Assembly: GCA_903881475.1 (NCBI GenBank)
Contig: CAIRTK010000066.1
Location: 1 to 64,000 of the forward strand
Reading direction: 5' to 3'
Source: an uncultured Opitutia bacterium
Lineage (GTDB): Bacteria > Verrucomicrobiota > Verrucomicrobiia > Opitutales > Opitutaceae
DNA: 64,000 nucleotides
Shown: positions 1 to 64,000 of the stretch, piece by piece
Position numbering within the stretch: the first letter of the stretch is position 1
Layout: each line of letters opens with the position of its first letter
Made by a program: the position numbers and the translations under genes
The notes under the pieces: generated by a model
Databases searched by the model: none
The model's input: only the letters and a program-made list of their open reading frames with translations
What the model was told of the DNA's origin: nothing

Positions 1-140
1 ATTATATCGAGACGTTTTACAACCCGACGAGACGCCACAGCTCGCTCGGTCAGATCTCACCTGTGGCCTACGAAATACAACAACAACCGAAAGACATCAA
101 AGCCGCCTGAATTGGTGTCCATTCTTTCGAGGCAAGCCCA
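1..140 (+). mobile_element. Right end of an IS3-family insertion sequence
   Basis: The window opens inside the element. The last 35 codons of an IS3-type transposase (3-110) are followed at about 113-140 by a segment starting TGGTGTCCATTC and ending GGCAAGCCCA, which has the look of an IS3-group terminal inverted repeat. Immediately beyond it an unrelated gene remnant (copper amine oxidase) begins in mid-frame, so the element end is placed at about 140. The left end lies outside the window, so neither the matching inverted repeat nor a target duplication can be checked here. Confidence 0.75.
3..110 (+). CDS. IS3-family transposase (OrfB), C-terminal end only
   Basis: Reading from base 3 gives 35 residues starting YIETFYNPTRRHSSLGQISP and stopping at TGA 108-110. 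The Y-I-x-x-F-Y-N-x-x-R-x-H-S-S-L-G block followed by S-P-x-x-Y/F-E is the hallmark C-terminus of the DDE integrase (OrfB) of IS3 elements, just after the catalytic glutamate. Everything upstream, including the D-D-E residues, lies outside the window, so whether the enzyme is intact cannot be judged. Confidence 0.85.
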   Translation, partial: YIETFYNPTRRHSSLGQISPVAYEIQQQPKDIKAA

Positions 141-297
141 CACCTTTGGCCACACCCATCTGGCCCGGCCGGAGGACTATCCGGTCATGCCCGCGGCATA
201 CATCGGGTTCATGCTCAAACCCAACGGCTTTTTCACCGCGAACCCCGGCAACGACGTCCCGCCCTCGATGGCGCAGGCCGGGCACGGCTCGGCCTGA
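140..297 (+). pseudogene. 3' remnant of a copper-containing (primary) amine oxidase gene
   Basis: The frame from about 139 to TGA 295-297 reads HTFGHTHLARPEDYPVMPAA and continues with GFMLKPNGFF and DVPPS. This matches the C-terminal block of copper/TPQ amine oxidases (typically W-H-T-F-G-x-T-H-x-P-R-x-E-D-W-P-V-M-P ... G-F-M-L-K-P-x-G-F-F ... N-P-x-x-D-V-P). These enzymes are about 650 residues; only about 50 remain. The IS3 end lies directly against the His-Thr-Phe-Gly codons, so the element appears to have inserted into this gene. No promoter or start codon of its own is present. Confidence 0.75.
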
Positions 298-549
298 ACG
301 GGGCCCGGCCCGGGAGCGCCGGTAGCGGCCGACTTGAGAAGGCTGGGGGGCTACGCTATCCAGCCCAGCCTCCTTATCCCGGCTGTTGCGGAAGCAGCAC
401 GAAGGACGGAATGCCGTTTCCGACTGCCGAAGGTATTCCCGGCTAGCCGGCCGGGAAGATTTCCGATTCATTGGCGAAACATTACCTGCCGACGCCTGCC
501 CTAGATGGCGCCTGTGCCGGCAAGGGCCGGCGGATCTCCTTAATTTTAT
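298..549. other. Intergenic region upstream of the RND efflux operon
   Basis: No credible gene is seen in these 252 bases. The stretch is GC-rich and ends in an AT-rich patch (about 538-549, TCCTTAATTTTAT) just before the efflux adaptor start, where a promoter or leader would be expected. I see no clear regulator gene or terminator hairpin with a T-run. Confidence 0.4.
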
Positions 550-1722
550 ATGACGACGCCTCCTACCGAAGAAAAACCCGCCCGGAAGTCCGCCTGGAAG
601 CGGTGGGTGTATGTGATCCTCATCGTGATCGTGCTCCTGGCACTGCTCGTCTGGCGGCAGCGGTCCACGGGCCGGCCGATGATGGCCCGCGGCGCGAAGG
701 CGCCGCCCACCGCGCTGCCGGTGGTGGTCCACACCGCGGCTCTGGGTGACATCGATATCTACCTCGATGGCCTCGGCACGGTGACTCCCCTCGCGACGGT
801 CACGCTCCGGACGCAGATCAGCGGCCAGCTCACCAAGGTCGCGTTTACTGAAGGCCAGATGGTTGAAAAGGGGGCTGTTCTGGCCACCATCGATCCCCGG
901 CCGTACCAGGCGGCGCTGGAACAATACCAAGGTCAGCTCCGGCAGGCCCAGGCCCAGCTGGCGGAGGCCCGGATTGACCTGTCCCGCTATGAAACCCTTT
1001 CGGAACAGGACTCGATCGCGAAGCAGCAGGTGGATTCCGCGCGCGCCCTCGTCACGCAATACGAGGGTCTGGTCCAGACCGGTCAGGCCAATGTGGATAG
1101 TGCCAAGCTGAACCTCGCCTACTGCCAGGTGATCGCCCCGGTCGCCGGCCGGGTGGGCCTGCGCATGGTGGACGAGGGTAACTATGTCACTCCGGGCGAC
1201 GCCAACGGCCTCGTCGTCCTGACGCGCGTCAAGCCGATCACGGTCATCTTCACCGTCCCGGAGCAGCAGATGCTGGCGGTTGCGTCCCGGCTTCATTCCG
1301 GGGCCACGATCCCGGTGGAGGCCTTCGACCAGAACCAGACGCGCAAACTGGCGGGCGGCACCTTGAGTGCGATCGACAACCAGGTGGATACCACCACGGG
1401 GACATTCCGGCTCCGCGCGGTCTTTGCCAACGAGGACGAGAGCCTCTTCCCGAACCAATTCGTCAATGTCCGCATGCTGCTCGATACGCAGCACAACGTG
1501 ATCGTGATCCCCACGGCCGGCATCGAGCGCAACCAGCTCGGCACCTTCGTCTACATCGTAAAGCCGGACAATACCGTGGCGATCCACCCGGTGACGCTCG
1601 GCACGACCGAGGGCGAGCACGTGGCGATCGCCAGCGGCCTGAAGGTGGGCGAGCGCGTCGTGGTGGACGGGGCCGACCGCCTGACCGACGGCGTGCCCGT
1701 GACCGTGCAGGCTGAAAAATGA
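550..1722 (+). CDS. mdtA: RND efflux periplasmic adaptor (MdtA/AcrA-type membrane fusion protein)
   Basis: This 390-residue protein links an RND pump to an outer-membrane channel in the periplasm. A short basic cytoplasmic tail is followed by one membrane segment (about residues 19-37) and then a lipoyl half ([18 protein letters not shown]), a long alpha-hairpin rich in Gln/Ala (about 120-190), the second lipoyl half ([18 protein letters not shown]), and beta-barrel and membrane-proximal domains to the C-terminus. That order and length are typical of MdtA. Its stop overlaps the start of the next gene (ATGA, 1719-1722), so it is translationally coupled to the pumps. The symbol is by similarity; the substrates are unknown. 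Confidence 0.9.
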
Positions 1723-4700
1723 GCCCCTCGCGCCTCTTCATCCTCCGGCCGGTGGCGACGACGCTGTTCATGGCGGCGATCCTCCTGGCCGGCCTGATGT
1801 CCTACCATCAGCTACCGCTCTCCACTTTGCCGGAGGTGGATTACCCGACGATCCAGGTGCAGACCTTTTATCCCGGCGCGAGCCCGGACGTGATCACGTC
1901 CTCCGTCACCGCGCCGCTCGAACGCCAACTCGGCCAGATCCCGGGCCTGAAGCAGATGTCGTCCACCAGCTCGGCGGGCGCCTCGGTGATCACACTGCAG
2001 TTCACGCTCGACCTGCAGATCGACGTGGCCGAGCAGGAAGTGCAGGCCGCCATCAACGCGGCGGGCAACCTGCTGCCGGCCGACCTGCCGGCGCCGCCCA
2101 TCTACGCCAAGGTCAACCCGGCGGACGCCCCGATCCTCTCCCTCGCGCTGACCTCGAAGACCATGCCGCTGACGCAGGTCGAGGATTTCGCCGACACGCG
2201 CCTGGCGCAAAAAATCTCCCAGCTGTCGGGCGTCGGCCTCGTGACCCTCGGCGGCGGCCAGCGCCAGTCGATGCGGGTCCGCGTCAACCCGCGCCTGCTC
2301 GCGGCCTACGGGCTGAACCTTGACGACCTGCGGACGTCGGTCTCGGCCAACAACGCCAACGCGCCGAAGGGCAGCTTTGAGGGGCCGACCCGCGCCTTCA
2401 GCATCGACGCCAACGACCAGCTGAAGTCGCCGGCCGAGTACAAGAACCTCATCATCGCCTACCGCAAGGGCTCGCCGGTCCGCCTCGCCGACGTCGCCAC
2501 GGTCGAGAACGCCGCCGAAAACTCAAAGCTCGCGGCGTGGGCCAACGCGGTGCCGGCCATCATCCTGAACATCCAGCGGCAGCCGGGAGCCAACGTGATC
2601 GAGGTGGTGGAAAGCATCCGCACGCTCCTGCCGGCCCTCAAGGCCGCGCTGCCCGCCGCGATTGACGTGGCGATCATCACCGACCGCACGACGACCATCC
2701 GGGCGTCCGTCCACGACGTGACGGTGGAACTCTCGCTGGCCGTCGTCCTCGTCGTGGCGGTGATCTTCGTGTTCCTGCGCAACCTCCCGGCGACCCTGAT
2801 CCCGAGCCTGTCGGTGCCGCTCTCGCTGGTCGGCACCTTCGCGGTCATGTACCTGCTCGGGTTCAGCCTGAACAACCTGACCCTGATGTCGCTGACGATC
2901 GCCTCGGGCTTCGTCGTCGATGACTCGATCGTGATGATCGAGAACATCGCCCGCTACGTGGAAGCGGGCGAACCGCCGCTGGAGGCGGCGCTCAAGGGCG
3001 CCTCCCAGATCGGGTTCACCATCATCTCGCTCACGATCTCGCTGATCGCGGTGCTCATCCCGCTGCTCTTCATGAGCGACGTGGAAGGGCGGCTGTTCCG
3101 CGAGTTCGCGATCACCCTCGCCGTCACGATCCTGATTTCCGCCGTGGTCTCGCTGACCCTGGTGCCGATGATGTGTGCCAAGTTGCTCAAGCACCGGCCG
3201 CACGCGGCCGAGCCGGCCTGGAGCCGCCGGGTGGGCGAGTGGTTCGACGCGCTGATCGCGCGCTACGGCCGGATGCTCGAGTGGGTGTTTGACCATCAGA
3301 CGCTGACCCTCGCGGTCGCGGTCGGGACGCTGGTCCTTACGGGCGTCCTCTACCTCGTGATCCCGAAGGGGTTTTTCCCCGTGCAGGACACCGGGCTGCT
3401 CCAGGTCATCACCGAGGCGCCGCAGTCGGTGTCCTATGGCTACATGGCGAAGCAGCAGCACGCCCTCGCGGACATCATCCTCAAGGACCCGGATGTCGAG
3501 AGCCTGACGTCCTTCATCGGCGTCGATGGCACCAACACGACGCTCAATGTCGGGCGGATGATGGTGAACCTGAAGCCGCGCGAAAAGCGCCATACGACGG
3601 CGACCCAGATCATCGCCCGGCTGCAGGCGGAGGCCGCGCCGCTGACGGATATCTCGGCTTACTTTCAGCCGGTGCAGGACCTGACGGTGGACGACCACAT
3701 CAGCCGGAACCAGTACCAGCTTTCCCTCCAGAGCGCGAATCCCGTGGAACTTGCGAAGTGGACTGCTGCGCTGACTGACCGCCTGCGCAAGCTGCCGCAA
3801 CTGGCCGACGTGACGAGCGACCTCGCACAGAAGGGCCTCGCGGCCTACATCGTGGTCAACCGGGACACGGCGGCGCGGCTGGGCATCACGACGTCGACGA
3901 TCGACAACGCGCTCTACGACGCCTTCGGCCAGCGGATCATTTCCACCATCTTCACCGAGTCGAACCAGTACCGGGTGATCCTCGAGGCCAATCCTGCCCT
4001 GCAGCGTTCGCCGGAATCGCTCTACCAGATCTATGTGCCCTCGGCCGCCGGCGGGCAGGTGCCGCTCTCCGCGATCGCGCGGGTGGAGGAGCGGGTCGAG
4101 CCGCTCGTCATCAATCACCTGAGCCAGTTCCCCTCGAATTCGATCTCCTTCAACCTGCCCCGCAGTGGTTCGCTCGGCAAGGCCGTCACCGCGATCCGGC
4201 AGGCGGAAGCGGACATCGGGATGGGCTCCAGCATCATCACGAAATTCCAGGGCGCCGCGGCCTCGTTTGAAACCTCCCAGTCCCACGAACTGTTCCTGAT
4301 CCTCGCGGCCATTGTGATCATGTACATCGTCCTCGGCGTCCTGTACGAGAGCTTCATCCACCCGGTCACGATCCTCTCGACGCTGCCGTCGGCCGGGGTG
4401 GGGGCGCTCCTCGCGCTCATGGTCACCGGCTCCGACCTCGGGGTGATCGGCATCATCGGCATCGTGCTGCTGATCGGCATCGTGAAGAAGAACGCGATCA
4501 TGATGATCGACTTCGCGCTCGATGCGGAGCGCAACGAAGGGCTCGCCCCGCGGCAGGCCATCACGCAGGCCTGCCTCCTGCGGTTCCGGCCGATCCTCAT
4601 GACTACGATGGCCGCGCTCCTCGGCGCACTGCCGCTCATGCTCGGCACGGGCACCGGCTCGGAGCTGCGTCATCCGCTGGGTGTCACGATCGTGGGCGGC

Positions 4701-4826
4701 CTGATCCTGAGCCAGCTCCTGACCCTCTTCACCACGCCGGTCATCTACCTGTGGTTCGACCGCGTGGCGGCGGCGTGGCGGAAACGGCGTGAGGCCGTGC
4801 GGGTCGCGATGGAGGGGTCGCGGTGA
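1719..4826 (+). CDS. mdtB: RND multidrug efflux transporter, inner-membrane pump (MdtB-like)
   Basis: A 1035-residue HAE-1-type RND pump that drives drug export with the proton gradient. The N-terminus ([18 protein letters not shown]) is the first transmembrane helix, followed by a large periplasmic porter loop, the central membrane bundle, a second porter loop and the last bundle. The proton-relay residues are visible: paired Asp in [14 protein letters not shown] of TM4 and the conserved Lys in [15 protein letters not shown] of TM10. It overlaps the adaptor by four bases and the next pump by four bases (GTGA). Two different RND pumps behind one adaptor is the MdtBC arrangement, where the pumps form a heterotrimer. 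Confidence 0.92.
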
Positions 4827-7800
4827 ACCCGTTCGAGCCGTTTGTCCGGCGGCCGGTGGCGACGACCCTGGTCTCGCTCGGGCTCGTGCTGGCCGGCGCG
4901 GCGGCGTATTTCCAGCTGCCCGTCGCCCCGCTGCCGAAGATCGACATCCCGGTGATCGCCGTGCAGGCCGGCATGGCCGGGGCGAGTCCGGAAGTGATGG
5001 CCCGCAGCGTGGCGACTCCGCTCGAGCGCCACCTCGGCGCCATTGCCGGCGTGAGCCAGATGAGTTCGTTCAGCACCGTGGGCTCCACGCAGGTCATCCT
5101 GGTGTTCGATCTCAACCGGGATCCCGACGGTTCCGCCCGCGACGTTCAGGCGGCCATCAACGCCGCGAAGGCGGACCTGCCGGTGGCCCTGCGGTCGAAT
5201 CCCACCTACCAAAAATTCGATCCGGCGTCGGAGCCCATCCTGATCCTGTCCCTGACCTCCGACACGCTCACGCAGGGCCAGCTCTATGATGCGGCGGCCA
5301 CGATCCTGCAGCAGCCCCTGTCGCAGGTGCCCGGCGTCGGCAACGTCAACATCGGCGGCAGCTCGCTGCCGGCGGTCCGCGTGGAGGTCAACCCGACGGC
5401 CCTGTTTAAGTACGGCATCGGCCTGGAAAACGTGCGGGCGGCCCTGGCCAACGCGAACGCGGACAGCCCGAAGGGCGCGATCGAGAACGACCGCTACCAC
5501 TGGCAGATCTACAGCAACGATCAGGCCGAGACCGCCGCGCAGTACCAGAACCTGATCGTGGCCTACCGGAACGGCGCCCCGATCCGCCTCTCCACCGTCG
5601 CTGATGTCACCGATTCGGTCGAGGACACCCGCAACATGGGCGTCTCGAACGACCGGGCGGCGGTGCTCGTGTTCATTTCCCGCCAGGCCGGCGCGAACAT
5701 CATCGAGACCATCGGCCGGGTGAAGGCGCTGCTGCCGGCCCTGCAGGCGGCGATCCCCGGCACGGCGCTGATCAATGTCGCGGTGGACCGCAGCACCATG
5801 ATCCAGGCCTCGCTGCGGGATGCGCAGCTTTCGCTGGTGATCGCCGTGCTGCTGGTCGTCCTCGTGGTCTACGGTTTCCTCGGTGACGGCTATGCGACGC
5901 TGATCCCGGGCCTGGCCGTGCCCTTGTCGATCGTCGGCACGTTCGGGGCGATGTACCTCCTGGATTACACGCTCGATACCTTCTCCCTCATCGCCCTCAC
6001 GATCGCGACCGGGTTCGTGGTCGATGACGCGATTGTCGTGATGGAGAACACCGTCCGCCACATGGAGCTCGGTACGCCGCGCTTCGAGGCCGCGCTGATC
6101 GGCGTGAAGGAAGTGGGCTTCACGGTCCTCTCAATGACGCTTTCGTTGCTCGCGGTCTTCAGCCCGATTCTCTTCATGGGCGGAATCGCCGGGCGGCTCT
6201 TTCATGAGTTCGCGGCGACCCTGTCGGTGGCGATCGTGATCTCGATGGTGGTGTCGCTCACGACGACCCCGATGATGTGCGCGCTGATCCTGCGCGATCC
6301 CCGGCAGCACCGGCCCGGTGTGCTGCACCGGTGGAGCGAGCGCTTTTTCCAGAAACTGCTCCATGGCTACGAGGGCTCGCTGCTCTGGGCCCTGCGGCAC
6401 CAGTGGCTCGTCCTGGGGATTCTCGTCGCCACCGTGGTGTTCAACGTGGTGCTCTTCATCGGCGTGCGCAAAGGCTTCGCGCCGCAGGAGGACACGGGGC
6501 TCCTGCGCGGGTTCGTCTCGGCCGACCAGACCAGTTCCTTCCAGCGGATGACGCCAAAGCTGCGGCAGTTTGTGGACATCGTGCAGGCCGACCCGGCGGT
6601 GCAGACCGTCGTGGGGACCCTGTCCAGCGGGGCGAACAGCGCCAAGATGTTCGTCAGCCTGAAGCCCCTCGCCGAGCGGAAGGTGTCGGCCGAGGAGATC
6701 ATCAACCGGCTGCGGCCGCAGCTGACCCACGTGGCCGGGGCCACCCTTTACCTGAACGCGGTCCAGACGATGCGCGGGGGCGGCGGGGGCGGGGGCCAGG
6801 CCAGCAGCGCCACCTACCAATACAGCCTGACGGCCGATGATCTCGGCGAGCTGCGTTTATGGACGGACAAACTCGTCCAAGCGATGAAGACCGATCCCCT
6901 CTTCCTCGACGTCAGTTCCGACCAGCAGGACAAGGGTCTGAAAGCGGAGCTGACGATCGATCGCGACAGCGCGGCCCGCCTGGGCCTGACCAATATCGGC
7001 CAGGTCGACAGCACGCTGTACGATGCGTTTGGCCAGCGCCTGGTGTCGACGATCTACAAATCCCTGAACCAGTACCATGTGGTCATGACGGTCCAGCCGC
7101 AGTTCTGGCAGGACCCCTCGGTCCTGAATAGCATCTATGTGAGCACCTCCGGCGGCAGCCTCTCCGGGACGCAGGCCTCGAATGTCGCGGCCGGCACCGT
7201 CGTGACGGCGGCTGCGCCGACCGCCGCCTCGGCCGTGGCCGCGGACGCCGCGCGCAATGCCTCCGCCAATTCGATTGCGTCGACCGGCAAGGGCGCCACG
7301 TCCACCGCCCAGGCCGTCAGCACCTCGAAGTCCACGATGATCCCGCTGGCTGCCTTCACGCAGTCGCGGCTCGGCACGACGCCGCTCGCGGTCTCCCACC
7401 AGGGCGGATTTGTCACTTCCACGATCAGTTTCAGTCTCCCGCCCGGAAAATCGCTGAGTGAAGCCACCACGGCGCTCGAGCACCAGACGGCGTTGATCCG
7501 CCTGCCGACGACGATCAACGGCAGCTTCCAGGGCGGAGCCGCTGATTTTCGCAAGCTCAACACGGATACGCCGATGCTGATCCTGGGCGCCCTCCTCGCC
7601 ATCTACATCGTCCTCGGTGTGCTCTACGAGAGCTTCGCCCATCCGTTCACCATCCTGTCGACCCTGCCGTCGGCCGGGGTGGGGGCTTTCCTCGCCCTCA
7701 TCGTCTTCAACAATGAATTCAACATCATCGGCATGATGGGGCTCTTTCTCCTGATCGGCATCGTGAAGAAAAACGCCATCATGATGATCGACCTCGCAAT

Positions 7801-8125
7801 TGAGCTGGAACGCACCACCGGGATGAAGACGCGCGAGGCGATCTTCCAGGCGAGCCTGCTGCGGTTCCGGCCGATCATGATGACCACGCTGGCGGCGTTC
7901 CTCGGGGCGCTGCCGCTGGCGATCGGTTTCGGCAGCGGCGCCGAATTCCGCCGGCCGCTCGGTATCGCGGTCGCGGGCGGCCTGGTCGTGAGCCAGATCC
8001 TCACGATCTACACGACGCCCGTCGTCTACCTGTTTGTCGACCGCGTCTGCAAGTGGTGGGCCCGCCTGTGGGTAAGAATTCCACCCGGCCTGCCGCACTC
8101 CGACCCCGCCCAGTCCAAGGCCTGA
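4823..8125 (+). CDS. mdtC: RND multidrug efflux transporter, second inner-membrane pump (MdtC-like)
   Basis: The second RND pump of the operon, 1100 residues, starts with GTG overlapping the stop of the first. It keeps the family layout, with the paired Asp ([14 protein letters not shown]) and the TM10 Lys ([15 protein letters not shown]), so it should be active. It is about 60 residues longer than usual. The extra length is an Ala/Ser/Thr-rich low-complexity stretch at about residues 775-837, in the second porter loop between the IYVSTS strand and the conserved I-P-L-A-A-F strand. A second oddity is a run of seven glycines near residue 655. It probably pairs with the upstream pump as in MdtBC. 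Confidence 0.92.
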
Positions 8126-8142
8126 TCCTTTTCTTGCGCACC

Positions 8143-9627
8143 ATGAGTTCCTCGCCTTTCCGCTCCTCCGCCGCCCTTCGGTTTGCCTGCGCCTCGCTGG
8201 GCCTCTCTCTCATCGCGGGCTGCGCCGTAGGGCCGGCCTACGAGCGCCCGGCGCTTCTGGTGCTGCCCGCCACCTTCAAGGAAGCGGCCGGCTGGAAGGC
8301 GGCGACGCCGGGCGACGCCGCGTTCCGCGCCGCGTGGTGGGAAAATTTCCACGATCCGGTCCTGAACGAACTCGAGGGCCAAGTGGCGGCCTCGAACCAG
8401 TCCCTGCTACAGGCCGAGGCCAATTACAACCAGGCGCGCCAGATCGCCCGGGCCGACCGGGCGACTTTCTTTCCGTCTATTTCCGCCGTAGGGTCGGGCA
8501 CCAAGGCCCATGCGGGCGTGCCCGGTTCCACGACAACGTATTCGGCGGCGCTGCAGGGCACGTGGACGCCGGACTTCTGGGGCCGGGTCAGCCGCCTGAC
8601 GGAAGCTGACACCGCGGCCGCCCAGGCCAGCGCCGCCACGCTCGCCGCCGCCCGCCTCTCGACCCAGGCCACGCTCGCACAGGACTACATCGCGCTCCGC
8701 GTACTCGACGAAAAAAAGCGGCTCCTCGACAACCAGATCGAGAGCTACCGGCGCACCCTCCAGATTTCCCAGAACAAGTACAATGTTGGCGTCTCCGCGC
8801 GCAATGATGTCATCTCCGCGCAGGCCCAGCTCGATGCGACCCGCGCGCAGGCGATCGATGTCGGCGTGCAGCGGGCCGCCTACGAGCACGCGATCGCCGT
8901 CCTGACCGGCCGCGCTCCCGGGAGCCTGACGATCGCGGTGCAACCCGGCCTTGCCCTCGGCGTGCCGGACGTGCCGTTGCAGCTGCCGTCGGAACTCCTC
9001 GAGCGCCGTCCGGACATCGCCGCGGCCGAGCGCTCGGCCGCCGCGGCCAACGCGCGGGTGGGGATCCAGACCGCGGCGTATTTCCCGGACATCACGCTGT
9101 CGGCGGAAGGCGGCTACGAGGGTTCGCCGCTGGACCGGCTCTTCCGCGTTCCCTTCCGCTTCTGGAGCCTGGGACTGAACGCCAGCGAAACGCTGCTCGA
9201 CTTCGGCGAGAGGCGTGCGCTGGTGCAGGAGGCGCGCGCGGCTTATGACGCCAGCGTGGCCGGTTACCGCCAGACCGTGCTCGCGGCCTTCCAGCAGGTG
9301 GAGGACAACCTCGCGGGACTGCGGATCCAGGCGGAGGAGGCCAAGGTGCAGGACGCGGCGGTCGCCGAGGCGGCGGAAGCGGCGAGGATCACGATGAACG
9401 AATACAAGGCCGGCACGGTGGATTACACGACGGTCGTGACGGCCCAGGTGGCCGAGCTGAATGTGCGCGAGTCCGCGCTGGCCGTGCTGCAGAGCCGGCT
9501 GACCGAAACCGTGGCGCTGATCGAAGCCCTCGGCGGGGGCTGGCAAGCTTCAGATCTCCCAACGCCGGCGCAGACGCGGGCAGCCGAGCCGGCCGCCCCG
9601 GGCCGCGTGGCGGCGGCGAAGGAGTAG
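8143..9627 (+). CDS. Outer-membrane efflux lipoprotein (NodT/OprM family channel)
   Basis: A TolC-type outer-membrane channel of 494 residues that completes the RND complex. The start is ATG 8143 rather than the in-frame ATG-like codons inside the preceding pump gene, because it opens a lipoprotein signal peptide (FACASLGLSLIAGC, lipobox Cys at about residue 27) followed by the family's AVGPxYxRP motif. Two repeated outer-membrane efflux domains follow, including SAxxDVxxAxAxLxxxR-like helices and the E-R-R-P-D-I-A-A-A-E motif. It lies 17 bases after the second pump, so it is the fourth gene of the operon. The tail after about residue 465 is Ala/Pro-rich. Confidence 0.92.
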   Translation: MSSSPFRSSAALRFACASLGLSLIAGCAVGPAYERPALLVLPATFKEAAGWKAATPGDAAFRAAWWENFHDPVLNELEGQVAASNQSLLQAEANYNQARQIARADRATFFPSISAVGSGTKAHAGVPGSTTTYSAALQGTWTPDFWGRVSRLTEADTAAAQASAATLAAARLSTQATLAQDYIALRVLDEKKRLLDNQIESYRRTLQISQNKYNVGVSARNDVISAQAQLDATRAQAIDVGVQRAAYEHAIAVLTGRAPGSLTIAVQPGLALGVPDVPLQLPSELLERRPDIAAAERSAAAANARVGIQTAAYFPDITLSAEGGYEGSPLDRLFRVPFRFWSLGLNASETLLDFGERRALVQEARAAYDASVAGYRQTVLAAFQQVEDNLAGLRIQAEEAKVQDAAVAEAAEAARITMNEYKAGTVDYTTVVTAQVAELNVRESALAVLQSRLTETVALIEALGGGWQASDLPTPAQTRAAEPAAPGRVAAAKE

Positions 9628-9717
9628 CATTTCTCCCTGGCGAGAGCCCGGGAAATTTCAGCCGCGGGGTCGAGCGGGGGAGCTTGCCGTGGTGATATCC
9701 GGCCCACCTTGCCGAGC

Positions 9718-9729
9718 GCTCACGTGAGC
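9718..9729. promoter_or_regulatory. 12-bp perfect palindrome upstream of the ABC exporter operon
   Basis: GCTCACGTGAGC reads the same on both strands and sits about 60 bp upstream of the GGGT-type promoter motif. A perfect 12-mer in an otherwise gene-free 247-bp gap could be an operator, but only one copy was noticed and no regulator gene is adjacent. Confidence 0.25.
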
Positions 9730-9776
9730 CAGCGAAACCGCCAGGTTTCATTCCGGGCCAGGGATGACTCGTGCGA

Positions 9777-9818
9777 GGGTATCACCCCATAGCCTGTGCC
9801 CGTCGGCGGGCCTACACT
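9777..9818 (+). promoter_or_regulatory. Shared promoter motif, copy 1 (upstream of the ABC exporter)
   Basis: GGGTATCACCCCAT (9777-9790), then 21 bases, C, and the -10-like hexamer TACACT (9813-9818). The same 14-mer consensus GGGTWWCRCCCCAT occurs at 27144, 32809 and, inverted, at 25716, each upstream of a gene start. The inner GGGT-N3-ACCC is a dyad. With a normal 17-bp spacer the -35 hexamer would begin at the last base of the block, so the block could be an activator site just upstream of -35 or an extended sigma-factor -35 element. The distance to the ATG at 9875 leaves a leader of about 50 bases. Confidence 0.6.
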
Positions 9819-9874
9819 CACCGGGCGAGGAATCCACCATTGGTTGTCCGGTGAAGGATCCGACCGAAACGCCC

Positions 9875-10594
9875 ATGACCACCGCCAGCGCAACATCGAC
9901 CGAGACCCAGGCGATCGTCGCGACCGATCTGTCCAAATGGTTTGGCGAGGGAGAGACCCGGGTGACCGCCGTGGACGGGGTGGCGCTCACCGCCCACTTT
10001 GGTGAGATGCTGTTCATCGTCGGCCCGTCGGGCAGCGGCAAGACCACGCTCCTCAGCATGATCTCGGGCATTCTCCGGCCCAATGCCGGCATGGTCCAGG
10101 TCAAGGGGGCGGACATCTGGACGCTGAACAACGACCAGCTGGCCGATTTCCGCCTGAACACGGTCGGCTTTGTCTTCCAAGACTACCACCTGTTTCCCCG
10201 CCTGACCACGGCGGAGAATGTCGCGATTCCGTTGATCCTGAAGCGCCACAACTGGAGCGAGTCGATCGACCAGGCGAACCAATATCTCGAGATCGTCGGC
10301 CTGAAGGGCCGCGGCGAAACCCTGCCGGTGACGCTGTCGGGCGGCGAACAGCAGCGGGTGGCGATCGCCCGCGCGATCATCAGCCGCCCGGAGATCCTGA
10401 TCCTGGACGAACCGACCGCCTCCCTGGACGGGGACACCGGCCGGATGATCATCTCCTTCGTGAAGGAAAAAATCCTCAATGCGAGCCGCTGCATCCTGAT
10501 CGTCACCCATGATGCGCGCATCAACGAGTACGCGGACCGGATTCTCCATATGGAGGACGGCCACCTCACGGCGACCGACCAAGGAGCCGAATGA
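9875..10594 (+). CDS. ABC exporter ATP-binding protein (LolD/MacB/DevA-like)
   Basis: A 239-residue ATPase that powers the export complex encoded by the next three genes. It has Walker A GPSGSGKTT (about residues 50-58), the Q-loop in FQDYHLFPRLT, the signature LSGGEQQRVAIARA, Walker B ILILDEPTASLD and the switch His in VTHD. The ATG at 9875 is preferred over an upstream in-frame ATG because the family begins a few residues before the ATDLSKWFG strand. Its stop overlaps the adaptor start (ATGA 10591-10594). The order ATPase, HlyD-like protein, channel, FtsX-like permease resembles DevBCA-TolC systems. The substrate is unknown. Confidence 0.9.
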   Translation: MTTASATSTETQAIVATDLSKWFGEGETRVTAVDGVALTAHFGEMLFIVGPSGSGKTTLLSMISGILRPNAGMVQVKGADIWTLNNDQLADFRLNTVGFVFQDYHLFPRLTTAENVAIPLILKRHNWSESIDQANQYLEIVGLKGRGETLPVTLSGGEQQRVAIARAIISRPEILILDEPTASLDGDTGRMIISFVKEKILNASRCILIVTHDARINEYADRILHMEDGHLTATDQGAE

Positions 10595-11919
10595 ACTCCG
10601 CCGAGCCCAGTCCCGCCGCCAAGCCCGCTTCTCCGGCCCCCGCTGAAAACCTCCTTGAGTCCAAGCCGGCGCCCATGGCGCCGGCGTCTGCGGTTCCTGT
10701 GTCCGAGGCCAAGCAAGCTCCCGCCCCAACGGCCGTGCCCAAGCCTGCGGCCCCGGCCAAAGCGCCGGAACCGGAAGCCCACGCCAAGACTCCGGGAGCC
10801 CCGCCGGAGGCCAAAGTGGCCAAGGCCCGGATGGATCTGCGCAACAAGGTCATCTTCGGCCTTTCGATCCTCGGCGTGCTGGCCGCGTTGGTCGCCGCCT
10901 ATCTGTTTGGCATTGCGCGGAAGGCGCAGCCCCCGGTGTTCGCCCCCGTCAGCAGCCCCTACGAATCCGCCATCTACGCCAACGGCATTGTCGAAAGCGA
11001 CCAGTCGAGCGGCTCCAACATCAATATTTATCCGGAAGTCTCCGGCCCCATCACTCGGATCTTCGTGCACGAGGGTCAGGTGGTTTCGGCCGGTATGCCG
11101 CTGCTGGCCATGGATGACTCGGTCCAAAAGGCGCAGACGGAGCAACTGCGCCTGCAAGCGGAGGCCGCCCTGGCCCTGCTCAACGAACTCAAGGCGGAGC
11201 CCCGAATGGAAGCGCTGGCGATTGCCGCGGCCCAGGTGGACCTGGCCGAAGCCAGCCTGCGGGTGGCGCGCGACCAATATGACAAGGACCGGGCCTCCTA
11301 TGACCTCGATCCCAAGTCGATCAGCAAGGGCGTGCTCGATACCGCGGATGACACCGCCAGGCAGGCCTCGGCCGCTCTCGATGTGGCGCGACGCCAACTC
11401 GACCTGACCAAGGCCGGTGCTTGGAGCTACGACATCGTCAGCCAAGAGAAACAGTCCGCCGCGCTGCAGCAGGCCTATCTTGCCGCCAACGCCCTGCTGC
11501 AAAAATACGTGATCAAGGCCCCAGCCGACGGAGTCGTGCTGTCCCTCTATGCCGCCGTGGGCAGCTATGTTTCCCCGCAGGGTGCCTACGATCCTTACAC
11601 CCAGGGATTCGACCAATTGGCGATCATGGGACCGGCGCAGGACTATCTGGCGGTGCGCTGCTACGTCGATGAGATCCTGATCTCCCGGTTGCCTTCCAAG
11701 TGGCATATCCGCGCGCAGATGTCGATCAGCGGCACCGACATCAAGGTGCCGCTGGAGTTCGTCCGGGTCCAACCCTACGTCTCGCCCAAGATCGAGCTCT
11801 CCAACCAACGCCAGGAGAAAGTCGATCTGCGGGTGTTGCCGGTGATCTTCCGCTTTCAGAAGCAGGACATCCCCGTGTACCCGGGCCAGCTGGTGGATGT
11901 TTACATCGGTAACAAGTAA
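10591..11919 (+). CDS. HlyD-like periplasmic adaptor of the ABC exporter (DevB-type)
   Basis: A membrane fusion protein of 442 residues. The first ~80 residues are an unusual Ala/Pro/Lys-rich cytoplasmic tail, followed by one membrane segment (about residues 88-107, VIFGLSILGVLAALVAAYLF). The periplasmic part has a barrel-sandwich hybrid domain split around a long coiled-coil hairpin (about 175-300, AQVDLAEASLRVARDQYD). The second lipoyl half is YVIKAPADGVVLSLYAAVGS, and a beta-barrel domain ends the protein. It should bridge the permease to the channel encoded next. The tail is far longer than in AcrA or MacA and its role is unclear. Confidence 0.87.
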   Translation: MNSAEPSPAAKPASPAPAENLLESKPAPMAPASAVPVSEAKQAPAPTAVPKPAAPAKAPEPEAHAKTPGAPPEAKVAKARMDLRNKVIFGLSILGVLAALVAAYLFGIARKAQPPVFAPVSSPYESAIYANGIVESDQSSGSNINIYPEVSGPITRIFVHEGQVVSAGMPLLAMDDSVQKAQTEQLRLQAEAALALLNELKAEPRMEALAIAAAQVDLAEASLRVARDQYDKDRASYDLDPKSISKGVLDTADDTARQASAALDVARRQLDLTKAGAWSYDIVSQEKQSAALQQAYLAANALLQKYVIKAPADGVVLSLYAAVGSYVSPQGAYDPYTQGFDQLAIMGPAQDYLAVRCYVDEILISRLPSKWHIRAQMSISGTDIKVPLEFVRVQPYVSPKIELSNQRQEKVDLRVLPVIFRFQKQDIPVYPGQLVDVYIGNK

Positions 11920-11954
11920 CGGTGGCCCGACCCATCCCAGCGCGCGCCGCCACG

Positions 11955-13439
11955 ATGAGCCCACGACCATCAACTTTCCTGCGAAGCGCCGGCTTCGCCG
12001 GCATCCTCGGGTCACTCGGCGCCTGCGCGGTCGGACCTGATTTTGTCCGCCCCGCCGCCCCGGTCGCGGACCGTTATACCGTGGCGCCGTTGCCGGCGAC
12101 GACACCGGCGGCGGATGGCCGGACCCAGTCGCTGGTGCCGAACGGGACCAGCATGGCGGAATGGTGGCGCCTGTTCGAGTCACCGCCGCTGGACGCCGTG
12201 GTGCGGCAGGCCTTGGCTAACAGTCCGACCCTGCAGGCGGCGGAGGCCAGCCTGCGCCAGAGCCAGGATAATCTCCGCGCGGGTTTTGGACTATTTTATC
12301 CCCACGCGACGGCGGACCTGGGTGTCAGCCGGGAACGCAGCGCGCCGTCGCAGCAGGGCCTGGCGACGCGAAGCACGGTCTTCAATCTGGTGACCCTGAG
12401 CGGCACCGTGAGCTATGCCCTCGACGTCTTCGGCGGTGAGCGCCGGGCGGTGGAGGGTCTGCGGGCGCAGACCGACTATCAGCGTTACGCCATGCTGGCG
12501 GCCTACCTCACGTTGTCCGCCAATGTCGTGAACACATGCATCGCGCGCGCTGCCTACGTGGCCGAGATCCGTGCGACCGAACAGCTGATCGGCCTGGAAC
12601 AGGAGCAGTTGCGGCTGACAGAGGTGCAGGTCCGCGCCGGCACCGCGCCATATGCGAACCTCCTGAGCATTCGCAGCCTGCTGTCCGCCAACCAGGCCGC
12701 CCTGGCCCCGCTGCGCCAGAGAGTCGGCCAGGCCGAGGACCTGCTGGCCACGCTGGAAGGCGTGGTGCCGGCGCAGGCGATCCTGCCTGAGCTTGAGCTG
12801 ACCGCACTGGCGCTGCCGGCCCGGTTGCCGGTGAGCCTGCCCTCCGACCTGGTACGCCAGCGTCCCGACATCCTGGCCGCCGAGGCCCAGTGGCATGCCG
12901 CCAACGCGAACATCGGCGTCGCCACCGCCGCGATGTTCCCCAGTTTCAACCTGACCGGCACCTCTGGTGCCGCCGCTCCCAACCTCGGCCGGCTTTCCGC
13001 GGCCGACAGCCGGTTCTGGAGCATCGGTCCGTCGGCCTCGATTCCCCTGTTTCAAGGCGGCACCCTGTGGTTCGGCCGGAAGGCGGCCATCGAGGCCGGG
13101 CGGGAAGCGGAGGCCAATTACCGCCAGACCGTGCTGGGGGCGTTTGCGCAGGTCGCGGATTCGTTGCAGGCGCTGGTGCACGATGCGGAGGCGCTCCAGG
13201 CGCAAACCGAAGCCTGGCACACCGCCGGCGAGGCCCTCGGCTTGCTGCAGGTCAATTATCGCGCGGGCCTCGTCGCCTACCCGGATGTGCTGGTCGCCGA
13301 TGTCCAATTCCACGAGGCGACCATCGCCTATCTGCAGGCGGTCGCACAACGCCACCAGGACACCGTCGCGTTGTTCGTGGCGCTGGGTGGGGGCTGGTGG
13401 AACCAGCCGTTGTTGCCGAACGAAGGCGGGGCACGATGA
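11955..13439 (+). CDS. Outer-membrane efflux lipoprotein (NodT family), ABC exporter channel
   Basis: A second TolC-like channel, 494 residues, distinct from the RND one. ATG 11955 (alternative in-frame start at 11922) opens a lipoprotein signal with lipobox G-S-L-G-A-C, followed by AVGPDFVRPAAP, the usual N-terminus of NodT proteins. Two efflux repeats follow, with the V-R-Q-R-P-D-I-L-A-A-E motif at the start of the second. It lies between the adaptor and the permease, and its stop overlaps the permease start (ATGA 13436-13439), so this tripartite complex probably has its own dedicated channel. Confidence 0.9.
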   Translation: MSPRPSTFLRSAGFAGILGSLGACAVGPDFVRPAAPVADRYTVAPLPATTPAADGRTQSLVPNGTSMAEWWRLFESPPLDAVVRQALANSPTLQAAEASLRQSQDNLRAGFGLFYPHATADLGVSRERSAPSQQGLATRSTVFNLVTLSGTVSYALDVFGGERRAVEGLRAQTDYQRYAMLAAYLTLSANVVNTCIARAAYVAEIRATEQLIGLEQEQLRLTEVQVRAGTAPYANLLSIRSLLSANQAALAPLRQRVGQAEDLLATLEGVVPAQAILPELELTALALPARLPVSLPSDLVRQRPDILAAEAQWHAANANIGVATAAMFPSFNLTGTSGAAAPNLGRLSAADSRFWSIGPSASIPLFQGGTLWFGRKAAIEAGREAEANYRQTVLGAFAQVADSLQALVHDAEALQAQTEAWHTAGEALGLLQVNYRAGLVAYPDVLVADVQFHEATIAYLQAVAQRHQDTVALFVALGGGWWNQPLLPNEGGAR

Positions 13440-14578
13440 AATACAGCGGCATCCTGCGGATCGGTTTCAAGCTGCTGGTGAATGACCGCGGCAAGTTCTC
13501 CGCGCTCCTGATCGGGATCACGTTCGCCGTGTTCCTGATGATGGAAATGACCGCGATGTTCGCCGGGATCATGAACCGCGCCTATTCGACCGTAACCAAT
13601 ATCGGCGCGGAAATGTGGGTCATGGACCCGGCTGTCAACACGGCCACCAATGCGATCCCGCTGCCGGATTACCTGCTGGACGCGGTGCGCAGCATCGACG
13701 GGGTCCACGATGCCGTGCCGCTCTTCATGGGCGGCGCCCTGGTCAAACTCGAGGACGGCACCTATCAGGCGGTCAACGTCGTCGGCTTGGATGACAGCAG
13801 CCTGTTTGGCCGGCCCGCCCTCGAGCAGGGCAACATCCAGGACATCTACAACGACAACACCTTCTTCGCCGTTGACGACGCCGAGTTCTCGAAGCTTGAG
13901 AACCCGAAGGTCGGCACGACCTTCGAACTCAATGACCACCGGGGAACGATCGTCGGGATCGCCCGGGTCGCGGCCAATGGCCTGAACGGTGTGCCAACGC
14001 TCTACACGACTTACAACCGGGCCATCGCCTACATCCCATCGACGCGTTTCACCATTTCCTACATCCTCGTCCAGCCGAAGAGCGCGGACGCGGTGGCCGG
14101 CATCAAGCAGCAGGTCGCCAAGCTTGGCTACGTTGCCTTCACCAAGGCTGAGTTCAACCAGCGCATCTCGGATTACTACACCTACCAGACCGGGATCGGC
14201 ACCAACATTCTGCTGATGACGGTGATCAGCTTCATCGTCGGGCTTTCGATTTCGGGCCAGACCTTCTACACGTTCATCCTCGAAAACCTGGACAAGTTTG
14301 GCGCCCTGAAGGCGATCGGCGCCAAGGGTCGCGAACTGATCTACATGATCCTGTTCATGGCCACCTTCACCGCCATGACCGGCTATGGGCTGGGCGTCGG
14401 CCTGGTGACGCTGATGATCGTGATCGCCCGGTCCCGGCTGCCCAACTACGCCGCGATGATCACGTTTGGGAATCTGGGAATGGCCTTCGGCATGGTTTTG
14501 CTGATCGCCGGAATCTCCAGCTACATCGGGATCCGCAAGGTCCTGAAGATTGAGCCCTACGATATCTTCCGGGGTTAG
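13436..14578 (+). CDS. ABC exporter permease, FtsX/DevC-like
   Basis: A 380-residue integral membrane protein with one N-terminal helix (about residues 21-42, FSALLIGITFAVFLMMEMTA), a periplasmic domain of about 200 residues (MacB-PCD-like), and three C-terminal helices forming the FtsX domain. The four-helix topology and the G-A-L-K-A-I-G-A stretch are typical of DevC/MacB-type permeases that do mechanotransmission rather than carry substrate through the membrane. It starts at ATG 13436, overlapping the channel gene, and ends the operon, with a hairpin just downstream. Confidence 0.88.
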   Translation: MKYSGILRIGFKLLVNDRGKFSALLIGITFAVFLMMEMTAMFAGIMNRAYSTVTNIGAEMWVMDPAVNTATNAIPLPDYLLDAVRSIDGVHDAVPLFMGGALVKLEDGTYQAVNVVGLDDSSLFGRPALEQGNIQDIYNDNTFFAVDDAEFSKLENPKVGTTFELNDHRGTIVGIARVAANGLNGVPTLYTTYNRAIAYIPSTRFTISYILVQPKSADAVAGIKQQVAKLGYVAFTKAEFNQRISDYYTYQTGIGTNILLMTVISFIVGLSISGQTFYTFILENLDKFGALKAIGAKGRELIYMILFMATFTAMTGYGLGVGLVTLMIVIARSRLPNYAAMITFGNLGMAFGMVLLIAGISSYIGIRKVLKIEPYDIFRG

Positions 14579-14581
14579 CAG

Positions 14582-14609
14582 GCACCGGCGGCCGCTTTTT
14601 GGCCGGTGC
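14582..14609 (+). terminator. Hairpin after the ABC exporter operon
   Basis: GCACCGGC (14582-14589) pairs with GCCGGTGC (14602-14609) around a 12-base loop, four bases after the permease stop. No T-run follows, so it may be a weak terminator or an RNA 3'-end stabiliser. Confidence 0.4.
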
Positions 14610-14783
14610 TCCGAAGAATCGCCCGGGCAGGCTCGATGGCCCCGGGTAAAATTGATGGCCTGCTCATTCCGGGCAAAGCCGCGCGCCAAGCCCCGGGACG
14701 TGGCCATCGACGCATTCTGATCGACATTCCGGCTCTTTTTGCGGCAATCGGTGCCGGCGTTTTTCCGCAGCGCCGGTGCCAAG

Positions 14784-15857
14784 ATGCCTTCCGCCATTAC
14801 CCCACGCGATTACAGCCTGACCGGCCCGAACTCCCAGCTGGCCGGGGAACGCGGCCTCGCCGACGCCCAGTGGTATGCCTGCGCGATTTCCCGCGCACGG
14901 CTGAAGGAGCTGATGCAGCGGCGGGACGGCCCGGCGGTTCGCGACACGCTGCTCTGGTTCGGGCTCATGATCCTCACCGGCACCCTGGGCTACCTCACTT
15001 GGGGCACAGGGTGGACGATCCTGCCCTTTGCGGCCTACGGCGTCCTCTACGGTTCCTCCTCGGATTCCCGCTGGCACGAAAGTTTGCACCGGACGGCCTT
15101 CAAGACGGTCTGGATGAACGATGCCCTCTACGAGATCGCGTCCTTCATGGTCCTGCGCGAATCGGTGCCCTGGCGTTGGAGCCACACCCGGCACCACACC
15201 GACACCATCATCATCGGCCGCGACCCGGAAATCGCGGTGCCGCGGCCGCCCGACCTCGTCGGCCTGGTCCTGAGCTTCTTCAGCCTCAAGAGTGGCCCGC
15301 GGGAATTCCGCCGCATGTTCCTGCACGCCCGCGGCCGGCTCACCCCGGCGGAGGCCACGTACATCCCGGTCTCCGAGCAGCCGAAGGTCTACCGCAACGC
15401 GCGCATCTACCTCGCGATTTATCTCGGGTTCATCGGCTGGGCGGTCGCCCTGCGCAGTTTCCTGCCGCTGATGTACGTCGGCTTCCCGTCCTTCTATGGC
15501 GCCTGGCTGCTGCTGATCTTCGGGCTCACCCAGCATGCGGGACTCGCCGAGGATGTGCTCGATCACCGCCTCAATTGCCGGACGGTCTACCTGAACCCGG
15601 TCTTTCGCTACCTCTACTGGGAAATGAACTACCATGTGGAGCATCACATGTTCCCCTTGGTGCCGTATCACGCACTGGGCCGGCTGCACCAGGAGCTGAA
15701 GGCGGACATGCCCAAGCCCTACAACGGACTCTGGGAAGCCTACCGGGAAATTGTGCCGACACTGCTCCGGCAGGTGAAGGACCCCACCTACCATGTGAAG
15801 CGCGAGCTTCCCGCCACCGCCCGGCCGCTGAGCCCGGTGGCGCAGGCTGCCACCTGA
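14784..15857 (+). CDS. Fatty-acid-desaturase-type di-iron oxygenase (MocD-like)
   Basis: A membrane di-iron enzyme of 357 residues. The three histidine clusters are visible as HESLH, HTRHHTD and HVEHH, with several hydrophobic segments between them (about 60-100 and 210-255). ATG 14784 is chosen over an upstream in-frame ATG at 14739 because MPSAITPRDYSLTG looks like the domain start. The next gene, 8 bases downstream, is a Rieske ferredoxin. That pairing is characteristic of the MocD/MocE system, named from rhizopine catabolism but also widespread where the substrate is unknown. It may hydroxylate, demethylate or desaturate a lipid or small molecule; the sequence does not say which. Confidence 0.82.
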   Translation: MPSAITPRDYSLTGPNSQLAGERGLADAQWYACAISRARLKELMQRRDGPAVRDTLLWFGLMILTGTLGYLTWGTGWTILPFAAYGVLYGSSSDSRWHESLHRTAFKTVWMNDALYEIASFMVLRESVPWRWSHTRHHTDTIIIGRDPEIAVPRPPDLVGLVLSFFSLKSGPREFRRMFLHARGRLTPAEATYIPVSEQPKVYRNARIYLAIYLGFIGWAVALRSFLPLMYVGFPSFYGAWLLLIFGLTQHAGLAEDVLDHRLNCRTVYLNPVFRYLYWEMNYHVEHHMFPLVPYHALGRLHQELKADMPKPYNGLWEAYREIVPTLLRQVKDPTYHVKRELPATARPLSPVAQAAT

Positions 15858-15865
15858 GCCGCGCC

Positions 15866-16201
15866 ATGAGTGAAGCGTGGATCGAGGCGGCGGGAGCCGC
15901 GGATATCGGCCGGGATGACGTCATCCGCTTCGACCACGAGGGCCGCACGTTCGCCCTCTACCGGACAGCCGATGACCACTACCACGCGACCGACGGATTC
16001 TGCACGCACGCCAAGGTGCATCTCGCGGGCGGGTTCGTCATGGACCACGTGATCGAATGTCCCAAGCACAACGGCCGGTTTGATTTCACCACCGGGCAGG
16101 CGCTGGGTGCCCCGGCCTGTGTGAACCTGAAAACCTATCCGGTGAAGGTGGAGGCCGGCCGGATCTGGCTCAAGGTGGGGCCACCGGCTGAGTCAGCCTG
16201 A
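15866..16201 (+). CDS. Rieske-type [2Fe-2S] ferredoxin (MocE-like)
   Basis: A 111-residue soluble electron carrier. The Rieske ligands are plain: C46-T-H48 and C65-P-K-H68 in FCTHAKVHLAGG and ECPKHNGRFDF. Single-domain Rieske ferredoxins of about 105-110 residues belong to the MocE/BphF group. It lies 8 bases after the desaturase-like oxygenase gene and should hand electrons to that enzyme. No reductase is encoded nearby, so a general ferredoxin reductase would be needed. Confidence 0.88.
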   Translation: MSEAWIEAAGAADIGRDDVIRFDHEGRTFALYRTADDHYHATDGFCTHAKVHLAGGFVMDHVIECPKHNGRFDFTTGQALGAPACVNLKTYPVKVEAGRIWLKVGPPAESA

Positions 16202-16249
16202 AGCCCGTCCTGCGTCCCAGTCCCGAGCAACGAATCCCTTGCCCCCTCA

Positions 16250-19200
16250 ATGCCCGATCCCCGTCCCCGCCATGCCACCGCTCCCCTTAAACGCCCGACC
16301 CGCTACACCGCCCGTGGCGGCGCGATCGTGGGCCACAATCAGGGACGGTATTTCAACCGTCCGCTCTACCTGGCCCACACCGACGCATTCGTCCTCGCGG
16401 GCGACCGGCCGCTCCTGCGCTTCGCCAGCGGCGAGACCCTGCACGGGACGCTGGGCTTCGGAGTGGTGCGCGGGTCCAGGTCGGCGTGGCTCGACACGTT
16501 TTCCGACCTGACCCTCGAGTATCGCGCCGCGCATGCGACCTGGATCGGGCGTGACCGGACCTTTCCCGGACTGGAGGTAAAGCTCGAGGTCGTGGGCCAG
16601 GATCATGGCGTGGGTTTCGCCCTGCGGCTTGCGGTCACCGGCGCGCGGGCGGCCGATCGGCTCGTGTGGTTCTACGGCGGCACCCGGGTCTGGCCGGAGA
16701 AGCCGCTCAACTGGGAACTCGATCCCCATCGGACACCTCTGCTTGTGCCGGAGAAATTTGATCCGACCCTATGCTCCGGCAACCGCGTGCGGGTTTCCGC
16801 CGGCGGATTCACGCTGGCTCCGGCGTCAGCGAGGGCGTCCGCCACGTTCGGCCGGTGCGATGCGGGCGGCAGACAGCAGGTGGGCGATGCGTCGCGGCTG
16901 AAAAGTCCCGTGGAATTGCTCGCTTCATCCGCCGGCGCGCAGCCGCTGGTCGCCGGAGTCGTGGACTTGGCCGCGCAGCCTGCGGTCTGTTGGGAACTGA
17001 TGCGGGTGGAATCCTTTCGGGCGGCGCGTCCGCGCTTGGGCAAACCCGCGGAAGCCTTTGCGCTGGGACTCGCGCGGGCGGCCGCGCTGGCGGGCCGGCT
17101 GGTGGTCGAGACCCCCGAGCCCCGGCTCGACGCGGCGGCCGCCGCGCTGCCCGCGGCGATTGACGGGGCCTGGTATCCGCCGGTTTTCCGGCACGGCGCG
17201 ATGCTCTGGAACCGGGCCTATCCCGGCTGGCGCACAATTTTTGGCGGCACAGCGCTCGGCTGGCACGACCGGGTGAAGGCGGAGGCGCAGTTTTATGCGG
17301 GCCATCAGGTCACCGGGACGGAGCACCGCTCCATGGCGGCCGACCCGGCGGTGCTGCTCATGCTGCCCGCGAAGGATTCCCGGTTCTACGGCCGCGGCCG
17401 GATCCTCGAGGACCAGGGCATCTACAACATGCAGTCGCAGTTCTTCGACCAGCTGATCCATGCCTGGCGGTGGACGGGTGATGCGGCGCTCGAGGCCCGG
17501 CTCCGGCCGGCGCTCGAGCTGCACCTTGAATGGCTCCGCGAATGCTTCGATCCCGACGATGACGGACTCTACGAGAGCTTCGTGAATGTCTGGCCCACGG
17601 ATTCGGTCTGGTATGCCGGCGGCGGGGCGACGGAGGAGACGGCTTACGCTTTCCGCGCCCACACGGCGGCGGGCGAACTGGCGCGGCGCGCGGGCGACGC
17701 GGCGGCGGCGAAGCGCCACGCGAAGCGGGCCGCGCGCATCCGGTCGGCGTTCCGCCGGAAACTCTGGATGGCCGGCCCGGGCCACGCGGGGCTGTACCGC
17801 GAACAGCAGGGTGGGCGCCGGCTTCACCCGGATGCCTGGCTCTACAGCATCTTCCTGCCGATCGATGCGGGACTGCTGGACGTGCGTCTGGCGGCCGCGT
17901 CCCTGCGCTTCACGGAAACCGGCCTCCAGAACGACCGCCTGCCCGGCGGCGGCCGGCAGGTGTGGACCTCGAATTTTGTGCCCGGGATCTGGTCGGTGCG
18001 CGAGCGTTGGCCTGGCGACAACCACCACCTGGCGCTCGCCTATTTCCAGGCGGGGCTGGCGGAGGACGGCTGGGACATCTTCCGGGGGGCGTTTCTCCTC
18101 ACGGCGTTTGATTCGCTGGTGCCCGGGGATTTCGGGGCACCGGCCGGAGGCACGGATTTTGGTGACAGCACGCACATGTTCGCCCGGATGCTGGTCGAGG
18201 GCCTGTTCGGTTACGCGCCTGACCGGCCGCGCGGGGTCGTGCGGATCACTCCGCAGTTTCCATTCGAATGGGACCACGCCCGGCTCCAGTCGCCGGATGT
18301 CCACCTGCGCTATTACCGTCAGGGCGAAGCGATCACCCTGGACGTGGAACTGACCGAACCCTCCCGGCTGGAGGTGCGCCTGCCCGTGGCGGCGCAGGGC
18401 GTTTCCGCCGTGACGGTCGACGGCAAGCCCGGGCGTTGGAAAACGGAGCCGGGCTTTGGCCGCACCTGGGTGGTGGTCAGGCTTCCGTCGACCCAGCGAG
18501 TGAAGCTCGCGGTCACCACCATGAAGTCGGAGCCGGTCCGCGAGGCCGTGGAATTTTCCGGGCGGGTCGGGGACCAAGTCACGCTGCGCTCCGCGGCGGG
18601 CCCGGTTTCCGCCTGTTTCGATCCACAAGGCGTGCTCACAGGGACGAAGGTGCGCGGCGGAGTTATCACGGGCCGCCTGGCGGCCAACGCGGGTGCCCAC
18701 ACCGTCTTGGGCCGGATCAAGGTCGGCGCCCTGCCGCAGTGGGCGCGGTTTCAGGTGCAGGTCTCCGACCCGGTGGCGGAGCGGATGGCGGCCGCGAAGC
18801 GCCTGGACCGTGTCTCGCGGCGCGCGGCTTGGCGGTGTGTGGACCTCGCGCCGGCGCTCAACGGCGACATCCGCACGATCTACACGCAAAAGTACCTTTC
18901 GCCCCGGCCGCCGACCATTTCCGCGCGGATCGGTGTGGACGGCTACACGCCCTGGACCTTCATCTACTGGAACAGCCACCCGCCGGTCATCACGCTCGAT
19001 GGCGTCCCGGCGCTGCTGGCCGGAGCCGGCGGCAACCGGCTGCGCACGCCGCAAGGCGTGCCGTTTGTGTGGCCGGGGGAGGCGCGCAACATCGCGTTCA
19101 CCTCGCAGTGGGACAACTGGCCGGAGACCGTCACGGTGCCGGTCGGGTGCGCTGGGGAGGCGGTGTGGTTCCTCGTCTGCGGTTCCACCAACCCGATGCA

Positions 19201-19540
19201 GGGCCGGATTGCGAACGCCGTGCTGCGTATGCGCTATGCGTCGGGTGCCGACGAGATGCTCGAGCTCATTCCGCCGTTCAACTACTGGAACCTTAGCCCG
19301 ATCAAGCCCGTGGTCACGGCTCCGGGGCAGGAAAGCCGCTTCGACTACACGGCGCCGACGGATGCGTTTTGCGTGCCGGCGAAGTGGCCGGAGACGGTGC
19401 AACTCGGCGAAAACTGCCGCGCGATGCTCCTCGGCTGGCGGCTGCGGCGCGGTGAAGTCCTGAAAAGCGTCACGCTCCAAACGCTCTCGGCCGAGGTGGT
19501 CGTGGGGCTGATGGGCGTGTCGGTCATGAATCCGGTCTGA
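16250..19540 (+). CDS. Large six-hairpin glycosidase-like protein (DUF4450-type)
   Basis: A 1096-residue protein probably acting on oligo- or polysaccharides. The N-terminal ~300 residues look beta-rich. The central part (about 380-680) has the helical, Trp/Asp/Glu-rich character of an alpha/alpha six-hairpin glycosidase (MQSQFFDQLIHAWRWTGDA, CFDPDDDGLYESF, GATEETAYAFRAH, PGDNHHLALAYFQ), and a beta-rich C-terminal half follows. It resembles the DUF4450 proteins common in Bacteroidetes and Opitutaceae. No clear signal peptide is seen, so location is uncertain. A long antisense reading frame covers it but looks like a GC shadow. The assigned activity is an inference from fold-like features. Confidence 0.65.
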   Translation: MPDPRPRHATAPLKRPTRYTARGGAIVGHNQGRYFNRPLYLAHTDAFVLAGDRPLLRFASGETLHGTLGFGVVRGSRSAWLDTFSDLTLEYRAAHATWIGRDRTFPGLEVKLEVVGQDHGVGFALRLAVTGARAADRLVWFYGGTRVWPEKPLNWELDPHRTPLLVPEKFDPTLCSGNRVRVSAGGFTLAPASARASATFGRCDAGGRQQVGDASRLKSPVELLASSAGAQPLVAGVVDLAAQPAVCWELMRVESFRAARPRLGKPAEAFALGLARAAALAGRLVVETPEPRLDAAAAALPAAIDGAWYPPVFRHGAMLWNRAYPGWRTIFGGTALGWHDRVKAEAQFYAGHQVTGTEHRSMAADPAVLLMLPAKDSRFYGRGRILEDQGIYNMQSQFFDQLIHAWRWTGDAALEARLRPALELHLEWLRECFDPDDDGLYESFVNVWPTDSVWYAGGGATEETAYAFRAHTAAGELARRAGDAAAAKRHAKRAARIRSAFRRKLWMAGPGHAGLYREQQGGRRLHPDAWLYSIFLPIDAGLLDVRLAAASLRFTETGLQNDRLPGGGRQVWTSNFVPGIWSVRERWPGDNHHLALAYFQAGLAEDGWDIFRGAFLLTAFDSLVPGDFGAPAGGTDFGDSTHMFARMLVEGLFGYAPDRPRGVVRITPQFPFEWDHARLQSPDVHLRYYRQGEAITLDVELTEPSRLEVRLPVAAQGVSAVTVDGKPGRWKTEPGFGRTWVVVRLPSTQRVKLAVTTMKSEPVREAVEFSGRVGDQVTLRSAAGPVSACFDPQGVLTGTKVRGGVITGRLAANAGAHTVLGRIKVGALPQWARFQVQVSDPVAERMAAAKRLDRVSRRAAWRCVDLAPALNGDIRTIYTQKYLSPRPPTISARIGVDGYTPWTFIYWNSHPPVITLDGVPALLAGAGGNRLRTPQGVPFVWPGEARNIAFTSQWDNWPETVTVPVGCAGEAVWFLVCGSTNPMQGRIANAVLRMRYASGADEMLELIPPFNYWNLSPIKPVVTAPGQESRFDYTAPTDAFCVPAKWPETVQLGENCRAMLLGWRLRRGEVLKSVTLQTLSAEVVVGLMGVSVMNPV

Positions 19541-19551
19541 ACCAATCTCCC

Positions 19552-19592
19552 CCGGCACCTCCCTTCGAGCAAAAGCTTGGGAAGCCGGTGCC
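19552..19592 (+). terminator. Hairpin downstream of the glycosidase gene
   Basis: GGCACC (19554-19559) pairs with GGTGCC (19587-19592), with further inner pairing (TCCC with GGGA, AGC with GCT around AAAA). It begins 12 bases after the stop. There is no T-run. Confidence 0.4.
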
Positions 19593-19671
19593 ATAACTAT
19601 CGCGCAAAGCGGGTGAACCAACCGTGGTTTTCCGGTTCTATGCTCTCCCCGAATACCAACAAGGAACCACG

Positions 19672-19851
19672 ATGCCCAGCGGCGACAAATCCAGTTACAC
19701 CGGAAAACAGCGGCGCCAGGCTGAGCACATTGAGCAAAGCTACGAGCACCGGGGCCTGAGCGTGAAAACCGCGGAAAAGCGGGCTTGGGCCACCGTCAAC
19801 AAACTCTCCGGCGGCGGCAAGCAAAGTGGCTCCGGCCGGAAAAAAGGCTAA
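19672..19851 (+). CDS. Small basic protein, plasmid-stabilization-like conserved family
   Basis: A 59-residue, very hydrophilic, Lys/Arg-rich protein. The core SYTGKQRRQAEHIEQSYEHR followed by a cluster containing AEKRAWATVNK and a C-terminal GGGKQSGSGRKKG is a recognisable small family in soil bacteria, often labelled plasmid stabilization protein without experimental support. ATG 19672 is preferred over an upstream in-frame start at 19624 because homologues begin with M-P-x-G-D-K. The next gene starts two bases after its stop. Function unknown. Confidence 0.65.
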   Translation: MPSGDKSSYTGKQRRQAEHIEQSYEHRGLSVKTAEKRAWATVNKLSGGGKQSGSGRKKG

Positions 19852-19852
19852 C

Positions 19853-20188
19853 GTGAAAGGCCGCCCGCCCATCCAGCCGATTGCCGAGCGCTTTCCCGCC
19901 CTGGAGGAGCAGGAAGTCGTGCTTACCTTTATCGCGCCCGGGGCCAAGGCGGTGCAAGTAGCGGGTACGTTCAACGGCTGGCGTCCGGAAGCCAATCCAC
20001 TGGAGCAAACGGGTGCCGAAGAGTGGACCGCCCGATTGAAACTCAAGTCGGGCCAGTACGAATATCGTTTTGTCGTGGACGGCGTCTGGAGCGACGACCC
20101 GCAGGCCGGGCAGACCGCGGTCAACCCGTACGGCGGGCTCAATTCAGTCTTCCAAGTCGGACTCGACGACCGCACGGATCTTTTGTGA
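19853..20188 (+). CDS. Single-domain CBM48 / AMPK-type glycogen-binding protein
   Basis: A 111-residue protein (GTG start; an in-frame GTG at 19826 would add nine residues). AAGG about seven bases upstream of 19853 favours that start. The chain is essentially one carbohydrate-binding module: the strand VVLTFIAPGAKAVQVAGTFN, the sugar-contact motif FNGWRPEANPL, then GQYEYRFVVDGVWSDDPQA ending in NPYGG.NSVFQV, which matches the N-terminal module of branching enzymes and the AMPK beta subunit. It may tether or sense glycogen; a phosphorylase and phosphoglucomutase are encoded convergently just downstream. Confidence 0.85.
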   Translation: MKGRPPIQPIAERFPALEEQEVVLTFIAPGAKAVQVAGTFNGWRPEANPLEQTGAEEWTARLKLKSGQYEYRFVVDGVWSDDPQAGQTAVNPYGGLNSVFQVGLDDRTDLL

Positions 20189-20242
20189 ACGGGCAGTTTC
20201 CCGCCCGGATCTGCTGATCGATCGTTCGGAGATAACGAACTT

Positions 20243-22783
20243 CTACTTCTGCCACAGGATCCATCCGGCCTCCAGGGGCACCGCGAGGCCATCGCAATGC
20301 GGCAGGATCCGCGCCGTGTAATCCGTCGCCGGGCGGTCGCAGGAAACAGTGGCGCTGTAGATGAAGGCGTTGCCGCCCGTGCCATCGGCCAAGGGACGCA
20401 GGCGCGTCATCTCCTGCCGCACCGCCTCACCGTTCTTCGGCCCGTTCGCGTAGAGCTCCACCCGCACCTTTTCCGCGCTGACGTCTTTTAGAAAGACTTC
20501 CACCGTGATGACGCGCTGGTTTCCGTTGGTTTCCACCGCCACATGGCCGAAGCGCAGGGCGGCCCATTGCGGAGCCAGGGCATTTCGCCAGTCCACCAGT
20601 CTCCGGGCGGCGGCGCCCTGGTTCGCGGCGCGCCCATGGTAGGCGGCGGCGGCGGGCAGGTAGTGCTGCTCGGTATATTCGCGCACGGTGCGGGTGGCGG
20701 AAAACCGGGGCGTCAGCCGGGCCATGCTTTCCCGGATGCGTCCGACCCAGGCCGGAGGCAGGCCCTCGCCATTGCGGGCATAAAATTCCGGGATCACCTC
20801 TTGTTCCAGCCGCTCGTAGAGCGCCTCGGCTTCAGCGGCATCCCAGGCGGGATCGTCACCGTGCTCCTGGCCGTCGCCCAAGGCCCAGCCCACGTCCGGC
20901 ATGTAGGCCTCGGCCCACCAGCCGTCCAACTCGGAGAGATTGAGCCCGCCATTGACGAGCACCTTCATCCCGCTGGTGCCGCTGGCTTCCCATGGCCGCC
21001 GGGGCGTGTTGATCCAGACATCGACGCCCTGCACCAGTTCTTCGGCCATCAGCATGTCATAGTCCGCGAGGAAGATCACCGGCGGACATGCATCACTGCG
21101 CCGGATAAACTGCGTCCACTCCTGGATCAGCGCCTTTCCCGCCTGGTCGGCCGGATGCGCCTTGCCGGCGATGATGAGCTGGGCCGGGCGCTGGGGATGC
21201 TTGAGGATGCGGATCAACCGCTCGGGATCGTGCAACAGGAGGTTGGGCCGTTTGTAGCTCGCGAAGCGGCGCGCGAAGCCGAGGGTCAGCACCCCGGGAT
21301 CCAGCCGGGCCTGGGTCCGGGCGACCGTGTCCGGATCCGCCCCGGCCACGGCCATCTGCCGGCCGACGCGGTCGCGGGCATAGTCCACCAGGATCTTCCG
21401 GCTGATGGTGCGCAGCGCCCAGATTTTTTCATCGGAGACCTTGCGGATGTCGGCTTCCAAGTTCGTCGACATTCCCATCCACCGGCTCTGGCCGCAGGCC
21501 ACAGTCCACAGGGTGTCCGCCGCCGCCGAGTCCCAAGTTGGCATGTGCACGCCATTGGTCACATGACTGATGGGGACTTCGCATTCCGGCCATCGGGGAT
21601 AGAGGGGTAAGAAAATGTGACGGCTGACCCGGCCATGCAATTCGCTCACCCCATTGACGGCACCGCTGCCGCGGGTGGCGAGGTAGGCCATATTGAAGGG
21701 CTCGTCTGCGTCATCGGGATTTTCGCGGCCGAGCGCCAGCAATTCATGGAGTGAAAGCCCGAGGTCTTCCTGCGCGTACCGCGCGAGATACTGCGCCACC
21801 AGCCCCGGAGAAAACCGGTCGAAGCCCGCGGCGACCGCGGTGTGGGTGGTGAAGAGATTCCCGGCCCGCGTGGCCATCAGCGCGGTGGCGAACGACTGAC
21901 CGTGGTCCGCCATGAACCCCCGGGCCCGCTCCAGCAGGGCGAAGGCCGCATGGACCTCGTTGAGATGGCAGACGTCGGGCTTGAGGCCTAGGGCGCCCAG
22001 CAGGCGCCAACCGCCGAGGCCGAGCACAATTTCCTGTTTCAGTCGCAGTTCGTCGTCGCCGCCATACAGCTCGCTCGTGATTCCCCGGTGGCCGGGAAAA
22101 TTGGCCGCGTCATTGCTGTCGAGCAGGTAGAGCTTGGTCCGGCCGACCTGGACCTGCCATGCGCGGAGCCAGATGGAGTAGCCGGGCAGAGTGATTTCCA
22201 ATCGCAGCGGCTCGCCGTCCGGCCGGCGCACCGGGGTGACCGGCATTTGGCCGGGATCGTTATAGGGATAGAGCGCCTGCTGCGCTCCCTTTGCGTCGAT
22301 CACCTGGCGGAAATAACCCTGCTGATAGAACAGCCCGACGCCGATCACCGGTACGCCGAGATTGCTGGCCGCCTTGAGCTGGTCGCCGGCCACATTGCCC
22401 AGGCCACCCGAATAAATCGGGAGAGCCTCGCTGAGCATGAACTCCATGCAGAAGTAGGCGACGCTGCCGAGCGGGGCCGAGGGATGCTGGTGCTGAAACC
22501 AGCGGGGCACGGTCGCCGCCTCCCGCCTGGCCTGCATCAGCCGGTCGAGCAACTGGCGGAATTCCGGATCGGCCAGCGCGCGGGTGATTTTTTCCCGCGC
22601 GACAGTCTGCAGCACGACGCTCGGGTGGGAGGTGCGGGCCCAAAGCTCGGGATCGAGCCGCCGCCATAACTCGTCCCCGCAGTGGTTCCACGTCCAGCGC
22701 AGGTCCATCGCGAGTTCGGTCAGGGCCTCCAGGCCTTGTGGTGGGGGCGGAGAAGGAGTGCCGATGGGAGTGGGTTCGCTCAT
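20243..22783 (-). CDS. glgP: Alpha-glucan (glycogen/maltodextrin) phosphorylase
   Basis: An 846-residue GT35 enzyme releasing glucose 1-phosphate from alpha-1,4-glucans with phosphate. The pyridoxal-phosphate site is visible as [17 protein letters not shown], with the cofactor lysine at about K607. The N-terminus ([20 protein letters not shown]) identifies the bacterial/archaeal alpha-glucan phosphorylase subgroup with the DUF3417-like start, not the E. coli MalP/GlgP subgroup. It lies 31 bases downstream of pgm on the same strand, so glucose 1-phosphate produced here would be isomerised by its operon partner. Confidence 0.93.
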
Positions 22784-22814
22784 GGGTGTGGGAAAATCCG
22801 GCAGACGAAACGGA

Positions 22815-24521
22815 TCAATTCCCGCCCCGCTTGTTCCGCGCCGCCGCTACCTCTTTCCGTCCCTTCGATGGACGGGCGGCGGACTTCAGGGTCGCGCTGA
22901 CGACCGCCTGGGCCTCCCGCAGGATCCGGCGCAGATGGGAGGCTCCGCGAAAACTCTCGGCGTAAATCTTGTAGATGTCCTCGGTCCCGGACGGACGGGC
23001 CGCGAACCACCCGCTGGCCGTCACCGCCTTCAATCCGCCGATGAGCGCATCGTTGCCCGGGGCCCGGGTCAGGATGGATTGGATTTTTTCCCCGGCCAAT
23101 GTCACGGGCTTGAACTGCCCAGGGGAAAGCCGGGCCAGCGCGCGTTTTTCCTTCGGCGTGGCCGGTGCCTCCATGCGGTCGTAGCACGGATCGCCAAATT
23201 CACGCGTCAGGGTGCGATAGATTTTACCGGGGTCGCGGCCGGTCCGCGCCATGATCTCCGCAGCGAGCAGGCACGGGATGAAGCCGTCCTTGTCCGTGGT
23301 CCAGACGCGGCCATCCCGCCGGAGAAAGGTGGCCCCCGCGCTTTCCTCCCCGCCAAATCCCAGCGAGCCATCGAGCAGGCCGGCGACGAACCATTTGAAT
23401 CCGACCGGCACCTCATAGAGAATCCGGCCCAGTTTGGCGGTGACGCGGTCGATCATCGCGCTGCTCACCACGGTTTTCCCGACTGCTGCCGCCTTGGGCC
23501 ACTTTGGTCGATGTTGGAAGAGATGGGAAATGGCGACAGCCAGGAAGTGATTCGGCGGGAGCAGCCCGGCGCTGCGGGTGACAATCCCGTGCCGGTCATG
23601 GTCGGTGTCGCAGGCGAAGGAGAGATCGAACCGATCCTTCATCCCGATCAGCCGCGCCATCGCATAGGGCGAAGACGGATCCATGCGGATCTGGCCGTCC
23701 CAATCCACCGTCATGAAACGAAAGGTCGGATCGACTGCCTCGTTGACGACGGTCAAATCGATCCGGTGGCGCTCCGCGATCCGCGCCCAGTAATGCACGC
23801 CGGCGCCGCCCAAGGGATCCACGCCCAGATGGAGCTTGGCGCCGCCGATGACCTTCAGGTCGATGACCTGGTCCAGATCGTTGATGTAGGCGTTGAGATA
23901 GTCATGCCGGTGCGTCGTCGTGGCGCGCAGCGCCCGGGCGTGAGGAATCCGCCTCACCCCCCTGAGCCGGGTTTCAAGCAGGGCGTTCGCCTGCGCCTCG
24001 ATCCAGCCGGTGACACCGGTGTCTGCTGGCCCGCCGTTGGGCGGGTTGTATTTGAAGCCGCCGTCGTGCGGTGGATTGTGCGAAGGCGTGATGACGATCC
24101 CGTCGGCGAGGCCGCTTTTTCGTCCGCGGTTGTAAGTCAGGATCGCATGGGAAATCACCGGGGTGGGCGTGTACTCGTCGCCGTCCGCGAGCATGACCTC
24201 GACCCCGTTGGCCGCGAGGACCTCGAGCGCGGTCGCGCCGGCGGGCGTGGAGAGAGCGTGGGTGTCGAGGCCGAGGAACAGCGGGCCGGAGATTTTTTGC
24301 CGCCCGCGATAACGACAGATCGCCTGGGTGATCGCCAAGATGTGAGCCTCGTTGAACGACAACTTGCACGACGAACCGCGGTGTCCCGAGGTGCCAAATG
24401 CCACGCGCTCCGCCGGCACCGCCGGATCGGGCACGCCGGTGTAATACGCGGTGATGAGCCGGGGGACGTCGACCAGGATTTCCGCCGGGGCAGGCTTGCC
24501 GGCGAGGGGGCTGATTTTCAT
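22815..24521 (-). CDS. pgm: Phosphoglucomutase (alpha-D-glucose-phosphate-specific)
   Basis: A 568-residue enzyme interconverting glucose 1-phosphate and glucose 6-phosphate. The catalytic phosphoserine motif ITPSHNPPHDGGFKYN is present (Ser at about 147), with the early FGTSGHRGSS motif, the metal loop CDTDHDRHG, the sugar loop GGEESAG and the phosphate-binding AARPSGTEDIYKIYAESF near the C-terminus. Length and motifs fit the E. coli Pgm type. ATG 24521 (MKISPLAGKPAP) is preferred over a start nine codons upstream. It is the first gene of a two-gene unit with glgP. The C-terminal tail is Lys/Arg-rich. Confidence 0.94.
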   Translation of the reverse strand: MKISPLAGKPAPAEILVDVPRLITAYYTGVPDPAVPAERVAFGTSGHRGSSCKLSFNEAHILAITQAICRYRGRQKISGPLFLGLDTHALSTPAGATALEVLAANGVEVMLADGDEYTPTPVISHAILTYNRGRKSGLADGIVITPSHNPPHDGGFKYNPPNGGPADTGVTGWIEAQANALLETRLRGVRRIPHARALRATTTHRHDYLNAYINDLDQVIDLKVIGGAKLHLGVDPLGGAGVHYWARIAERHRIDLTVVNEAVDPTFRFMTVDWDGQIRMDPSSPYAMARLIGMKDRFDLSFACDTDHDRHGIVTRSAGLLPPNHFLAVAISHLFQHRPKWPKAAAVGKTVVSSAMIDRVTAKLGRILYEVPVGFKWFVAGLLDGSLGFGGEESAGATFLRRDGRVWTTDKDGFIPCLLAAEIMARTGRDPGKIYRTLTREFGDPCYDRMEAPATPKEKRALARLSPGQFKPVTLAGEKIQSILTRAPGNDALIGGLKAVTASGWFAARPSGTEDIYKIYAESFRGASHLRRILREAQAVVSATLKSAARPSKGRKEVAAARNKRGGN

Positions 24522-24575
24522 GGCGCGGGCTGGCCGGCATGTTCCCAAGATAGGGTCCTGAGGGTTATGCTTGGG

Positions 24576-24842
24576 TCAGGCATCGGTGCATCCGGCCGGG
24601 ACCGGATTCGGGCCTGCACACGCGGGGATCCAATCAAGCAACGCACTTTGGCGGGCGGGATCCGTCTCACCCGTCAATTCACGCTTCGCCTGCTCGTAGT
24701 CACATTGGGCCACCTGCGGAGGAACCCGGCCGGCCAGCACCGCGAGTTCGCAGGTGCGGACATGCAACTTCTGGCGGGACGGCCGGCCGGGGCCGGTGAA
24801 GAACGGACTGGGACGGGGGAAAAGGGCGGGAGGACTTTCCAT
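24576..24842 (-). CDS. Small hypothetical protein
   Basis: An 88-residue reading frame in the gap between pgm and the PRC-barrel gene, on the same strand as both. The central part (RTCELAVLAGRVPPQVAQCD followed by YEQAKRELTGE) looks protein-like and is not the pattern expected of random GC-rich shadow, but I cannot assign a family. The flanks are Pro-rich. The start codon has no strong ribosome-binding site. It could be a small stress-island protein or a spurious frame. Confidence 0.4.
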   Translation of the reverse strand: MESPPALFPRPSPFFTGPGRPSRQKLHVRTCELAVLAGRVPPQVAQCDYEQAKRELTGETDPARQSALLDWIPACAGPNPVPAGCTDA

Positions 24843-24964
24843 GGTGGGTCTGGTTTCAGGGCCATGCCGGCCGGACGAGCTGAATGCCGTTGGTCAGGTC
24901 GGCAGACGGAGGCCACCCGTGAGGGTTTCGGGAGGCGCGTGCCGAATAAGGTTTTTGGGCGGAA

Positions 24965-25606
24965 TTATTCCGCCGGAGCCGGGCGACCGGCGGGTGCCGA
25001 TTGATTTCCCGCGGTCGGACAGATCTCTGCGAGTGCGAGGTCCATGAACACCATTGATTCCTCCGCACTGATACGCCGGACCTTGCGGGCGGAGAGTAGG
25101 ATCTCCCTGCCCGCATACCATCTGCCCGCCTCAACGATGAGGATCCGGATCGTCCAATTTTCATCGTTCACCATCAAGCCGCGCAGATGACCGATGGCTC
25201 CATCGATTGCCTGCAGGTCATAGCCGGTGACTTCATGCGTGCTTCGGAGCTGCGTTTTTTCCAGAGCGGGGTGCCATGCCGGGGCGGCCCGCCCATCACC
25301 CGGGGACAAATCCATGGGGACCGTGCCTCGGCCGAGGGCCGCGCCGGCATTCCGGCCGGGCGGCGGACGGATTCCGATCTGCTGCCGGGTCAGGTTCACG
25401 GGCAGACTATTTTCCTCGTGGTCGAAGCGGCCGAACGCATCCGGCGGGACCAAGACTTGTCGTCCGCTGAACCAGGCTCCGGTGTCCGCGACCGCAAACC
25501 GAACCTTCCAAGTCTGGTCATCAAAGAAAAAGTCCCGGACCTGGCCGATCTGGCCGTCTGGTGCCGCGAGTTTGCAGCCGTAGAGTTCCTTGGTGTTGAG
25601 TAGCAT
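24965..25606 (-). CDS. PRC-barrel domain protein (two barrels)
   Basis: A 213-residue protein with two PRC-barrel-like beta domains: residues about 1-75 (LLNTKELYGCKLAAPDGQIG, then VRDFFFDDQTWKVRF) and about 118-195 (STHEVTGYDLQAIDGAIGHL then LMVNDENWTIRILIVEAG). The linker between them is Pro/Gly-rich. PRC-barrel proteins of this kind are common in stress-associated islands, but their biochemical role is unclear. AAGGG about eight bases upstream supports the ATG at 25606. A copy of the GGGT-type promoter motif lies about 100 bases upstream in the correct orientation. Confidence 0.82.
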   Translation of the reverse strand: MLLNTKELYGCKLAAPDGQIGQVRDFFFDDQTWKVRFAVADTGAWFSGRQVLVPPDAFGRFDHEENSLPVNLTRQQIGIRPPPGRNAGAALGRGTVPMDLSPGDGRAAPAWHPALEKTQLRSTHEVTGYDLQAIDGAIGHLRGLMVNDENWTIRILIVEAGRWYAGREILLSARKVRRISAEESMVFMDLALAEICPTAGNQSAPAGRPAPAE

Positions 25607-25674
25607 GAAGCGCCCTTGGTGTGTGTCTGAGTCGGGCCTCTCCTCTGGAAAGATGCCCTCGAATCCCGTTCCGG

Positions 25675-25716
25675 AGTGTGCGTTGAAATACGGTCTGGAG
25701 ATATGGGGTGATACCC
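25675..25716 (-). promoter_or_regulatory. Shared promoter motif, copy 2 (upstream of the PRC-barrel gene)
   Basis: On the minus strand 25716-25703 reads GGGTATCACCCCAT, identical over all 14 bases to the copy at 9777. After 22 further bases comes CACACT (25680-25675), which differs by one base from the TACACT at the same place in copy 1. It points toward the PRC-barrel start at 25606, leaving a leader of about 60 bases. Confidence 0.6.
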
Positions 25717-26003
25717 GACCTCAAGAGTTCGCGGCGGATCAGTCCGAATGACCGGTGCGTCGTTGCCCGCTGCGCCCAGACTGAGCAGCGCGCAAACGAT
25801 TGGATAATGGCCCAAAGCGCCACCGTGGTCTCTTTCGGCTCACGAAGAGGGGTCGGGCCGATACCAACCCGCGTACAAGGGGTCCATCACCTGATGTCGA
25901 TCAATCAGATCATCCGCGGTATGTGCCCCCGGACTTACCGCGCACAGCCGGGTCTGACGGCAGCAATCCCGCCCCGCGGTGAATTCCAACCTCATTCAAG
26001 CTT
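25717..26003. other. Gap between the PRC-barrel promoter and transaldolase
   Basis: About 290 bases with no credible gene. A 99-codon plus-strand frame here (25708-26007) has no recognisable features, and its start lies inside the promoter motif of the divergent gene. The transaldolase promoter is expected here, but I see no obvious -35/-10 pair. Confidence 0.35.
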
Positions 26004-27090
26004 ATGAACCCCCCCCCAACGGCTGCACAACCTGGGCCAAAGCCTCTGGCTCGATAATATCACGCGCGACCTGCTGAACAGCGGCACGCTCCAGCGCTAC
26101 GTGAACGAACTGTCCGTGACCGGGTTGACCTCGAACCCCACGATCTTCGACCAGGCGATCAAGGGCAGCGCCGCCTATGACGCGGCGATCCGCCGCGACC
26201 TGGCGAAGGGAAGAACCGGCGAGGCCCTTTTCTTCGACCTGGCGCTGGAGGATCTCACCCGGGCCGCCGACCTGTTCCGGCCGGCGCATGACCGCACGAA
26301 CGGAGTGGACGGATGGGTGTCGCTGGAGGTGTCGCCTTTGCTGGCGCATGACACCGTCGGCACGATCGCCGCCGCCAAGGAGCTCTCCGCGCGGGCCAGC
26401 CGGCCCAATCTCTTCATCAAGATCCCGGGCACCCCAGAAGGCCTGCCGGCCATCGAAGAAGCGATTTTTGCGGGCGTGCCGGTCAATGTGACGCTCCTCT
26501 TTTCGCGCGAGCACTATCTCGCGGCCGCCGAAGCCTACCTGCGCGGCATTGAACGACGCCTCGACGCGGGCCTGAATCCCCGGGTCGGATCCGTGGCGTC
26601 CATTTTTGTCAGCCGCTGGGATGTCGCCCTGGCCGACCGGGTCCCCCCGGCGCTGGACAACCTGCTCGGCATCGCCATGGCGGGCCGCATCTACCGCGCC
26701 TATGTCGGTTTGCTGGCCAAGCCGCGTTGGTTGCGGGTTTACAATGCCGGAGCCAGGCCGCAGCGGCTGCTCTGGGCCAGCACCGGCACGAAGGACCCGC
26801 GGGCATCCGACACGTTCTACATCAAGGCACTGGCGGCCCCGTTCACGGTGAACACCATGCCGGAGGCGACCTTGCTGGCCCTGGCCGATCATGGTGAGGT
26901 TGGCCCCATCATGGATGCGGGCGACGAGGATTGCGAACGGGTGCTGGAGCGGTTCGACGAGCCCGGAGTCAACTTGGAGGAGCTCGCCGGCCGCCTTCAG
27001 GACGAGGGAGCGAAGTCCTTCGTGAAATCCTGGAATGAACTCATCGCCGTGATTGCAACCAAGAGCGCCGCGCTCAAGCCGGGCGCCTGA
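26004..27090 (+). CDS. tal: Transaldolase, apparently frameshifted at a C9 tract near its start
   Basis: The pentose-phosphate enzyme that moves dihydroxyacetone units. The frame closing at 27090 carries VTGLTSNPTIFDQAIKGS, the Schiff-base lysine strand LFIKIPGTPEGLPAI, and VNVTLLFS. Homology extends upstream of the first in-frame GTG (26101) as LHNLGQSLWLDNITRDLL (from 26023), but that frame has a stop (TGA 26005-26007) overlapping the only ATG (26004). Between them lie nine C (26009-26017). With eight C the ATG would read straight into MNPPQRLHNLGQS, the usual transaldolase start. So the gene is either disrupted, slippage-controlled, or carries a sequencing error; translation from GTG 26101 would lose about 30 conserved residues. 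Full-length protein would be about 361 residues. Confidence 0.75.
26009..26017 (+). repeat. C9 homopolymer inside the transaldolase start region
   Basis: Nine consecutive C lie five bases after the first base of the ATG. Loss of one C, or gain of two, restores the transaldolase reading frame. Homopolymers of this length are typical both of slipped-strand variation and of sequencing indels. Confidence 0.8.
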
Positions 27091-27110
27091 CCCGGCTTCA
27101 GCGGAAATCG

Positions 27111-27140
27111 ACCGGCGGCATAATGCCCCCTGCCGCCGGT
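27111..27140 (+). terminator. Strong hairpin after transaldolase
   Basis: ACCGGCGGCA (27111-27120) pairs perfectly over ten bases with TGCCGCCGGT (27131-27140), with a 10-base loop, 20 bases after the transaldolase stop. No T-run follows; the csbD promoter motif starts three bases later, so the hairpin separates the two units. Confidence 0.6.
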
Positions 27141-27143
27141 GTA

Positions 27144-27185
27144 GGGTTACGCCCCATGGTACCGGGCGAGCCCAGGGCCTAGCAT
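27144..27185 (+). promoter_or_regulatory. Shared promoter motif, copy 3 (upstream of csbD)
   Basis: GGGTTACGCCCCAT (27144-27157), 21 bases, C, then TAGCAT (27180-27185) as the -10-like hexamer. Spacing to the hexamer is the same as in the copies at 9777 and 32809. It lies between the transaldolase hairpin and csbD, a general-stress gene, leaving a leader of about 70 bases. Confidence 0.6.
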
Positions 27186-27261
27186 CAGTCCTTTTCCCAA
27201 ACCCGGGAACCCGGACTGCCACCCCGGCGGCCCGGCATTACGCAGGACAAAACGAATCACC

Positions 27262-27468
27262 ATGAACCTACTCGAAATCAAGGGCGACTGGAACATTGCC
27301 AAGGGCAAGTTGAAGCAGAAATGGGCCCAGCTCACCGAGCACGATCTCCAATTCATCCAGGGCCAGCAGGAGGAACTGCTCGGCCGGATTCAGAAGCGGA
27401 CGGGTGAAACCCGGGCCGCGGTTGAGCAGGCGATCAAGAATGCCTTTCCGACCGACGACCGGAACTGA
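27262..27468 (+). CDS. CsbD-family stress protein
   Basis: A 68-residue hydrophilic helical protein. The N-terminus LLEIKGDWNIAKGKLKQKWA followed by QLTEHDLQFIQGQQEELLGR is the CsbD (UPF0337) pattern I-x-G-x-W-x-x-x-K-G-x-x-K-x-x-W-x-x-L-T-D-D-D. The family is induced by general stress in many bacteria; its molecular function is unknown. A copy of the island's promoter motif lies about 100 bases upstream, consistent with stress control. Confidence 0.92.
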   Translation: MNLLEIKGDWNIAKGKLKQKWAQLTEHDLQFIQGQQEELLGRIQKRTGETRAAVEQAIKNAFPTDDRN

Positions 27469-27610
27469 CGGCGGTCGTCCTCTGTGCCCATCCGGTGGGC
27501 GGGAAACCCGATCATGAAGGACCATGCCCGCGGCCGGGCGGATCTTTGTGGCGATCCTCGCCGGCTTGGATTCGGTCGGATCTGCTCTCATGGACCCTGG
27601 AGAAAATGAA

Positions 27611-27700
27611 ATGACCTATACCTGCCCGATGCACCCCGAGGTGCAGCAGGACCATCCCGGGGACTGCCCCAAGTGTGGCATGGCGCTGGAACCGATATAG
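27611..27700 (+). CDS. Free-standing heavy-metal-binding peptide (CPMHPE / CPKCGM motif)
   Basis: A 29-residue peptide beginning [20 protein letters not shown] and ending [10 protein letters not shown]-x-C-P-M-H-P ... C-P-K-C-G-M-x-L is the heavy-metal-binding domain usually fused to the N-terminus of Cu-type P1B ATPases or to efflux adaptors. Here it ends in TAG on its own, 247 bases before an ATPase gene whose product lacks any metal-binding domain. GGAG eight bases upstream supports ATG 27611; an in-frame ATG at 27590 (and one at 27524) could lengthen it. It may deliver metal to the ATPase or be a relic of a fused domain. Confidence 0.7.
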
Positions 27701-27947
27701 CCTCCGCCTTGGTGCTTTCCTCACGAAAATTCCCGCGGGTCGAAAACCGGCGCCGCGCGGGGCCGCAATCAGTGCCCAGCATCGGGCAATTTATGCGAAG
27801 ATGCCGTGTGCCGGACGACTTACAGTCAGGCCGCTCACAAAACCCAATGCACCTCTCATCCCTCTTCCCAAGGCGGGTGGAAGCCCCGGGCGGTCCGGCT
27901 GTCTGCCGGCTGGCTGCCCCGTCAATCCGCTCCGCCGTCTTTCCGCC
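27701..27947. other. Gap between the metal-binding peptide and the P1B ATPase
   Basis: The ATPase frame stays open through this stretch (from 27675), but the upstream extension is Pro/Arg-rich and lacks metal-binding or membrane features, so I treat it as non-coding. No terminator-like hairpin was noticed, so co-transcription of the peptide and the ATPase is possible. Confidence 0.4.
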
Positions 27948-29858
27948 ATGAAGACTGCAACGGAAAATCTGCCGCCCGGCCTGCCGTCTGTCCGGCCTTG
28001 GTGGTCCCTCGCGAGTCTCTGGCAGCGCAAGACCGCGGTGATCGCGGCCCTGACCCTGGCGGGCATCCTGTTGCACTTGGTGCTGCGCTTTGGATTTCAC
28101 ACCGGAACGGGTCTCGCGCGGCTGCCGCTGCTGGTCATGCTGGTGGTCGGCGGACTGCCGATGTTATACCAGCTGCTGGGGAAACTCCTGCAACGGGAGT
28201 TCGGCTCGGATCTGCTCGGCGGCATTTCCATTATCACTTCCGTGCTGCTGGGCGAATACCTCGCCGGCGCCATCATCGTCCTCATGCTCTCCGGCGGCGA
28301 GGCGCTGGAGAGCTACGCCTTGCGCAGCGCATCGTCGGTGCTCGCGGCGCTGGCCAAGCGCATGCCAGCCGTCGCCCACCGGAAACAGGACGCGCGGATC
28401 ACCGAGGTGGCGCTGGCGGACATCGCCGTGGGCGACACGCTGGTGGTTTATCCGCACGAGATCTGCCCGGCGGACGGCGTCGTGACCGAGGGCCACGGCG
28501 TGATGGACGAATCCTACCTCACGGGCGAGCCGTTCCAGATCACCAAGACTTCCGGCTCCCCCGTGATCTCGGGCGCAATCAACGGCGAGGCGGCCCTGAC
28601 CTTCCGCACCACCCGGCGGGCGGCCGACTCGCGCTATGCGAAGATCATGGAGGTCATGCGCGAGTCCGAGGCGAAGCGCCCGCAGCTGCGGCGGCTGGGC
28701 GACCAGCTTGGCGCGATCTATACCCCCGTGGCCCTGGCCGTGGCCCTGATCGCCTGGGTCGTCAGCGGTGAATCGATCCGCTTCCTCGCGGTGCTGGTGA
28801 TCGCCACGCCCTGTCCGCTCCTCATCGGCATTCCGGTGGCCATCATCGGCTCGATTTCGCTCTGCGCGCGCCGCGCGATCATCGTTCGCAGCCCGGTCGC
28901 ACTCGAGCAAGTCGCCGAGTGCCGGACGGCCATCTTCGACAAGACCGGCACGCTGACCTATGGCGAGCCCACGCTGACCGAGCAGATGATCGCGCCGGGC
29001 TTCAGCGCCCGGGAGGTCCTGACGCTCGTGGCCGGGCTGGAGCGCTATTCGAAGCATCCGCTCGCGCGGGCGATCCAGGCGGCAGCCACGGGGGAAGGGA
29101 TTGCGCTCCCGGGGGCCACGGCGGTGAGCGAGCCGCCCGGCCAAGGTCTCGGCGGCACGGTGTCCGGCCACTTGGTGCTGGTGACAAGCCGGGGAAAACT
29201 CGTGGCCGCGGGCCTCCCGGGCGCAGATCAGATACCACCGATGGCGGGCGGACTGGAGTGCGTGGTGGCGATTGACCGGCGTTATGCGGCCACCCTGCGG
29301 TTCCGGGATGCGCCGCGGGCGGACAGCCAGTCTTTCGTGCACCACCTCGGCCCGAAGCATCACTTCACCCGCGTGCTGATCGTCTCCGGCGACCGGGAGT
29401 CGGAGGTCCGCTACCTCGCGGAACAGGTGGGCATCACCGAGATCTACGCCCAGCGGAGTCCGGAGGAAAAGCTCGCCATCGTCCGCCAGGAAACCACGAA
29501 GGCCAAGACCCTGTACGTCGGTGACGGCATCAATGACGCGCCGGCGATGATGGCCGCCACGGTCGGGATTGCGATCGGACAGAACAGTGATGTCACCGCG
29601 GAAGCGGCGGGCGTCGTGATCATGGACAATTCCCTGACGAAGGTGGACGAATTCATTCACATCAGCCGCCGGATGCGGCGGATTGCGCTCGAGAGCGCGG
29701 TGGGCGGCATGACGCTGAGCGTCATCGGCATGATGGTTGCCGCCACCGGCCACTTGAGTCCGGTCAGCGGCGCGATCACGCAGGAAGTCATCGACGTACT
29801 GGCCGTGCTGAATGCGCTGCGGGCCGCGTTTCCGCCCAAGGTGATCCACGATCTTTGA
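27948..29858 (+). CDS. Heavy-metal-translocating P1B-type ATPase without N-terminal metal-binding domain
   Basis: A 636-residue cation pump. The order is two to four N-terminal membrane helices (about residues 25-110), the actuator domain with YLTGEPFQ, the membrane metal site TPCPLLIG (Cys at about 289), the phosphorylation motif DKTGTLT (Asp at about 331), the N-domain His-Pro in YSKHPLARA, and the hinge [10 protein letters not shown]. The C-P-L rather than C-P-C or S-P-C site makes the metal hard to predict. The usual N-terminal HMA or HMBD domain is absent, and an HMBD peptide is encoded upstream as a separate gene. ATG 27948 is chosen because upstream residues lack family features. Confidence 0.9.
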
Positions 29859-29915
29859 CGGATCTTAACGTCAGCGAGTCCTTGTTCCCGGCCCAACCGC
29901 AATGCAGTTCCCAGC

Positions 29916-31334
29916 ATGAAAACCACCACCCTTACTCCGGATCTGCTTCATCGGCTGGATGCCTACTGGCGTGCCGCCAACTACCTCGCCGTGGGCCAGA
30001 TTTACCTGTACGACAATCCGCTGCTGAAGCGGCCGCTGGCGCTCACGGACGTGAAGCACATGCTGCTCGGCCACTGGGGCACGACGCCCGGGCAGAACTT
30101 CATCTATGCGCACCTGAACCGGGTCATCACGAAATACGACCTCGACATGATCTATGTCTCCGGCCCCGGCCACGGCGGTCCGGCCGTCGTGGGCAACACC
30201 TATCTCGAGGGCACCTACAGTGAAATTTATCCCAACATCAGCCAGGACGAGGCGGGGCTGCGGAAGCTCTTCCTGCAGTTTTCCTTTCCGGGTGGCATTC
30301 CCAGCCATGCCTCGCCGGAGTGCCCGGGCTCGATCCACGAGGGCGGCGAGCTGGGCTACTCGCTCAGCCATTCCTTCGGGGCGGTGTTCGACAATCCCGA
30401 TCTGATCGTTGCCTGCGTCGTCGGTGATGGCGAGTCGGAGACCGGGCCGCTGGCCACCGCGTGGCACTCGAACAAGTTCCTCGACCCCGTGACGGACGGC
30501 GCGGTGCTGCCGATCCTGCACCTCAACGGTTACAAGATTTCCAATCCGACGGTCCCCGCCCGCGTCACGCACGAGGAACTGGAGCAGTTGCTCCGCGGCT
30601 ACGGGTGGACGCCGATATTCGTCGAGGGCCATGAACCGGCCCTGATGCATGAGGCCATGGCCACGGCGCTCGACACGGCGGTCGAGGCGATCAAACGGAT
30701 TCAAACGGACGCCCGTAAAACAGGGAGCGCCATGCGGCCGCGCTGGCCGATGATTGTCCTGAATTCGCCCAAGGGTTGGACAGGGCCGAAGGTGGTCGAC
30801 GGCCAGCAGGTCGAAGGGACGTTCCGGGCGCATCAGGTGCCGCTCTCCATTTCAGCCACGACGCCCCCCGAGCACCTCCGTCAGCTGGAAGACTGGCTGA
30901 AGAGCTACCGGCCGCAGGAACTCTTCGATGATGCCGGCCGCCTGAAGCCCGAGTTGGCCTCGCTGGCCCCGAAAGGCCGGCGGCGCATGGGCGCGAATCC
31001 CCACGCCAACGGCGGGATTTTGCTCCGCGACCTGCGGATGCCGGATTTCCGTGACTATGCGGCGAACGTCCCCGTGCCTGGGGCGCCGGGCATCGGCGAC
31101 ACGCATGTGCTGGGGCCCTTCCTGCGGGATGTGGCGAAGCTGAACGACCGCCAGCGGAATTTCCGGGTCTTCGGCCCGGATGAGACGCTCTCCAACGGCC
31201 TCGAGGCCCTATTTCAGACCACGCAGCGCCAATGGGACGCCGCGACGGTGCCCAACGACGAATTCCTCGCGCCCACCGGCCGCGTGATGGAAATGCTCAG
31301 CGAGCACCAGTGCGAGGGCTGGCTGGAGGGTTAG
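29916..31334 (+). pseudogene. Phosphoketolase, 3'-truncated by fusion to a P-type ATPase fragment
   Basis: The first 472 residues of a D-xylulose 5-phosphate/fructose 6-phosphate phosphoketolase, which normally has about 790-800. The thiamine-diphosphate domain is intact ([52 protein letters not shown]), and it runs into the second domain as far as [10 protein letters not shown]. Family members continue with Y-L-L-T-G-R-H-G, but here a TAG follows and the DNA switches to P-type ATPase sequence. About 320 C-terminal residues are lost, including the rest of the pyrimidine-binding domain and the transketolase-like C domain. It is very unlikely to be active. It sat in a glycogen-to-acetyl-phosphate context with glgP, pgm and tal. 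Confidence 0.85.
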
Positions 31335-32776
31335 GTTCAGCGACGGCGGCCGACGTGCTGTTCGCCGGAGCGCTGGCATCGCAGGAGTCCAACCAGGACC
31401 CAATTGACCTGGCCTTCCTGGCTGCGGCGAAAGCGCGCCATGTCTTTGATGGCCGTCCGGCGGTCAAGCCGGTCTCCTTCGCTCCGTTCGATGCGAAAAA
31501 CCGGCGGACCGAAGCCGTCGTCGAACAGAATGGGCGGCGGCTGCGGGTCATGAAGGGCGCCGTGCGCACCCTCGCCGAGGCTTGCAGCATGATGCCGGCG
31601 GCGATCACGGCGCTGGAGGCGCGCGTCAGCGATTCGGCCGCGAAGGGCTACCGGGTGCTGGCCGTGGCCCGCGGGCCGGAGACCGGGGCGCCGGTCCTGA
31701 TCGGATTGGTATCGCTCTATGATCCGCCGCGACCGGACGCCAAGCAGCTCATCGCGGCACTCGAGGATCGTGGCGTGGCGGTGAAGATGCTCACGGGCGA
31801 TGCGCTGGCCGTGGCGACGGAGATCGCCCGCGTGGTCGGGCTGTCCAACATCCAGCGCGTTGCCGACCTGAAGGCCGCGAACGCGCGGGCGGGGAAGCAG
31901 GGCGTCGATCTCTTCAGCGGGGTGGGTGGGTTAGCGGAGATTTTCCCCGAGGACAAATATGACGTGGTGAAACAGCTGCAGGCCGGGGGGCATGTCACCG
32001 GCATGACGGGTGATGGCGTCAACGACGCGCCCGCGCTGCGCCAGGCCGAAGTCGGCATTGCCGTCAGCACCGCCACCGACGTGGCCAAGGGCGCCGCCAG
32101 CGTGGTGCTGACCGATGCGGGACTGACGAACATCGTGGCGCTCGTCGAGCAGGGGCGGATGATCTACCAGCGCATCCTGACGTGGATCATCAACAAGATC
32201 AGCCGGACGGTCTCCAAGTCGGTCTTTGTGGCCGTCGCGTTCATCGTGACCCACAAGTTCGTCGTTTCCGCCTTTGCGATGCTGCTGATGACCTTCATGA
32301 CGGACTTTGCCAAGATCGCCCTGGCCACCGACCATGTCCGTGCTTCCAAGAAACCGGAAACATGGGCGATCGGGGGCTTCGTCACCGTGGCCGTGGTCCT
32401 GGGCGTGGCGATGGTCCTGGAGGATCTGCTGCTCCTCGGGATTGGCTGGACGCACTTCGGTTTGGCGAACAATGACCCGGCCCTCTACACCTTCAGTTTC
32501 CTGATGCTGCTCTATTTCTCGGCGTTTTCCGTGGTGTCCGCGCGCGAACGCCGCTGGTTCTGGTCGTCCCTGCCTAGCAAGGCGCTCATGGCCGCGCTTC
32601 TGGCGGATGTGCTGACCGGCACGCTCCTGACGCGGGTGGGCCTGCCGGGGCTCGCGCCGCTGCCGTGGTGGCAGGTGCTCGCGATTTTCGCCTACGCCAT
32701 GGGGTCATGCCTGGCGGTAAACGACAGCCTCAAGGTCGCGCTGATCCGATGGCGCGTGCCCGCGGCGGTGGCGTGA
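31335..32776 (+). pseudogene. Proton-efflux-type P-type ATPase, 5'-truncated (no phosphorylation site)
   Basis: The homologous frame starts around ADVLFAGALAS (31349) directly after the phosphoketolase joint. It corresponds to the nucleotide-binding domain onward of a plasma-membrane H+-ATPase (P3-like): QDPIDLAFLAAAK, PFDAKNRRTEAVV, KMLTGDALAVATEIA, MTGDGVNDAPALRQAEVGIA, then six C-terminal membrane helices. The N-terminal ~300-350 residues are missing, including the first four helices, the actuator domain and the DKTGT phosphorylation motif, so it cannot pump as it stands. The open frame extends back to 31232 only by overlapping the phosphoketolase fragment in another frame. Confidence 0.85.
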
Positions 32777-32808
32777 GTTGGAGCCGCGGCGCTCTCGCTG
32801 CGGCAGGT

Positions 32809-32850
32809 GGGTAACACCCCATTTCGTCGCTTCGGATCATGGGCTATTTT
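32809..32850 (+). promoter_or_regulatory. Shared promoter motif, copy 4 (upstream of the VOC gene)
   Basis: GGGTAACACCCCAT (32809-32822), 21 bases, C, then TATTTT (32845-32850), at the same spacing as the copies at 9777 and 27144. The ATG of the VOC gene lies only eight bases past the hexamer, so a transcript from this promoter would be leaderless or nearly so. Confidence 0.6.
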
Positions 32851-32858
32851 CCAGCCGC

Positions 32859-33770
32859 ATGAATACGACCTTCCTTTATCGCCGGCTGGCGACGTTTGCT
32901 GCCATCGCCGGGGTGCTGCTGGGGATCGGATTGCCGGTCTCGCTTCTCGCCGCGGACTTCCCGCCGCTCAACGCTCCCGCCACCCATGAGTCGCATCCGG
33001 GCAAATTTGTCTGGGCCGAGCTTTTCACCGCCGACGCCGCCGCGGCGGCCAAGTTTTATTCCGGCGTGTTCGGCTGGACGGCCGTCACACTCGAGCAGCA
33101 CGGCGTGGCCTACACCGTGCTGAGCAACGGCGCCCATCCGGTCGCCGGCTTGCGGCAGCGCGGTCCGGCAGCCTCCCCGCGCGCCTCGCGCTGGATCAAT
33201 TACATCGCCGTCGCGGATCTCACCACGGCCCTTGCGCTCGTGACGAAAGCGGGTGGGGAAATCCGCGCCCCGGCCCGGGAATTTCCTCAGCTCGGCTCGC
33301 AGGCCATCTTCACGGACAAGGAAGGCTCCCCCGTCGGGCTCGTGCAGTCGGCTTCCGGCGACTCCGCCGAAGACGAGCCGGCGCCCGGCGCCTGGAACTG
33401 GTTTCATCTTTTCGTGAAGGACCCGCTGGCTGCGGCCGATTTCTACCGGCAGATCTTCAGCTATGAGGTCGCGCCGGACGGCCGCATTGGCAAGGGCAGC
33501 GAATTGCTGCTCTCCAGCGGATCGTTCAACCGCGGCGGTGTATCGGCCCTCCCGGATCGCGCGGAGGCCAAGCCCGGCTGGCTGGGCGTCATCCGGGTCG
33601 CCAGCCTCGACGAGACCCTCGCCCGGGTGGCGTCCCTTGGCGGCGAGGTCGTGGTTGCCCCGCATGAGGCCGCCCTCGGCAGCCGCTTTGCCATCATCGC
33701 CGATCCCACCGGCGGCAGCGTCGGGGTGGTGGAGTACGTCAATCACGCCAATCCCATCAACCAGCCATGA
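32859..33770 (+). CDS. Secreted VOC (glyoxalase/dioxygenase-fold) protein with two modules
   Basis: A 303-residue protein. A signal peptide (about residues 1-32, RRLATFAAIAGVLLGIGLPV) suggests export. Two vicinal-oxygen-chelate modules follow: GKFVWAELFTADAAAAAKFY (about 47-165) and AWNWFHLFVKDPLAAADFYR (about 178-295), each with the F-Y-x-x-V/I-F-x-W/Y-x-V helix-strand motif. Many such tandem VOC proteins are of unknown substrate. ATG 32859 is chosen because it opens the signal peptide; a longer in-frame version from 32778 would bury it. The stop overlaps the start of the small lipoprotein gene (ATGA). A GGGT-type promoter motif lies directly upstream. Confidence 0.82.
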   Translation: MNTTFLYRRLATFAAIAGVLLGIGLPVSLLAADFPPLNAPATHESHPGKFVWAELFTADAAAAAKFYSGVFGWTAVTLEQHGVAYTVLSNGAHPVAGLRQRGPAASPRASRWINYIAVADLTTALALVTKAGGEIRAPAREFPQLGSQAIFTDKEGSPVGLVQSASGDSAEDEPAPGAWNWFHLFVKDPLAAADFYRQIFSYEVAPDGRIGKGSELLLSSGSFNRGGVSALPDRAEAKPGWLGVIRVASLDETLARVASLGGEVVVAPHEAALGSRFAIIADPTGGSVGVVEYVNHANPINQP

Positions 33771-33979
33771 AAAACCTCCGACTCATTCTTCTCGGCACCT
33801 TCCTCCTCACCGGCCTGCAATTCATGCTGACGGGCTGCGTCGCCGAGGTCGGTGGCCCCGGCTATCGTGGCGGCGGTCCGTGGTATCACGACGGCCCGTG
33901 GATGGACGGCGGTCGCTGGGGCGGCGGTCCGCGCGTGGGTGGCGGCATCGACATTCATCCCCCGGGCTTCCGGCGTTGA
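33767..33979 (+). CDS. Small Gly-rich lipoprotein
   Basis: A 70-residue protein: Lys-containing N-terminus, hydrophobic stretch and lipobox (LRLILLGTFLLTGLQFMLTG then C24), followed by a mature part dominated by Gly, Trp, Pro and Arg (GGPGYRGGGPWYHDGP). It overlaps the VOC gene by four bases and is probably translated from the same message. Similar short Gly/Trp-rich lipoproteins are common and have no assigned function. Confidence 0.7.
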   Translation: MKNLRLILLGTFLLTGLQFMLTGCVAEVGGPGYRGGGPWYHDGPWMDGGRWGGGPRVGGGIDIHPPGFRR

Positions 33980-34002
33980 TGGCGCAGGGCAACGTGAACC
34001 GC

Positions 34003-34056
34003 GACCGCGAAGTGCGGTCAAAGACCCCGGCCAAACGCAATCCCGCCTGAGGCGGG
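34003..34056 (+). terminator. Two tandem hairpins after the lipoprotein gene
   Basis: GACCGC/GCGGTC (34003-34008 and 34014-34019) and CCCGCC/GGCGGG (34042-34047 and 34051-34056) form two short GC-rich stems 24-77 bases after the stop. The AT-richer stretch after them (34075-34130) probably holds the promoter of the DUF3300 gene. Confidence 0.45.
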
Positions 34057-34163
34057 CCCGGCTGCAGGGCTCTGGTTAAACACTCCATCGTTCCGTCCCA
34101 ATTAAAGTGAATCTCCCGCTAACTTAAGACGGGCCCGCGCGTCTTGATCCCTAATCCCCCGCC

Positions 34164-35228
34164 ATGAAAATCCCTTTCCTGCTTACACTGACGCTTTGCC
34201 TCGCCGTTTCTGTCCGGGCCCAGACCCCGGGCGCGACCTATTCGCCGGAGCAGCTGGACCAGATGCTCGGGCCGATCGCCCTCTATCCCGATCCGCTGGT
34301 CGCCCTGATTCTGCCGGCGTCAACCGTACCCGCCGATGTCACGCTTGCCGCCAATTATCTGGCGGGCAACGGCTCGGTGAGCGGCATCGACGGACAGCCA
34401 TGGGATCCGAGTGTCAAGGCGCTGGCCCATTATCCCGACGTGGTGAAATGGATGAACGAAAATCTGGACTGGACGCAGGCCCTGGGCGCGGCGTTTGCGC
34501 AGCAGCCGGCTGATGTCATGAAATCCGTGCAGCAACTCCGGGCCAAGGCGCAGGCGGCCGGCACCCTGGTTGACACGCCGCAGCAGCAGGTGGATTTGCA
34601 GGGTGACGACATCCGCATCATCCCGACGCAGGCGGATACCATTTACGTGCCGCAGTATGATCCCTCGATCGTTTATGAAACCCCGGTGGGTTATGGCGGC
34701 CCTTACCTCACGTTTGGCGTGGGATTCCCGGTCGGGGTCTGGCTGGGCTACCAATGCGATTGGGACGACTATGGCATCTGGGTCGGACCTTGGAGCCGGG
34801 GCTGGGGCTACCGCCGGGACTGGCAGCATTCCGGGTACGGCGGAAACTGGCATGCCTGGAGGCCCGATCCGCGCCGGTCCCGCGAGGTGGTGCGCAATTA
34901 TTACCGGCCGGACGGCCGGGTGCCCAGTCCCGGGGTGATCCGGGGTTACCGTGGTCCGGTCCGCGCGCCCAGCGCCTCGCCGCGGGTCGCGAATTTTCCC
35001 GCGGCCAACCGTCCCGATTACCGCGGCCGCGCCGTTTCGGCGCCGCGGCCGTCCAGTCCGGCGCCGTCGAGCAACCTCTTTGGCGGATATAGCCGGGGAA
35101 CGCAGGCGCGGGAATTCAGCAACCGCGGACAAAGCAGCCGTTCTGCCCCGGTCCGCGCGCCGGCTTCTTCCCATGCCTCAGCCCCGTCGCGCGGCCCGGC
35201 GCCATCAGGCAACCGGGAACGGCATTAA
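34164..35228 (+). CDS. Secreted DUF3300-domain protein
   Basis: A 354-residue exported protein with a cleavable signal peptide (MKIPFLLTLTLCLAVSVRAQ). The conserved DUF3300 block covers about residues 25-220, with YSPEQLDQMLGPIALYPDPL, HYPDVVKWMNENLDW, and IIPTQADTIYVPQYDP. The C-terminal ~130 residues are low-complexity, rich in Arg, Ser, Pro and Gly, as in relatives. Its partner in many genomes is a DUF2950 protein, encoded 26 bases downstream here. Function unknown; an envelope role is the usual guess. Confidence 0.9.
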   Translation: MKIPFLLTLTLCLAVSVRAQTPGATYSPEQLDQMLGPIALYPDPLVALILPASTVPADVTLAANYLAGNGSVSGIDGQPWDPSVKALAHYPDVVKWMNENLDWTQALGAAFAQQPADVMKSVQQLRAKAQAAGTLVDTPQQQVDLQGDDIRIIPTQADTIYVPQYDPSIVYETPVGYGGPYLTFGVGFPVGVWLGYQCDWDDYGIWVGPWSRGWGYRRDWQHSGYGGNWHAWRPDPRRSREVVRNYYRPDGRVPSPGVIRGYRGPVRAPSASPRVANFPAANRPDYRGRAVSAPRPSSPAPSSNLFGGYSRGTQAREFSNRGQSSRSAPVRAPASSHASAPSRGPAPSGNRERH

Positions 35229-35254
35229 TCTCTCATCCTGAACCCATCGCTACC

Positions 35255-36223
35255 ATGATGTCCCTTTCTCCTCTCCAGCTGATTCGCTCCACCCGGGTCT
35301 GGGCCGCGGCCCTGGCCCTGATCGCCGGCGCGGCGGTCTGGCCGCTTCAGGCCGAAGTGTCCGGCGCGGCGGGCCTGCCGCAGCAATTCAGCTCGCCGAA
35401 AAAAGCCGTGAAGGCGCTCGTGGCGGCGACCCAGGCCGGCGACCATGCGGCGCTCGACGCGATTTTCGGGCCCGGCGTGAAGGAACTCCTGTCCGGGGAC
35501 GCCCGGCAGGATGCCATCGAGTTCGCGGCCTTTGCCAAGTTGATCGCTCAATTTTCCCAGCTGACCCGGAAGGCGGACGACCGCTATGTGCTCAACATCG
35601 GCGACCAGAACTGGCCGTTTCCCATTCCGCTCGTGAAAAAAGACGGCGCGTGGTTTTTTGACACCGCGGCGGGCCGGGAGGAGATTATCAACCGCCGGGT
35701 AGGCGAGGACGAATTGATCGCCGTCGGGGTCTGCCGGACCTACGTCACGGCCCAGCGCGAATTTGCCAGCGAGGATCGCGCGGGCGATGGGGTGCTCAAG
35801 TATGCGCAACGGCTCCACAGCACGGCCGGCCAGAAGGACGGCCTCTATTGGCCGGTGGGCCCGAACGAGGACCCGAGCCCGTTTGGTCCGCTCATCGCGG
35901 AAGTGCATACCCAGGGTTACGGCGGCAAGACCGCGGAAGGCGAACCCCAGCCCTTTCATGGCTATCGCTTCAAGATCCTGACGGCCCAGGGTGCGGCGGC
36001 TCCCGGCGGAGCCTACAATTACATCATCAACGGCAACCTGATCGCGGGATTTGCGCTCGTCGCCTATCCGGCGCACTGGGGCGAGTCCGGCGTCATGACC
36101 TTCATCGTCAACCAGTGGGGCAAGGTCTACGAGCGCAACCTGGGCGCGGACAGCGCCGATCTCGCCGCCGCGATGACCGAGTTCAATCCCGACCAGGATT
36201 GGACCCCGGTACCATCGCCTTGA
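35255..36223 (+). CDS. Secreted DUF2950-domain protein
   Basis: A 322-residue protein with an N-terminal signal (about residues 1-32, VWAAALALIAGAAVWPLQAE). The DUF2950 pattern is clear: QFSSPKKAVKALVAATQAGD, then IFGPGVKELLSGD, NWPFPIPLVKKDGAWFFDT and the late GHW-like AHWGESGVMTFIVN. It follows the DUF3300 gene by 26 bases on the same strand; this pair recurs together across Proteobacteria, Acidobacteria and Verrucomicrobia. No enzymatic activity is known. Confidence 0.9.
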   Translation: MMSLSPLQLIRSTRVWAAALALIAGAAVWPLQAEVSGAAGLPQQFSSPKKAVKALVAATQAGDHAALDAIFGPGVKELLSGDARQDAIEFAAFAKLIAQFSQLTRKADDRYVLNIGDQNWPFPIPLVKKDGAWFFDTAAGREEIINRRVGEDELIAVGVCRTYVTAQREFASEDRAGDGVLKYAQRLHSTAGQKDGLYWPVGPNEDPSPFGPLIAEVHTQGYGGKTAEGEPQPFHGYRFKILTAQGAAAPGGAYNYIINGNLIAGFALVAYPAHWGESGVMTFIVNQWGKVYERNLGADSADLAAAMTEFNPDQDWTPVPSP

Positions 36224-36247
36224 CCGCCGGTTGCGCCGGTACGCCGC

Positions 36248-36766
36248 TCAGCTTGAGCCGGACCCGGCGCGGCCGCCATCTTTGATCGGCGTCGCGAACT
36301 TGTATTCAATGTCCCACGGGAAGTAGATCCACTTGTTTTGTTTGAATTCCTTCACGCAGGTGTCGACGATCGGCCGGCCGGCCGGCTTGGCGTAGAGCGT
36401 CGCGAAATAGGCCTTGGGCAGGAGCTGGCGGACCACCTGCGCCGTGCGGCCGGAATCCACCAGGTCGTCGATGAGCAGGTAGCCGTCACCGTCGCCGGCG
36501 ACGCCCTTGAGGATCTTCACGTCGGAGCGCGTCTGCGCCTCCTTGCCGGCCTCGGCGGCCAGGTAACTGGTCACGCAAATCGTGTCGACCAGCCGGATGT
36601 CGAGTTCCCGCGCCACGAGCGCCGCGGGCACGAGGCCGCCGCGGGTGATGGCGATGATGCCTTTCCAGGTTCCCTTGGCATGGAGGAGTTCCGAGAGATA
36701 ACGGGCGTCGCGGTGGAGTTCGACCCAGGAGATGATGATTTCGTCTTCGTAATTGGAGCGGGGCAT
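36248..36766 (-). CDS. gpt: Xanthine(-guanine) phosphoribosyltransferase
   Basis: A 172-residue purine salvage enzyme that transfers ribose 5-phosphate from PRPP to xanthine or guanine. The PRPP loop is YLLIDDLVDSGRTAQVV (about residues 95-111). The early GIIAITRGGLVPAALVARE and the C-terminal KWIYFPWDIE are typical of bacterial Gpt, as is the length. It converges with the DUF2950 gene (24 bases between stops) and is divergent from the cytochrome gene. The last ten residues are Gly/Ser-rich and not conserved. Confidence 0.92.
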   Translation of the reverse strand: MPRSNYEDEIIISWVELHRDARYLSELLHAKGTWKGIIAITRGGLVPAALVARELDIRLVDTICVTSYLAAEAGKEAQTRSDVKILKGVAGDGDGYLLIDDLVDSGRTAQVVRQLLPKAYFATLYAKPAGRPIVDTCVKEFKQNKWIYFPWDIEYKFATPIKDGGRAGSGSS

Positions 36767-36912
36767 CCGCCATGACTACCCGAGAACGTCCGGAGGCGAA
36801 GCGTTTTTTTATCTTTTCGGATGCGGGCTTCCGGGTGACCGCCCGCCGCCGGGCGGGCGGGGCCGCGCACCGGGGCCTTGAAACTGGAATGAGGCCTGCT
36901 GACACTCTCCGA

Positions 36913-37830
36913 ATGCCTGCCGCCGGTTCCCAACTTTCCCTGCCCTTCCTGTTTCGCCGTGTCCGGGTCCTGCGGGGCGGAGCGCTCCTGCTGCTCGGCC
37001 TGGCGGGCGCCGGCGCCGCCCACGCCGCCCTGGAACTTTATCGCGAGCGCGCGTCGCCCTACGACCTGGCCCTGACAGGCCGGCTGGCCGGGGTGCCGGC
37101 CGGCGAAAAACGCTATGCGCACTGGGCGGATTTGCGGGCGCTGCCCACCACGAAGCTCAGGCTCTCCGGGGAGTTCGTGAAAGGGGAGCAGGAGCTCACG
37201 GTTGTATTCCTGAGCGACCTGTGGGCGGCGCTGCCGCGCGCCGCCGGGGCGGATACCCTGCTGGCCACCTGCGGGATCGACGGTTACGCCTCGGTTTACC
37301 GGGAATCCTTCATGGCCGCCTGCCGGCCGTTTGTGGTGCTGGAGATCAACGGCCAGGGCCCGGAGAAATGGCCGCCGCCGGGACTGGATTACAATCCCGG
37401 CCCCTACGTGATCTCGATTTCCGCCACCCTGGCGCCGGCGGTGGCGCAGCTGATCGACCCCGGGCACAAGAAGCCCTGGGGCGTGACCGAGCTCGAGCTG
37501 GCGAATTTCGCCGAGCGTTATCGCGGCAGTTTCAGCGGCCGGTGGGCCGCCTTGTCGGCGCGGGCGGAGGCGGGGCGGGAGATCTGGATCAACTCATGCG
37601 CGAGCTGCCACCGCGGGCCGGCGGGGACGTTCGGCGGCACGAAGTCGGACCGGCCGTTCGAAGTGCTGGCGGCCCATGCCGGCTACAACGCCGCCTATTT
37701 CAAGAAATACGTGCGCGATCCGCAGGGCGTGATCGCGGGGGCGAAGATGGAGGCACATCCGCACTACACGGATGCGCAGCTCGACGCCCTGATCGCCTTC
37801 ATCACGGCCGAGCCGAAGGCGTCGCCGTGA
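36913..37830 (+). CDS. Exported c-type cytochrome with an N-terminal molybdopterin-oxidoreductase-like domain
   Basis: A 305-residue periplasmic protein. A signal peptide (VLRGGALLLLGLAGAGAAHA, ending near residue 37) is followed by a domain of about 150 residues. That domain contains WADLRALPTTKLRLSGEF, LLATCGIDGYASVY and PFVVLEINGQGP, and resembles the fold of sulfite-oxidase-type molybdopterin domains, though without a certain Moco cysteine. A C-terminal monoheme cytochrome c domain has CASCH at 229-233 and a possible distal Met in GAKMEAHPHYTDAQLDALI. The start may instead be ATG 36889 or 36772; 36913 is chosen for the signal peptide. The electron partner is unknown. Confidence 0.7.
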   Translation: MPAAGSQLSLPFLFRRVRVLRGGALLLLGLAGAGAAHAALELYRERASPYDLALTGRLAGVPAGEKRYAHWADLRALPTTKLRLSGEFVKGEQELTVVFLSDLWAALPRAAGADTLLATCGIDGYASVYRESFMAACRPFVVLEINGQGPEKWPPPGLDYNPGPYVISISATLAPAVAQLIDPGHKKPWGVTELELANFAERYRGSFSGRWAALSARAEAGREIWINSCASCHRGPAGTFGGTKSDRPFEVLAAHAGYNAAYFKKYVRDPQGVIAGAKMEAHPHYTDAQLDALIAFITAEPKASP

Positions 37831-37840
37831 GCGAGGCTGC

Positions 37841-37968
37841 CGGATAATCGCGAAGGCGCGAAGGCCGGAGCCAAGGCTTGGGCCCTTTCTTGCGATCGAG
37901 CTTTGCCCCTTGGCCGCTTTGCGACTCAAACCGATCCCAGCCTCCTGACGTCGGCTGCTACCGGGCTT
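37841..37968 (+). repeat. Dispersed ~130-bp repeat R1, copy a
   Basis: A segment containing GAAGGCCGGAGCCAAGGCTT, then GAGCTTTGCCCCTTGG and a tail with GTCGGCTGCTACC. It recurs in the same orientation at 41666-41803. It lies in the gap between the cytochrome and AraC genes. Confidence 0.75.
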
Positions 37969-37992
37969 GGCGAGGTACGGGTCTCTCAGGGG

Positions 37993-38889
37993 CTAGGCCA
38001 CGCGCCGGGAGCGAAACTCCCGCGGGGAGAGGTCGGTGTGGCGCTGGAAAAAACTCGAGAAATACGAGGTGCTCTTGAATCCGAGATGATGGGCGATTTC
38101 CATCGGCGAATTCGTGGTGTGCAGCAGCAGCCGCTTGGCCTCAAAGACGAGGCGGTCGTGGATGAAATCACTGGGCGCCCGGCCGGTTTCGCGGAGCACC
38201 GTCCGGTGCAGGTAGGAACGGGAAACATCGAGGAACTGGGCGAATTCCTTCACGGTGGCGAGACGGGGACACTGGGTCAGCAGCGCCTGCTTGAACTCGC
38301 TGGCCAGGGGATTCGTCTGGCCGGCCCTTGGCCGCGCGCCGCGGCCGACCTGGAAGCCGTTGATCTTGCTGAACAGGATCAGCAGGAGCGCCTTGAGCAC
38401 CTCGCGCTGGTCGAAGTTCGAGGGACCCTCCGATTCCCGCATGATGGCGAAGACATGGCGGATCAGCTCATCCTCGTTGGAATTCAGGTGGATCGAACGC
38501 GACCCGTTGGGCTGCAGGAAGGACGTCAGCTCCCGGAACGGCAGGGAAAAATTCGCCGACGAGGTGAAAATCTCCGACACCGCCAGCATGGAACCCTCAA
38601 GGTGCCGGGTTTCCGTCCAGTGATGGATGTCGCCCGGGCCAAGGATGAGCAGCGACTTGGGCACGACTTCGATCACGTCGCAATCCCGCTGGATCCGTCC
38701 CTGGCCGCCGCGAAACCAGAAGATTTCAAAGTGCGGATGCCGGTGCCGGAAGGCGATGCTGGCGCCCCGGCTGCCATCCGGATTCTGCGCGAATCCCTCG
38801 TGATAAATGAAATCGCCGACCTTGAATCCGGGATGGCCATGGTCCGCATGGATCGGCAGTTCGCGGATCATGATTCGTTCGTGGGGCAT
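37993..38889 (-). CDS. AraC-family transcriptional regulator
   Basis: A 298-residue regulator. The N-terminal half is a cupin-like sensing domain (FRHRHPHFEIFWFRGGQGRI, then LLILGPGDIHHW). The C-terminal ~95 residues form the double helix-turn-helix (ATVKEFAQFLDVSRSYLHRT, then MEIAHHLGFKSTSYFSSFFQ and LSPREFRSRR). ATG 38889 is chosen over an in-frame start 16 codons upstream. It is the last gene of a minus-strand series after two TonB receptor genes, making it the likely regulator of that uptake locus, with the transported compound or a metabolite as ligand (inference). Confidence 0.9.
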   Translation of the reverse strand: MPHERIMIRELPIHADHGHPGFKVGDFIYHEGFAQNPDGSRGASIAFRHRHPHFEIFWFRGGQGRIQRDCDVIEVVPKSLLILGPGDIHHWTETRHLEGSMLAVSEIFTSSANFSLPFRELTSFLQPNGSRSIHLNSNEDELIRHVFAIMRESEGPSNFDQREVLKALLLILFSKINGFQVGRGARPRAGQTNPLASEFKQALLTQCPRLATVKEFAQFLDVSRSYLHRTVLRETGRAPSDFIHDRLVFEAKRLLLHTTNSPMEIAHHLGFKSTSYFSSFFQRHTDLSPREFRSRRVA

Positions 38890-38980
38890 GGTTGGTCTCC
38901 GATTGCGGCGCTCACCTTCCGCGTCGGGCGGAAGCATCGGGTCCGGTGACGCATGGAGCGTGCCATGCGCGTTTCCCCAA

Positions 38981-39026
38981 CAGAGCAGGTCCCGGCAAGC
39001 GCCGTGGCGCCCACCGGGACCTCTCT
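38981..39026 (-). terminator. Hairpin after TonB receptor 1
   Basis: AGGTCCCGG (38987-38995) pairs with CCGGGACCT (39014-39022), and flanking CAGAG/CTCTG extends the stem with one bulge. On the minus strand it follows the receptor stop (39073) by about 45 bases and precedes the AraC gene, so it probably separates the two. Confidence 0.5.
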
Positions 39027-39072
39027 GCTGTTACCAACGTCACGGTTATCCCATCCATCTGAACGGCCCGGT

Positions 39073-41478
39073 TCAGAAGAAATAGCGCACGGTCAGCGAG
39101 GCGGAGACCGGCGGCCGCGGCATGATCTCGTCGTTGCCGGCGAAGGTGACGTCGATGGGATCGTAGAGGCGGGCGTTCGTGAGGTTTTTTACGCTGATCT
39201 GAATGGCGTATTTCTTCGTGTGGTAGGACACAAACCCGTCCCACTCGGTCTGCTTGCGGATGATCAGCGTGCCCTCGTCATTGCCGTTCATCGCCCCCTG
39301 GTACATCGGGCCGACGCCCACGGACCAGCCGGACGGGTCGTCGTACTTGATGTAGGCGTTGGCGATGAACTGCGGCACACCCGGCGAGCGGATCTTCCCG
39401 GAGGCCGGGGCATAGCCGCTGTAGTCCGGGCTGCCCTTGCCGGTACCGCTCTTGCCGTCGACGATGTAGCCGACGGGATAGTAATCCAGATAGGATCCCG
39501 TCTGCTCATAGAAAAAGGAGCCGAAGAGGGTGCCATCCTGATAGGTGGCGTTGGCATTGAAGCTCCAGCGCTTGCTCGGCTGGTAAACCGCTTCGAATTC
39601 CAGACCGTTGTCCTTGTTCAGCAGGGCCGGGCCAAAGAGCTGCGGATCCTTGCGGGTCTGCTGGAAGAGGGCGACCGAGTAGTAGAGCTGGTCGTGGAAG
39701 AGGCTCTGCTTGTAGCCGACCTCGTAAAGCTTGCTCACGGTCTTGGCGGCCGTCTTCAGGCCGGCATTGCCGCCGGTGCCATCGATGCCGGCGAAATTGG
39801 CCGAACCCTCGATCGAATTGACGCGGTCAAACGTCGCATAAACCGAGGCACTCGCGGGGAGCTTGTAAACCAGGCTCGAAAAATATGACGGGTCGAAGAC
39901 CGAGGCGGTCGCGGAATAGAGCGACCCCGCGGGCTTGCCCACGAAGACCGGGCTCTCCGCCGATGCGTCGATATGGTCACCGCGCAGGCCGAAGACGCCG
40001 GAGAGCTTGCTCGTGAAGCTGACGGTGTCCTGCACAAAGGCGCCAATGGAGGTGACCGTCGAATCCTGGTCGCCCGACTCGGTGAAGCCCGAACCGGAGA
40101 AACCAAACTGCCCGGGCACATTGAACCCGCCCACGTTGCCATTCTGGAAATAACCCGGGTAGACCCACGTGTATGGGGAGGCGGTCAGGTCGTAGGGCGA
40201 AATCGGCTCCGAGCTGAAATCTTCGTAGGAGACAAGGCGGTCGTGATGGGCATCGAGGCCGGAGATCAGCTTGTGCTTGAGCGGGCCGGTATCGAACTCG
40301 TCGTGCCATTCCAGCCGGTCGGATACCCGCCAGGAGGTCGGAACATAATTGCTGTAGCCGTAGAGCGAGCGCTGGCGCTCGGACTCATCCTCAAAATACA
40401 AGAGGTTCACCAGGCTCGAGGTGGCGCTCAGCTCGTCCGTGGCCTTCAGCTGCGTCTGGAATTTGTCCGAATGCACGAAGTCATACGGGCTGGTCAGAAC
40501 CTGATAGGGCTGGAGCTTGGTTTTGAAGGCCGTGGCCGGATTCAGAAGGAAAAAATAGGGGCCTTGGGCGAAGGTCTGGCCGAACAGGCCGAGCGTCTGC
40601 GAGGGGCCGCCGATATAAACGCCGTTATCCAGCAAATCCTGGGTGACGCGGTTGAATCCCGGGGAGGAGGTTTCCCGGTCGTAGTAATACTGCGCCCACC
40701 AGTCGAGCTTCACCGCCTTGCCGGGCACATAGCTCAGCGCCACGTAGAGATCCTGGGTGTCGTTCTTGGAGTACTGATAATAGCCGTCGCCGTAACGGCT
40801 CAGATAGCTGGCCCGGTAGGCGAGGTCCTTCGAGAGCGGACCGCCGACGTCCACTTGGAACTCGGGATTGGAGTACGAATGGCCGGAGGTCCAGCCGCCC
40901 CAGGTCGTCTCAATCTCGCCGTGGGTCGCGTCGAAATACGGGGTCTTCATGACCAGGTTGATGTAGCCGCCGGCGGCATCGGTCTGGGGCCCGTAAACGG
41001 CGGAGCCGGGACCCTTGACGATGTCGATGGCCTCGACGCCATTGAAGCTCGGCAGGATGGAGTTGCGGTTGAACTTGGTCGTCTGCCCGTCCACGTAGAT
41101 CTCCGCGAGCTGTCCGCGGATCTGCGGCACGCAGGCGAGGCCGTATTCCGACGGGGAATATACGCCGGGCGAGAACTGGCCCAGGTCCATCGTGTCATGG
41201 ATGGAGCGCTCCTTCATCCACTCGGCGTTGACGCTCGTGACGGAGCGCGGGATGTCCAGGATGCTTTCCGCATCGCCCATGACGCTGCCGATGGGGCGGG
41301 CGGTCGGCAGGATCTGTTCCTGGATCGGTACGGCGGAGACATTGAATTTCTCCAGTATGGTCACATCGCCCGAAGGCGGAGGAGTGGTCTGACCGAAACA
41401 AAGGGTGGTGCCGGCCGCGGCCGCGAGCCAGGGCAGGACCCGGATGCTCTTCCTGAAGTGTTGGGCGGAGGAGTTCAT
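39073..41478 (-). CDS. TonB-dependent outer-membrane receptor 1
   Basis: A beta-barrel receptor of 801 residues for energised uptake. After a signal peptide (VLPWLAAAAGTTLCFGQ) comes the plug domain with DIPRSVTSVNAEWMKER, RGQLAEIYVDGQ and IDIVKGPGSAVYGPQTDAAG, then the 22-strand barrel ending in SASLTVRYFF, the aromatic terminus needed for outer-membrane assembly. It is closely similar throughout to the receptor encoded upstream (41955-44372), so the two arose by duplication. ATG 41478 is chosen because it opens the signal peptide. The substrate is probably the compound handled by the adjacent ABC importer and hydrolases (inference). Confidence 0.93.
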   Translation of the reverse strand: MNSSAQHFRKSIRVLPWLAAAAGTTLCFGQTTPPPSGDVTILEKFNVSAVPIQEQILPTARPIGSVMGDAESILDIPRSVTSVNAEWMKERSIHDTMDLGQFSPGVYSPSEYGLACVPQIRGQLAEIYVDGQTTKFNRNSILPSFNGVEAIDIVKGPGSAVYGPQTDAAGGYINLVMKTPYFDATHGEIETTWGGWTSGHSYSNPEFQVDVGGPLSKDLAYRASYLSRYGDGYYQYSKNDTQDLYVALSYVPGKAVKLDWWAQYYYDRETSSPGFNRVTQDLLDNGVYIGGPSQTLGLFGQTFAQGPYFFLLNPATAFKTKLQPYQVLTSPYDFVHSDKFQTQLKATDELSATSSLVNLLYFEDESERQRSLYGYSNYVPTSWRVSDRLEWHDEFDTGPLKHKLISGLDAHHDRLVSYEDFSSEPISPYDLTASPYTWVYPGYFQNGNVGGFNVPGQFGFSGSGFTESGDQDSTVTSIGAFVQDTVSFTSKLSGVFGLRGDHIDASAESPVFVGKPAGSLYSATASVFDPSYFSSLVYKLPASASVYATFDRVNSIEGSANFAGIDGTGGNAGLKTAAKTVSKLYEVGYKQSLFHDQLYYSVALFQQTRKDPQLFGPALLNKDNGLEFEAVYQPSKRWSFNANATYQDGTLFGSFFYEQTGSYLDYYPVGYIVDGKSGTGKGSPDYSGYAPASGKIRSPGVPQFIANAYIKYDDPSGWSVGVGPMYQGAMNGNDEGTLIIRKQTEWDGFVSYHTKKYAIQISVKNLTNARLYDPIDVTFAGNDEIMPRPPVSASLTVRYFF

Positions 41479-41665
41479 AGTTTGGCGATTATTGCCTTGG
41501 TGCAGTTGTCCGAAGGCGGTCCGTTTATTTGCACCCAATATGCCAGCTCCGCTCCCGGGGGCCGCGCACCGGTCCTCTGAATGCGCATTTCGTAGACTTC
41601 GCGTGGGTTTCCCGGCTGTTGGGCTGGCCAAATGCGGGCGGAGCCCGCGCGGCCGCTGTAAGGAG

Positions 41666-41803
41666 GCTGGGCGGATAATCGCAAAGGCGAAAAGTGGCGA
41701 AGGCCGGAGCCAAGGCTTGGGGCATTTCTGTTGAACGAGCTTTGCCCCTTGGCTGCTTTGCGATTCAAGCCGTTTCCAGCCCTCTTACGTGGGCTGCTAC
41801 CCT
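41666..41803 (+). repeat. Dispersed ~130-bp repeat R1, copy b
   Basis: Carries the same GAAGGCCGGAGCCAAGGCTT, GAGCTTTGCCCCTTGGC and GGGCTGCTACC blocks as 37841-37968, in the same orientation. The two copies are direct repeats bracketing the AraC and TonB receptor 1 genes. Confidence 0.75.
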
Positions 41804-41895
41804 CCAGCCCTCAGGTTGGCTCAACCGGGCTACAAGGATGACGTCAAATGGAGGCCCGCATCGGAAACGCCGCCGGTGACGCGCAATAACCGGGC

Positions 41896-41928
41896 GCAAA
41901 AAAACGGCGGAGATTGCTCTCCGCCGTT
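41896..41928 (-). terminator. Rho-independent terminator of TonB receptor 2
   Basis: AACGGCGGAGA (41903-41913) pairs perfectly over 11 bases with TCTCCGCCGTT (41918-41928) around a 4-base loop. On the minus strand the stem is followed by a run of seven T (41904-41898), 27 bases after the receptor stop at 41955. This is the clearest intrinsic terminator in the window. Confidence 0.88.
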
Positions 41929-41954
41929 CGTAAACTCCAACCAGGTCCCGTGAC

Positions 41955-44372
41955 TCAGAAGTGATACCGGACCGTGACCGAAGCGGAGATCGGGGCGCGG
42001 TAGTAGATCACGTCGTTGCCGGCGAAGCCCACGTCAACCGGGTCAAAGAGCTTCGAGTTCAGGATGTTCTTCACGCTCAGCTGAACGTCCCAGGTCTTCG
42101 AGCGGTAGTACACGTAGCCGTTCCACTGGTATTGCAGGGGAATGTGCAGCGTGCCCTCGGCGTTGGCGTCCTGCTTGCCGTTGACCTGGGGCCCGACGCC
42201 GAACCCGACATGGTCGGTGAAGGCGTAGCTGGCGAAGGCATTGGCCAGGAACTGCGGCACACCGGGAGCGCGGGCCTTCCCGTTGGCCGGCGCATAGCCG
42301 CCGTAATTCGGGCTGCCCTGACCCGTGCCGGACTTGCCATCGACAATGTAGCCGACGGGATAAAGGTCGAGGTAGTTGGTGGTCTGCTCGTAGAAGAAAC
42401 TCGAGTAGGCAGTCGCGTCCTGGAAGGTCGCGTTGGCATTGAAGGTCAGCTTCTTCGAGGGCTGGTAGACGACCTCGGCCTCGACGCCGTTGGTGCGGAG
42501 CAGCACGGATGGCCCCCTCAACTGCGGGGCGATGCGGTATTGCTGGAAGATGGCAATGCTCCCATAGAGCGTGTTCTTCAGCTGGCTGGTCTTGAAGCCG
42601 GCTTCGTAGAGTTTGCTCTCGGTTTTCAGCGCATTCTTCATGGCGTCCGGACCGCTCGCGCCATCGACGCCGCCAAAGTTGGCCGAACCCAGAATGGCAT
42701 CGATCCGGTCATAGGTCACATACAGCGAGGAGTTCTCGGTGGCCTTGAAAATCAGGCTCGTGAAAAGCGAGGGGTCCGTGACCGTGGCGGTGGAATTGTA
42801 GAAGCTGCCATAGGGGACGCCGACCAGGGCGGGATTCGCCGCCGAGGCATGGATCTGATCCACGCGACCGCCGATGACGGCCGACCACTGGCTGTTGAAC
42901 TGGATGTCCTGCTGATAGAACGCAGCCGCGTCGAAGATCTTGGAATCCTGGGTGCCCGGATCGGGGAAGGGATTGGCGCTGTAGTTGGCCTTGCCCGGGA
43001 TGGGATAGCCGCCGAAGGTATGGGTCGCCAGGAACTGGGGCAGAATCAGCGAATCGCCGCCCTGGGTGAGGTCATAGTACGAGAACGGCTCGATGCTGAA
43101 GTCGGAGTAGGAGGTCAGGCGCTGATACTTGAGGTCGATGCCGGTGTTTACCTTGCTCTTGAGGCCGAGCATGGAGAACGAGTTCTCGTACTGCGTGCGA
43201 TTGTCGAACGACCAGTCGGTGGGCACGTACTCGTCATAGGCGTAGAGCTCCCACTTGCGGGAATCACGGGTCTCGAAGTAGGTCAGGTTCTCGATCTTCG
43301 CATCACCGCCGACGTAGGCCGTGGTGACCAGCTGGGTCTGGAAGCGTTTCGAACGGTTACTGTCGGAGGGACCCACCAGCGCCTGGTAGGGATAGATCTT
43401 CACGAGGTGGGCGGTGGCGGGATTGATCAGGCCGCGGTATTCGGAAGAGACCGGGCCGGCCACATAGAGCTGGTTGTCGATGAAGTTCTGGGTGACACGG
43501 TTGACGCCGGAGATCTCGTTGAATCGGTTGGCATAGAACTGCCCGAACCACTCAAAGGTAAGGCTTTCGCTGGGCTTGTACGTGAGGGCGGCATAAATGT
43601 CCTGCGTCTCGTTCTTGGTGTTCAGGTAGTAACCGTCGCCGTAGCGGCTGAGGTAGCTGACGCGGTAGGCGAGTGTCTTGCTGAGCGGAGCGCTGGTGTC
43701 GATCTGCGCCTCGGGGTTCGAGTAGGTGCGCCCGCTGGTCCAATAGCCCAGCGTCGTGCTGATGTCGGTATGTTCGCCGTCGAAGTAGGGCTTCTTGCTG
43801 ACCAGGTTCACGTAGCCGCCGGGGCCTTGGCCCTGGGGGCCGTAGACCGCGGAGCCGGGACCCTTGACGATGTCCATGGCTTCGACGCCGTTGAAGCTCG
43901 GGAGCACGCTGTTGCGGCTGTATTTCGTGCCCTGGCCGTTGAAGTAGATTTCGCCAAGGTCACCGCGGATCTGCGGGGTGGCCGGCACGCCGTACTGGGC
44001 GGCGGAATAGACGCCGGGAGAAAACTGGCCGAAGTCCATGGCGTCCTTAACCCCGCGCTCGTCCATCCACGCCTTGTTGACGCTCGTGACCGAGCGGGGC
44101 GTGTCAAGGATACTGCGGTCGTCGCCCATGACGCTGCCGATCGGGCGCACCGTGGGCAGGACGTTCTTGTCGATCGGCACTTCACTCACGGTGAATTTGT
44201 CGAGCATCGTCACGAAGGACGAGGATGATGCATCCGTGGCGGCGGTGGTGGTGGCCGGAGCCGGAGTGGCTGGCGGCGTTGATGTCTGGGCCGAAAGGGA
44301 ACCCGCGGCGAGGGTCATTGCCAACAGCAATGCGCACAGGCGCTTGTTGGAATTTGAGTCAGTATGGTTCAT
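41955..44372 (-). CDS. TonB-dependent outer-membrane receptor 2
   Basis: An 805-residue receptor paralogous to receptor 1. Signal peptide (LCALLLAMTLAAGSLSAQ), a Thr/Ala/Pro-rich linker, the plug with DTPRSVTSVNKAWMDERG and MDIVKGPGSAVYGPQGQGPG, then the barrel ending in SASVTVRYHF. Both receptors share the rare VEAEVVYQPSKK-like and YPVGYIVDGKSGTGQGSP-like segments, so they probably bind related ligands. It follows the importer binding-protein gene on the same strand across a 231-base gap holding a perfect dyad, and is closed by a strong terminator. Confidence 0.93.
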   Translation of the reverse strand: MNHTDSNSNKRLCALLLAMTLAAGSLSAQTSTPPATPAPATTTAATDASSSSFVTMLDKFTVSEVPIDKNVLPTVRPIGSVMGDDRSILDTPRSVTSVNKAWMDERGVKDAMDFGQFSPGVYSAAQYGVPATPQIRGDLGEIYFNGQGTKYSRNSVLPSFNGVEAMDIVKGPGSAVYGPQGQGPGGYVNLVSKKPYFDGEHTDISTTLGYWTSGRTYSNPEAQIDTSAPLSKTLAYRVSYLSRYGDGYYLNTKNETQDIYAALTYKPSESLTFEWFGQFYANRFNEISGVNRVTQNFIDNQLYVAGPVSSEYRGLINPATAHLVKIYPYQALVGPSDSNRSKRFQTQLVTTAYVGGDAKIENLTYFETRDSRKWELYAYDEYVPTDWSFDNRTQYENSFSMLGLKSKVNTGIDLKYQRLTSYSDFSIEPFSYYDLTQGGDSLILPQFLATHTFGGYPIPGKANYSANPFPDPGTQDSKIFDAAAFYQQDIQFNSQWSAVIGGRVDQIHASAANPALVGVPYGSFYNSTATVTDPSLFTSLIFKATENSSLYVTYDRIDAILGSANFGGVDGASGPDAMKNALKTESKLYEAGFKTSQLKNTLYGSIAIFQQYRIAPQLRGPSVLLRTNGVEAEVVYQPSKKLTFNANATFQDATAYSSFFYEQTTNYLDLYPVGYIVDGKSGTGQGSPNYGGYAPANGKARAPGVPQFLANAFASYAFTDHVGFGVGPQVNGKQDANAEGTLHIPLQYQWNGYVYYRSKTWDVQLSVKNILNSKLFDPVDVGFAGNDVIYYRAPISASVTVRYHF

Positions 44373-44428
44373 AGTTTTTGGATGTTACCCGGTTGGTCAG
44401 GGGGTCCATAAGCACATGCCGTGCCTAC

Positions 44429-44443
44429 CACGGTCAAACCGTG
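44429..44443. promoter_or_regulatory. 15-bp perfect dyad upstream of TonB receptor 2
   Basis: CACGGT-CAA-ACCGTG lies about 57 bases upstream of the receptor start. No T-run follows it on the minus strand, so an operator is more likely than a terminator. Whether the AraC-type regulator at 38 kb binds here is a guess. No second copy was noticed. Confidence 0.35.
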
Positions 44444-44603
44444 CCACCTTTCATGGCATCGGACACTTTGGCGGTGGTCCAGTCCGCCCCGGCAACGCCG
44501 CTGGATGGGGTGACTGCGCCTTCGCCCAACCCTGTGCCGGATGAGCGGTCGCTATGAAAAATAGCCCCCCGGCCGGTCAACCCGGACTTCCCGTCGCAAA
44601 CGC

Positions 44604-45623
44604 TTATTTGGCCGGGGCCGATCCCGGCGCGGGGAGAAGCAAATGGCCGTCGAGCACGTCCTCGACCTTCAGCGGCTGTTCTAGCACGCCAATCTCGACC
44701 AGCTGGCGGATCTGCTCCGCGATCCGCTCGGGCCGGATCTGCCCGTACGTTTCACCCTTGGCCGGGTCGCCGGCCACCAGCTGGTACTGTTTCATGGCGC
44801 TGACCCCATAGTCCATGAATTCGGGCATCATCTGTTTGTTGTCCTTGCGAATGAGATCATTGGCGGCCGTCCGGTCCCCTTCCATGTACTCGCGCCAGCC
44901 CCGTACCGAGGCGGCGGTGAAGGCGCGCACCGCCTCCGGGTTCTCCGTGGCGAATTTCCGGCTCGTGAACCACACCCGGTAGGGTGAAAAGCCGGTGTCG
45001 GAGAGCAGCAGTGTGCCGATGTCGGCCCCTTGTTTCCGGACATAGAAGGGCTCGTTCGTGATGAAGCACTGCTGGACAAAATTCGGATCCGCCAGGAACC
45101 GGCTCAGGCCGAAATCGAGCGGGGTGATGGAGATCTTGATGCCGTATTTCTTCTCCATGATCGGGATGAAGTTGGCGCCGGGCGTCGTCATGACGTTGCG
45201 CCCGTCCAGATCCTTGAAGCCGTGGATGCCGCTGCCCTTGTGAAACATGATGGCCTGCGGGTCGCGCTGCATGAGTGCGCCCGCGATCACAACGGGCAGC
45301 CCGCGGGCGACGGTGACGATGACGTCGTCGCTGCGCCCGATGCAGAACTGGATGTCTCCCATCAGCAGTTTCTGCCCGGCGATGGTGTTGGGTCCGCCCT
45401 GCTCGATGGACACATCCAAGCCCGCATCGCGGTAATAGCCCTTGGCGAGCGCCTGATAGAATCCGCCGTGCTCCGGCTGGGCATACCAGTCGGTCTGCAG
45501 GATGATTTTGGTCAGCGGCTTGGGCCCGCCGGCGGCGGGAACGGCAGCTTTTTCGCCGCAGCCAGCGAGGGTGAAGGCGGTGAGCGTGACGAACAGGCGG
45601 AAAAGGAAGGGACGGAGGTTCAT
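44604..45623 (-). CDS. ABC importer substrate-binding lipoprotein (NMT1/THI5-like)
   Basis: A 339-residue periplasmic binding protein. Lipoprotein signal with lipobox L-A-G-C (about residue 22). The NMT1/THI5 fold is marked by ILQTDWYAQPEHGGFYQALA, KGYYRDAGLDVSIEQGG and later GRNVMTTPGANF. Proteins with W-x-x-x-P-E-H-x-G/A-F-Y at this place bind pyrimidine-like, thiamine-precursor or other nitrogenous aromatics, so this supports a heterocyclic substrate but does not identify it. It follows the permease gene on the same strand, separated by a palindromic repeat. Confidence 0.88.
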   Translation of the reverse strand: MNLRPFLFRLFVTLTAFTLAGCGEKAAVPAAGGPKPLTKIILQTDWYAQPEHGGFYQALAKGYYRDAGLDVSIEQGGPNTIAGQKLLMGDIQFCIGRSDDVIVTVARGLPVVIAGALMQRDPQAIMFHKGSGIHGFKDLDGRNVMTTPGANFIPIMEKKYGIKISITPLDFGLSRFLADPNFVQQCFITNEPFYVRKQGADIGTLLLSDTGFSPYRVWFTSRKFATENPEAVRAFTAASVRGWREYMEGDRTAANDLIRKDNKQMMPEFMDYGVSAMKQYQLVAGDPAKGETYGQIRPERIAEQIRQLVEIGVLEQPLKVEDVLDGHLLLPAPGSAPAK

Positions 45624-45660
45624 GGTCGGGCTGGCTTAGGGAAGGGTCGTCAAACCCGGA

Positions 45661-45753
45661 TTGTCATTCTGAGCGCAGCGAGGAATCCAGTTGGATATCA
45701 CCGAAGCTCACGGCGGAATCTCACTGGATTCCTCGCTGCGCTCAGAATGACAA
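45661..45753. repeat. Long palindromic repeat of the TGTCATTCTGAGCG type, copy 1
   Basis: Two inverted arms, 45661-45691 and 45722-45753, each about 30 bases and nearly perfectly complementary, begin with TTGTCATTCTGAGCGCAGCG. It lies between the permease and binding-protein genes of one importer. A close relative is at 57406-57500, also between genes, and both share flanking AAACCCG-type sequence. Confidence 0.88.
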
Positions 45754-45822
45754 AGGTTTGTACCACGGGTTGGAGACATTCCCTAAGCTAATCGCGTGCC
45801 GGTTGCGGGCGAACGGCCGCGT

Positions 45823-46605
45823 TCACTCCTTCTTCACCAGCGAGTCGTGCCACTTGTGCAGCAGATACCAGTGGAGGAGGTTGACCCCGCCGACGAAGAT
45901 GAAGCCCAGCAGGCAGGCCACGAAGCCGGTGGCGAAGAGGGCGGGGGTCTTGAGCTGGGAGGAATAGGCGAGGGTCATGTAGCCGATGCCGCCCTGCCCG
46001 TTGATGGTGCTGCCGGCGAGGAAGTCGCCGACGATGGCGCCGATGGGGGCGAGCGTGCCGGCGATTTTCATGCCGGTGAGAAAATACGGCATCGCCCCCG
46101 GGATGCGCAGGTAGCGGATTTCCTGCCCGCGGGTCGCCTTGCACATCAGGAAAAGCTCCTGGAGGTTCCGGTCCACCGAGATGAAGCCCATCGTGGTGTT
46201 GGCCACGATCGGGAAAAACCCGATCATGAAGGTGATCGCGACGATGCTGGGCAGGCCCTGGCCGAGCCAGAGCACGAAGATCGGCGCGAGAATCGTCACC
46301 GGCATCATCTGCATGATCAGGATGTAGGGATAGAAGGACTCCTTGATGAGCCGGGAAAAGCCCAGGACCATGGCGAGCAGGAAGCCGCCGCCCACCGCCA
46401 TCAGGAAGCCGAGCATGGCGCCGCGCGAGGTGATGAGCACCGCGGCGAACAGGGTGCTCCGCTCCTGCCAGGCGGCCTTCAGGATCTCGCCGGGCGTGGG
46501 CAGCAGCCAGGCCTCCACGTGGCAGACCCGCCGCACCGTGTACCAGAGCGCGATCAGCAGCGCGCCGGCGCAGAGGGGATTGATCCAGGAGCGAAGGCGT
46601 TTCAT
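45823..46605 (-). CDS. ABC importer permease (SsuC/TauC/ThiX-type)
   Basis: A 260-residue inner-membrane protein with about six helices and the binding-protein-dependent permease signature near KIAGTLAPIGAIVGDFLAGS (the E-A-A loop contacting the ATPase). Length and sequence fit permeases of the nitrate/sulfonate/taurine and pyrimidine-precursor importers. It lies eight bases downstream of the ATPase gene. ATG 46605 is followed by a short basic N-terminus, as expected. Confidence 0.9.
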   Translation of the reverse strand: MKRLRSWINPLCAGALLIALWYTVRRVCHVEAWLLPTPGEILKAAWQERSTLFAAVLITSRGAMLGFLMAVGGGFLLAMVLGFSRLIKESFYPYILIMQMMPVTILAPIFVLWLGQGLPSIVAITFMIGFFPIVANTTMGFISVDRNLQELFLMCKATRGQEIRYLRIPGAMPYFLTGMKIAGTLAPIGAIVGDFLAGSTINGQGGIGYMTLAYSSQLKTPALFATGFVACLLGFIFVGGVNLLHWYLLHKWHDSLVKKE

Positions 46606-46612
46606 GGCGGGG

Positions 46613-47374
46613 TCAGTGGCGGACGGCGCGCAGCGCGTGCGAGGTTTCGGCGAGCAGCTTCAGGAACTCCGGCGTCTCGCGCAGCTCCGCGGTGCGCGGG
46701 TACGCGAACGGCACCGGGATCACCCCGGCGATGCGCCCCGGGTTGGCCGACAGCACTACGATGCGCGTCGAGAGAAACACCGCCTCGGTGACGGAGTGGG
46801 TGACGAAAAACGCGGTGAACGCGTCGCGCTGCCGGATTCTCAGCAGGTCCTCGTTGAGCTGGTCGCGGGTCATTTCGTCCAGGGCGCCGAACGGTTCGTC
46901 GAGCAGCAGGATGGCCGGCGCCACGCTGAGCGCCCGGGCGATCGAGACGCGCATCTTCATGCCGCCGGAAAGCTGCCACGGGTATTTCCCGGCGGCGGCC
47001 TCCAGCCCCACGATCTGGAGCATCTCCCGCACCCGGGCCTCGCGGTGGTAGGCGGTGTCGCCCCGCAGCAGCAGCGGCAGCTCCACGTTGGCCGCCACGC
47101 GCCGCCACGGCAGGAGGTTCGCGTCCTGGAACACAAAGAACATTTCCTCGCGAGCGTTGACCGGCGTCATGCCATCCACCACCAGGCTGCCCGTGCTGGC
47201 GTCCGTCAGGCCGGCGATGAGGCGCAGCAGCGTGGATTTGCCGCAGCCGCTCGGCCCGATGAAGCTGATGAATTCCCCGCGGTCGACGGCGAGGTTGATC
47301 CCGTCGAGCACGAGGGGGCCCGTGCCAAAGCGCTTGCCGATATTGTCGATCCGGACGATCGGGGGATTGGTCAT
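46613..47374 (-). CDS. ABC importer ATP-binding protein (SsuB/TauB/ThiZ-type)
   Basis: A 253-residue ATPase with Walker A GPSGCGKSTLLRLIAGLTD (about residues 39-46), Q-loop FVFQDANLLPW, signature LSGGMKMRVSIARAL, Walker B ILLLDEPFGALDE and switch His in FVTHSVTEA. The short distance to the permease gene and shared strand mark one transporter. It follows the FAD oxidase gene by 33 bases, tying the oxidase to uptake. Confidence 0.93.
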   Translation of the reverse strand: MTNPPIVRIDNIGKRFGTGPLVLDGINLAVDRGEFISFIGPSGCGKSTLLRLIAGLTDASTGSLVVDGMTPVNAREEMFFVFQDANLLPWRRVAANVELPLLLRGDTAYHREARVREMLQIVGLEAAAGKYPWQLSGGMKMRVSIARALSVAPAILLLDEPFGALDEMTRDQLNEDLLRIRQRDAFTAFFVTHSVTEAVFLSTRIVVLSANPGRIAGVIPVPFAYPRTAELRETPEFLKLLAETSHALRAVRH

Positions 47375-47407
47375 GCGGCGGGAATCGGCGGTCGCGGGGC
47401 GGCGGTT

Positions 47408-48838
47408 TCAGACTGCGGTGCCGGCCAGGGTGCCGGCCGCGGGGGCGAAGGGGTTCTGCGGATAGGACTTCATCTTGCCCGGGTTCAGCAAGGCATGCGG
47501 GTCCAGCTCGGCCTTGAGCGCCCGCTTCTCGACGATGTTCGGATGGCGCCCGCCTTCCTCCAGGTAGAACGTGTGGGGATTCGCGATGAACACCCCAATT
47601 TCGGCGCAATAGTCGAGCAGCTCCTGGAGCCGGGCCTCGGACTTGAAGTACACCAGCGGGATGCCGCCCATGCCGACGTTCTCGCCGGAATGGGTCCCGA
47701 TGTCCTCGCGCGTCATCTTGGGGTTGCCCGCGATCCATTCGAGGTGGAGCAGGACCTCGCCCGGGAATTTTTTTTCCAGCAGGGCGAACTGCTCGCGGAA
47801 ATTCCGGCCGAATCCCGCCTGCACATAGGTCAGGGTGGGGTCGCTCTTCATCGCCCAGAGCGTCGTGTGGTTCCACGTGTAGTCCGTGATGAACGGCGGC
47901 TTGGGCGGGTCGGAGAACGGCGTGCGGTAGACGCAGGCCAGGCCCGCGGCCGCAGCGTCGGCGATGATCGCCTCGGCCTGGGTGCGCGCGACGAGCAGGA
48001 AGGTGACATGCTCGCCGGTGCGGAAGTATTTCACCAGCGGCTTGAAGAACGACGGGATCGGCCACTGGAACTGCGTCACCAGGCGCTTGCCCCACGCGGC
48101 GTGGTGCGCGGCGTCGTCGCTCCAGGTCACGAGCTTCTCCCAGTCGGGCGAGCTGATGATGAGCTGTTCGTAGTCCACCTTCGGCGCCAGCCGCATCTCG
48201 ATCTCCACCATGATGCCGGTCGTGCCGTAGGTGTGGAGCGCGCGCTTGGAGTCGCCCTCCTCGAGTTTCAGGAGCCGCGGGGTTTCCTCGCAGGAGAGCA
48301 GGGTGACGGACTTGACGTTGCCCGGGGCGTTGATGCCGCCCCAGGTGATCGAGCCGATGCCGCCGGAGCCGCCGCAGAAAAACCCCGCCATGGAACTCTT
48401 GACCCAGGTCGAGGGCATGCAGCGCAGCTCCCAGCCGGCCTTGCGCGCCTCGGCCTCGATGGTGCCAAGCCGGGCGCCGGGTTCCACGCGCACCACGCCG
48501 TCGGGCGTGAGCTCGAGGATCCGGTCCAGCCGGGCCAGGTCGAGCACGACGCCGCCGAACAGCGGGACACACTGGCCGTAATTGCCGGTGCCGGCGCCGC
48601 GCACGGTGACGGGCACCCGGGCGCGGGCGCAGGCGGCGACGGCGGCCTTCAACTCCTCCAGGGTGCCGGGCCGGACGGCGACATCCGCGCGCTTGTCGTC
48701 GAGCTGGCGCTTCAGCACCGGCGAATACCAGTAGAAATCCTTGGAGAGGGTCTCGAGCGCCTCCCCGGTGTCGATCACGTTGGCCGGCCCCAGCAACGCG
48801 CGCAATTCGGGGATCAGGGTGGTGGGAAAGGCGGGCAT
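47408..48838 (-). CDS. FAD-linked oxidase (GlcD/VAO-type)
   Basis: A 476-residue flavoenzyme. The N-terminal FAD-binding domain of the vanillyl-alcohol-oxidase/PCMH family is clear: VAVRPGTLEELKAAVAACAR, VTVRGAGTGNYGQCVP, GVVRVEPGARLGTIEAEAR, GFFCGGSGGIGSITWGG. A cap domain follows, ending in the DPHALLNPGKM motif typical of GlcD-like enzymes. It should oxidise an alcohol, alpha-hydroxy acid or cyclic amine. ATG 48838 is preferred over one 16 codons upstream. It heads the minus-strand uptake operon and is divergent from the amidohydrolase operon, so it is probably a catabolic step for the imported compound. Confidence 0.88.
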   Translation of the reverse strand: MPAFPTTLIPELRALLGPANVIDTGEALETLSKDFYWYSPVLKRQLDDKRADVAVRPGTLEELKAAVAACARARVPVTVRGAGTGNYGQCVPLFGGVVLDLARLDRILELTPDGVVRVEPGARLGTIEAEARKAGWELRCMPSTWVKSSMAGFFCGGSGGIGSITWGGINAPGNVKSVTLLSCEETPRLLKLEEGDSKRALHTYGTTGIMVEIEMRLAPKVDYEQLIISSPDWEKLVTWSDDAAHHAAWGKRLVTQFQWPIPSFFKPLVKYFRTGEHVTFLLVARTQAEAIIADAAAAGLACVYRTPFSDPPKPPFITDYTWNHTTLWAMKSDPTLTYVQAGFGRNFREQFALLEKKFPGEVLLHLEWIAGNPKMTREDIGTHSGENVGMGGIPLVYFKSEARLQELLDYCAEIGVFIANPHTFYLEEGGRHPNIVEKRALKAELDPHALLNPGKMKSYPQNPFAPAAGTLAGTAV

Positions 48839-49156
48839 GGGCAGGATGTCAGCAGGAATACTGCCATAAATTCCCGCTTCCGCCACTGCAGGTCACGCCT
48901 TTTGTGCTGGGGAAGATGGCACGCATTGCCCCAATGCGTTGGCTGGCTCCGTCTGCGATTCAATGCGGATCACGATGCTCAACGCCTTGAGGACAACGCG
49001 TTCCACCTTCCGACGCGGGCTTGGCGTCCGCCTTGCGCGGCCCGAAGTGGCGACCGTTTCGTGATTTTGAAGACTGTTTTCGCCCGGACCGGGCGACGAA
49101 TGGACCGGCCGTGGCATATCCCCTGCTCCCCGCGGGCGTCCCTCCTTAATCGCCGC
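48839..49156. promoter_or_regulatory. Divergent intergenic region between the FAD oxidase and amidohydrolase operons
   Basis: These 318 bases must hold the promoters of both divergent operons. Part of the space (48909-49011) is a palindromic repeat pair. No gene is seen: the amidohydrolase frame stays open far upstream, but that extension lies antisense to the oxidase gene. Confidence 0.5.
48909..49011. repeat. Dispersed palindromic repeat R2, copy a (inverted pair)
   Basis: The arm 48909-48950 (core CGCATTGCCCCAATGCGTTG) and the inverted arm 48977-49011 (core AGGACAACGCGTTCCACCTT) are imperfect reverse complements. Related sequences lie at 50486-50522 and 58036-58166. The core is itself nearly palindromic. 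Confidence 0.7.
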
Positions 49157-50431
49157 ATGCTCATTCTTCGCCGGGCCCTGGTGCCCGTATCCCTGCTGCC
49201 TGGTCCGTTGGCCCGGACGGCCGTCGACGCTGTCGAACCGGCGTTGCTTTGCGATGTGACGCTGGAGGCAGGGCGGATCACGGCGGTGGCTGCGGCCGGG
49301 GCAATGGCGCCCGCGGCCGGTGCGGTGGTCGAGGATCTCGAGGGCGCGCTGGTGTGGCCGGGGCTGGTTGACGCCCATGTCCACCTCGACAAGGCGCACA
49401 CGTGGCACCGCGCGCCCAACCGCAGCGCCACGTTCGCGGAAGCGCTCATGGTGCTCGGCCGGGACAAGGACCACTGGACGGCCGCCGACCTGGAGCGCCG
49501 GGCGGAATTTTCGCTGCGCTGCGCCTATGCGCATGGCACGCGGATCATCCGCACCCACGTGGACACCGGCCTGCCCTGGGCCGAGACCAGCCATGCGGTG
49601 ATGGCCGCCTTGCGGTCGAGGTGGGCCGGCCGCATCGAGCTGCAAACGGTGCCGCTGTGCGGGACCGGCGATTTTTCCACGGCGCGCGGCGAAAAAATCG
49701 CCGACCTCGCGCTGCGCCACGGGGCCAGCGCGCTGGGCGGCTTCGCCGTCATGTCGCCGGAACTGCCGGCCCACTTCGACCGGGAGCTCGCCATCGCCCG
49801 CGAGCGCGGGGTCGGCCTTGACCTGCACGTGGATGAGAACGGCAATCCCGGCTCCGAGTGCCTCCGGCTCGTCGCCGAGGCCGTGCTGCGCACCGAATTT
49901 CCGTATCCGGTCGTCTGCGGCCACTGTTGCAGCCTCGGGGTGCAGCCGCCCGCCCGGCAGCGGGCGACCCTCGATCTCGTCAGGGCGGCCGGCCTGAAGG
50001 TGATCTCGCTGCCGCTGTGCAATCTTTACCTGCAGGACCGGCGGGCGGCGGATGCCTTTCCCCGTCATCCGTCGTGGCGCGGACTCACCCTCATCCAGGA
50101 CATGCTCGATGCCGGTATCCCGGTCGCGTGCGCGAGCGACAACGTCCGCGACGCCTTTTTTGCCTATGGCGATTTCGACCTGCTCGAAGTTTACGCGCAA
50201 AGCGTGCGGCTCGCGCATCTCGACACGCGGCTGGCGGAGTCCGTGCGGGTCGTCAGCGCCACGGCGGCGGACATCGTGGGCCGGCCCGATGCCGGCCGGA
50301 TCGCGCCGGGCGCCCCGGCGCAGCTGGTGATCACGGCCGCCCGCTCCTTCAGCGAGTTGCTGAGCCGGCCGGCCGCGCCGCTGCGTCGATGGCGAACGGA
50401 TCCACACGCCGGAATTGCCGGACTATCGTGA
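49157..50431 (+). CDS. Cytosine-deaminase-type (CodA-like) amidohydrolase
   Basis: A 424-residue metal-dependent hydrolase. The metal ligands are visible: HVHLD (H74, H76) in WPGLVDAHVHLDKAHTWH, a His in LDLHVDENGNPGSECL, His in PVVCGHCCSLG and the catalytic Asp in CASDNVRDAFFAYGD. The S-D-N-V-R-D-x-F block is typical of the cytosine/creatinine/isocytosine deaminase subgroup, which act on exocyclic amino or imino groups of rings. ATG 49157 gives the expected N-terminal beta-sandwich. It is the first gene of the plus-strand operon leading to the creatininase and Rid genes. The exact substrate is not readable from sequence. Confidence 0.87.
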   Translation: MLILRRALVPVSLLPGPLARTAVDAVEPALLCDVTLEAGRITAVAAAGAMAPAAGAVVEDLEGALVWPGLVDAHVHLDKAHTWHRAPNRSATFAEALMVLGRDKDHWTAADLERRAEFSLRCAYAHGTRIIRTHVDTGLPWAETSHAVMAALRSRWAGRIELQTVPLCGTGDFSTARGEKIADLALRHGASALGGFAVMSPELPAHFDRELAIARERGVGLDLHVDENGNPGSECLRLVAEAVLRTEFPYPVVCGHCCSLGVQPPARQRATLDLVRAAGLKVISLPLCNLYLQDRRAADAFPRHPSWRGLTLIQDMLDAGIPVACASDNVRDAFFAYGDFDLLEVYAQSVRLAHLDTRLAESVRVVSATAADIVGRPDAGRIAPGAPAQLVITAARSFSELLSRPAAPLRRWRTDPHAGIAGLS

Positions 50432-50485
50432 ACTCGGCAGCTGAAGATAATGGATTGAAACGCGGGGCGCCGCGGCTCCAACCCG

Positions 50486-50522
50486 CAGCCAACGTGCTGG
50501 GGGCAACGCGTTCCACCTTCAA
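50486..50522. repeat. Dispersed repeat R2, copy b (single arm)
   Basis: Contains AGCCAACGTGC and GGGCAACGCGTTCCACCTTC, matching the inverted arm of the repeat at 48977-49011. It lies in the 148-base gap between the amidohydrolase and DUF2165 genes. Confidence 0.6.
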
Positions 50523-50579
50523 GCGCATGATCCCGGCTGACTGCTTCCCGGTTGGCGTTTATCCTGCTATGGATTTCCC

Positions 50580-51083
50580 ATGATCATCCGCCTTGCCAAG
50601 GCCGTGCTGGCCGCCGCCCTCGGGTTTTTCCTGCTCATCGTCGTATTCAACAACCTCACCGACTACGGCTCGAACTACGGTTTCGTCTTCCACGTCCTCG
50701 CGATGGACACGTCCTTCCCGGGCAACCAGCTCATGTGGCGCTCGATCCACAGCGAGCCGGTTTACCATGCCTTCTATGTCTCGATCATCCTCTGGGAGGC
50801 GACGGCCTGCACCCTGCTCTTTGCCGGGGCCTGGAAGCTCTGGGCGGCCCGCGCCGCGGCGGCGGCGACGTACAACCGCGCCAAGAGCCTCGCCGTGCTC
50901 GGGCTCACGCTGAACCTCCTGCAATGGCTCGTGGCTTTCCTGACCGTCGGGGGCGAATGGTTTGTCATGTGGCAGTCCAAGACCTGGAACGGCCAGGATG
51001 CCGCCGCCCGCATGTTCATGGTGGCGGGGATCATCCTGCTCTTCGTCAACTCGCGTGACGAGGAACTCGCCCCCGCGGCCTGA
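50580..51083 (+). CDS. DUF2165-type small integral membrane protein
   Basis: A 167-residue membrane protein with four predicted helices: about 5-25 (AVLAAALGFFLLIVVFNNL), 65-88, 100-122 and 140-155. The motifs NNLTDYGSNYGFVFHVLAMD and TWNGQDAAARMFMVAG are characteristic of DUF2165. Function unknown. It sits between the amidohydrolase and creatininase genes on the same strand, so it may aid transport or sensing of the substrate. Confidence 0.85.
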   Translation: MIIRLAKAVLAAALGFFLLIVVFNNLTDYGSNYGFVFHVLAMDTSFPGNQLMWRSIHSEPVYHAFYVSIILWEATACTLLFAGAWKLWAARAAAAATYNRAKSLAVLGLTLNLLQWLVAFLTVGGEWFVMWQSKTWNGQDAAARMFMVAGIILLFVNSRDEELAPAA

Positions 51084-51102
51084 CTCGTTTTCATACCGAC
51101 CC

Positions 51103-51873
51103 ATGGCCGCCCCGATCACGCCGCTCTGCATTGCCGATGACGCCACGTTCTGGCCTTGGCGCACCTGGACCGACTTTGCGCGCCTGACGACGGCCCAGAA
51201 AGCCGCCACCACCGTGATCGTGCCCGTCGCCGGGTTTGCCGACTGGGGCCTCGGCCACGCGCTCGACGCCGAGGAGCTCGTGCTCACGCACCTCATCAAG
51301 GCGGCCGTCGCCCAGTCGCCCGCCGGGTTCACCCCGCTCGTGATCCCGCCGCTGCGCTTCGTGCTCGGTCCCGACCCGGCCTGCGCCTTCGCGGTCGATC
51401 CGCCCACGGCCCATGCGCTCCTGCGCGAGGTCGCGCTCTCGATCAAGGCGACCGGCTTCGGGCGCCTTATCCTGTTCAACGCCAGCCCATGGAACGAGGA
51501 GCTCTGCGCCGCGGCCAGCCGCGACCTGCGCATCGAGCTCGGGTTGCAGATTTTCCGGATCAACCTCGGCATGATCGACCTCGATTTTCATCCCGTGCGC
51601 AGCAAGACCCGCCGCCAGGTGCAGACCCTCGTGACCGCGCTGACCGGCCGTGCGCCGGACCCGCAGCCGGACACGCCGGCGGCCCCGGCCTTCTGGGCCG
51701 ACGAGCGCATCCGGCCGCTGGCCGGACCGGCCGTTCCGCCGGAGGCCGCGGCCAGCGAGGGCGCGGCCATCCTCGCCACGGCCGTGGCCCGGGTCGTCGG
51801 GCTCTTTGGTGAGATCGCCGCCCACCCGCCGCTCGCCCGCGATGGCGCCCTGGTCACGATGACGCCCCCATGA
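51103..51873 (+). CDS. Creatininase-family protein lacking the metal ligands (probable pseudoenzyme)
   Basis: A 256-residue protein related to the creatininase encoded immediately downstream. Where that enzyme has PVGAIEQHGPHLPVSVD, this one has PVAGFADWGLGHALDAE: the Glu and His ligands are replaced by Ala and Trp. The NTHGGN motif is replaced by NASPWN, and no equivalent of HANEAET is seen. The overall layout (start strand VIVPV, helix LLREVALSIKATGFGRLILF, late PPEAAASEGAAIL) is retained. Its stop overlaps the start of the canonical gene (ATGA), implying matched production. It may be a structural or regulatory partner in a mixed oligomer. The relationship is weaker than typical, so the family call is tentative. 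Confidence 0.65.
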   Translation: MAAPITPLCIADDATFWPWRTWTDFARLTTAQKAATTVIVPVAGFADWGLGHALDAEELVLTHLIKAAVAQSPAGFTPLVIPPLRFVLGPDPACAFAVDPPTAHALLREVALSIKATGFGRLILFNASPWNEELCAAASRDLRIELGLQIFRINLGMIDLDFHPVRSKTRRQVQTLVTALTGRAPDPQPDTPAAPAFWADERIRPLAGPAVPPEAAASEGAAILATAVARVVGLFGEIAAHPPLARDGALVTMTPP

Positions 51874-52673
51874 GCTTTCCCATTTTTCCCCGTTACCGGG
51901 ACCGTTACCTGCCGGCGCTGACGCCGGCGCAGATCGCCGCGCTGCCGGACCGGGCGTGGGCGCCCGTGATCGTCCCGGTGGGCGCCATCGAGCAGCACGG
52001 ACCGCACCTGCCCGTTTCGGTGGATTCCTTCCTCGGCCAGGTCTGGGTGGAGCAGTTGCTCCCCCGTCTGCCGGCCGGCGCCTCGTGCTACATCGCGCCG
52101 CCCATCACCATTGGCAAAAGCAACGAGCACACCGGCTTTCCCGGCACGCTCATGATCTCCAAGGACACGCTGCGGTCGCAACTGCTCGTGATCGCGCGCC
52201 AGCTGCACGCCTGGGGCTTCAAACAGATGGCTATCCTCAACACCCATGGCGGCAACATGGCGGTCAACCAGTATACGCTGCGCGAGATCAACGCCACGAT
52301 CGGCCTGCGGGCGGGCAGTCTGCAAAACCGCCATTCCATCGATGTCCCGCCGCAGGAGGCGACCTACGGCTATCACGCGAACGAGGCCGAGACGGCCCTC
52401 ATGCTGGCGGCCTCCGGGCCCTACATCAAATCCGGCGCGGTCTGCGAGTACTATGCCAAACTCGGCGACACCCGCGACCTGCGGCCTGAGCGGGCGGGGG
52501 CCACCTTTGCGTGGGTCTCGCAGGATCTGTCCAAGAGCGGCATCATGGGCGACGCCACCGCGGGTACCGTCGAAAAGGGGGAACGCTGGATCGCGCACTC
52601 GGCCGAGGGGCTCGCGAAGGCCGTTGCTGCGCTCTGCGCCGAAGGCCGCGCGCTGGCGGGAGTTTCCGCATGA
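51870..52673 (+). CDS. Creatininase-family amidohydrolase (metal ligands intact)
   Basis: A 267-residue enzyme of the creatinine amidohydrolase/FAPy deformylase family, which opens cyclic amides or cleaves formamides. Key motifs are present: PVGAIEQHGPHLPVSVDSFL with Glu, His and Asp ligands (about residues 37-48), ILNTHGGNMAVN, and GYHANEAETALM with the bridging Glu. It overlaps the ligand-less paralogue upstream and the Rid gene downstream by four bases each, so the three are translated as a block. Creatinine is one possible substrate; other lactams or formamidopyrimidines fit equally well. Confidence 0.88.
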   Translation: MSFPIFPRYRDRYLPALTPAQIAALPDRAWAPVIVPVGAIEQHGPHLPVSVDSFLGQVWVEQLLPRLPAGASCYIAPPITIGKSNEHTGFPGTLMISKDTLRSQLLVIARQLHAWGFKQMAILNTHGGNMAVNQYTLREINATIGLRAGSLQNRHSIDVPPQEATYGYHANEAETALMLAASGPYIKSGAVCEYYAKLGDTRDLRPERAGATFAWVSQDLSKSGIMGDATAGTVEKGERWIAHSAEGLAKAVAALCAEGRALAGVSA

Positions 52674-53074
52674 GCCTGAAAAAAAGCTTCGTCTATCCCG
52701 GCGGTCACGCCGCGCCGCGCGGTGCGTACAGTCCCGGCCTGAAAGTCGAGCTGCCGGGTGGCGGCGTGATGCTGTTTGTCACCGGCCAGCTCGCGCGCGC
52801 GCCGGACGGCTCGGTCGTCGCGCCGTTCGATGCGACCGCGCAGACGGATTATATCTTCAGGCTGATCGGGGAGATCCTGGGTGCCGCCGGGATGGACTAC
52901 GGCGACGTCGTCCGGGCGCAGACTTACCTGACGAACATGACCGATTTCCCGAAATTCTCCGCCGTGCGCGACCGCTATTTTGGCGCCTCGAAGCCCGCGA
53001 GCACCCTGCTCGAGGTCAAAGGCCTGGCTCATGACGGCTGCTGCGTCGAGGTCGAGGTGACGGCCATGAAGTGA
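52670..53074 (+). CDS. Rid (YjgF/YER057c/UK114) family protein without the RidA arginine
   Basis: A 134-residue protein of the Rid family, trimeric in known members, which hydrolyses reactive enamines or imines, or acts in specific catabolic steps. The fold is clear from MLFVTGQLARAPDGSVV, AGMDYGDVVRAQTYLTNMTD and the C-terminal VEVEVTAMK. The arginine that binds the substrate carboxylate in RidA (T-R-S-C-V-E-V in E. coli) is replaced: here the strand reads PASTLLEV. This places it outside the classical RidA group and suggests a pathway-specific substrate. It overlaps the creatininase gene by four bases and ends the operon. Confidence 0.87.
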   Translation: MSLKKSFVYPGGHAAPRGAYSPGLKVELPGGGVMLFVTGQLARAPDGSVVAPFDATAQTDYIFRLIGEILGAAGMDYGDVVRAQTYLTNMTDFPKFSAVRDRYFGASKPASTLLEVKGLAHDGCCVEVEVTAMK

Positions 53075-53170
53075 GCCGCGGCTGCTGGCGGTACCCCGGT
53101 TGAGGTAGTCCCAGGGGCGGCCGTGTTCTACCCTTGATCGGCCCCGGGTTATCGGCAACAAAGCCGGGCA

Positions 53171-53776
53171 ATGATGCGTTCCTCCCAAACCCCACTGTCC
53201 TCCGCCGTTTCGGCGGCATTGGCCGCGGCGATTTTCGCCCTGGCCGTTTCCGGAGCGGCTGTCGCGGCCGACATCCCGATAACAATTGCCGCCTCGCCGG
53301 CCGCCGCCTCAGCCACCGCGACCACGGCTGAAATGCTCCCGCTTACACCGGTGCGGCTGCAAAAACTCGTCCAGTTGAACCTGACCAACGGCGAGGATGA
53401 TGTCATCGCCGCCCCCTTTGCGGTGGCCCTGCAGTTGTCCAAGGCCGGCGAGAAGGTCGTGGGTCACCAGACCATTTTTGACCTGGGGAACAACAAGGTC
53501 ATCTTCAGCCGGCTGACGGGCCCGGTGGAGGGCTTCAATCTCGGATTGGTGGCCAGCGACGGGATCTACGTGTTCCGGGTGGACAAGGACCTGAACCTGG
53601 TCGCCGCTGCGCAGAAAATGCTCGGGGCGGAAGTGGCCCCCATCCCGGAGGAAAAGGCCCGGAGGAACCTGGCCGTGGTGTGCGATCTCCTGGCGAAGAT
53701 CTCGGACCATGTGGATTTCTCGGCCGCCTCCAGCCAGCCGGCAGCGCCGCTCCCCGCCGCGCCGGCCGGGCATTGA
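53171..53776 (+). CDS. Secreted hypothetical protein
   Basis: A 201-residue protein with a signal peptide (VSAALAAAIFALAVSGAAVA) ending near residue 33, an Ala/Thr-rich linker and a compact mature domain (about 55-180) with VRLQKLVQLNLTNGEDDVIA and NLGLVASDGIYVFRVDKDLN. I do not recognise the family. It starts at ATG 53171 or the adjacent ATG 53174. Its stop overlaps the TTG start proposed for the next gene, so the two probably work together in the envelope. Confidence 0.65.
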   Translation: MMRSSQTPLSSAVSAALAAAIFALAVSGAAVAADIPITIAASPAAASATATTAEMLPLTPVRLQKLVQLNLTNGEDDVIAAPFAVALQLSKAGEKVVGHQTIFDLGNNKVIFSRLTGPVEGFNLGLVASDGIYVFRVDKDLNLVAAAQKMLGAEVAPIPEEKARRNLAVVCDLLAKISDHVDFSAASSQPAAPLPAAPAGH

Positions 53777-54165
53777 ACCACGGGGTCGTCCCGTCGCGGC
53801 CGGCCGTTTTCGGCCGGCTGAGCCGGCAAACCGTCAATCGGGTCACCGTCCTGCTGCTGGCAGCCGGTCTCGGCGGCGCGCTGCTCCTTGCGCTGCTGCT
53901 GCCGCCGGAGGAGCCAAACCCGCTGGGCGACCCGATGGACTCGAGCAAGTATCTGCACGACCTGAAGGCGATCGGTGGCGAGGCGAATGTCCTGTCCGCT
54001 CAATTCCAGGATTGGTTCGCGGGCCTCTGGCACGGTCCGGCGCTGGCCCGGACGGTGGTCGTGCTCACTCTGGCCGTGACCCTGGCCTTCCGGTTCCTGG
54101 CCATGCCTCCGGGTCCGGCCGCTGGACCGGTGAGAGAAAAGCCTTCGGAGCCGGGTCCCAACTGA
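53773..54165 (+). CDS. Hypothetical two-helix membrane protein
   Basis: A 130-residue protein starting with TTG at 53773, overlapping the previous stop (TTGA). It has a membrane helix at about 25-45 (VTVLLLAAGLGGALLLALLL), a soluble loop (SSKYLHDLKAIGGEANVLSA, then QFQDWFAGLWHG) and a second helix at about 95-112 (VVVLTLAVTLAFRFLAM). No family was recognised. A longer version from 53680 would overlap the upstream gene by 97 bases and is less likely. Confidence 0.5.
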   Translation: MNHGVVPSRPAVFGRLSRQTVNRVTVLLLAAGLGGALLLALLLPPEEPNPLGDPMDSSKYLHDLKAIGGEANVLSAQFQDWFAGLWHGPALARTVVVLTLAVTLAFRFLAMPPGPAAGPVREKPSEPGPN

Positions 54166-54260
54166 GCCGGCGGGACCGCGGATAAGCGGCAAGCTTTCTG
54201 AAACCGGAGTTGAAACGCAAAGGAGCGAAGCGGCTAAGGTCGGATTGAAGGGTTGGGGTA

Positions 54261-54332
54261 GGGCGGGTTATCCTTAACCCGCCGCGTTGGACTCAGTCTG
54301 ATCCGGGGCGGCGCGTTAAGGATAACCCGCCC
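54261..54332. repeat. Inverted repeat between convergent genes
   Basis: An 18-base arm (54261-54278, GGGCGGGTTATCCTTAAC) is perfectly complementary to 54315-54332, with a 36-base centre. It lies between the two-helix protein gene and the protease-like gene, which converge here, so it could act as a bidirectional terminator or be a dispersed palindrome. Confidence 0.75.
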
Positions 54333-54338
54333 CAAGGC

Positions 54339-55610
54339 TCACGGGCCCAGGATTTCCTCGAGCACGACCGGCAGGACCAGGGTCTGATTTCCCCGCTGCA
54401 CGGTGAGCACCAGACGCGTGCCGGCCGGGCGCGTCCAGAAGCGGGCGAGGGGCAGGATGCCCGGCCGGGTTCGCCAGGCGGTGACATCGAGCGAGTCGAT
54501 CTTCAGCAGGACGTCCCCGTTCTGCACGCCGGCGCGTTCGGCCGGGCTGCGCGCGGCGACGACCGCGATCAGGTCGGGACCCGCGACGTCCCGGGGCACG
54601 AACACCGCGCCCATCCGGTTCTGATCGTATCGGGCGGTGGAGGTCTGGCTGGGGCGGAGGTACGCCACGAGGTTGGGACCGTCGACCACGAGGTCGAGCC
54701 GGCGCAACGCCGCCATGCCGAGCACCGCGACCAGATCATGCGACCGTCCCTCGAAATCGCTGTCCGTGGCCTCGAGCACGGGGACTTCGCGCAACGGCAG
54801 CAGGCCGAGGCTGAGCTGTTCCGCCCAGATTTCCTGGCGCACGATCAATCCGTACGCGGGTTCCCAGAATGCCTCCAGCGTCGACTTGCTATCCGGATTC
54901 CGCGCCCGCCATGCATGAAACTCCTCGGACTGGAGCGTGACGCCGTCGGATGTGCCGCTGTCGATGTTAACCCGAAGAGGCGGGCCGTCGGCCGCCGGGA
55001 TCGCGAGCTTGAGGATTTGGCCGGGAATGACGCGCACCTTCAGCCAGCCATCGAGATCGGCGGGGAGCACGGGTTCGAGGGTCACCTGCTCCTGCTGGCC
55101 GACGGCCCGGAAGCGAATGATCTCCTGGCTCACCAACGGCCAGCCCACCAATCCGGCCTTATCCGGGATGATGTCGGCCGGCGTTTCCAGGATGCCAAAC
55201 GGGCTGCTGCCCGTGCGGCCCAGCAGCGTTACGGTGCAGGGCTCGGTCTGGCCCAGGAGCACCTTGCCGGGCCGCGGCTGGATGTCGGCGGAGGGGGAGG
55301 CAATCTGGAGCCCGAGTTTCTCGGCGGTGGAGCGGTACATGACGAGGGCGCGGCCGCACCCCGTGTCGAAGACAAACGTCCGGGGCTGCCCGTTGATCAC
55401 GACCGGGAGCAGGATCCGGTCGTCGGCGCGGGACCAGCCGGAGCCGGCCCAAAGCAACAGCCCGGCGAGGCCCGCCCGCCGCGCGAAACGGATCACGGCG
55501 GGGAACCCCACTCCCCAGACCGGATTGAAGCGCCGCATCGCGCTCAGGGGAGGAAGCGAGCCGGGGGTCCCGTGCGAGAGGGCGGACGGGATCATTTGAT
55601 CCCGGCTCAT
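54339..55610 (-). CDS. Exported aspartic-protease-like protein with a C-terminal PDZ domain
   Basis: A 423-residue protein. A hydrophobic signal ([20 protein letters not shown]) is followed by a retropepsin-like module with [13 protein letters not shown] (Asp-Thr-Gly), and a second module with [14 protein letters not shown] (Asp-Ser-Gly) and [19 protein letters not shown]. The last ~90 residues form a PDZ domain ([20 protein letters not shown]). Two Asp motifs in one chain could make a pepsin-like monomer. ATG 55610 overlaps the aldo/keto reductase stop (ATGA); the signal peptide could also start at ATG 55538. Substrate unknown. Confidence 0.78.
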
Positions 55611-56503
55611 GCCCCCGGACGCGCCGCGGAGAGGGCCGCGACCTCGCTCCACTCGGCCTCGCTGAGCTGCAGCGCGGCGGCGCCGAGATTTTCCTCCAGG
55701 TGGGCGACGCTGGACGTGCCGGGAATGGGGAGCATGACCGGCGACTGGTGCAGCAGCCAGGCGAGGGCGAGTTGGGAGACCGTGGCCTGGTGACGCCGGG
55801 CGATCTGCTCCAATGCCCCGCCCGGCTGGACCATCTTGCCGGCGGCGAGCGGAAACCACGGGATGAACCCGAGCCCGTGCCGGGTGCAGTATTCGAGGAC
55901 CGCTGCGCTCTGACGGTTGCCAAGGTTGTAGAGGTTCTGCACGCTCACGATCGTGACCGTCTTTTTTGCCTCCTCGATCTGTTCGACGGTCACCTCGGAC
56001 AAGCCGATATGGCGGATCTTGCCCGCCTGCTGGAAAGCCTTGAGCGCACCGAGCGACTCGGCAACGGGCACCTTGGGATCGATGCGGTGGAGCTGATAAA
56101 GGTCGATGCAGTCGACCTTCAGCCGCCGCAGGCTCAGCTCAACGCATTGTTGGAGATATTCCGGCCGGCCGACCGGTGCCCATTGGTTCGGTCCGGAGCG
56201 GGTCAGTCCGCCCTTGGTGGCGATGACCAAGCCTGCGGGGTAAGGGTGCAGGGCCTCGGCGATCAGCCGCTCGCTGACTTCCGGGCCGTAGGAGTCGGCG
56301 GTGTCGATCAGGTTGACGCCGAGTGCCACGGCGGTTTGCAGGACCCGGCGCGCCTCGGCGGGATCCTTGGGTTCGCCCCAGACCCCCGGCCCCGTGAGGC
56401 GCATGGCGCCGAAGCCGAGCCGGTGCACAGGCAGGTCACCGCCGATCTTGAAGACGCCGCTGGCAGCGGCCACCGGGTTGCCGGGCGAGGGGTTGGTTTT
56501 CAT
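55607..56503 (-). CDS. Aldo/keto reductase
   Basis: A 298-residue NADPH-dependent oxidoreductase with a TIM barrel. The catalytic tetrad is visible: Asp and Tyr in [15 protein letters not shown], Lys in IATKGGL, and His in [11 protein letters not shown]. The start [20 protein letters not shown] and the cofactor loop in [15 protein letters not shown] are typical of the YdbC/AKR subgroup. It overlaps the protease-like gene by four bases, but a functional link is not obvious. Physiological substrate unknown. Confidence 0.93.
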
Positions 56504-56598
56504 GCAGCCGCCATCCTAGGACCGGAGCGGAGTCGAGGCAAGTGGCGGTGGCGCATTTTGCGGCCTACGTTTGGCCGCAGCGTTGGAGTCTGGTGTGC

Positions 56599-56646
56599 GC
56601 GGGGTGCCCTCACCCCGCTGGAGCCAAGGCGGGTGGGGCACCCGCC
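56599..56646. repeat. Two tandem GC-rich hairpins after lepB
   Basis: GCGGGGTG/CACCCCGC (56599-56606 and 56611-56618) and GGCGGGTG/CACCCGCC (56628-56635 and 56639-56646) are perfect 8-bp stems with loops of four and three bases. They begin seven bases after the lepB stop on the minus strand, so they may also end its transcript. Confidence 0.6.
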
Positions 56647-56652
56647 CCACAT

Positions 56653-57369
56653 TCAATTCCCTGACGTCGCCGCCTCAGGGCTCGGGAGCTTCAGGGAATG
56701 AGCCCAACGCGTCACGCGGGGCAGCAGGTAGCGCGAGGTATCGAACGAGGCCAGGACCGCGCCGGCCCGGCCGACGATTTGGTCGCGCGGGACCATGCCA
56801 AAATAGCGCGAATCGGCGCTGTTGTCGCGCGAGTCGCCCATCATGAAGTAATGCCCGGCTGGAACAAGGTCCGGCCCGAAGCTGCGCATCGCGAGGCGGC
56901 CCGGCAGCGCCATGACGTAATGATCGCACGTGCCCAGGTGTTCCACCGCCACGATGGGATGCCGGTCCTCGAAGACATCGCGCAGGAAGGGCTGGGAATC
57001 CCTGAGGGAGTAGCGCTGCGGCAGGCCGTTCACATAGAGGACCTCGTCGCGCAGCTGGATCGTGTCGCCCGGCAGGCCGATCACGCGCTTTACGAGCCGG
57101 GTGCCACCTTGGGGCGAGTAGAACACCGCGATATCGCCCCGGGCCGGATCGGCCCACCTGGCCAGGTGCAGCGTGGTGAACGGCACCTTGAGGTCATAGG
57201 CGAGCTTGTTCACGAGGACCAGATCGCCCTCAAGGATGGTCGGCTTCATCGAACCGCTGGGGACCCAGTTCCAGTCCACCACGGCGGAGCGCAGGGGAGT
57301 CATGACGAGCAGGAACAAGGCGAGCGGCTTCAGCCACTCGCGCCACACTTCACGGAGGAGTTTTTTCAT
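56653..57369 (-). CDS. lepB: Signal peptidase I
   Basis: A 238-residue membrane serine protease that removes signal peptides. One N-terminal helix (about residues 14-30) precedes the catalytic Ser in VPSGSMKPTI (S40) and the Lys base in GGTRLVKRVIGLPGD (K94). The C-terminal boxes GHYFMMGDSRDNSADSRYFG and IVGRA are canonical. A single transmembrane segment and this length fit the Gram-negative short form. ATG 57369 is followed by a basic start (MKKLLREVWREW). Confidence 0.95.
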   Translation of the reverse strand: MKKLLREVWREWLKPLALFLLVMTPLRSAVVDWNWVPSGSMKPTILEGDLVLVNKLAYDLKVPFTTLHLARWADPARGDIAVFYSPQGGTRLVKRVIGLPGDTIQLRDEVLYVNGLPQRYSLRDSQPFLRDVFEDRHPIVAVEHLGTCDHYVMALPGRLAMRSFGPDLVPAGHYFMMGDSRDNSADSRYFGMVPRDQIVGRAGAVLASFDTSRYLLPRVTRWAHSLKLPSPEAATSGN

Positions 57370-57405
57370 GGGAGTTCTGGCTAGGGAGTGTCTTCAAACC
57401 CGAGT

Positions 57406-57500
57406 CTGTCATTCTGAGCGCCGCGAAGAATCCAGTGGGATAGAATCGAAGCTGGTTGCTAAATCGTACTGGATTCTTCGCGGCGCTCAGAATGACAAGG
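57406..57500. repeat. Long palindromic repeat of the TGTCATTCTGAGCG type, copy 2
   Basis: Arms at 57406-57436 and 57468-57498 are about 30 bases each and inverted, starting CTGTCATTCTGAGCGCCGCG. Same family as the repeat at 45661-45753, with about four changes per arm, matched on both arms (compensatory), so the hairpin is conserved. It lies between the small membrane protein gene and lepB. Confidence 0.88.
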
Positions 57501-57586
57501 GGCCGAGTGATGGGATGGCTTTGGAGACAGGCCTTGGGGCCCAAGGTGGCTGACGATTTTCCAACCTTGGCCCCGGCAGACATTCC

Positions 57587-57895
57587 TTACTCTACCTCCA
57601 CCTCGATCCCGCCCACCCATTGGGCGACGAAGTTGTAGATCCACGCGCCCACGGCCCCGAAGACAAAGCCCATGGCGGCGTAAATCAGCGGGACGAACAC
57701 GGCGAAGCCCGCACCCAGGGCCATGAAGCCGACCCGCTGTGCGGCCGGCAGCTGCGAGGCAAAGGCCGACATCATGAGGAAGACAGGAATGAAGATCAGG
57801 CCCATGATGCCATAGAGGATCGCCAGCATCTTGCCGAGTTGCAGCGGTCCGATCCGCCGGATGCGCCGTTTGGTAGTGAGCAGGGGTGGTTTCAT
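57587..57895 (-). CDS. Small membrane protein, DUF3566-like
   Basis: A 102-residue protein with a basic N-terminus (KPPLLTTKRRIRRIGPLQLG) and two or three hydrophobic helices (KMLAILYGIMGLIFIPVFLM, then VFVPLIYAAMGFVFGAVGAW), ending in the short acidic tail GGIEVEVE. The R-x-I-x-P-x-x-x-x-K-M-x-A-I-L-Y start recalls DUF3566-type proteins. ATG 57895 is chosen over a longer version from 57988. Function unknown. Confidence 0.7.
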   Translation of the reverse strand: MKPPLLTTKRRIRRIGPLQLGKMLAILYGIMGLIFIPVFLMMSAFASQLPAAQRVGFMALGAGFAVFVPLIYAAMGFVFGAVGAWIYNFVAQWVGGIEVEVE

Positions 57896-58215
57896 AGCGG
57901 GTGAGGTGAGTCGTGATGGAGTGGAGTTCTGGACAGGAGAATCGATAGTCCAGGTTGATGCCGCCGTCACGCTTAGTTCGCTCTTCAAATTGCGCAGGCC
58001 TGGCTTGGCGGCCGCTTAGCCAAAGCCAGACAGTTGGAGGTGGAACGTATTGTCCCTAATACGTTGGCTTGTCCGCCATAGGCTCTGCGAAGGCGGGTTG
58101 GCTGCGTCCATGACTAAACGCGGGCGGCGACGTTCAGCGCGTTGAGGACAACACGCTCTACCTTTCAATCCATCGAACTCAGCTGCTGACTTCGAGTACA
58201 TGTGCATGACCCCGA
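57896..58215. other. Gap with R2 repeats between the small membrane protein and DJ-1 genes
   Basis: 320 bases without a credible gene. Most is taken by the inverted R2 pair at 58036-58166. Confidence 0.5.
58036..58166. repeat. Dispersed palindromic repeat R2, copy c (inverted pair)
   Basis: The arm 58036-58071 (GGAGGTGGAACGTATTGTCC and following TAATACGTTGGC) and the inverted arm 58135-58166 (GCGTTGAGGACAACACGCTC) match the R2 arms at 48909-49011 and 50486-50522. Copies a and c share the same arrangement of two opposed arms. Confidence 0.7.
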
Positions 58216-58848
58216 TCAACCCTTCGCCGCTGGCGGAGGCGTTGCGAACGGATCCACCGTCTTGTCCTCGTGCCACGTGTACTCGGCCCAGCGGGCGATC
58301 TGGAGACTGGTTTCACGGCCGAAGATGACTTGGATCAGGCCGAGCGTCATATCCATGCCGGCGGAAACACCGGACGACGTGAAGCATTTCCCGTCCTCGA
58401 CCCAGCGGGCTTGCCTGACCCACGTGACGCCCGGCCCCTGGGTCGTCACCCAGTCGAAGGCCAGCGTGTTGGAGGTCGCCCGCTTGCCGTCGAGGATGCC
58501 GGCTTTCGCGAGCAAAGCGCTGCCGGTGCAGATGCTGCCGACGTAACGCGCTTCATCCGCCAGCCTCCGCAACTCGGCCAGAAACGGCGCGTCCTGGACG
58601 CCAGCCCGCGTGCCCCAGCCGCCCGGAACGAGCACGATGTCAAACCCCGACGCGTCGGCCAGGGCCACGTCGGCCACGCCCTTGGGTCCCTGGTTGCTCC
58701 GGATCTCGCCAGGTTTTTCGGCCAGCATCGTGATTGAAACGCGGTCGCGGAGCAGGCCCAGCAGCTCGAGCGGACCGTAGATGTCGAGCAGTTCGAAATC
58801 CTGAAACAGCATGGCACCGACTTTGAGGGGAGGGGTGGGGGTTGCCAT
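58216..58848 (-). CDS. DJ-1/PfpI-family protein (isonitrile-hydratase/ThiJ-like)
   Basis: A 210-residue protein with a class-I glutamine-amidotransferase-like fold. The nucleophilic Cys is C107 in GSICTGSALLAKAG, with the early Glu region in LFQDFELLDIYGPLELL. GVADVALADA, VLVPGGWGTR and SSGVSAGMDMTLGLI are typical of the subgroup with InhA-type isonitrile hydratases and regulators lacking the HTH. ATG 58848 is chosen over an in-frame start 43 codons upstream. Substrate unknown. Confidence 0.87.
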   Translation of the reverse strand: MATPTPPLKVGAMLFQDFELLDIYGPLELLGLLRDRVSITMLAEKPGEIRSNQGPKGVADVALADASGFDIVLVPGGWGTRAGVQDAPFLAELRRLADEARYVGSICTGSALLAKAGILDGKRATSNTLAFDWVTTQGPGVTWVRQARWVEDGKCFTSSGVSAGMDMTLGLIQVIFGRETSLQIARWAEYTWHEDKTVDPFATPPPAAKG

Positions 58849-59034
58849 AAATGGGCGGCGAGTGGTGGACCGCGGGACAACCATGACGGCCGGCGAGAAC
58901 TGTGGAAATCTTTCTTTTGAACACGGAGGGCGCAGAGGGCGCGGAGGAATCCGTTCCTGATTTCCTGAGTTCCACATTACCCCAATTCCGCCTTCGGGCT
59001 TGGCGTCGGTCCCGGGCGCTGAAACAACCTAGCC
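58849..59034. repeat. Gap with a dispersed repeat between divergent genes
   Basis: Contains ACACGGAGGGCGCAGAGGGC (58921-58940) and following GCGGAG, a short tandem-like G/A-rich element frequent in PVC-group intergenic DNA. The region must also hold the divergent promoters of the DJ-1 and symporter genes. Confidence 0.45.
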
Positions 59035-60354
59035 ATGGCCAGTTCCCCTCCTGCCTCCGCCGCCCCGGCCCAACCCTGGTACCGGTTCACGCTCACGCAG
59101 CAGATCATGCTCGGCCTCGTCGCCGGCTGTTTCGTTGGCTGGTGGATGACCCGGCTGCCCGCGCCGACCAAGGCCGCCTGGGACGACTGGCTGACGCTCG
59201 CGCGTGACATCTTCCTCCATCTGATCAAGGCGATGATCGCGCCGCTGGTCTTCGCCAGCATCGTCCAGGGCATCGCCGGCACCGGTGACATCAAGAAGGT
59301 CGGCCGCATCGGCGTGAAGGCACTGCTCTATTTCGAAATCGTCACCACGGCCGCGCTCGTCGTCGGCCTGACCGTGGTGAATGTCATCGGCCCGGGCGTG
59401 GGCGTGAAGCTGGCCGGCAACGCCGCTGCCCTCGGCGCGGCGGTGCAGACCAAGCCGCTGACGCTGACTGAGACGGTCCTGCACATTTTCCCCACGAGCC
59501 TGCTCGATGCGATGGCGCGCAACGATGTGCTGCAGATCGTGGCCTTCTCCGTGATCTTCGCCGTGGCCGTCAGCGCGGCGGGCGAGGCCGGCAAGCCGGT
59601 GCTCGGCTTTTGCGCGAGCCTGACCCAGGTGATGTTCAAGTTCGCCGGCCTCATCATGAAGTTCGCGCCGGTCGGCGTGGGCGCGGCCATCGCGGTGACG
59701 GTCGGGCACCAGGGCCTCGGGGTGCTGCTCAGCCTCGGCAAGCTCGTGCTCACACTCTACCTCGCGCTGGCGGTATTCATCGTGGTCGTGTTCGGCACGG
59801 TCATCTGGATCGCGAAGGTCCCGCTCAAGGCGTTCATCCGCGCGGTGCGCGAGCCGTTCACGCTCGCCTTCGCCACGGCCAACAGCGAGGCCGCGCTGCC
59901 GGATGCGTTTGCCCGCATGGAGCGGCTGGGGGTGCCGCGCGGCATCGTGGGGTTCGTGCTGCCCGCCGGGTACGCCTTCAACCTCGATGGCTCGACGCTG
60001 AACCTTGCGGTGGCCTCGGCCTTCGTGGCGCAGGCGGCGGAGGCCACGACCGGCATTCACTTCGGGCTCGGCCAGCAAATCACGATGATGCTCACGCTGA
60101 TGCTGACGTCGAAGGGCGTGGCCGCGGTGCCGCGCGCGTCGCTGGTGGTGCTGATCGCGGCGCTGCAGTCCTTCAATCTTCCGCTCGAGGGCGCGGCGAT
60201 GATCCTCGGCGTGGATGCGCTGCTCGACATGGCCCGTACCTCGGTGAACGTCCTGGGCAACTGCCTCGCGAGCGTGGTGGTCGCACGGTGGGAAGGGGAG
60301 TTCGACGACGAGAAGGCCGAGGCCAACTTTGGCGACGCCGCGGTCAAATCCTAA
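59035..60354 (+). CDS. Dicarboxylate/amino-acid:cation symporter (DAACS family)
   Basis: A 439-residue inner-membrane carrier of the GltP/DctA type. It has eight helices with two re-entrant hairpins; the first Ser-rich-hairpin region is ATANSEAALPDAFARMERLG, the unwound TM7 motif is NLDGSTLNLAVAS (N-x-D-G-T-x like) and the second hairpin is MLTSKGVAAVPRASLVVL, followed by DALLDMARTSVNVLGNCLAS with the substrate-binding Asp and Asn. It should import C4-dicarboxylates, glutamate or aspartate with protons or sodium. The mobA-like gene starts two bases after its stop. Confidence 0.93.
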   Translation: MASSPPASAAPAQPWYRFTLTQQIMLGLVAGCFVGWWMTRLPAPTKAAWDDWLTLARDIFLHLIKAMIAPLVFASIVQGIAGTGDIKKVGRIGVKALLYFEIVTTAALVVGLTVVNVIGPGVGVKLAGNAAALGAAVQTKPLTLTETVLHIFPTSLLDAMARNDVLQIVAFSVIFAVAVSAAGEAGKPVLGFCASLTQVMFKFAGLIMKFAPVGVGAAIAVTVGHQGLGVLLSLGKLVLTLYLALAVFIVVVFGTVIWIAKVPLKAFIRAVREPFTLAFATANSEAALPDAFARMERLGVPRGIVGFVLPAGYAFNLDGSTLNLAVASAFVAQAAEATTGIHFGLGQQITMMLTLMLTSKGVAAVPRASLVVLIAALQSFNLPLEGAAMILGVDALLDMARTSVNVLGNCLASVVVARWEGEFDDEKAEANFGDAAVKS

Positions 60355-60355
60355 C

Positions 60356-60940
60356 GTGGCGACACCCGGCCTGACCTTGGACGCCGTCCTGCTCGCTGCG
60401 GGCCACTCGATCCGCATGCGACGGGACAAGGCGCTGCTTCCGCACGAGGGCGGGCTGCTCTGGCAGCGTCAGCTCGACGTGCTCGATCGCGCGGGGGCGA
60501 GGCAGGTTTTTCTCTCGGCGCGCGAGGACCAGGCGTGGGCCCGGGATGCGCGGGGATTTGCGAGCGTGGTGCGTGACGCGAGCCCGGACAGCGGGCCGCT
60601 CGGCGGGATCGTGGCGGGGCTGGAGCAAAGCGGACAGGATTTGCTCGCGGTGTTGGCGGTGGATTTGCCCCAGATGACGACGGAGTGGTTCACCGCGCTA
60701 TTGACGGACTGTGCGCCGGGCTGCGGGGCGGTGGGCCGGAACGGTAAATGGTTTGAGCCGCTGGCGGCGATTTATCCGCGGGGGCTTTTGCCGCTCGCCC
60801 GGGCGGCGTTGGAGCGGCGCGAGTTATCGCTGCAGAAGCTGCTCGCCGCCGGGGTGGCGCAGGGCCTGTTGCGCGTGCGCGAGATTTCGGCGGACGAAGC
60901 GCCGCTCTTTGCCAACTGGAACGAGCCGGGCGCAATCTGA
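60356..60940 (+). CDS. mobA: MobA-like nucleotidyltransferase (molybdenum cofactor guanylyltransferase)
   Basis: A 194-residue protein starting with GTG 60356. The nucleotide loop LDAVLLAAGHSIRMRRDKAL corresponds to L-A-G-G-x-S-x-R-M-G-x-D-K, with Arg in place of the usual second Gly. DSGPLGGIVAGLEQ and LAVLAVDLPQMTTEW (metal-binding Asp) follow. It would join GMP to molybdopterin; other MobA-like NTP transferases cannot be excluded. Coupling to the symporter gene (one-base gap) seems fortuitous. Confidence 0.8.
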   Translation: MATPGLTLDAVLLAAGHSIRMRRDKALLPHEGGLLWQRQLDVLDRAGARQVFLSAREDQAWARDARGFASVVRDASPDSGPLGGIVAGLEQSGQDLLAVLAVDLPQMTTEWFTALLTDCAPGCGAVGRNGKWFEPLAAIYPRGLLPLARAALERRELSLQKLLAAGVAQGLLRVREISADEAPLFANWNEPGAI

Positions 60941-60947
60941 TTTTTAC

Positions 60948-61141
60948 CGCAAAGACGCGAAGGCGCTACGGTCGAACCGAAGAAAGGCGGTCCGGAATTT
61001 TGACCACGGATTACACGAATATCACGGATGGATCTCCGATCCTAAGTCCCTTCCCTGGTCTTTATCCGGATTGAATCCGTGCAACCCGTGGTCAAATAAG
61101 AGTCTCTTCGCGACCGACCTTTGCCGCTTCGCGTCTTTGCG
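60948..61141. repeat. Nested inverted repeat, ~195 bp
   Basis: Outer arms CGCAAAGACGCGAAGGCG (60948-60964 region) and its inverted partner at 61125-61141 enclose inner inverted arms GACCACGGATTACACG (from 61002) and CGTGCAACCCGTGGTC (to 61093). No coding frame is seen. It lies between the convergent mobA-like gene and the hypothetical membrane protein gene. Confidence 0.75.
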
Positions 61142-61142
61142 C

Positions 61143-61661
61143 TTATTCTGACTCCGGCGCATCCGTCAGCGCAGCGGTCACCGCCGCGCGGCGGCGCTGA
61201 TAGTAGAGCGCCATGCCGCCGGGGTAGAGCAAAGCGACGAGGGCGAGGATGCCATAGCTGAGCCGGTAGGTGAGCAGCAGGAATTCATCCTCGGTCAGGC
61301 CGGTTTGCTTGAAGGAACCCCGCATGTCGTCCGTGACCGCCGCGTGCAGCGGGGCGAGATCGACGTGGGTCAGCTGCCAGGCGCAGAGCGAGAGAATGAA
61401 GCCCACGCAGAAAAGCTGGCCGCCCACCAGCCAGCCGGTGCCCCGGGGCTCGCCTTGCTGCAGGAGGGAAGCCCCATGCAGGGCCATGGCCCCGGTGCCT
61501 GCGACGAGCAGCCACACCAGGACGCCGACCAGTTCCCCGCCGGTCGCCCCGATGAGGGCGAAGGTGCCGCCCATGGCCAGCACCCAGGTGCCGTTCAGGC
61601 GCGCGTGCCGCTGCACGCGCTCGAGGGCTTCGGCGGGGAGGAGGGGAGGGGATTTGGTCAT
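61143..61661 (-). CDS. Hypothetical membrane protein
   Basis: A 172-residue protein with four hydrophobic segments: about 26-44 (VLAMGGTFALIGATGGELVG), 47-66, 78-98 (GWLVGGQLFCVGFILSLCAW) and 135-155 (LSYGILALVALLYPGGMALY), with a basic C-terminus (YYQRRRAAV). No family was recognised. ATG 61661 is preferred; the frame opens 19 codons earlier with a basic, non-conserved stretch. Its 3' end touches the nested palindrome. Confidence 0.6.
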   Translation of the reverse strand: MTKSPPLLPAEALERVQRHARLNGTWVLAMGGTFALIGATGGELVGVLVWLLVAGTGAMALHGASLLQQGEPRGTGWLVGGQLFCVGFILSLCAWQLTHVDLAPLHAAVTDDMRGSFKQTGLTEDEFLLLTYRLSYGILALVALLYPGGMALYYQRRRAAVTAALTDAPESE

Positions 61662-61791
61662 GCGGGAGGGAACGAGGCCTGACTGCCGGGGTGGCCGGCG
61701 GTTCCAGCGGAGTTGCACACGGGCCCCGGCGGGATGTCAATCAGCCCTACGGGCTAGACTTCGCTTCATCCGGGATGACAAACTCAATCCC

Positions 61792-64000
61792 GTGTCCGCC
61801 CGCCCGCCTGTGCCGCCGTTCCGCTTCCGTCTCGAGTTCCCGCCCGAGCTGCCCATCAGCGCGCGGGCCGAGGAGATCGTCGCGGCCATCCAGGCGCACC
61901 CGGTGGTGATCCTCGCGGGCGAGACGGGCTCGGGCAAGACCACGCAGATTCCCAAGATGTGCCTCGCCGCCGGCCGCGGCACGGCCGGGCGCATCGCCTG
62001 CACGCAGCCCCGCCGCGTGGCGGCCCTCTCCATCTCGCGCCGCGTGGCTGAGGAGCTCGGTGTGACCTGGGGCCGCGAGGTCGGCTGCAAGATCCGCTTC
62101 AGCGACCAGACCACGCCCGCGACCGTCATCAAGTTCCTCACCGACGGCATGCTGCTGGCCGAGGTGCAGGGCGACCCGCTGCTGCGCGACTACGACACGC
62201 TGATCATCGACGAAGCGCACGAGCGCTCGCTCAACATCGACTTTCTCCTCGGGCACCTCCGCACGCTGCGGTACAAGCGGCCCGAGCTGAAGATCATCAT
62301 CACGTCGGCGACCATCGACACCGAGATGTTCAGCCAGGCGTTCGACGGCGCGCCGGTGCTGAAGGTCGAGGGCCGCACGTACCCCGTCGAGGTCATCTAT
62401 GCGCCGCTGGACTCGCTTGGGTCCGACGCCGCGGAAGGCGATGAACGGGAGTCCAAGGCCGAGGCACTGCATTACATCGACGGCGCGGTGGAGGCGGTGG
62501 AACGCATCGTCCGCGAGAGCACCGGGGGCGACGTCCTGGTGTTCATGCCGAGCGAGCGCGATATCCGCGAGGCCGCCGACCTGCTCGAATCGAGAATCCA
62601 AAATCAAAAATCCAAAATTGAGATCGTGCCGCTGTTCGGCCGGCTCTCCAACGCCGAGCAGCAGCGGGTGTTCTCCCCGACCCAGCGCCGGAAGATCGTC
62701 ATCGCGACGAACATCGCGGAAACCTCGCTCACGATCCCCGGCATCCGCTTCGTCGTCGACACCGGCCTGGCCCGGCTCAGCCGCTACTCGCCGCAGGCGC
62801 GCACGCGGCGGCTGCCGATCGAGCCGGTGGCGCAGTCGAGCGCCGACCAGCGGAAGGGCCGGTGCGGCCGCGTGGCGGACGGCGTATGCATCCGGCTCTA
62901 CTCGGAAAAAGACTATCTCGAGCGGCCGCGGTTCACGCAGCCGGAGATCCAGCGCGCCAACCTTGCGGACGTCATCCTGCGCCTGAAGGCATTCGGCCTG
63001 GGTGACATCGAGCGCTTCCCATTCATCAACATGCCGGCGGCGAAATCCATCCGGGCAGGTTACGGGCTGCTCGAGGAGCTCGGCGCGATCGCGCCGAGCC
63101 GGAGCAGGGAGCAGGGAGAAGGGAGAAGTGACAAAGCAGTATCCGAACCGACCGTTCCTGCTCCTTCCTCCCTGCTCCCTGCTCCGGCGTCAGCGGAGCT
63201 GACGCCCTTGGGCCGCGAACTGGCGCGGCTGCCGGTGGACCCGACCGTGGGGCGGATGATCCTGCAGGCGCGGACGGAGCACGCGCTGCGCGAGGTGCTC
63301 GTCATTGCGTCGGGCCTCTCGATCCAGGATCCGCGCGAGCGGCCGATGGACAAGCAGGCGCAGGCCGATGCGGCGCACCGGCGGTTCGCGCACCCGGACT
63401 CGGATTTCCTCACCCTGCTCAACATCTGGGAGACCTACCACGACTCGTTCGAGACGATGGCGCAGTCGAAGCTCCGCCGGTTCTGCCGCGACCATTTCCT
63501 CAGCTACACCCGGATGCGCGAGTGGCGCGACATCCACGCCCAGCTGCTCGACGTGCTGAAGGAGCGCGACGGCTTCCGCATGACCTCGGCCTTCAGCGGG
63601 CTGAAGCCGGATGACGCGAAGGCCACGGCCTTCGGCACGCCGCCGTACCGGGCGATTCATCGCAGCATCCTGGCCGGGCTGCTGGGCAATATCGCGCACC
63701 GCGACGAGGAGAACGGCGGCTACAAGGCCACGCACGACCGGCGGGTGACCCTCTTCCCGGGCTCGGTGCTGTTTGTGCGGGAGGAACCGAAACGGAAACC
63801 CGCCGCCGCGAAGGCCAGGGAGGACGGCGCGGGCCGCGGCCGCCGGGCCCCGCCGTGGCTCATGGCGGCGGAGATCATGGAGACGACGCGGCTCTACGCC
63901 CGGACGTGTGCGCGGCTCGACCCGGCGTGGGCGCTGGACCTCGGGACGCACCTGGTGCGCGTGGCGCACAGCGAGCCCTTCTGGAACGAGACCGCCGGCC
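61792..64000 (+). CDS. hrpA: ATP-dependent RNA helicase HrpA (DEAH box), C-terminus outside the window
   Basis: At least 736 residues from a GTG at 61792; no stop before the window ends. Helicase motifs are in order: I GETGSGKTTQIPK (43-55), Ia TQPRRVAALSISRRVAEEL, II DEAH (140-143), III TSATID, V TNIAETSLTIPGIRFVVDTG and VI QRKGRCGRVADG. The HA2/ratchet region follows (LTPLGRELARLPVDPTVGRM), then the OB-fold region (VLFPGSVLF), as in HrpA (about 1300 residues). Two repeat-derived in-frame inserts interrupt it, at about residues 266-277 and 436-466. An ATG at 61775 is out of frame. An RNA-processing role is expected. Confidence 0.92.
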   Translation, partial: MSARPPVPPFRFRLEFPPELPISARAEEIVAAIQAHPVVILAGETGSGKTTQIPKMCLAAGRGTAGRIACTQPRRVAALSISRRVAEELGVTWGREVGCKIRFSDQTTPATVIKFLTDGMLLAEVQGDPLLRDYDTLIIDEAHERSLNIDFLLGHLRTLRYKRPELKIIITSATIDTEMFSQAFDGAPVLKVEGRTYPVEVIYAPLDSLGSDAAEGDERESKAEALHYIDGAVEAVERIVRESTGGDVLVFMPSERDIREAADLLESRIQNQKSKIEIVPLFGRLSNAEQQRVFSPTQRRKIVIATNIAETSLTIPGIRFVVDTGLARLSRYSPQARTRRLPIEPVAQSSADQRKGRCGRVADGVCIRLYSEKDYLERPRFTQPEIQRANLADVILRLKAFGLGDIERFPFINMPAAKSIRAGYGLLEELGAIAPSRSREQGEGRSDKAVSEPTVPAPSSLLPAPASAELTPLGRELARLPVDPTVGRMILQARTEHALREVLVIASGLSIQDPRERPMDKQAQADAAHRRFAHPDSDFLTLLNIWETYHDSFETMAQSKLRRFCRDHFLSYTRMREWRDIHAQLLDVLKERDGFRMTSAFSGLKPDDAKATAFGTPPYRAIHRSILAGLLGNIAHRDEENGGYKATHDRRVTLFPGSVLFVREEPKRKPAAAKAREDGAGRGRRAPPWLMAAEIMETTRLYARTCARLDPAWALDLGTHLVRVAHSEPFWNETAG
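62587..62623 (+). repeat. AT-rich repeat-like insert inside hrpA
   Basis: An AT-rich stretch (core ATCCAAAATCAAAAATCCAA) within a gene of very high GC encodes RIQNQKSKIE between two conserved helicase segments. The ATCCAAAATC unit is repeated with one variation. The reading frame is kept. Confidence 0.6.
63098..63188. repeat. Palindromic element inserted in frame inside hrpA
   Basis: A perfect 21-base inverted repeat (63098-63118 with 63168-63188; core GGAGCAGGGAGCAGGGAG) with a 49-base centre. It encodes about 30 residues rich in Ser, Arg, Glu and Pro between LLEELGAIAPS and AELTPLGRELA, a joint that is normally short in HrpA. The frame is kept through the element. Confidence 0.8.

Follow-up and report, generated by a model that had tools for sequence, protein, structure and literature searches.

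Why should a bacterium keep a creatininase-like gene without the metal ligands of its family directly in front of an intact copy? This question is raised by a gene pair in the window, i.e. the 64,000-nucleotide stretch of DNA from an uncultured Opitutia bacterium analyzed here (GenBank assembly GCA_903881475.1, contig CAIRTK010000066.1). The initial annotation had described two overlapping, ATGA-coupled creatininase genes, and both reading frames are indeed present (Table 1). Their products are referred to as CRA and CRB. An overlap of the same type as that between CRA and CRB links CRB to the RidA-like ORF, and the DUF2165 gene ends 19 bp before the CRA start. An AraC-type regulator lies near the cluster (37993-38937, minus strand), and another one adjoins the CRA-CRB pair in locus L049 (11777-12676), both judged by sequence alone.

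Table 1. Genes of the cluster around the creatininase pair in the window
Feature	Position	Strand	Evidence
CRA, predicted creatininase-fold protein without metal ligands, 256 aa	51103..51873	+	PF02633, AlphaFold2, Foldseek, VIA
CRB, intact creatininase-family amidohydrolase, 267 aa	51870..52673	+	PF02633 188 bits
RidA/YjgF-like protein	52670..53074	+	PF01042 80 bits; TIGR00004 66.5 bits (below cut-off)
DUF2165 small membrane protein	50580..51083	+	PF09933 2.9e-58
Cytosine deaminase-like amidohydrolase	49157..50431	+	NF005759/PRK07583 467 bits (cut-off 403)
FAD-binding oxidase, divergently transcribed	47408..48886	-	PF01565 4.7e-26
ABC transporter ATPase	46613..47374	-	PF00005 1e-29
ABC transporter permease	45823..46605	-	PF00528 3.4e-21
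NMT1/THI5-like substrate-binding protein	44604..45623	-	PF09084 6.7e-34
Probable TonB-dependent receptor	41955..44372	-	Named from sequence; homologue near several related clusters

Fold and metal-ligand residues of the two proteins

CRA matched the Pfam creatininase family PF02633 with 37.8 bits (gathering score 31.3) over profile positions 4-132 only, and a genome-wide search with this profile returned CRA and CRB as the sole two matches. BLASTP aligned the two proteins with 19% identity (E 7e-4), and a profile-profile comparison gave a probability of 97% (E 3.6e-11). As these comparisons indicate, CRA and CRB are remote paralogues. The AlphaFold2 model of CRA, built on an alignment of 37 sequences, reached a pLDDT of 92.5 and a pTM of 0.90. 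When it was used as a Foldseek query, the best 26 matches, which comprise every match with E ≤ 0.001, were creatininases, and an E of 4e-8 was reached. VIA-align superimposed it on 3lub with a Z of 18.8 and an rmsd of 3.3 over 218 residues, the next unrelated fold scoring Z 8.6; the Z of 18.8 also refers to the solved creatininase 3a6j. Thus, the creatininase layout previously assigned to CRA is borne out by all three programs, and according to its model CRA has the creatininase fold. This fold, represented in PF02633 by 1j2t, 1q3k, 3a6d-3a6l, 3lub and 3no4, is common to CRA and CRB. CRB also shares the metal-ligand motifs of the family, whereas CRA differs from the solved creatininases in being without the Glu, Asp and His ligands.

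Assignment to a more specific function was not obtained for either protein. CRA did not match any of the NCBIfam equivalogs MftE, ArfB, IolN and TIGR04448. For CRB, the best-scoring equivalog was MftE (TIGR03964), yet its 108 bits are below the cut-off of 172, and the 67.4 bits obtained with the creatininase model TIGR04448 are far from the required 235. With ArfB (cut-off 180 bits) and IolN (245 bits) likewise not reached, an equivalog identity for CRB was rejected.

The metal ligands of the Pseudomonas creatininase 1j2t, which we take to be Glu34, His36, Asp45, His120 and Glu122, correspond in profile alignments to A46, W48, E57, S128 and W130 of CRA, which thus lacks the creatininase ligand set. 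Two of the losses proposed in the initial annotation are exactly as described: CRA reads GFADWGL instead of GAIEQHG, without the Glu and His, and NASPWN instead of NTHGGN, without the His. The supposed loss of the HANEAE motif is correct for its Glu residues but not for its His (H169 in CRB), which aligns with H163 of CRA. The latter residue is kept in 51 of 63 CRA sequences, including all 21 fused ones (see below).

Residues were counted in these 63 CRA sequences, no two of which are identical over the compared stretch, and in 62 CRB sequences. At the E34 position, Glu is found in 0/63 CRA relatives. The D45 position never carries Asp (0/63) and always Glu (63/63), His occurs at the H120 position in only two of the 63, and the H36 position is occupied by Trp in 35/63 and by His in 22/63. 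As this pattern of ligand loss recurs in 63 non-identical sequences, it is not a matter of chance. In the CRB relatives, E41, H43, D52, H126, H169 and E174 are conserved throughout (62/62), so that the Glu, His, Asp and His of the GxxEQHG, D and THGGN motifs are present in every sequence. The E122 position of CRB is Gly, as in THGGN-type members of the family.

CRA has invariant residues of its own, namely E57 and P82 (63/63) and E58, P83, P129 and R143 (62/63 each). Eleven of the 16 invariant positions in alignment A3 fall into segments 44-58, 82-86 and 126-131, which make up about 10% of the protein and are the counterparts of the creatininase active-site loops. Clustering of the invariants in these loops indicates that the old pocket has been remodelled under constraint and not erased, and it exceeds what a pure scaffold would require, which speaks to some extent against the partner reading favoured below. 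The remodelled pocket (D47, E57, E58, R85, S128, W130, R143 and H163) might even catalyze or bind something itself by non-metal or different-metal chemistry, in which case CRA and CRB would perform successive steps and the fused form would be bifunctional. An active CRA would account for the near-absolute conservation of the six residues named above, for the concentration of invariant positions in the loops and for the frequent retention of H163, aligned as it is with a catalytic-motif His. However, a match to another enzyme family was not obtained, CRA is most closely related to metal enzymes and has Ala, Trp or Ser in place of their ligands, and the same conservation is expected if the loops face the active site of CRB or bind a ligand. 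We regard an independently active CRA as unlikely.

Pairing, fusion and selection in relatives

A search of 141 genomes, that of the window among them, gave CRA matches in 42, and CRB follows CRA in all 30 loci that were fetched. A scan of 84,980 species genomes, which relied on a single short peptide pattern and does not imply absence elsewhere, yielded 48 loci, some of them repeat records. Those with a named group belong to Verrucomicrobiota, mostly to Opitutaceae, and include one MAG titled Akkermansia muciniphila. In 200 genomes of the family, CRA is located directly upstream on the same strand at 88 of 96 CRB matches, and an additional abutting pair outside the distance rule (G495) raises the total to 89/96. 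Three of the remaining seven CRB matches are at contig ends (G032, G518 and G548, the last with a piece of CRA). In G063, CRA begins another contig; in G022, its score is too low for the threshold of the search; the CRB match G553:C3 is a fragment; and the match in G058 is an unrelated, different single creatininase. Conversely, CRA matches without CRB are mostly explained by contig-end cuts. Diverged CRA-CRB pairs occur beyond the order (G153, G274). Roughly every second unfused locus has a four-base overlap of the ATGA type. Orthologous loci thus keep CRA adjacent to CRB, and the CRA relatives have lost the same residues.

Two loci with disrupted genes were observed along the way. G561 contains a split pair with both genes in pieces in different frames (L097, 2360-3870), due to frameshifts or assembly errors. 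In a genome of the same genus (G008, L079 near 6513), a single deletion of about 7.9 kb relative to window positions 44407-52352 begins shortly ahead of the TonB receptor gene and ends within CRB codon 162. It removes the genes for the substrate-binding protein, the ABC transporter, FAD oxidase, deaminase, DUF2165 and CRA, while RidA remains.

A sister group has CRA and CRB joined in one ORF. This applies to 21 of the 63 sequences, with a length of about 500-540 aa (more with extended linkers), and Pfam detects two creatininase stretches in the fused proteins. A frameshift or assembly artefact was ruled out by the 21 non-identical sequences, among them one from a complete genome (CP011265, L059). 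The AlphaFold2 model of the 516-aa fusion from locus L061 (pLDDT 84.5, pTM 0.88) suggests a defined packing of both domains, although the pTM of a fusion reflects domain packing indirectly. Together, the natural fusions and this confident two-domain model are suggestive of a physical association of CRA and CRB. A peculiarity of some linkers is an IS200-like Y1 transposase inserted in frame between the fused halves (L025, L026 and L066, about 9986-12103). These loci represent two related genomes, and L066 is from Ereboglobus sp. PH5-10. The transposase is RAYT-like, matches PF01797 with 38 bits in L066 and is flanked by repeat-like peptide stretches.

Phylogenetic analysis placed CRA (100/100) and CRB (100/99) in separate groups. 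The split and fused sub-groups broadly match between the two parts of the tree, with weak support for the fused rows as single clades (44/17 and 79/91). In several rows, the branch of CRA exceeds that of CRB in length. Together with the loss of the ligand residues, this might be taken as a sign that CRA is a degenerating duplicate which persists only via the operon structure. Against this, the dN/dS ratio of close pairs (Nei-Gojobori) ranges from 0.08 to 0.25 in CRA or the A half and from 0.06 to 0.20 in CRB or the B half, i.e. both proteins are under purifying selection of nearly the same level. Moreover, CRA has its private set of invariant residues and has been retained across family and class boundaries as well as in fusions. 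A decaying CRA is hardly credible, and selection and residue conservation rule it out. Since relatives keep the pair together, often in fused form, CRA is very probably a functional partner that is kept permanently.

Genomic context and possible pathway

The split pair is often clustered with a cytosine deaminase-like enzyme, an FAD oxidase, DUF2165, RidA and an NMT1-type ABC transporter, and 18 split loci carry at least one of the deaminase, FAD oxidase and DUF2165 genes. Judging from this context, the cluster in the window, with its TonB receptor, probably serves the uptake and degradation of a pyrimidine-like N-heterocycle, and CRB would hydrolyze a cyclic amide in this process. The fused form was outside such a cluster in the loci examined; all three fused neighbourhoods read in detail are unrelated to it and apparently housekeeping in nature. 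Therefore, the role of the pair may differ between the split and the fused groups.

Further genes lie near the pair in some relatives. An acetamidase/formamidase (PF03069) is encoded near the pair in L046 (15862-16800) and L039 (11580-12530), and another one was recognized from its sequence in L031 (8077-9009). A PF03069 search of the window's genome gave no match, which rules out formamidase as a general part of the cluster. L039, from IMCC26134, also has a GTP cyclohydrolase II-like protein and a xanthine/uracil-type permease near the pair (4656-7642), genes that resemble a uracil (URC) degradation cluster. A connection to the URC pathway was sought through DUF1688, for which the window's genome gave no match; as no control gave a match either, this negative carries no weight.

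The context also bears on the proposal that CRA is a regulatory subunit, in which the former active site binds the substrate, the product or some other metabolite and acts as a switch for CRB without being required for assembly. The conserved altered pocket and the obligate pairing would both fit, and sequence data cannot separate this reading from that of an obligate partner. As fused forms reside in unrelated contexts, a single common effector is less likely, and we consider a purely regulatory CRA distinctly improbable.

Probable role of CRA as a partner subunit

In our view, CRA probably serves CRB as an obligate partner subunit that carries no metal, and the two would form a complex also where they are unfused. 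The pseudoenzyme partner suggested initially for CRA has gained support from the predicted fold, from adjacent orthologues with the same losses and from natural fusions. Early in the lineage, a creatininase gene may have been duplicated. One copy, CRB, would have retained the metal site as well as its role as an amidohydrolase, while the CRA copy would have kept the fold, lost the metal ligands and gained its own set of conserved residues. CRA and CRB, co-translated or fused in the sister group, would then assemble together. Creatininases are known as homo-hexamers, and CRA would most likely take half of the subunit places in such an assembly. Each of the solved creatininases listed above is given as one molecule, in contrast to the present loci, which invariably encode a second subunit of a different kind.

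Dead paralogues that act on an active twin are known from trypanosomatids, where the AdoMetDC prozyme and the dead paralogue of deoxyhypusine synthase activate their partners, an effect that has been measured (PMC5201418, PMC3663545). CRA resembles them as a presumably dead paralogue that is co-retained with an active one (PMC5201418, PMC3663545): it is without the catalytic residues and always kept together with the active copy. By analogy, CRA might activate, shape or gate CRB. In contrast to CRA, the trypanosomatid proteins have an unrelated fold, and activation, which we infer for CRA, rests on measurement there. The accessible parts of both papers mention no natural fusion (PMC5201418, PMC3663545), unlike the situation for CRA-CRB. 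A description of a paired or dead creatininase was not found in the open-access literature, a scope that leaves out most subscription journals. A bolder reading, unlikely in our judgement, is that the creatininase fold of CRA harbours a novel site for catalysis or sensing that works without metal, which would make CRA-CRB and its fusion a bifunctional or allosterically switched enzyme unprecedented in the family.

For genome annotation, the pair is a warning: CRA scores above the Pfam creatininase cut-off, yet it should not be named an amidohydrolase. What a presumably dead subunit does for its active twin is directly testable here in a small soluble enzyme. With CRA as the probable partner of CRB, the pair would stand for a bacterial family whose metal enzyme is permanently accompanied by a metal-less paralogue, and the natural fusion provides a control.
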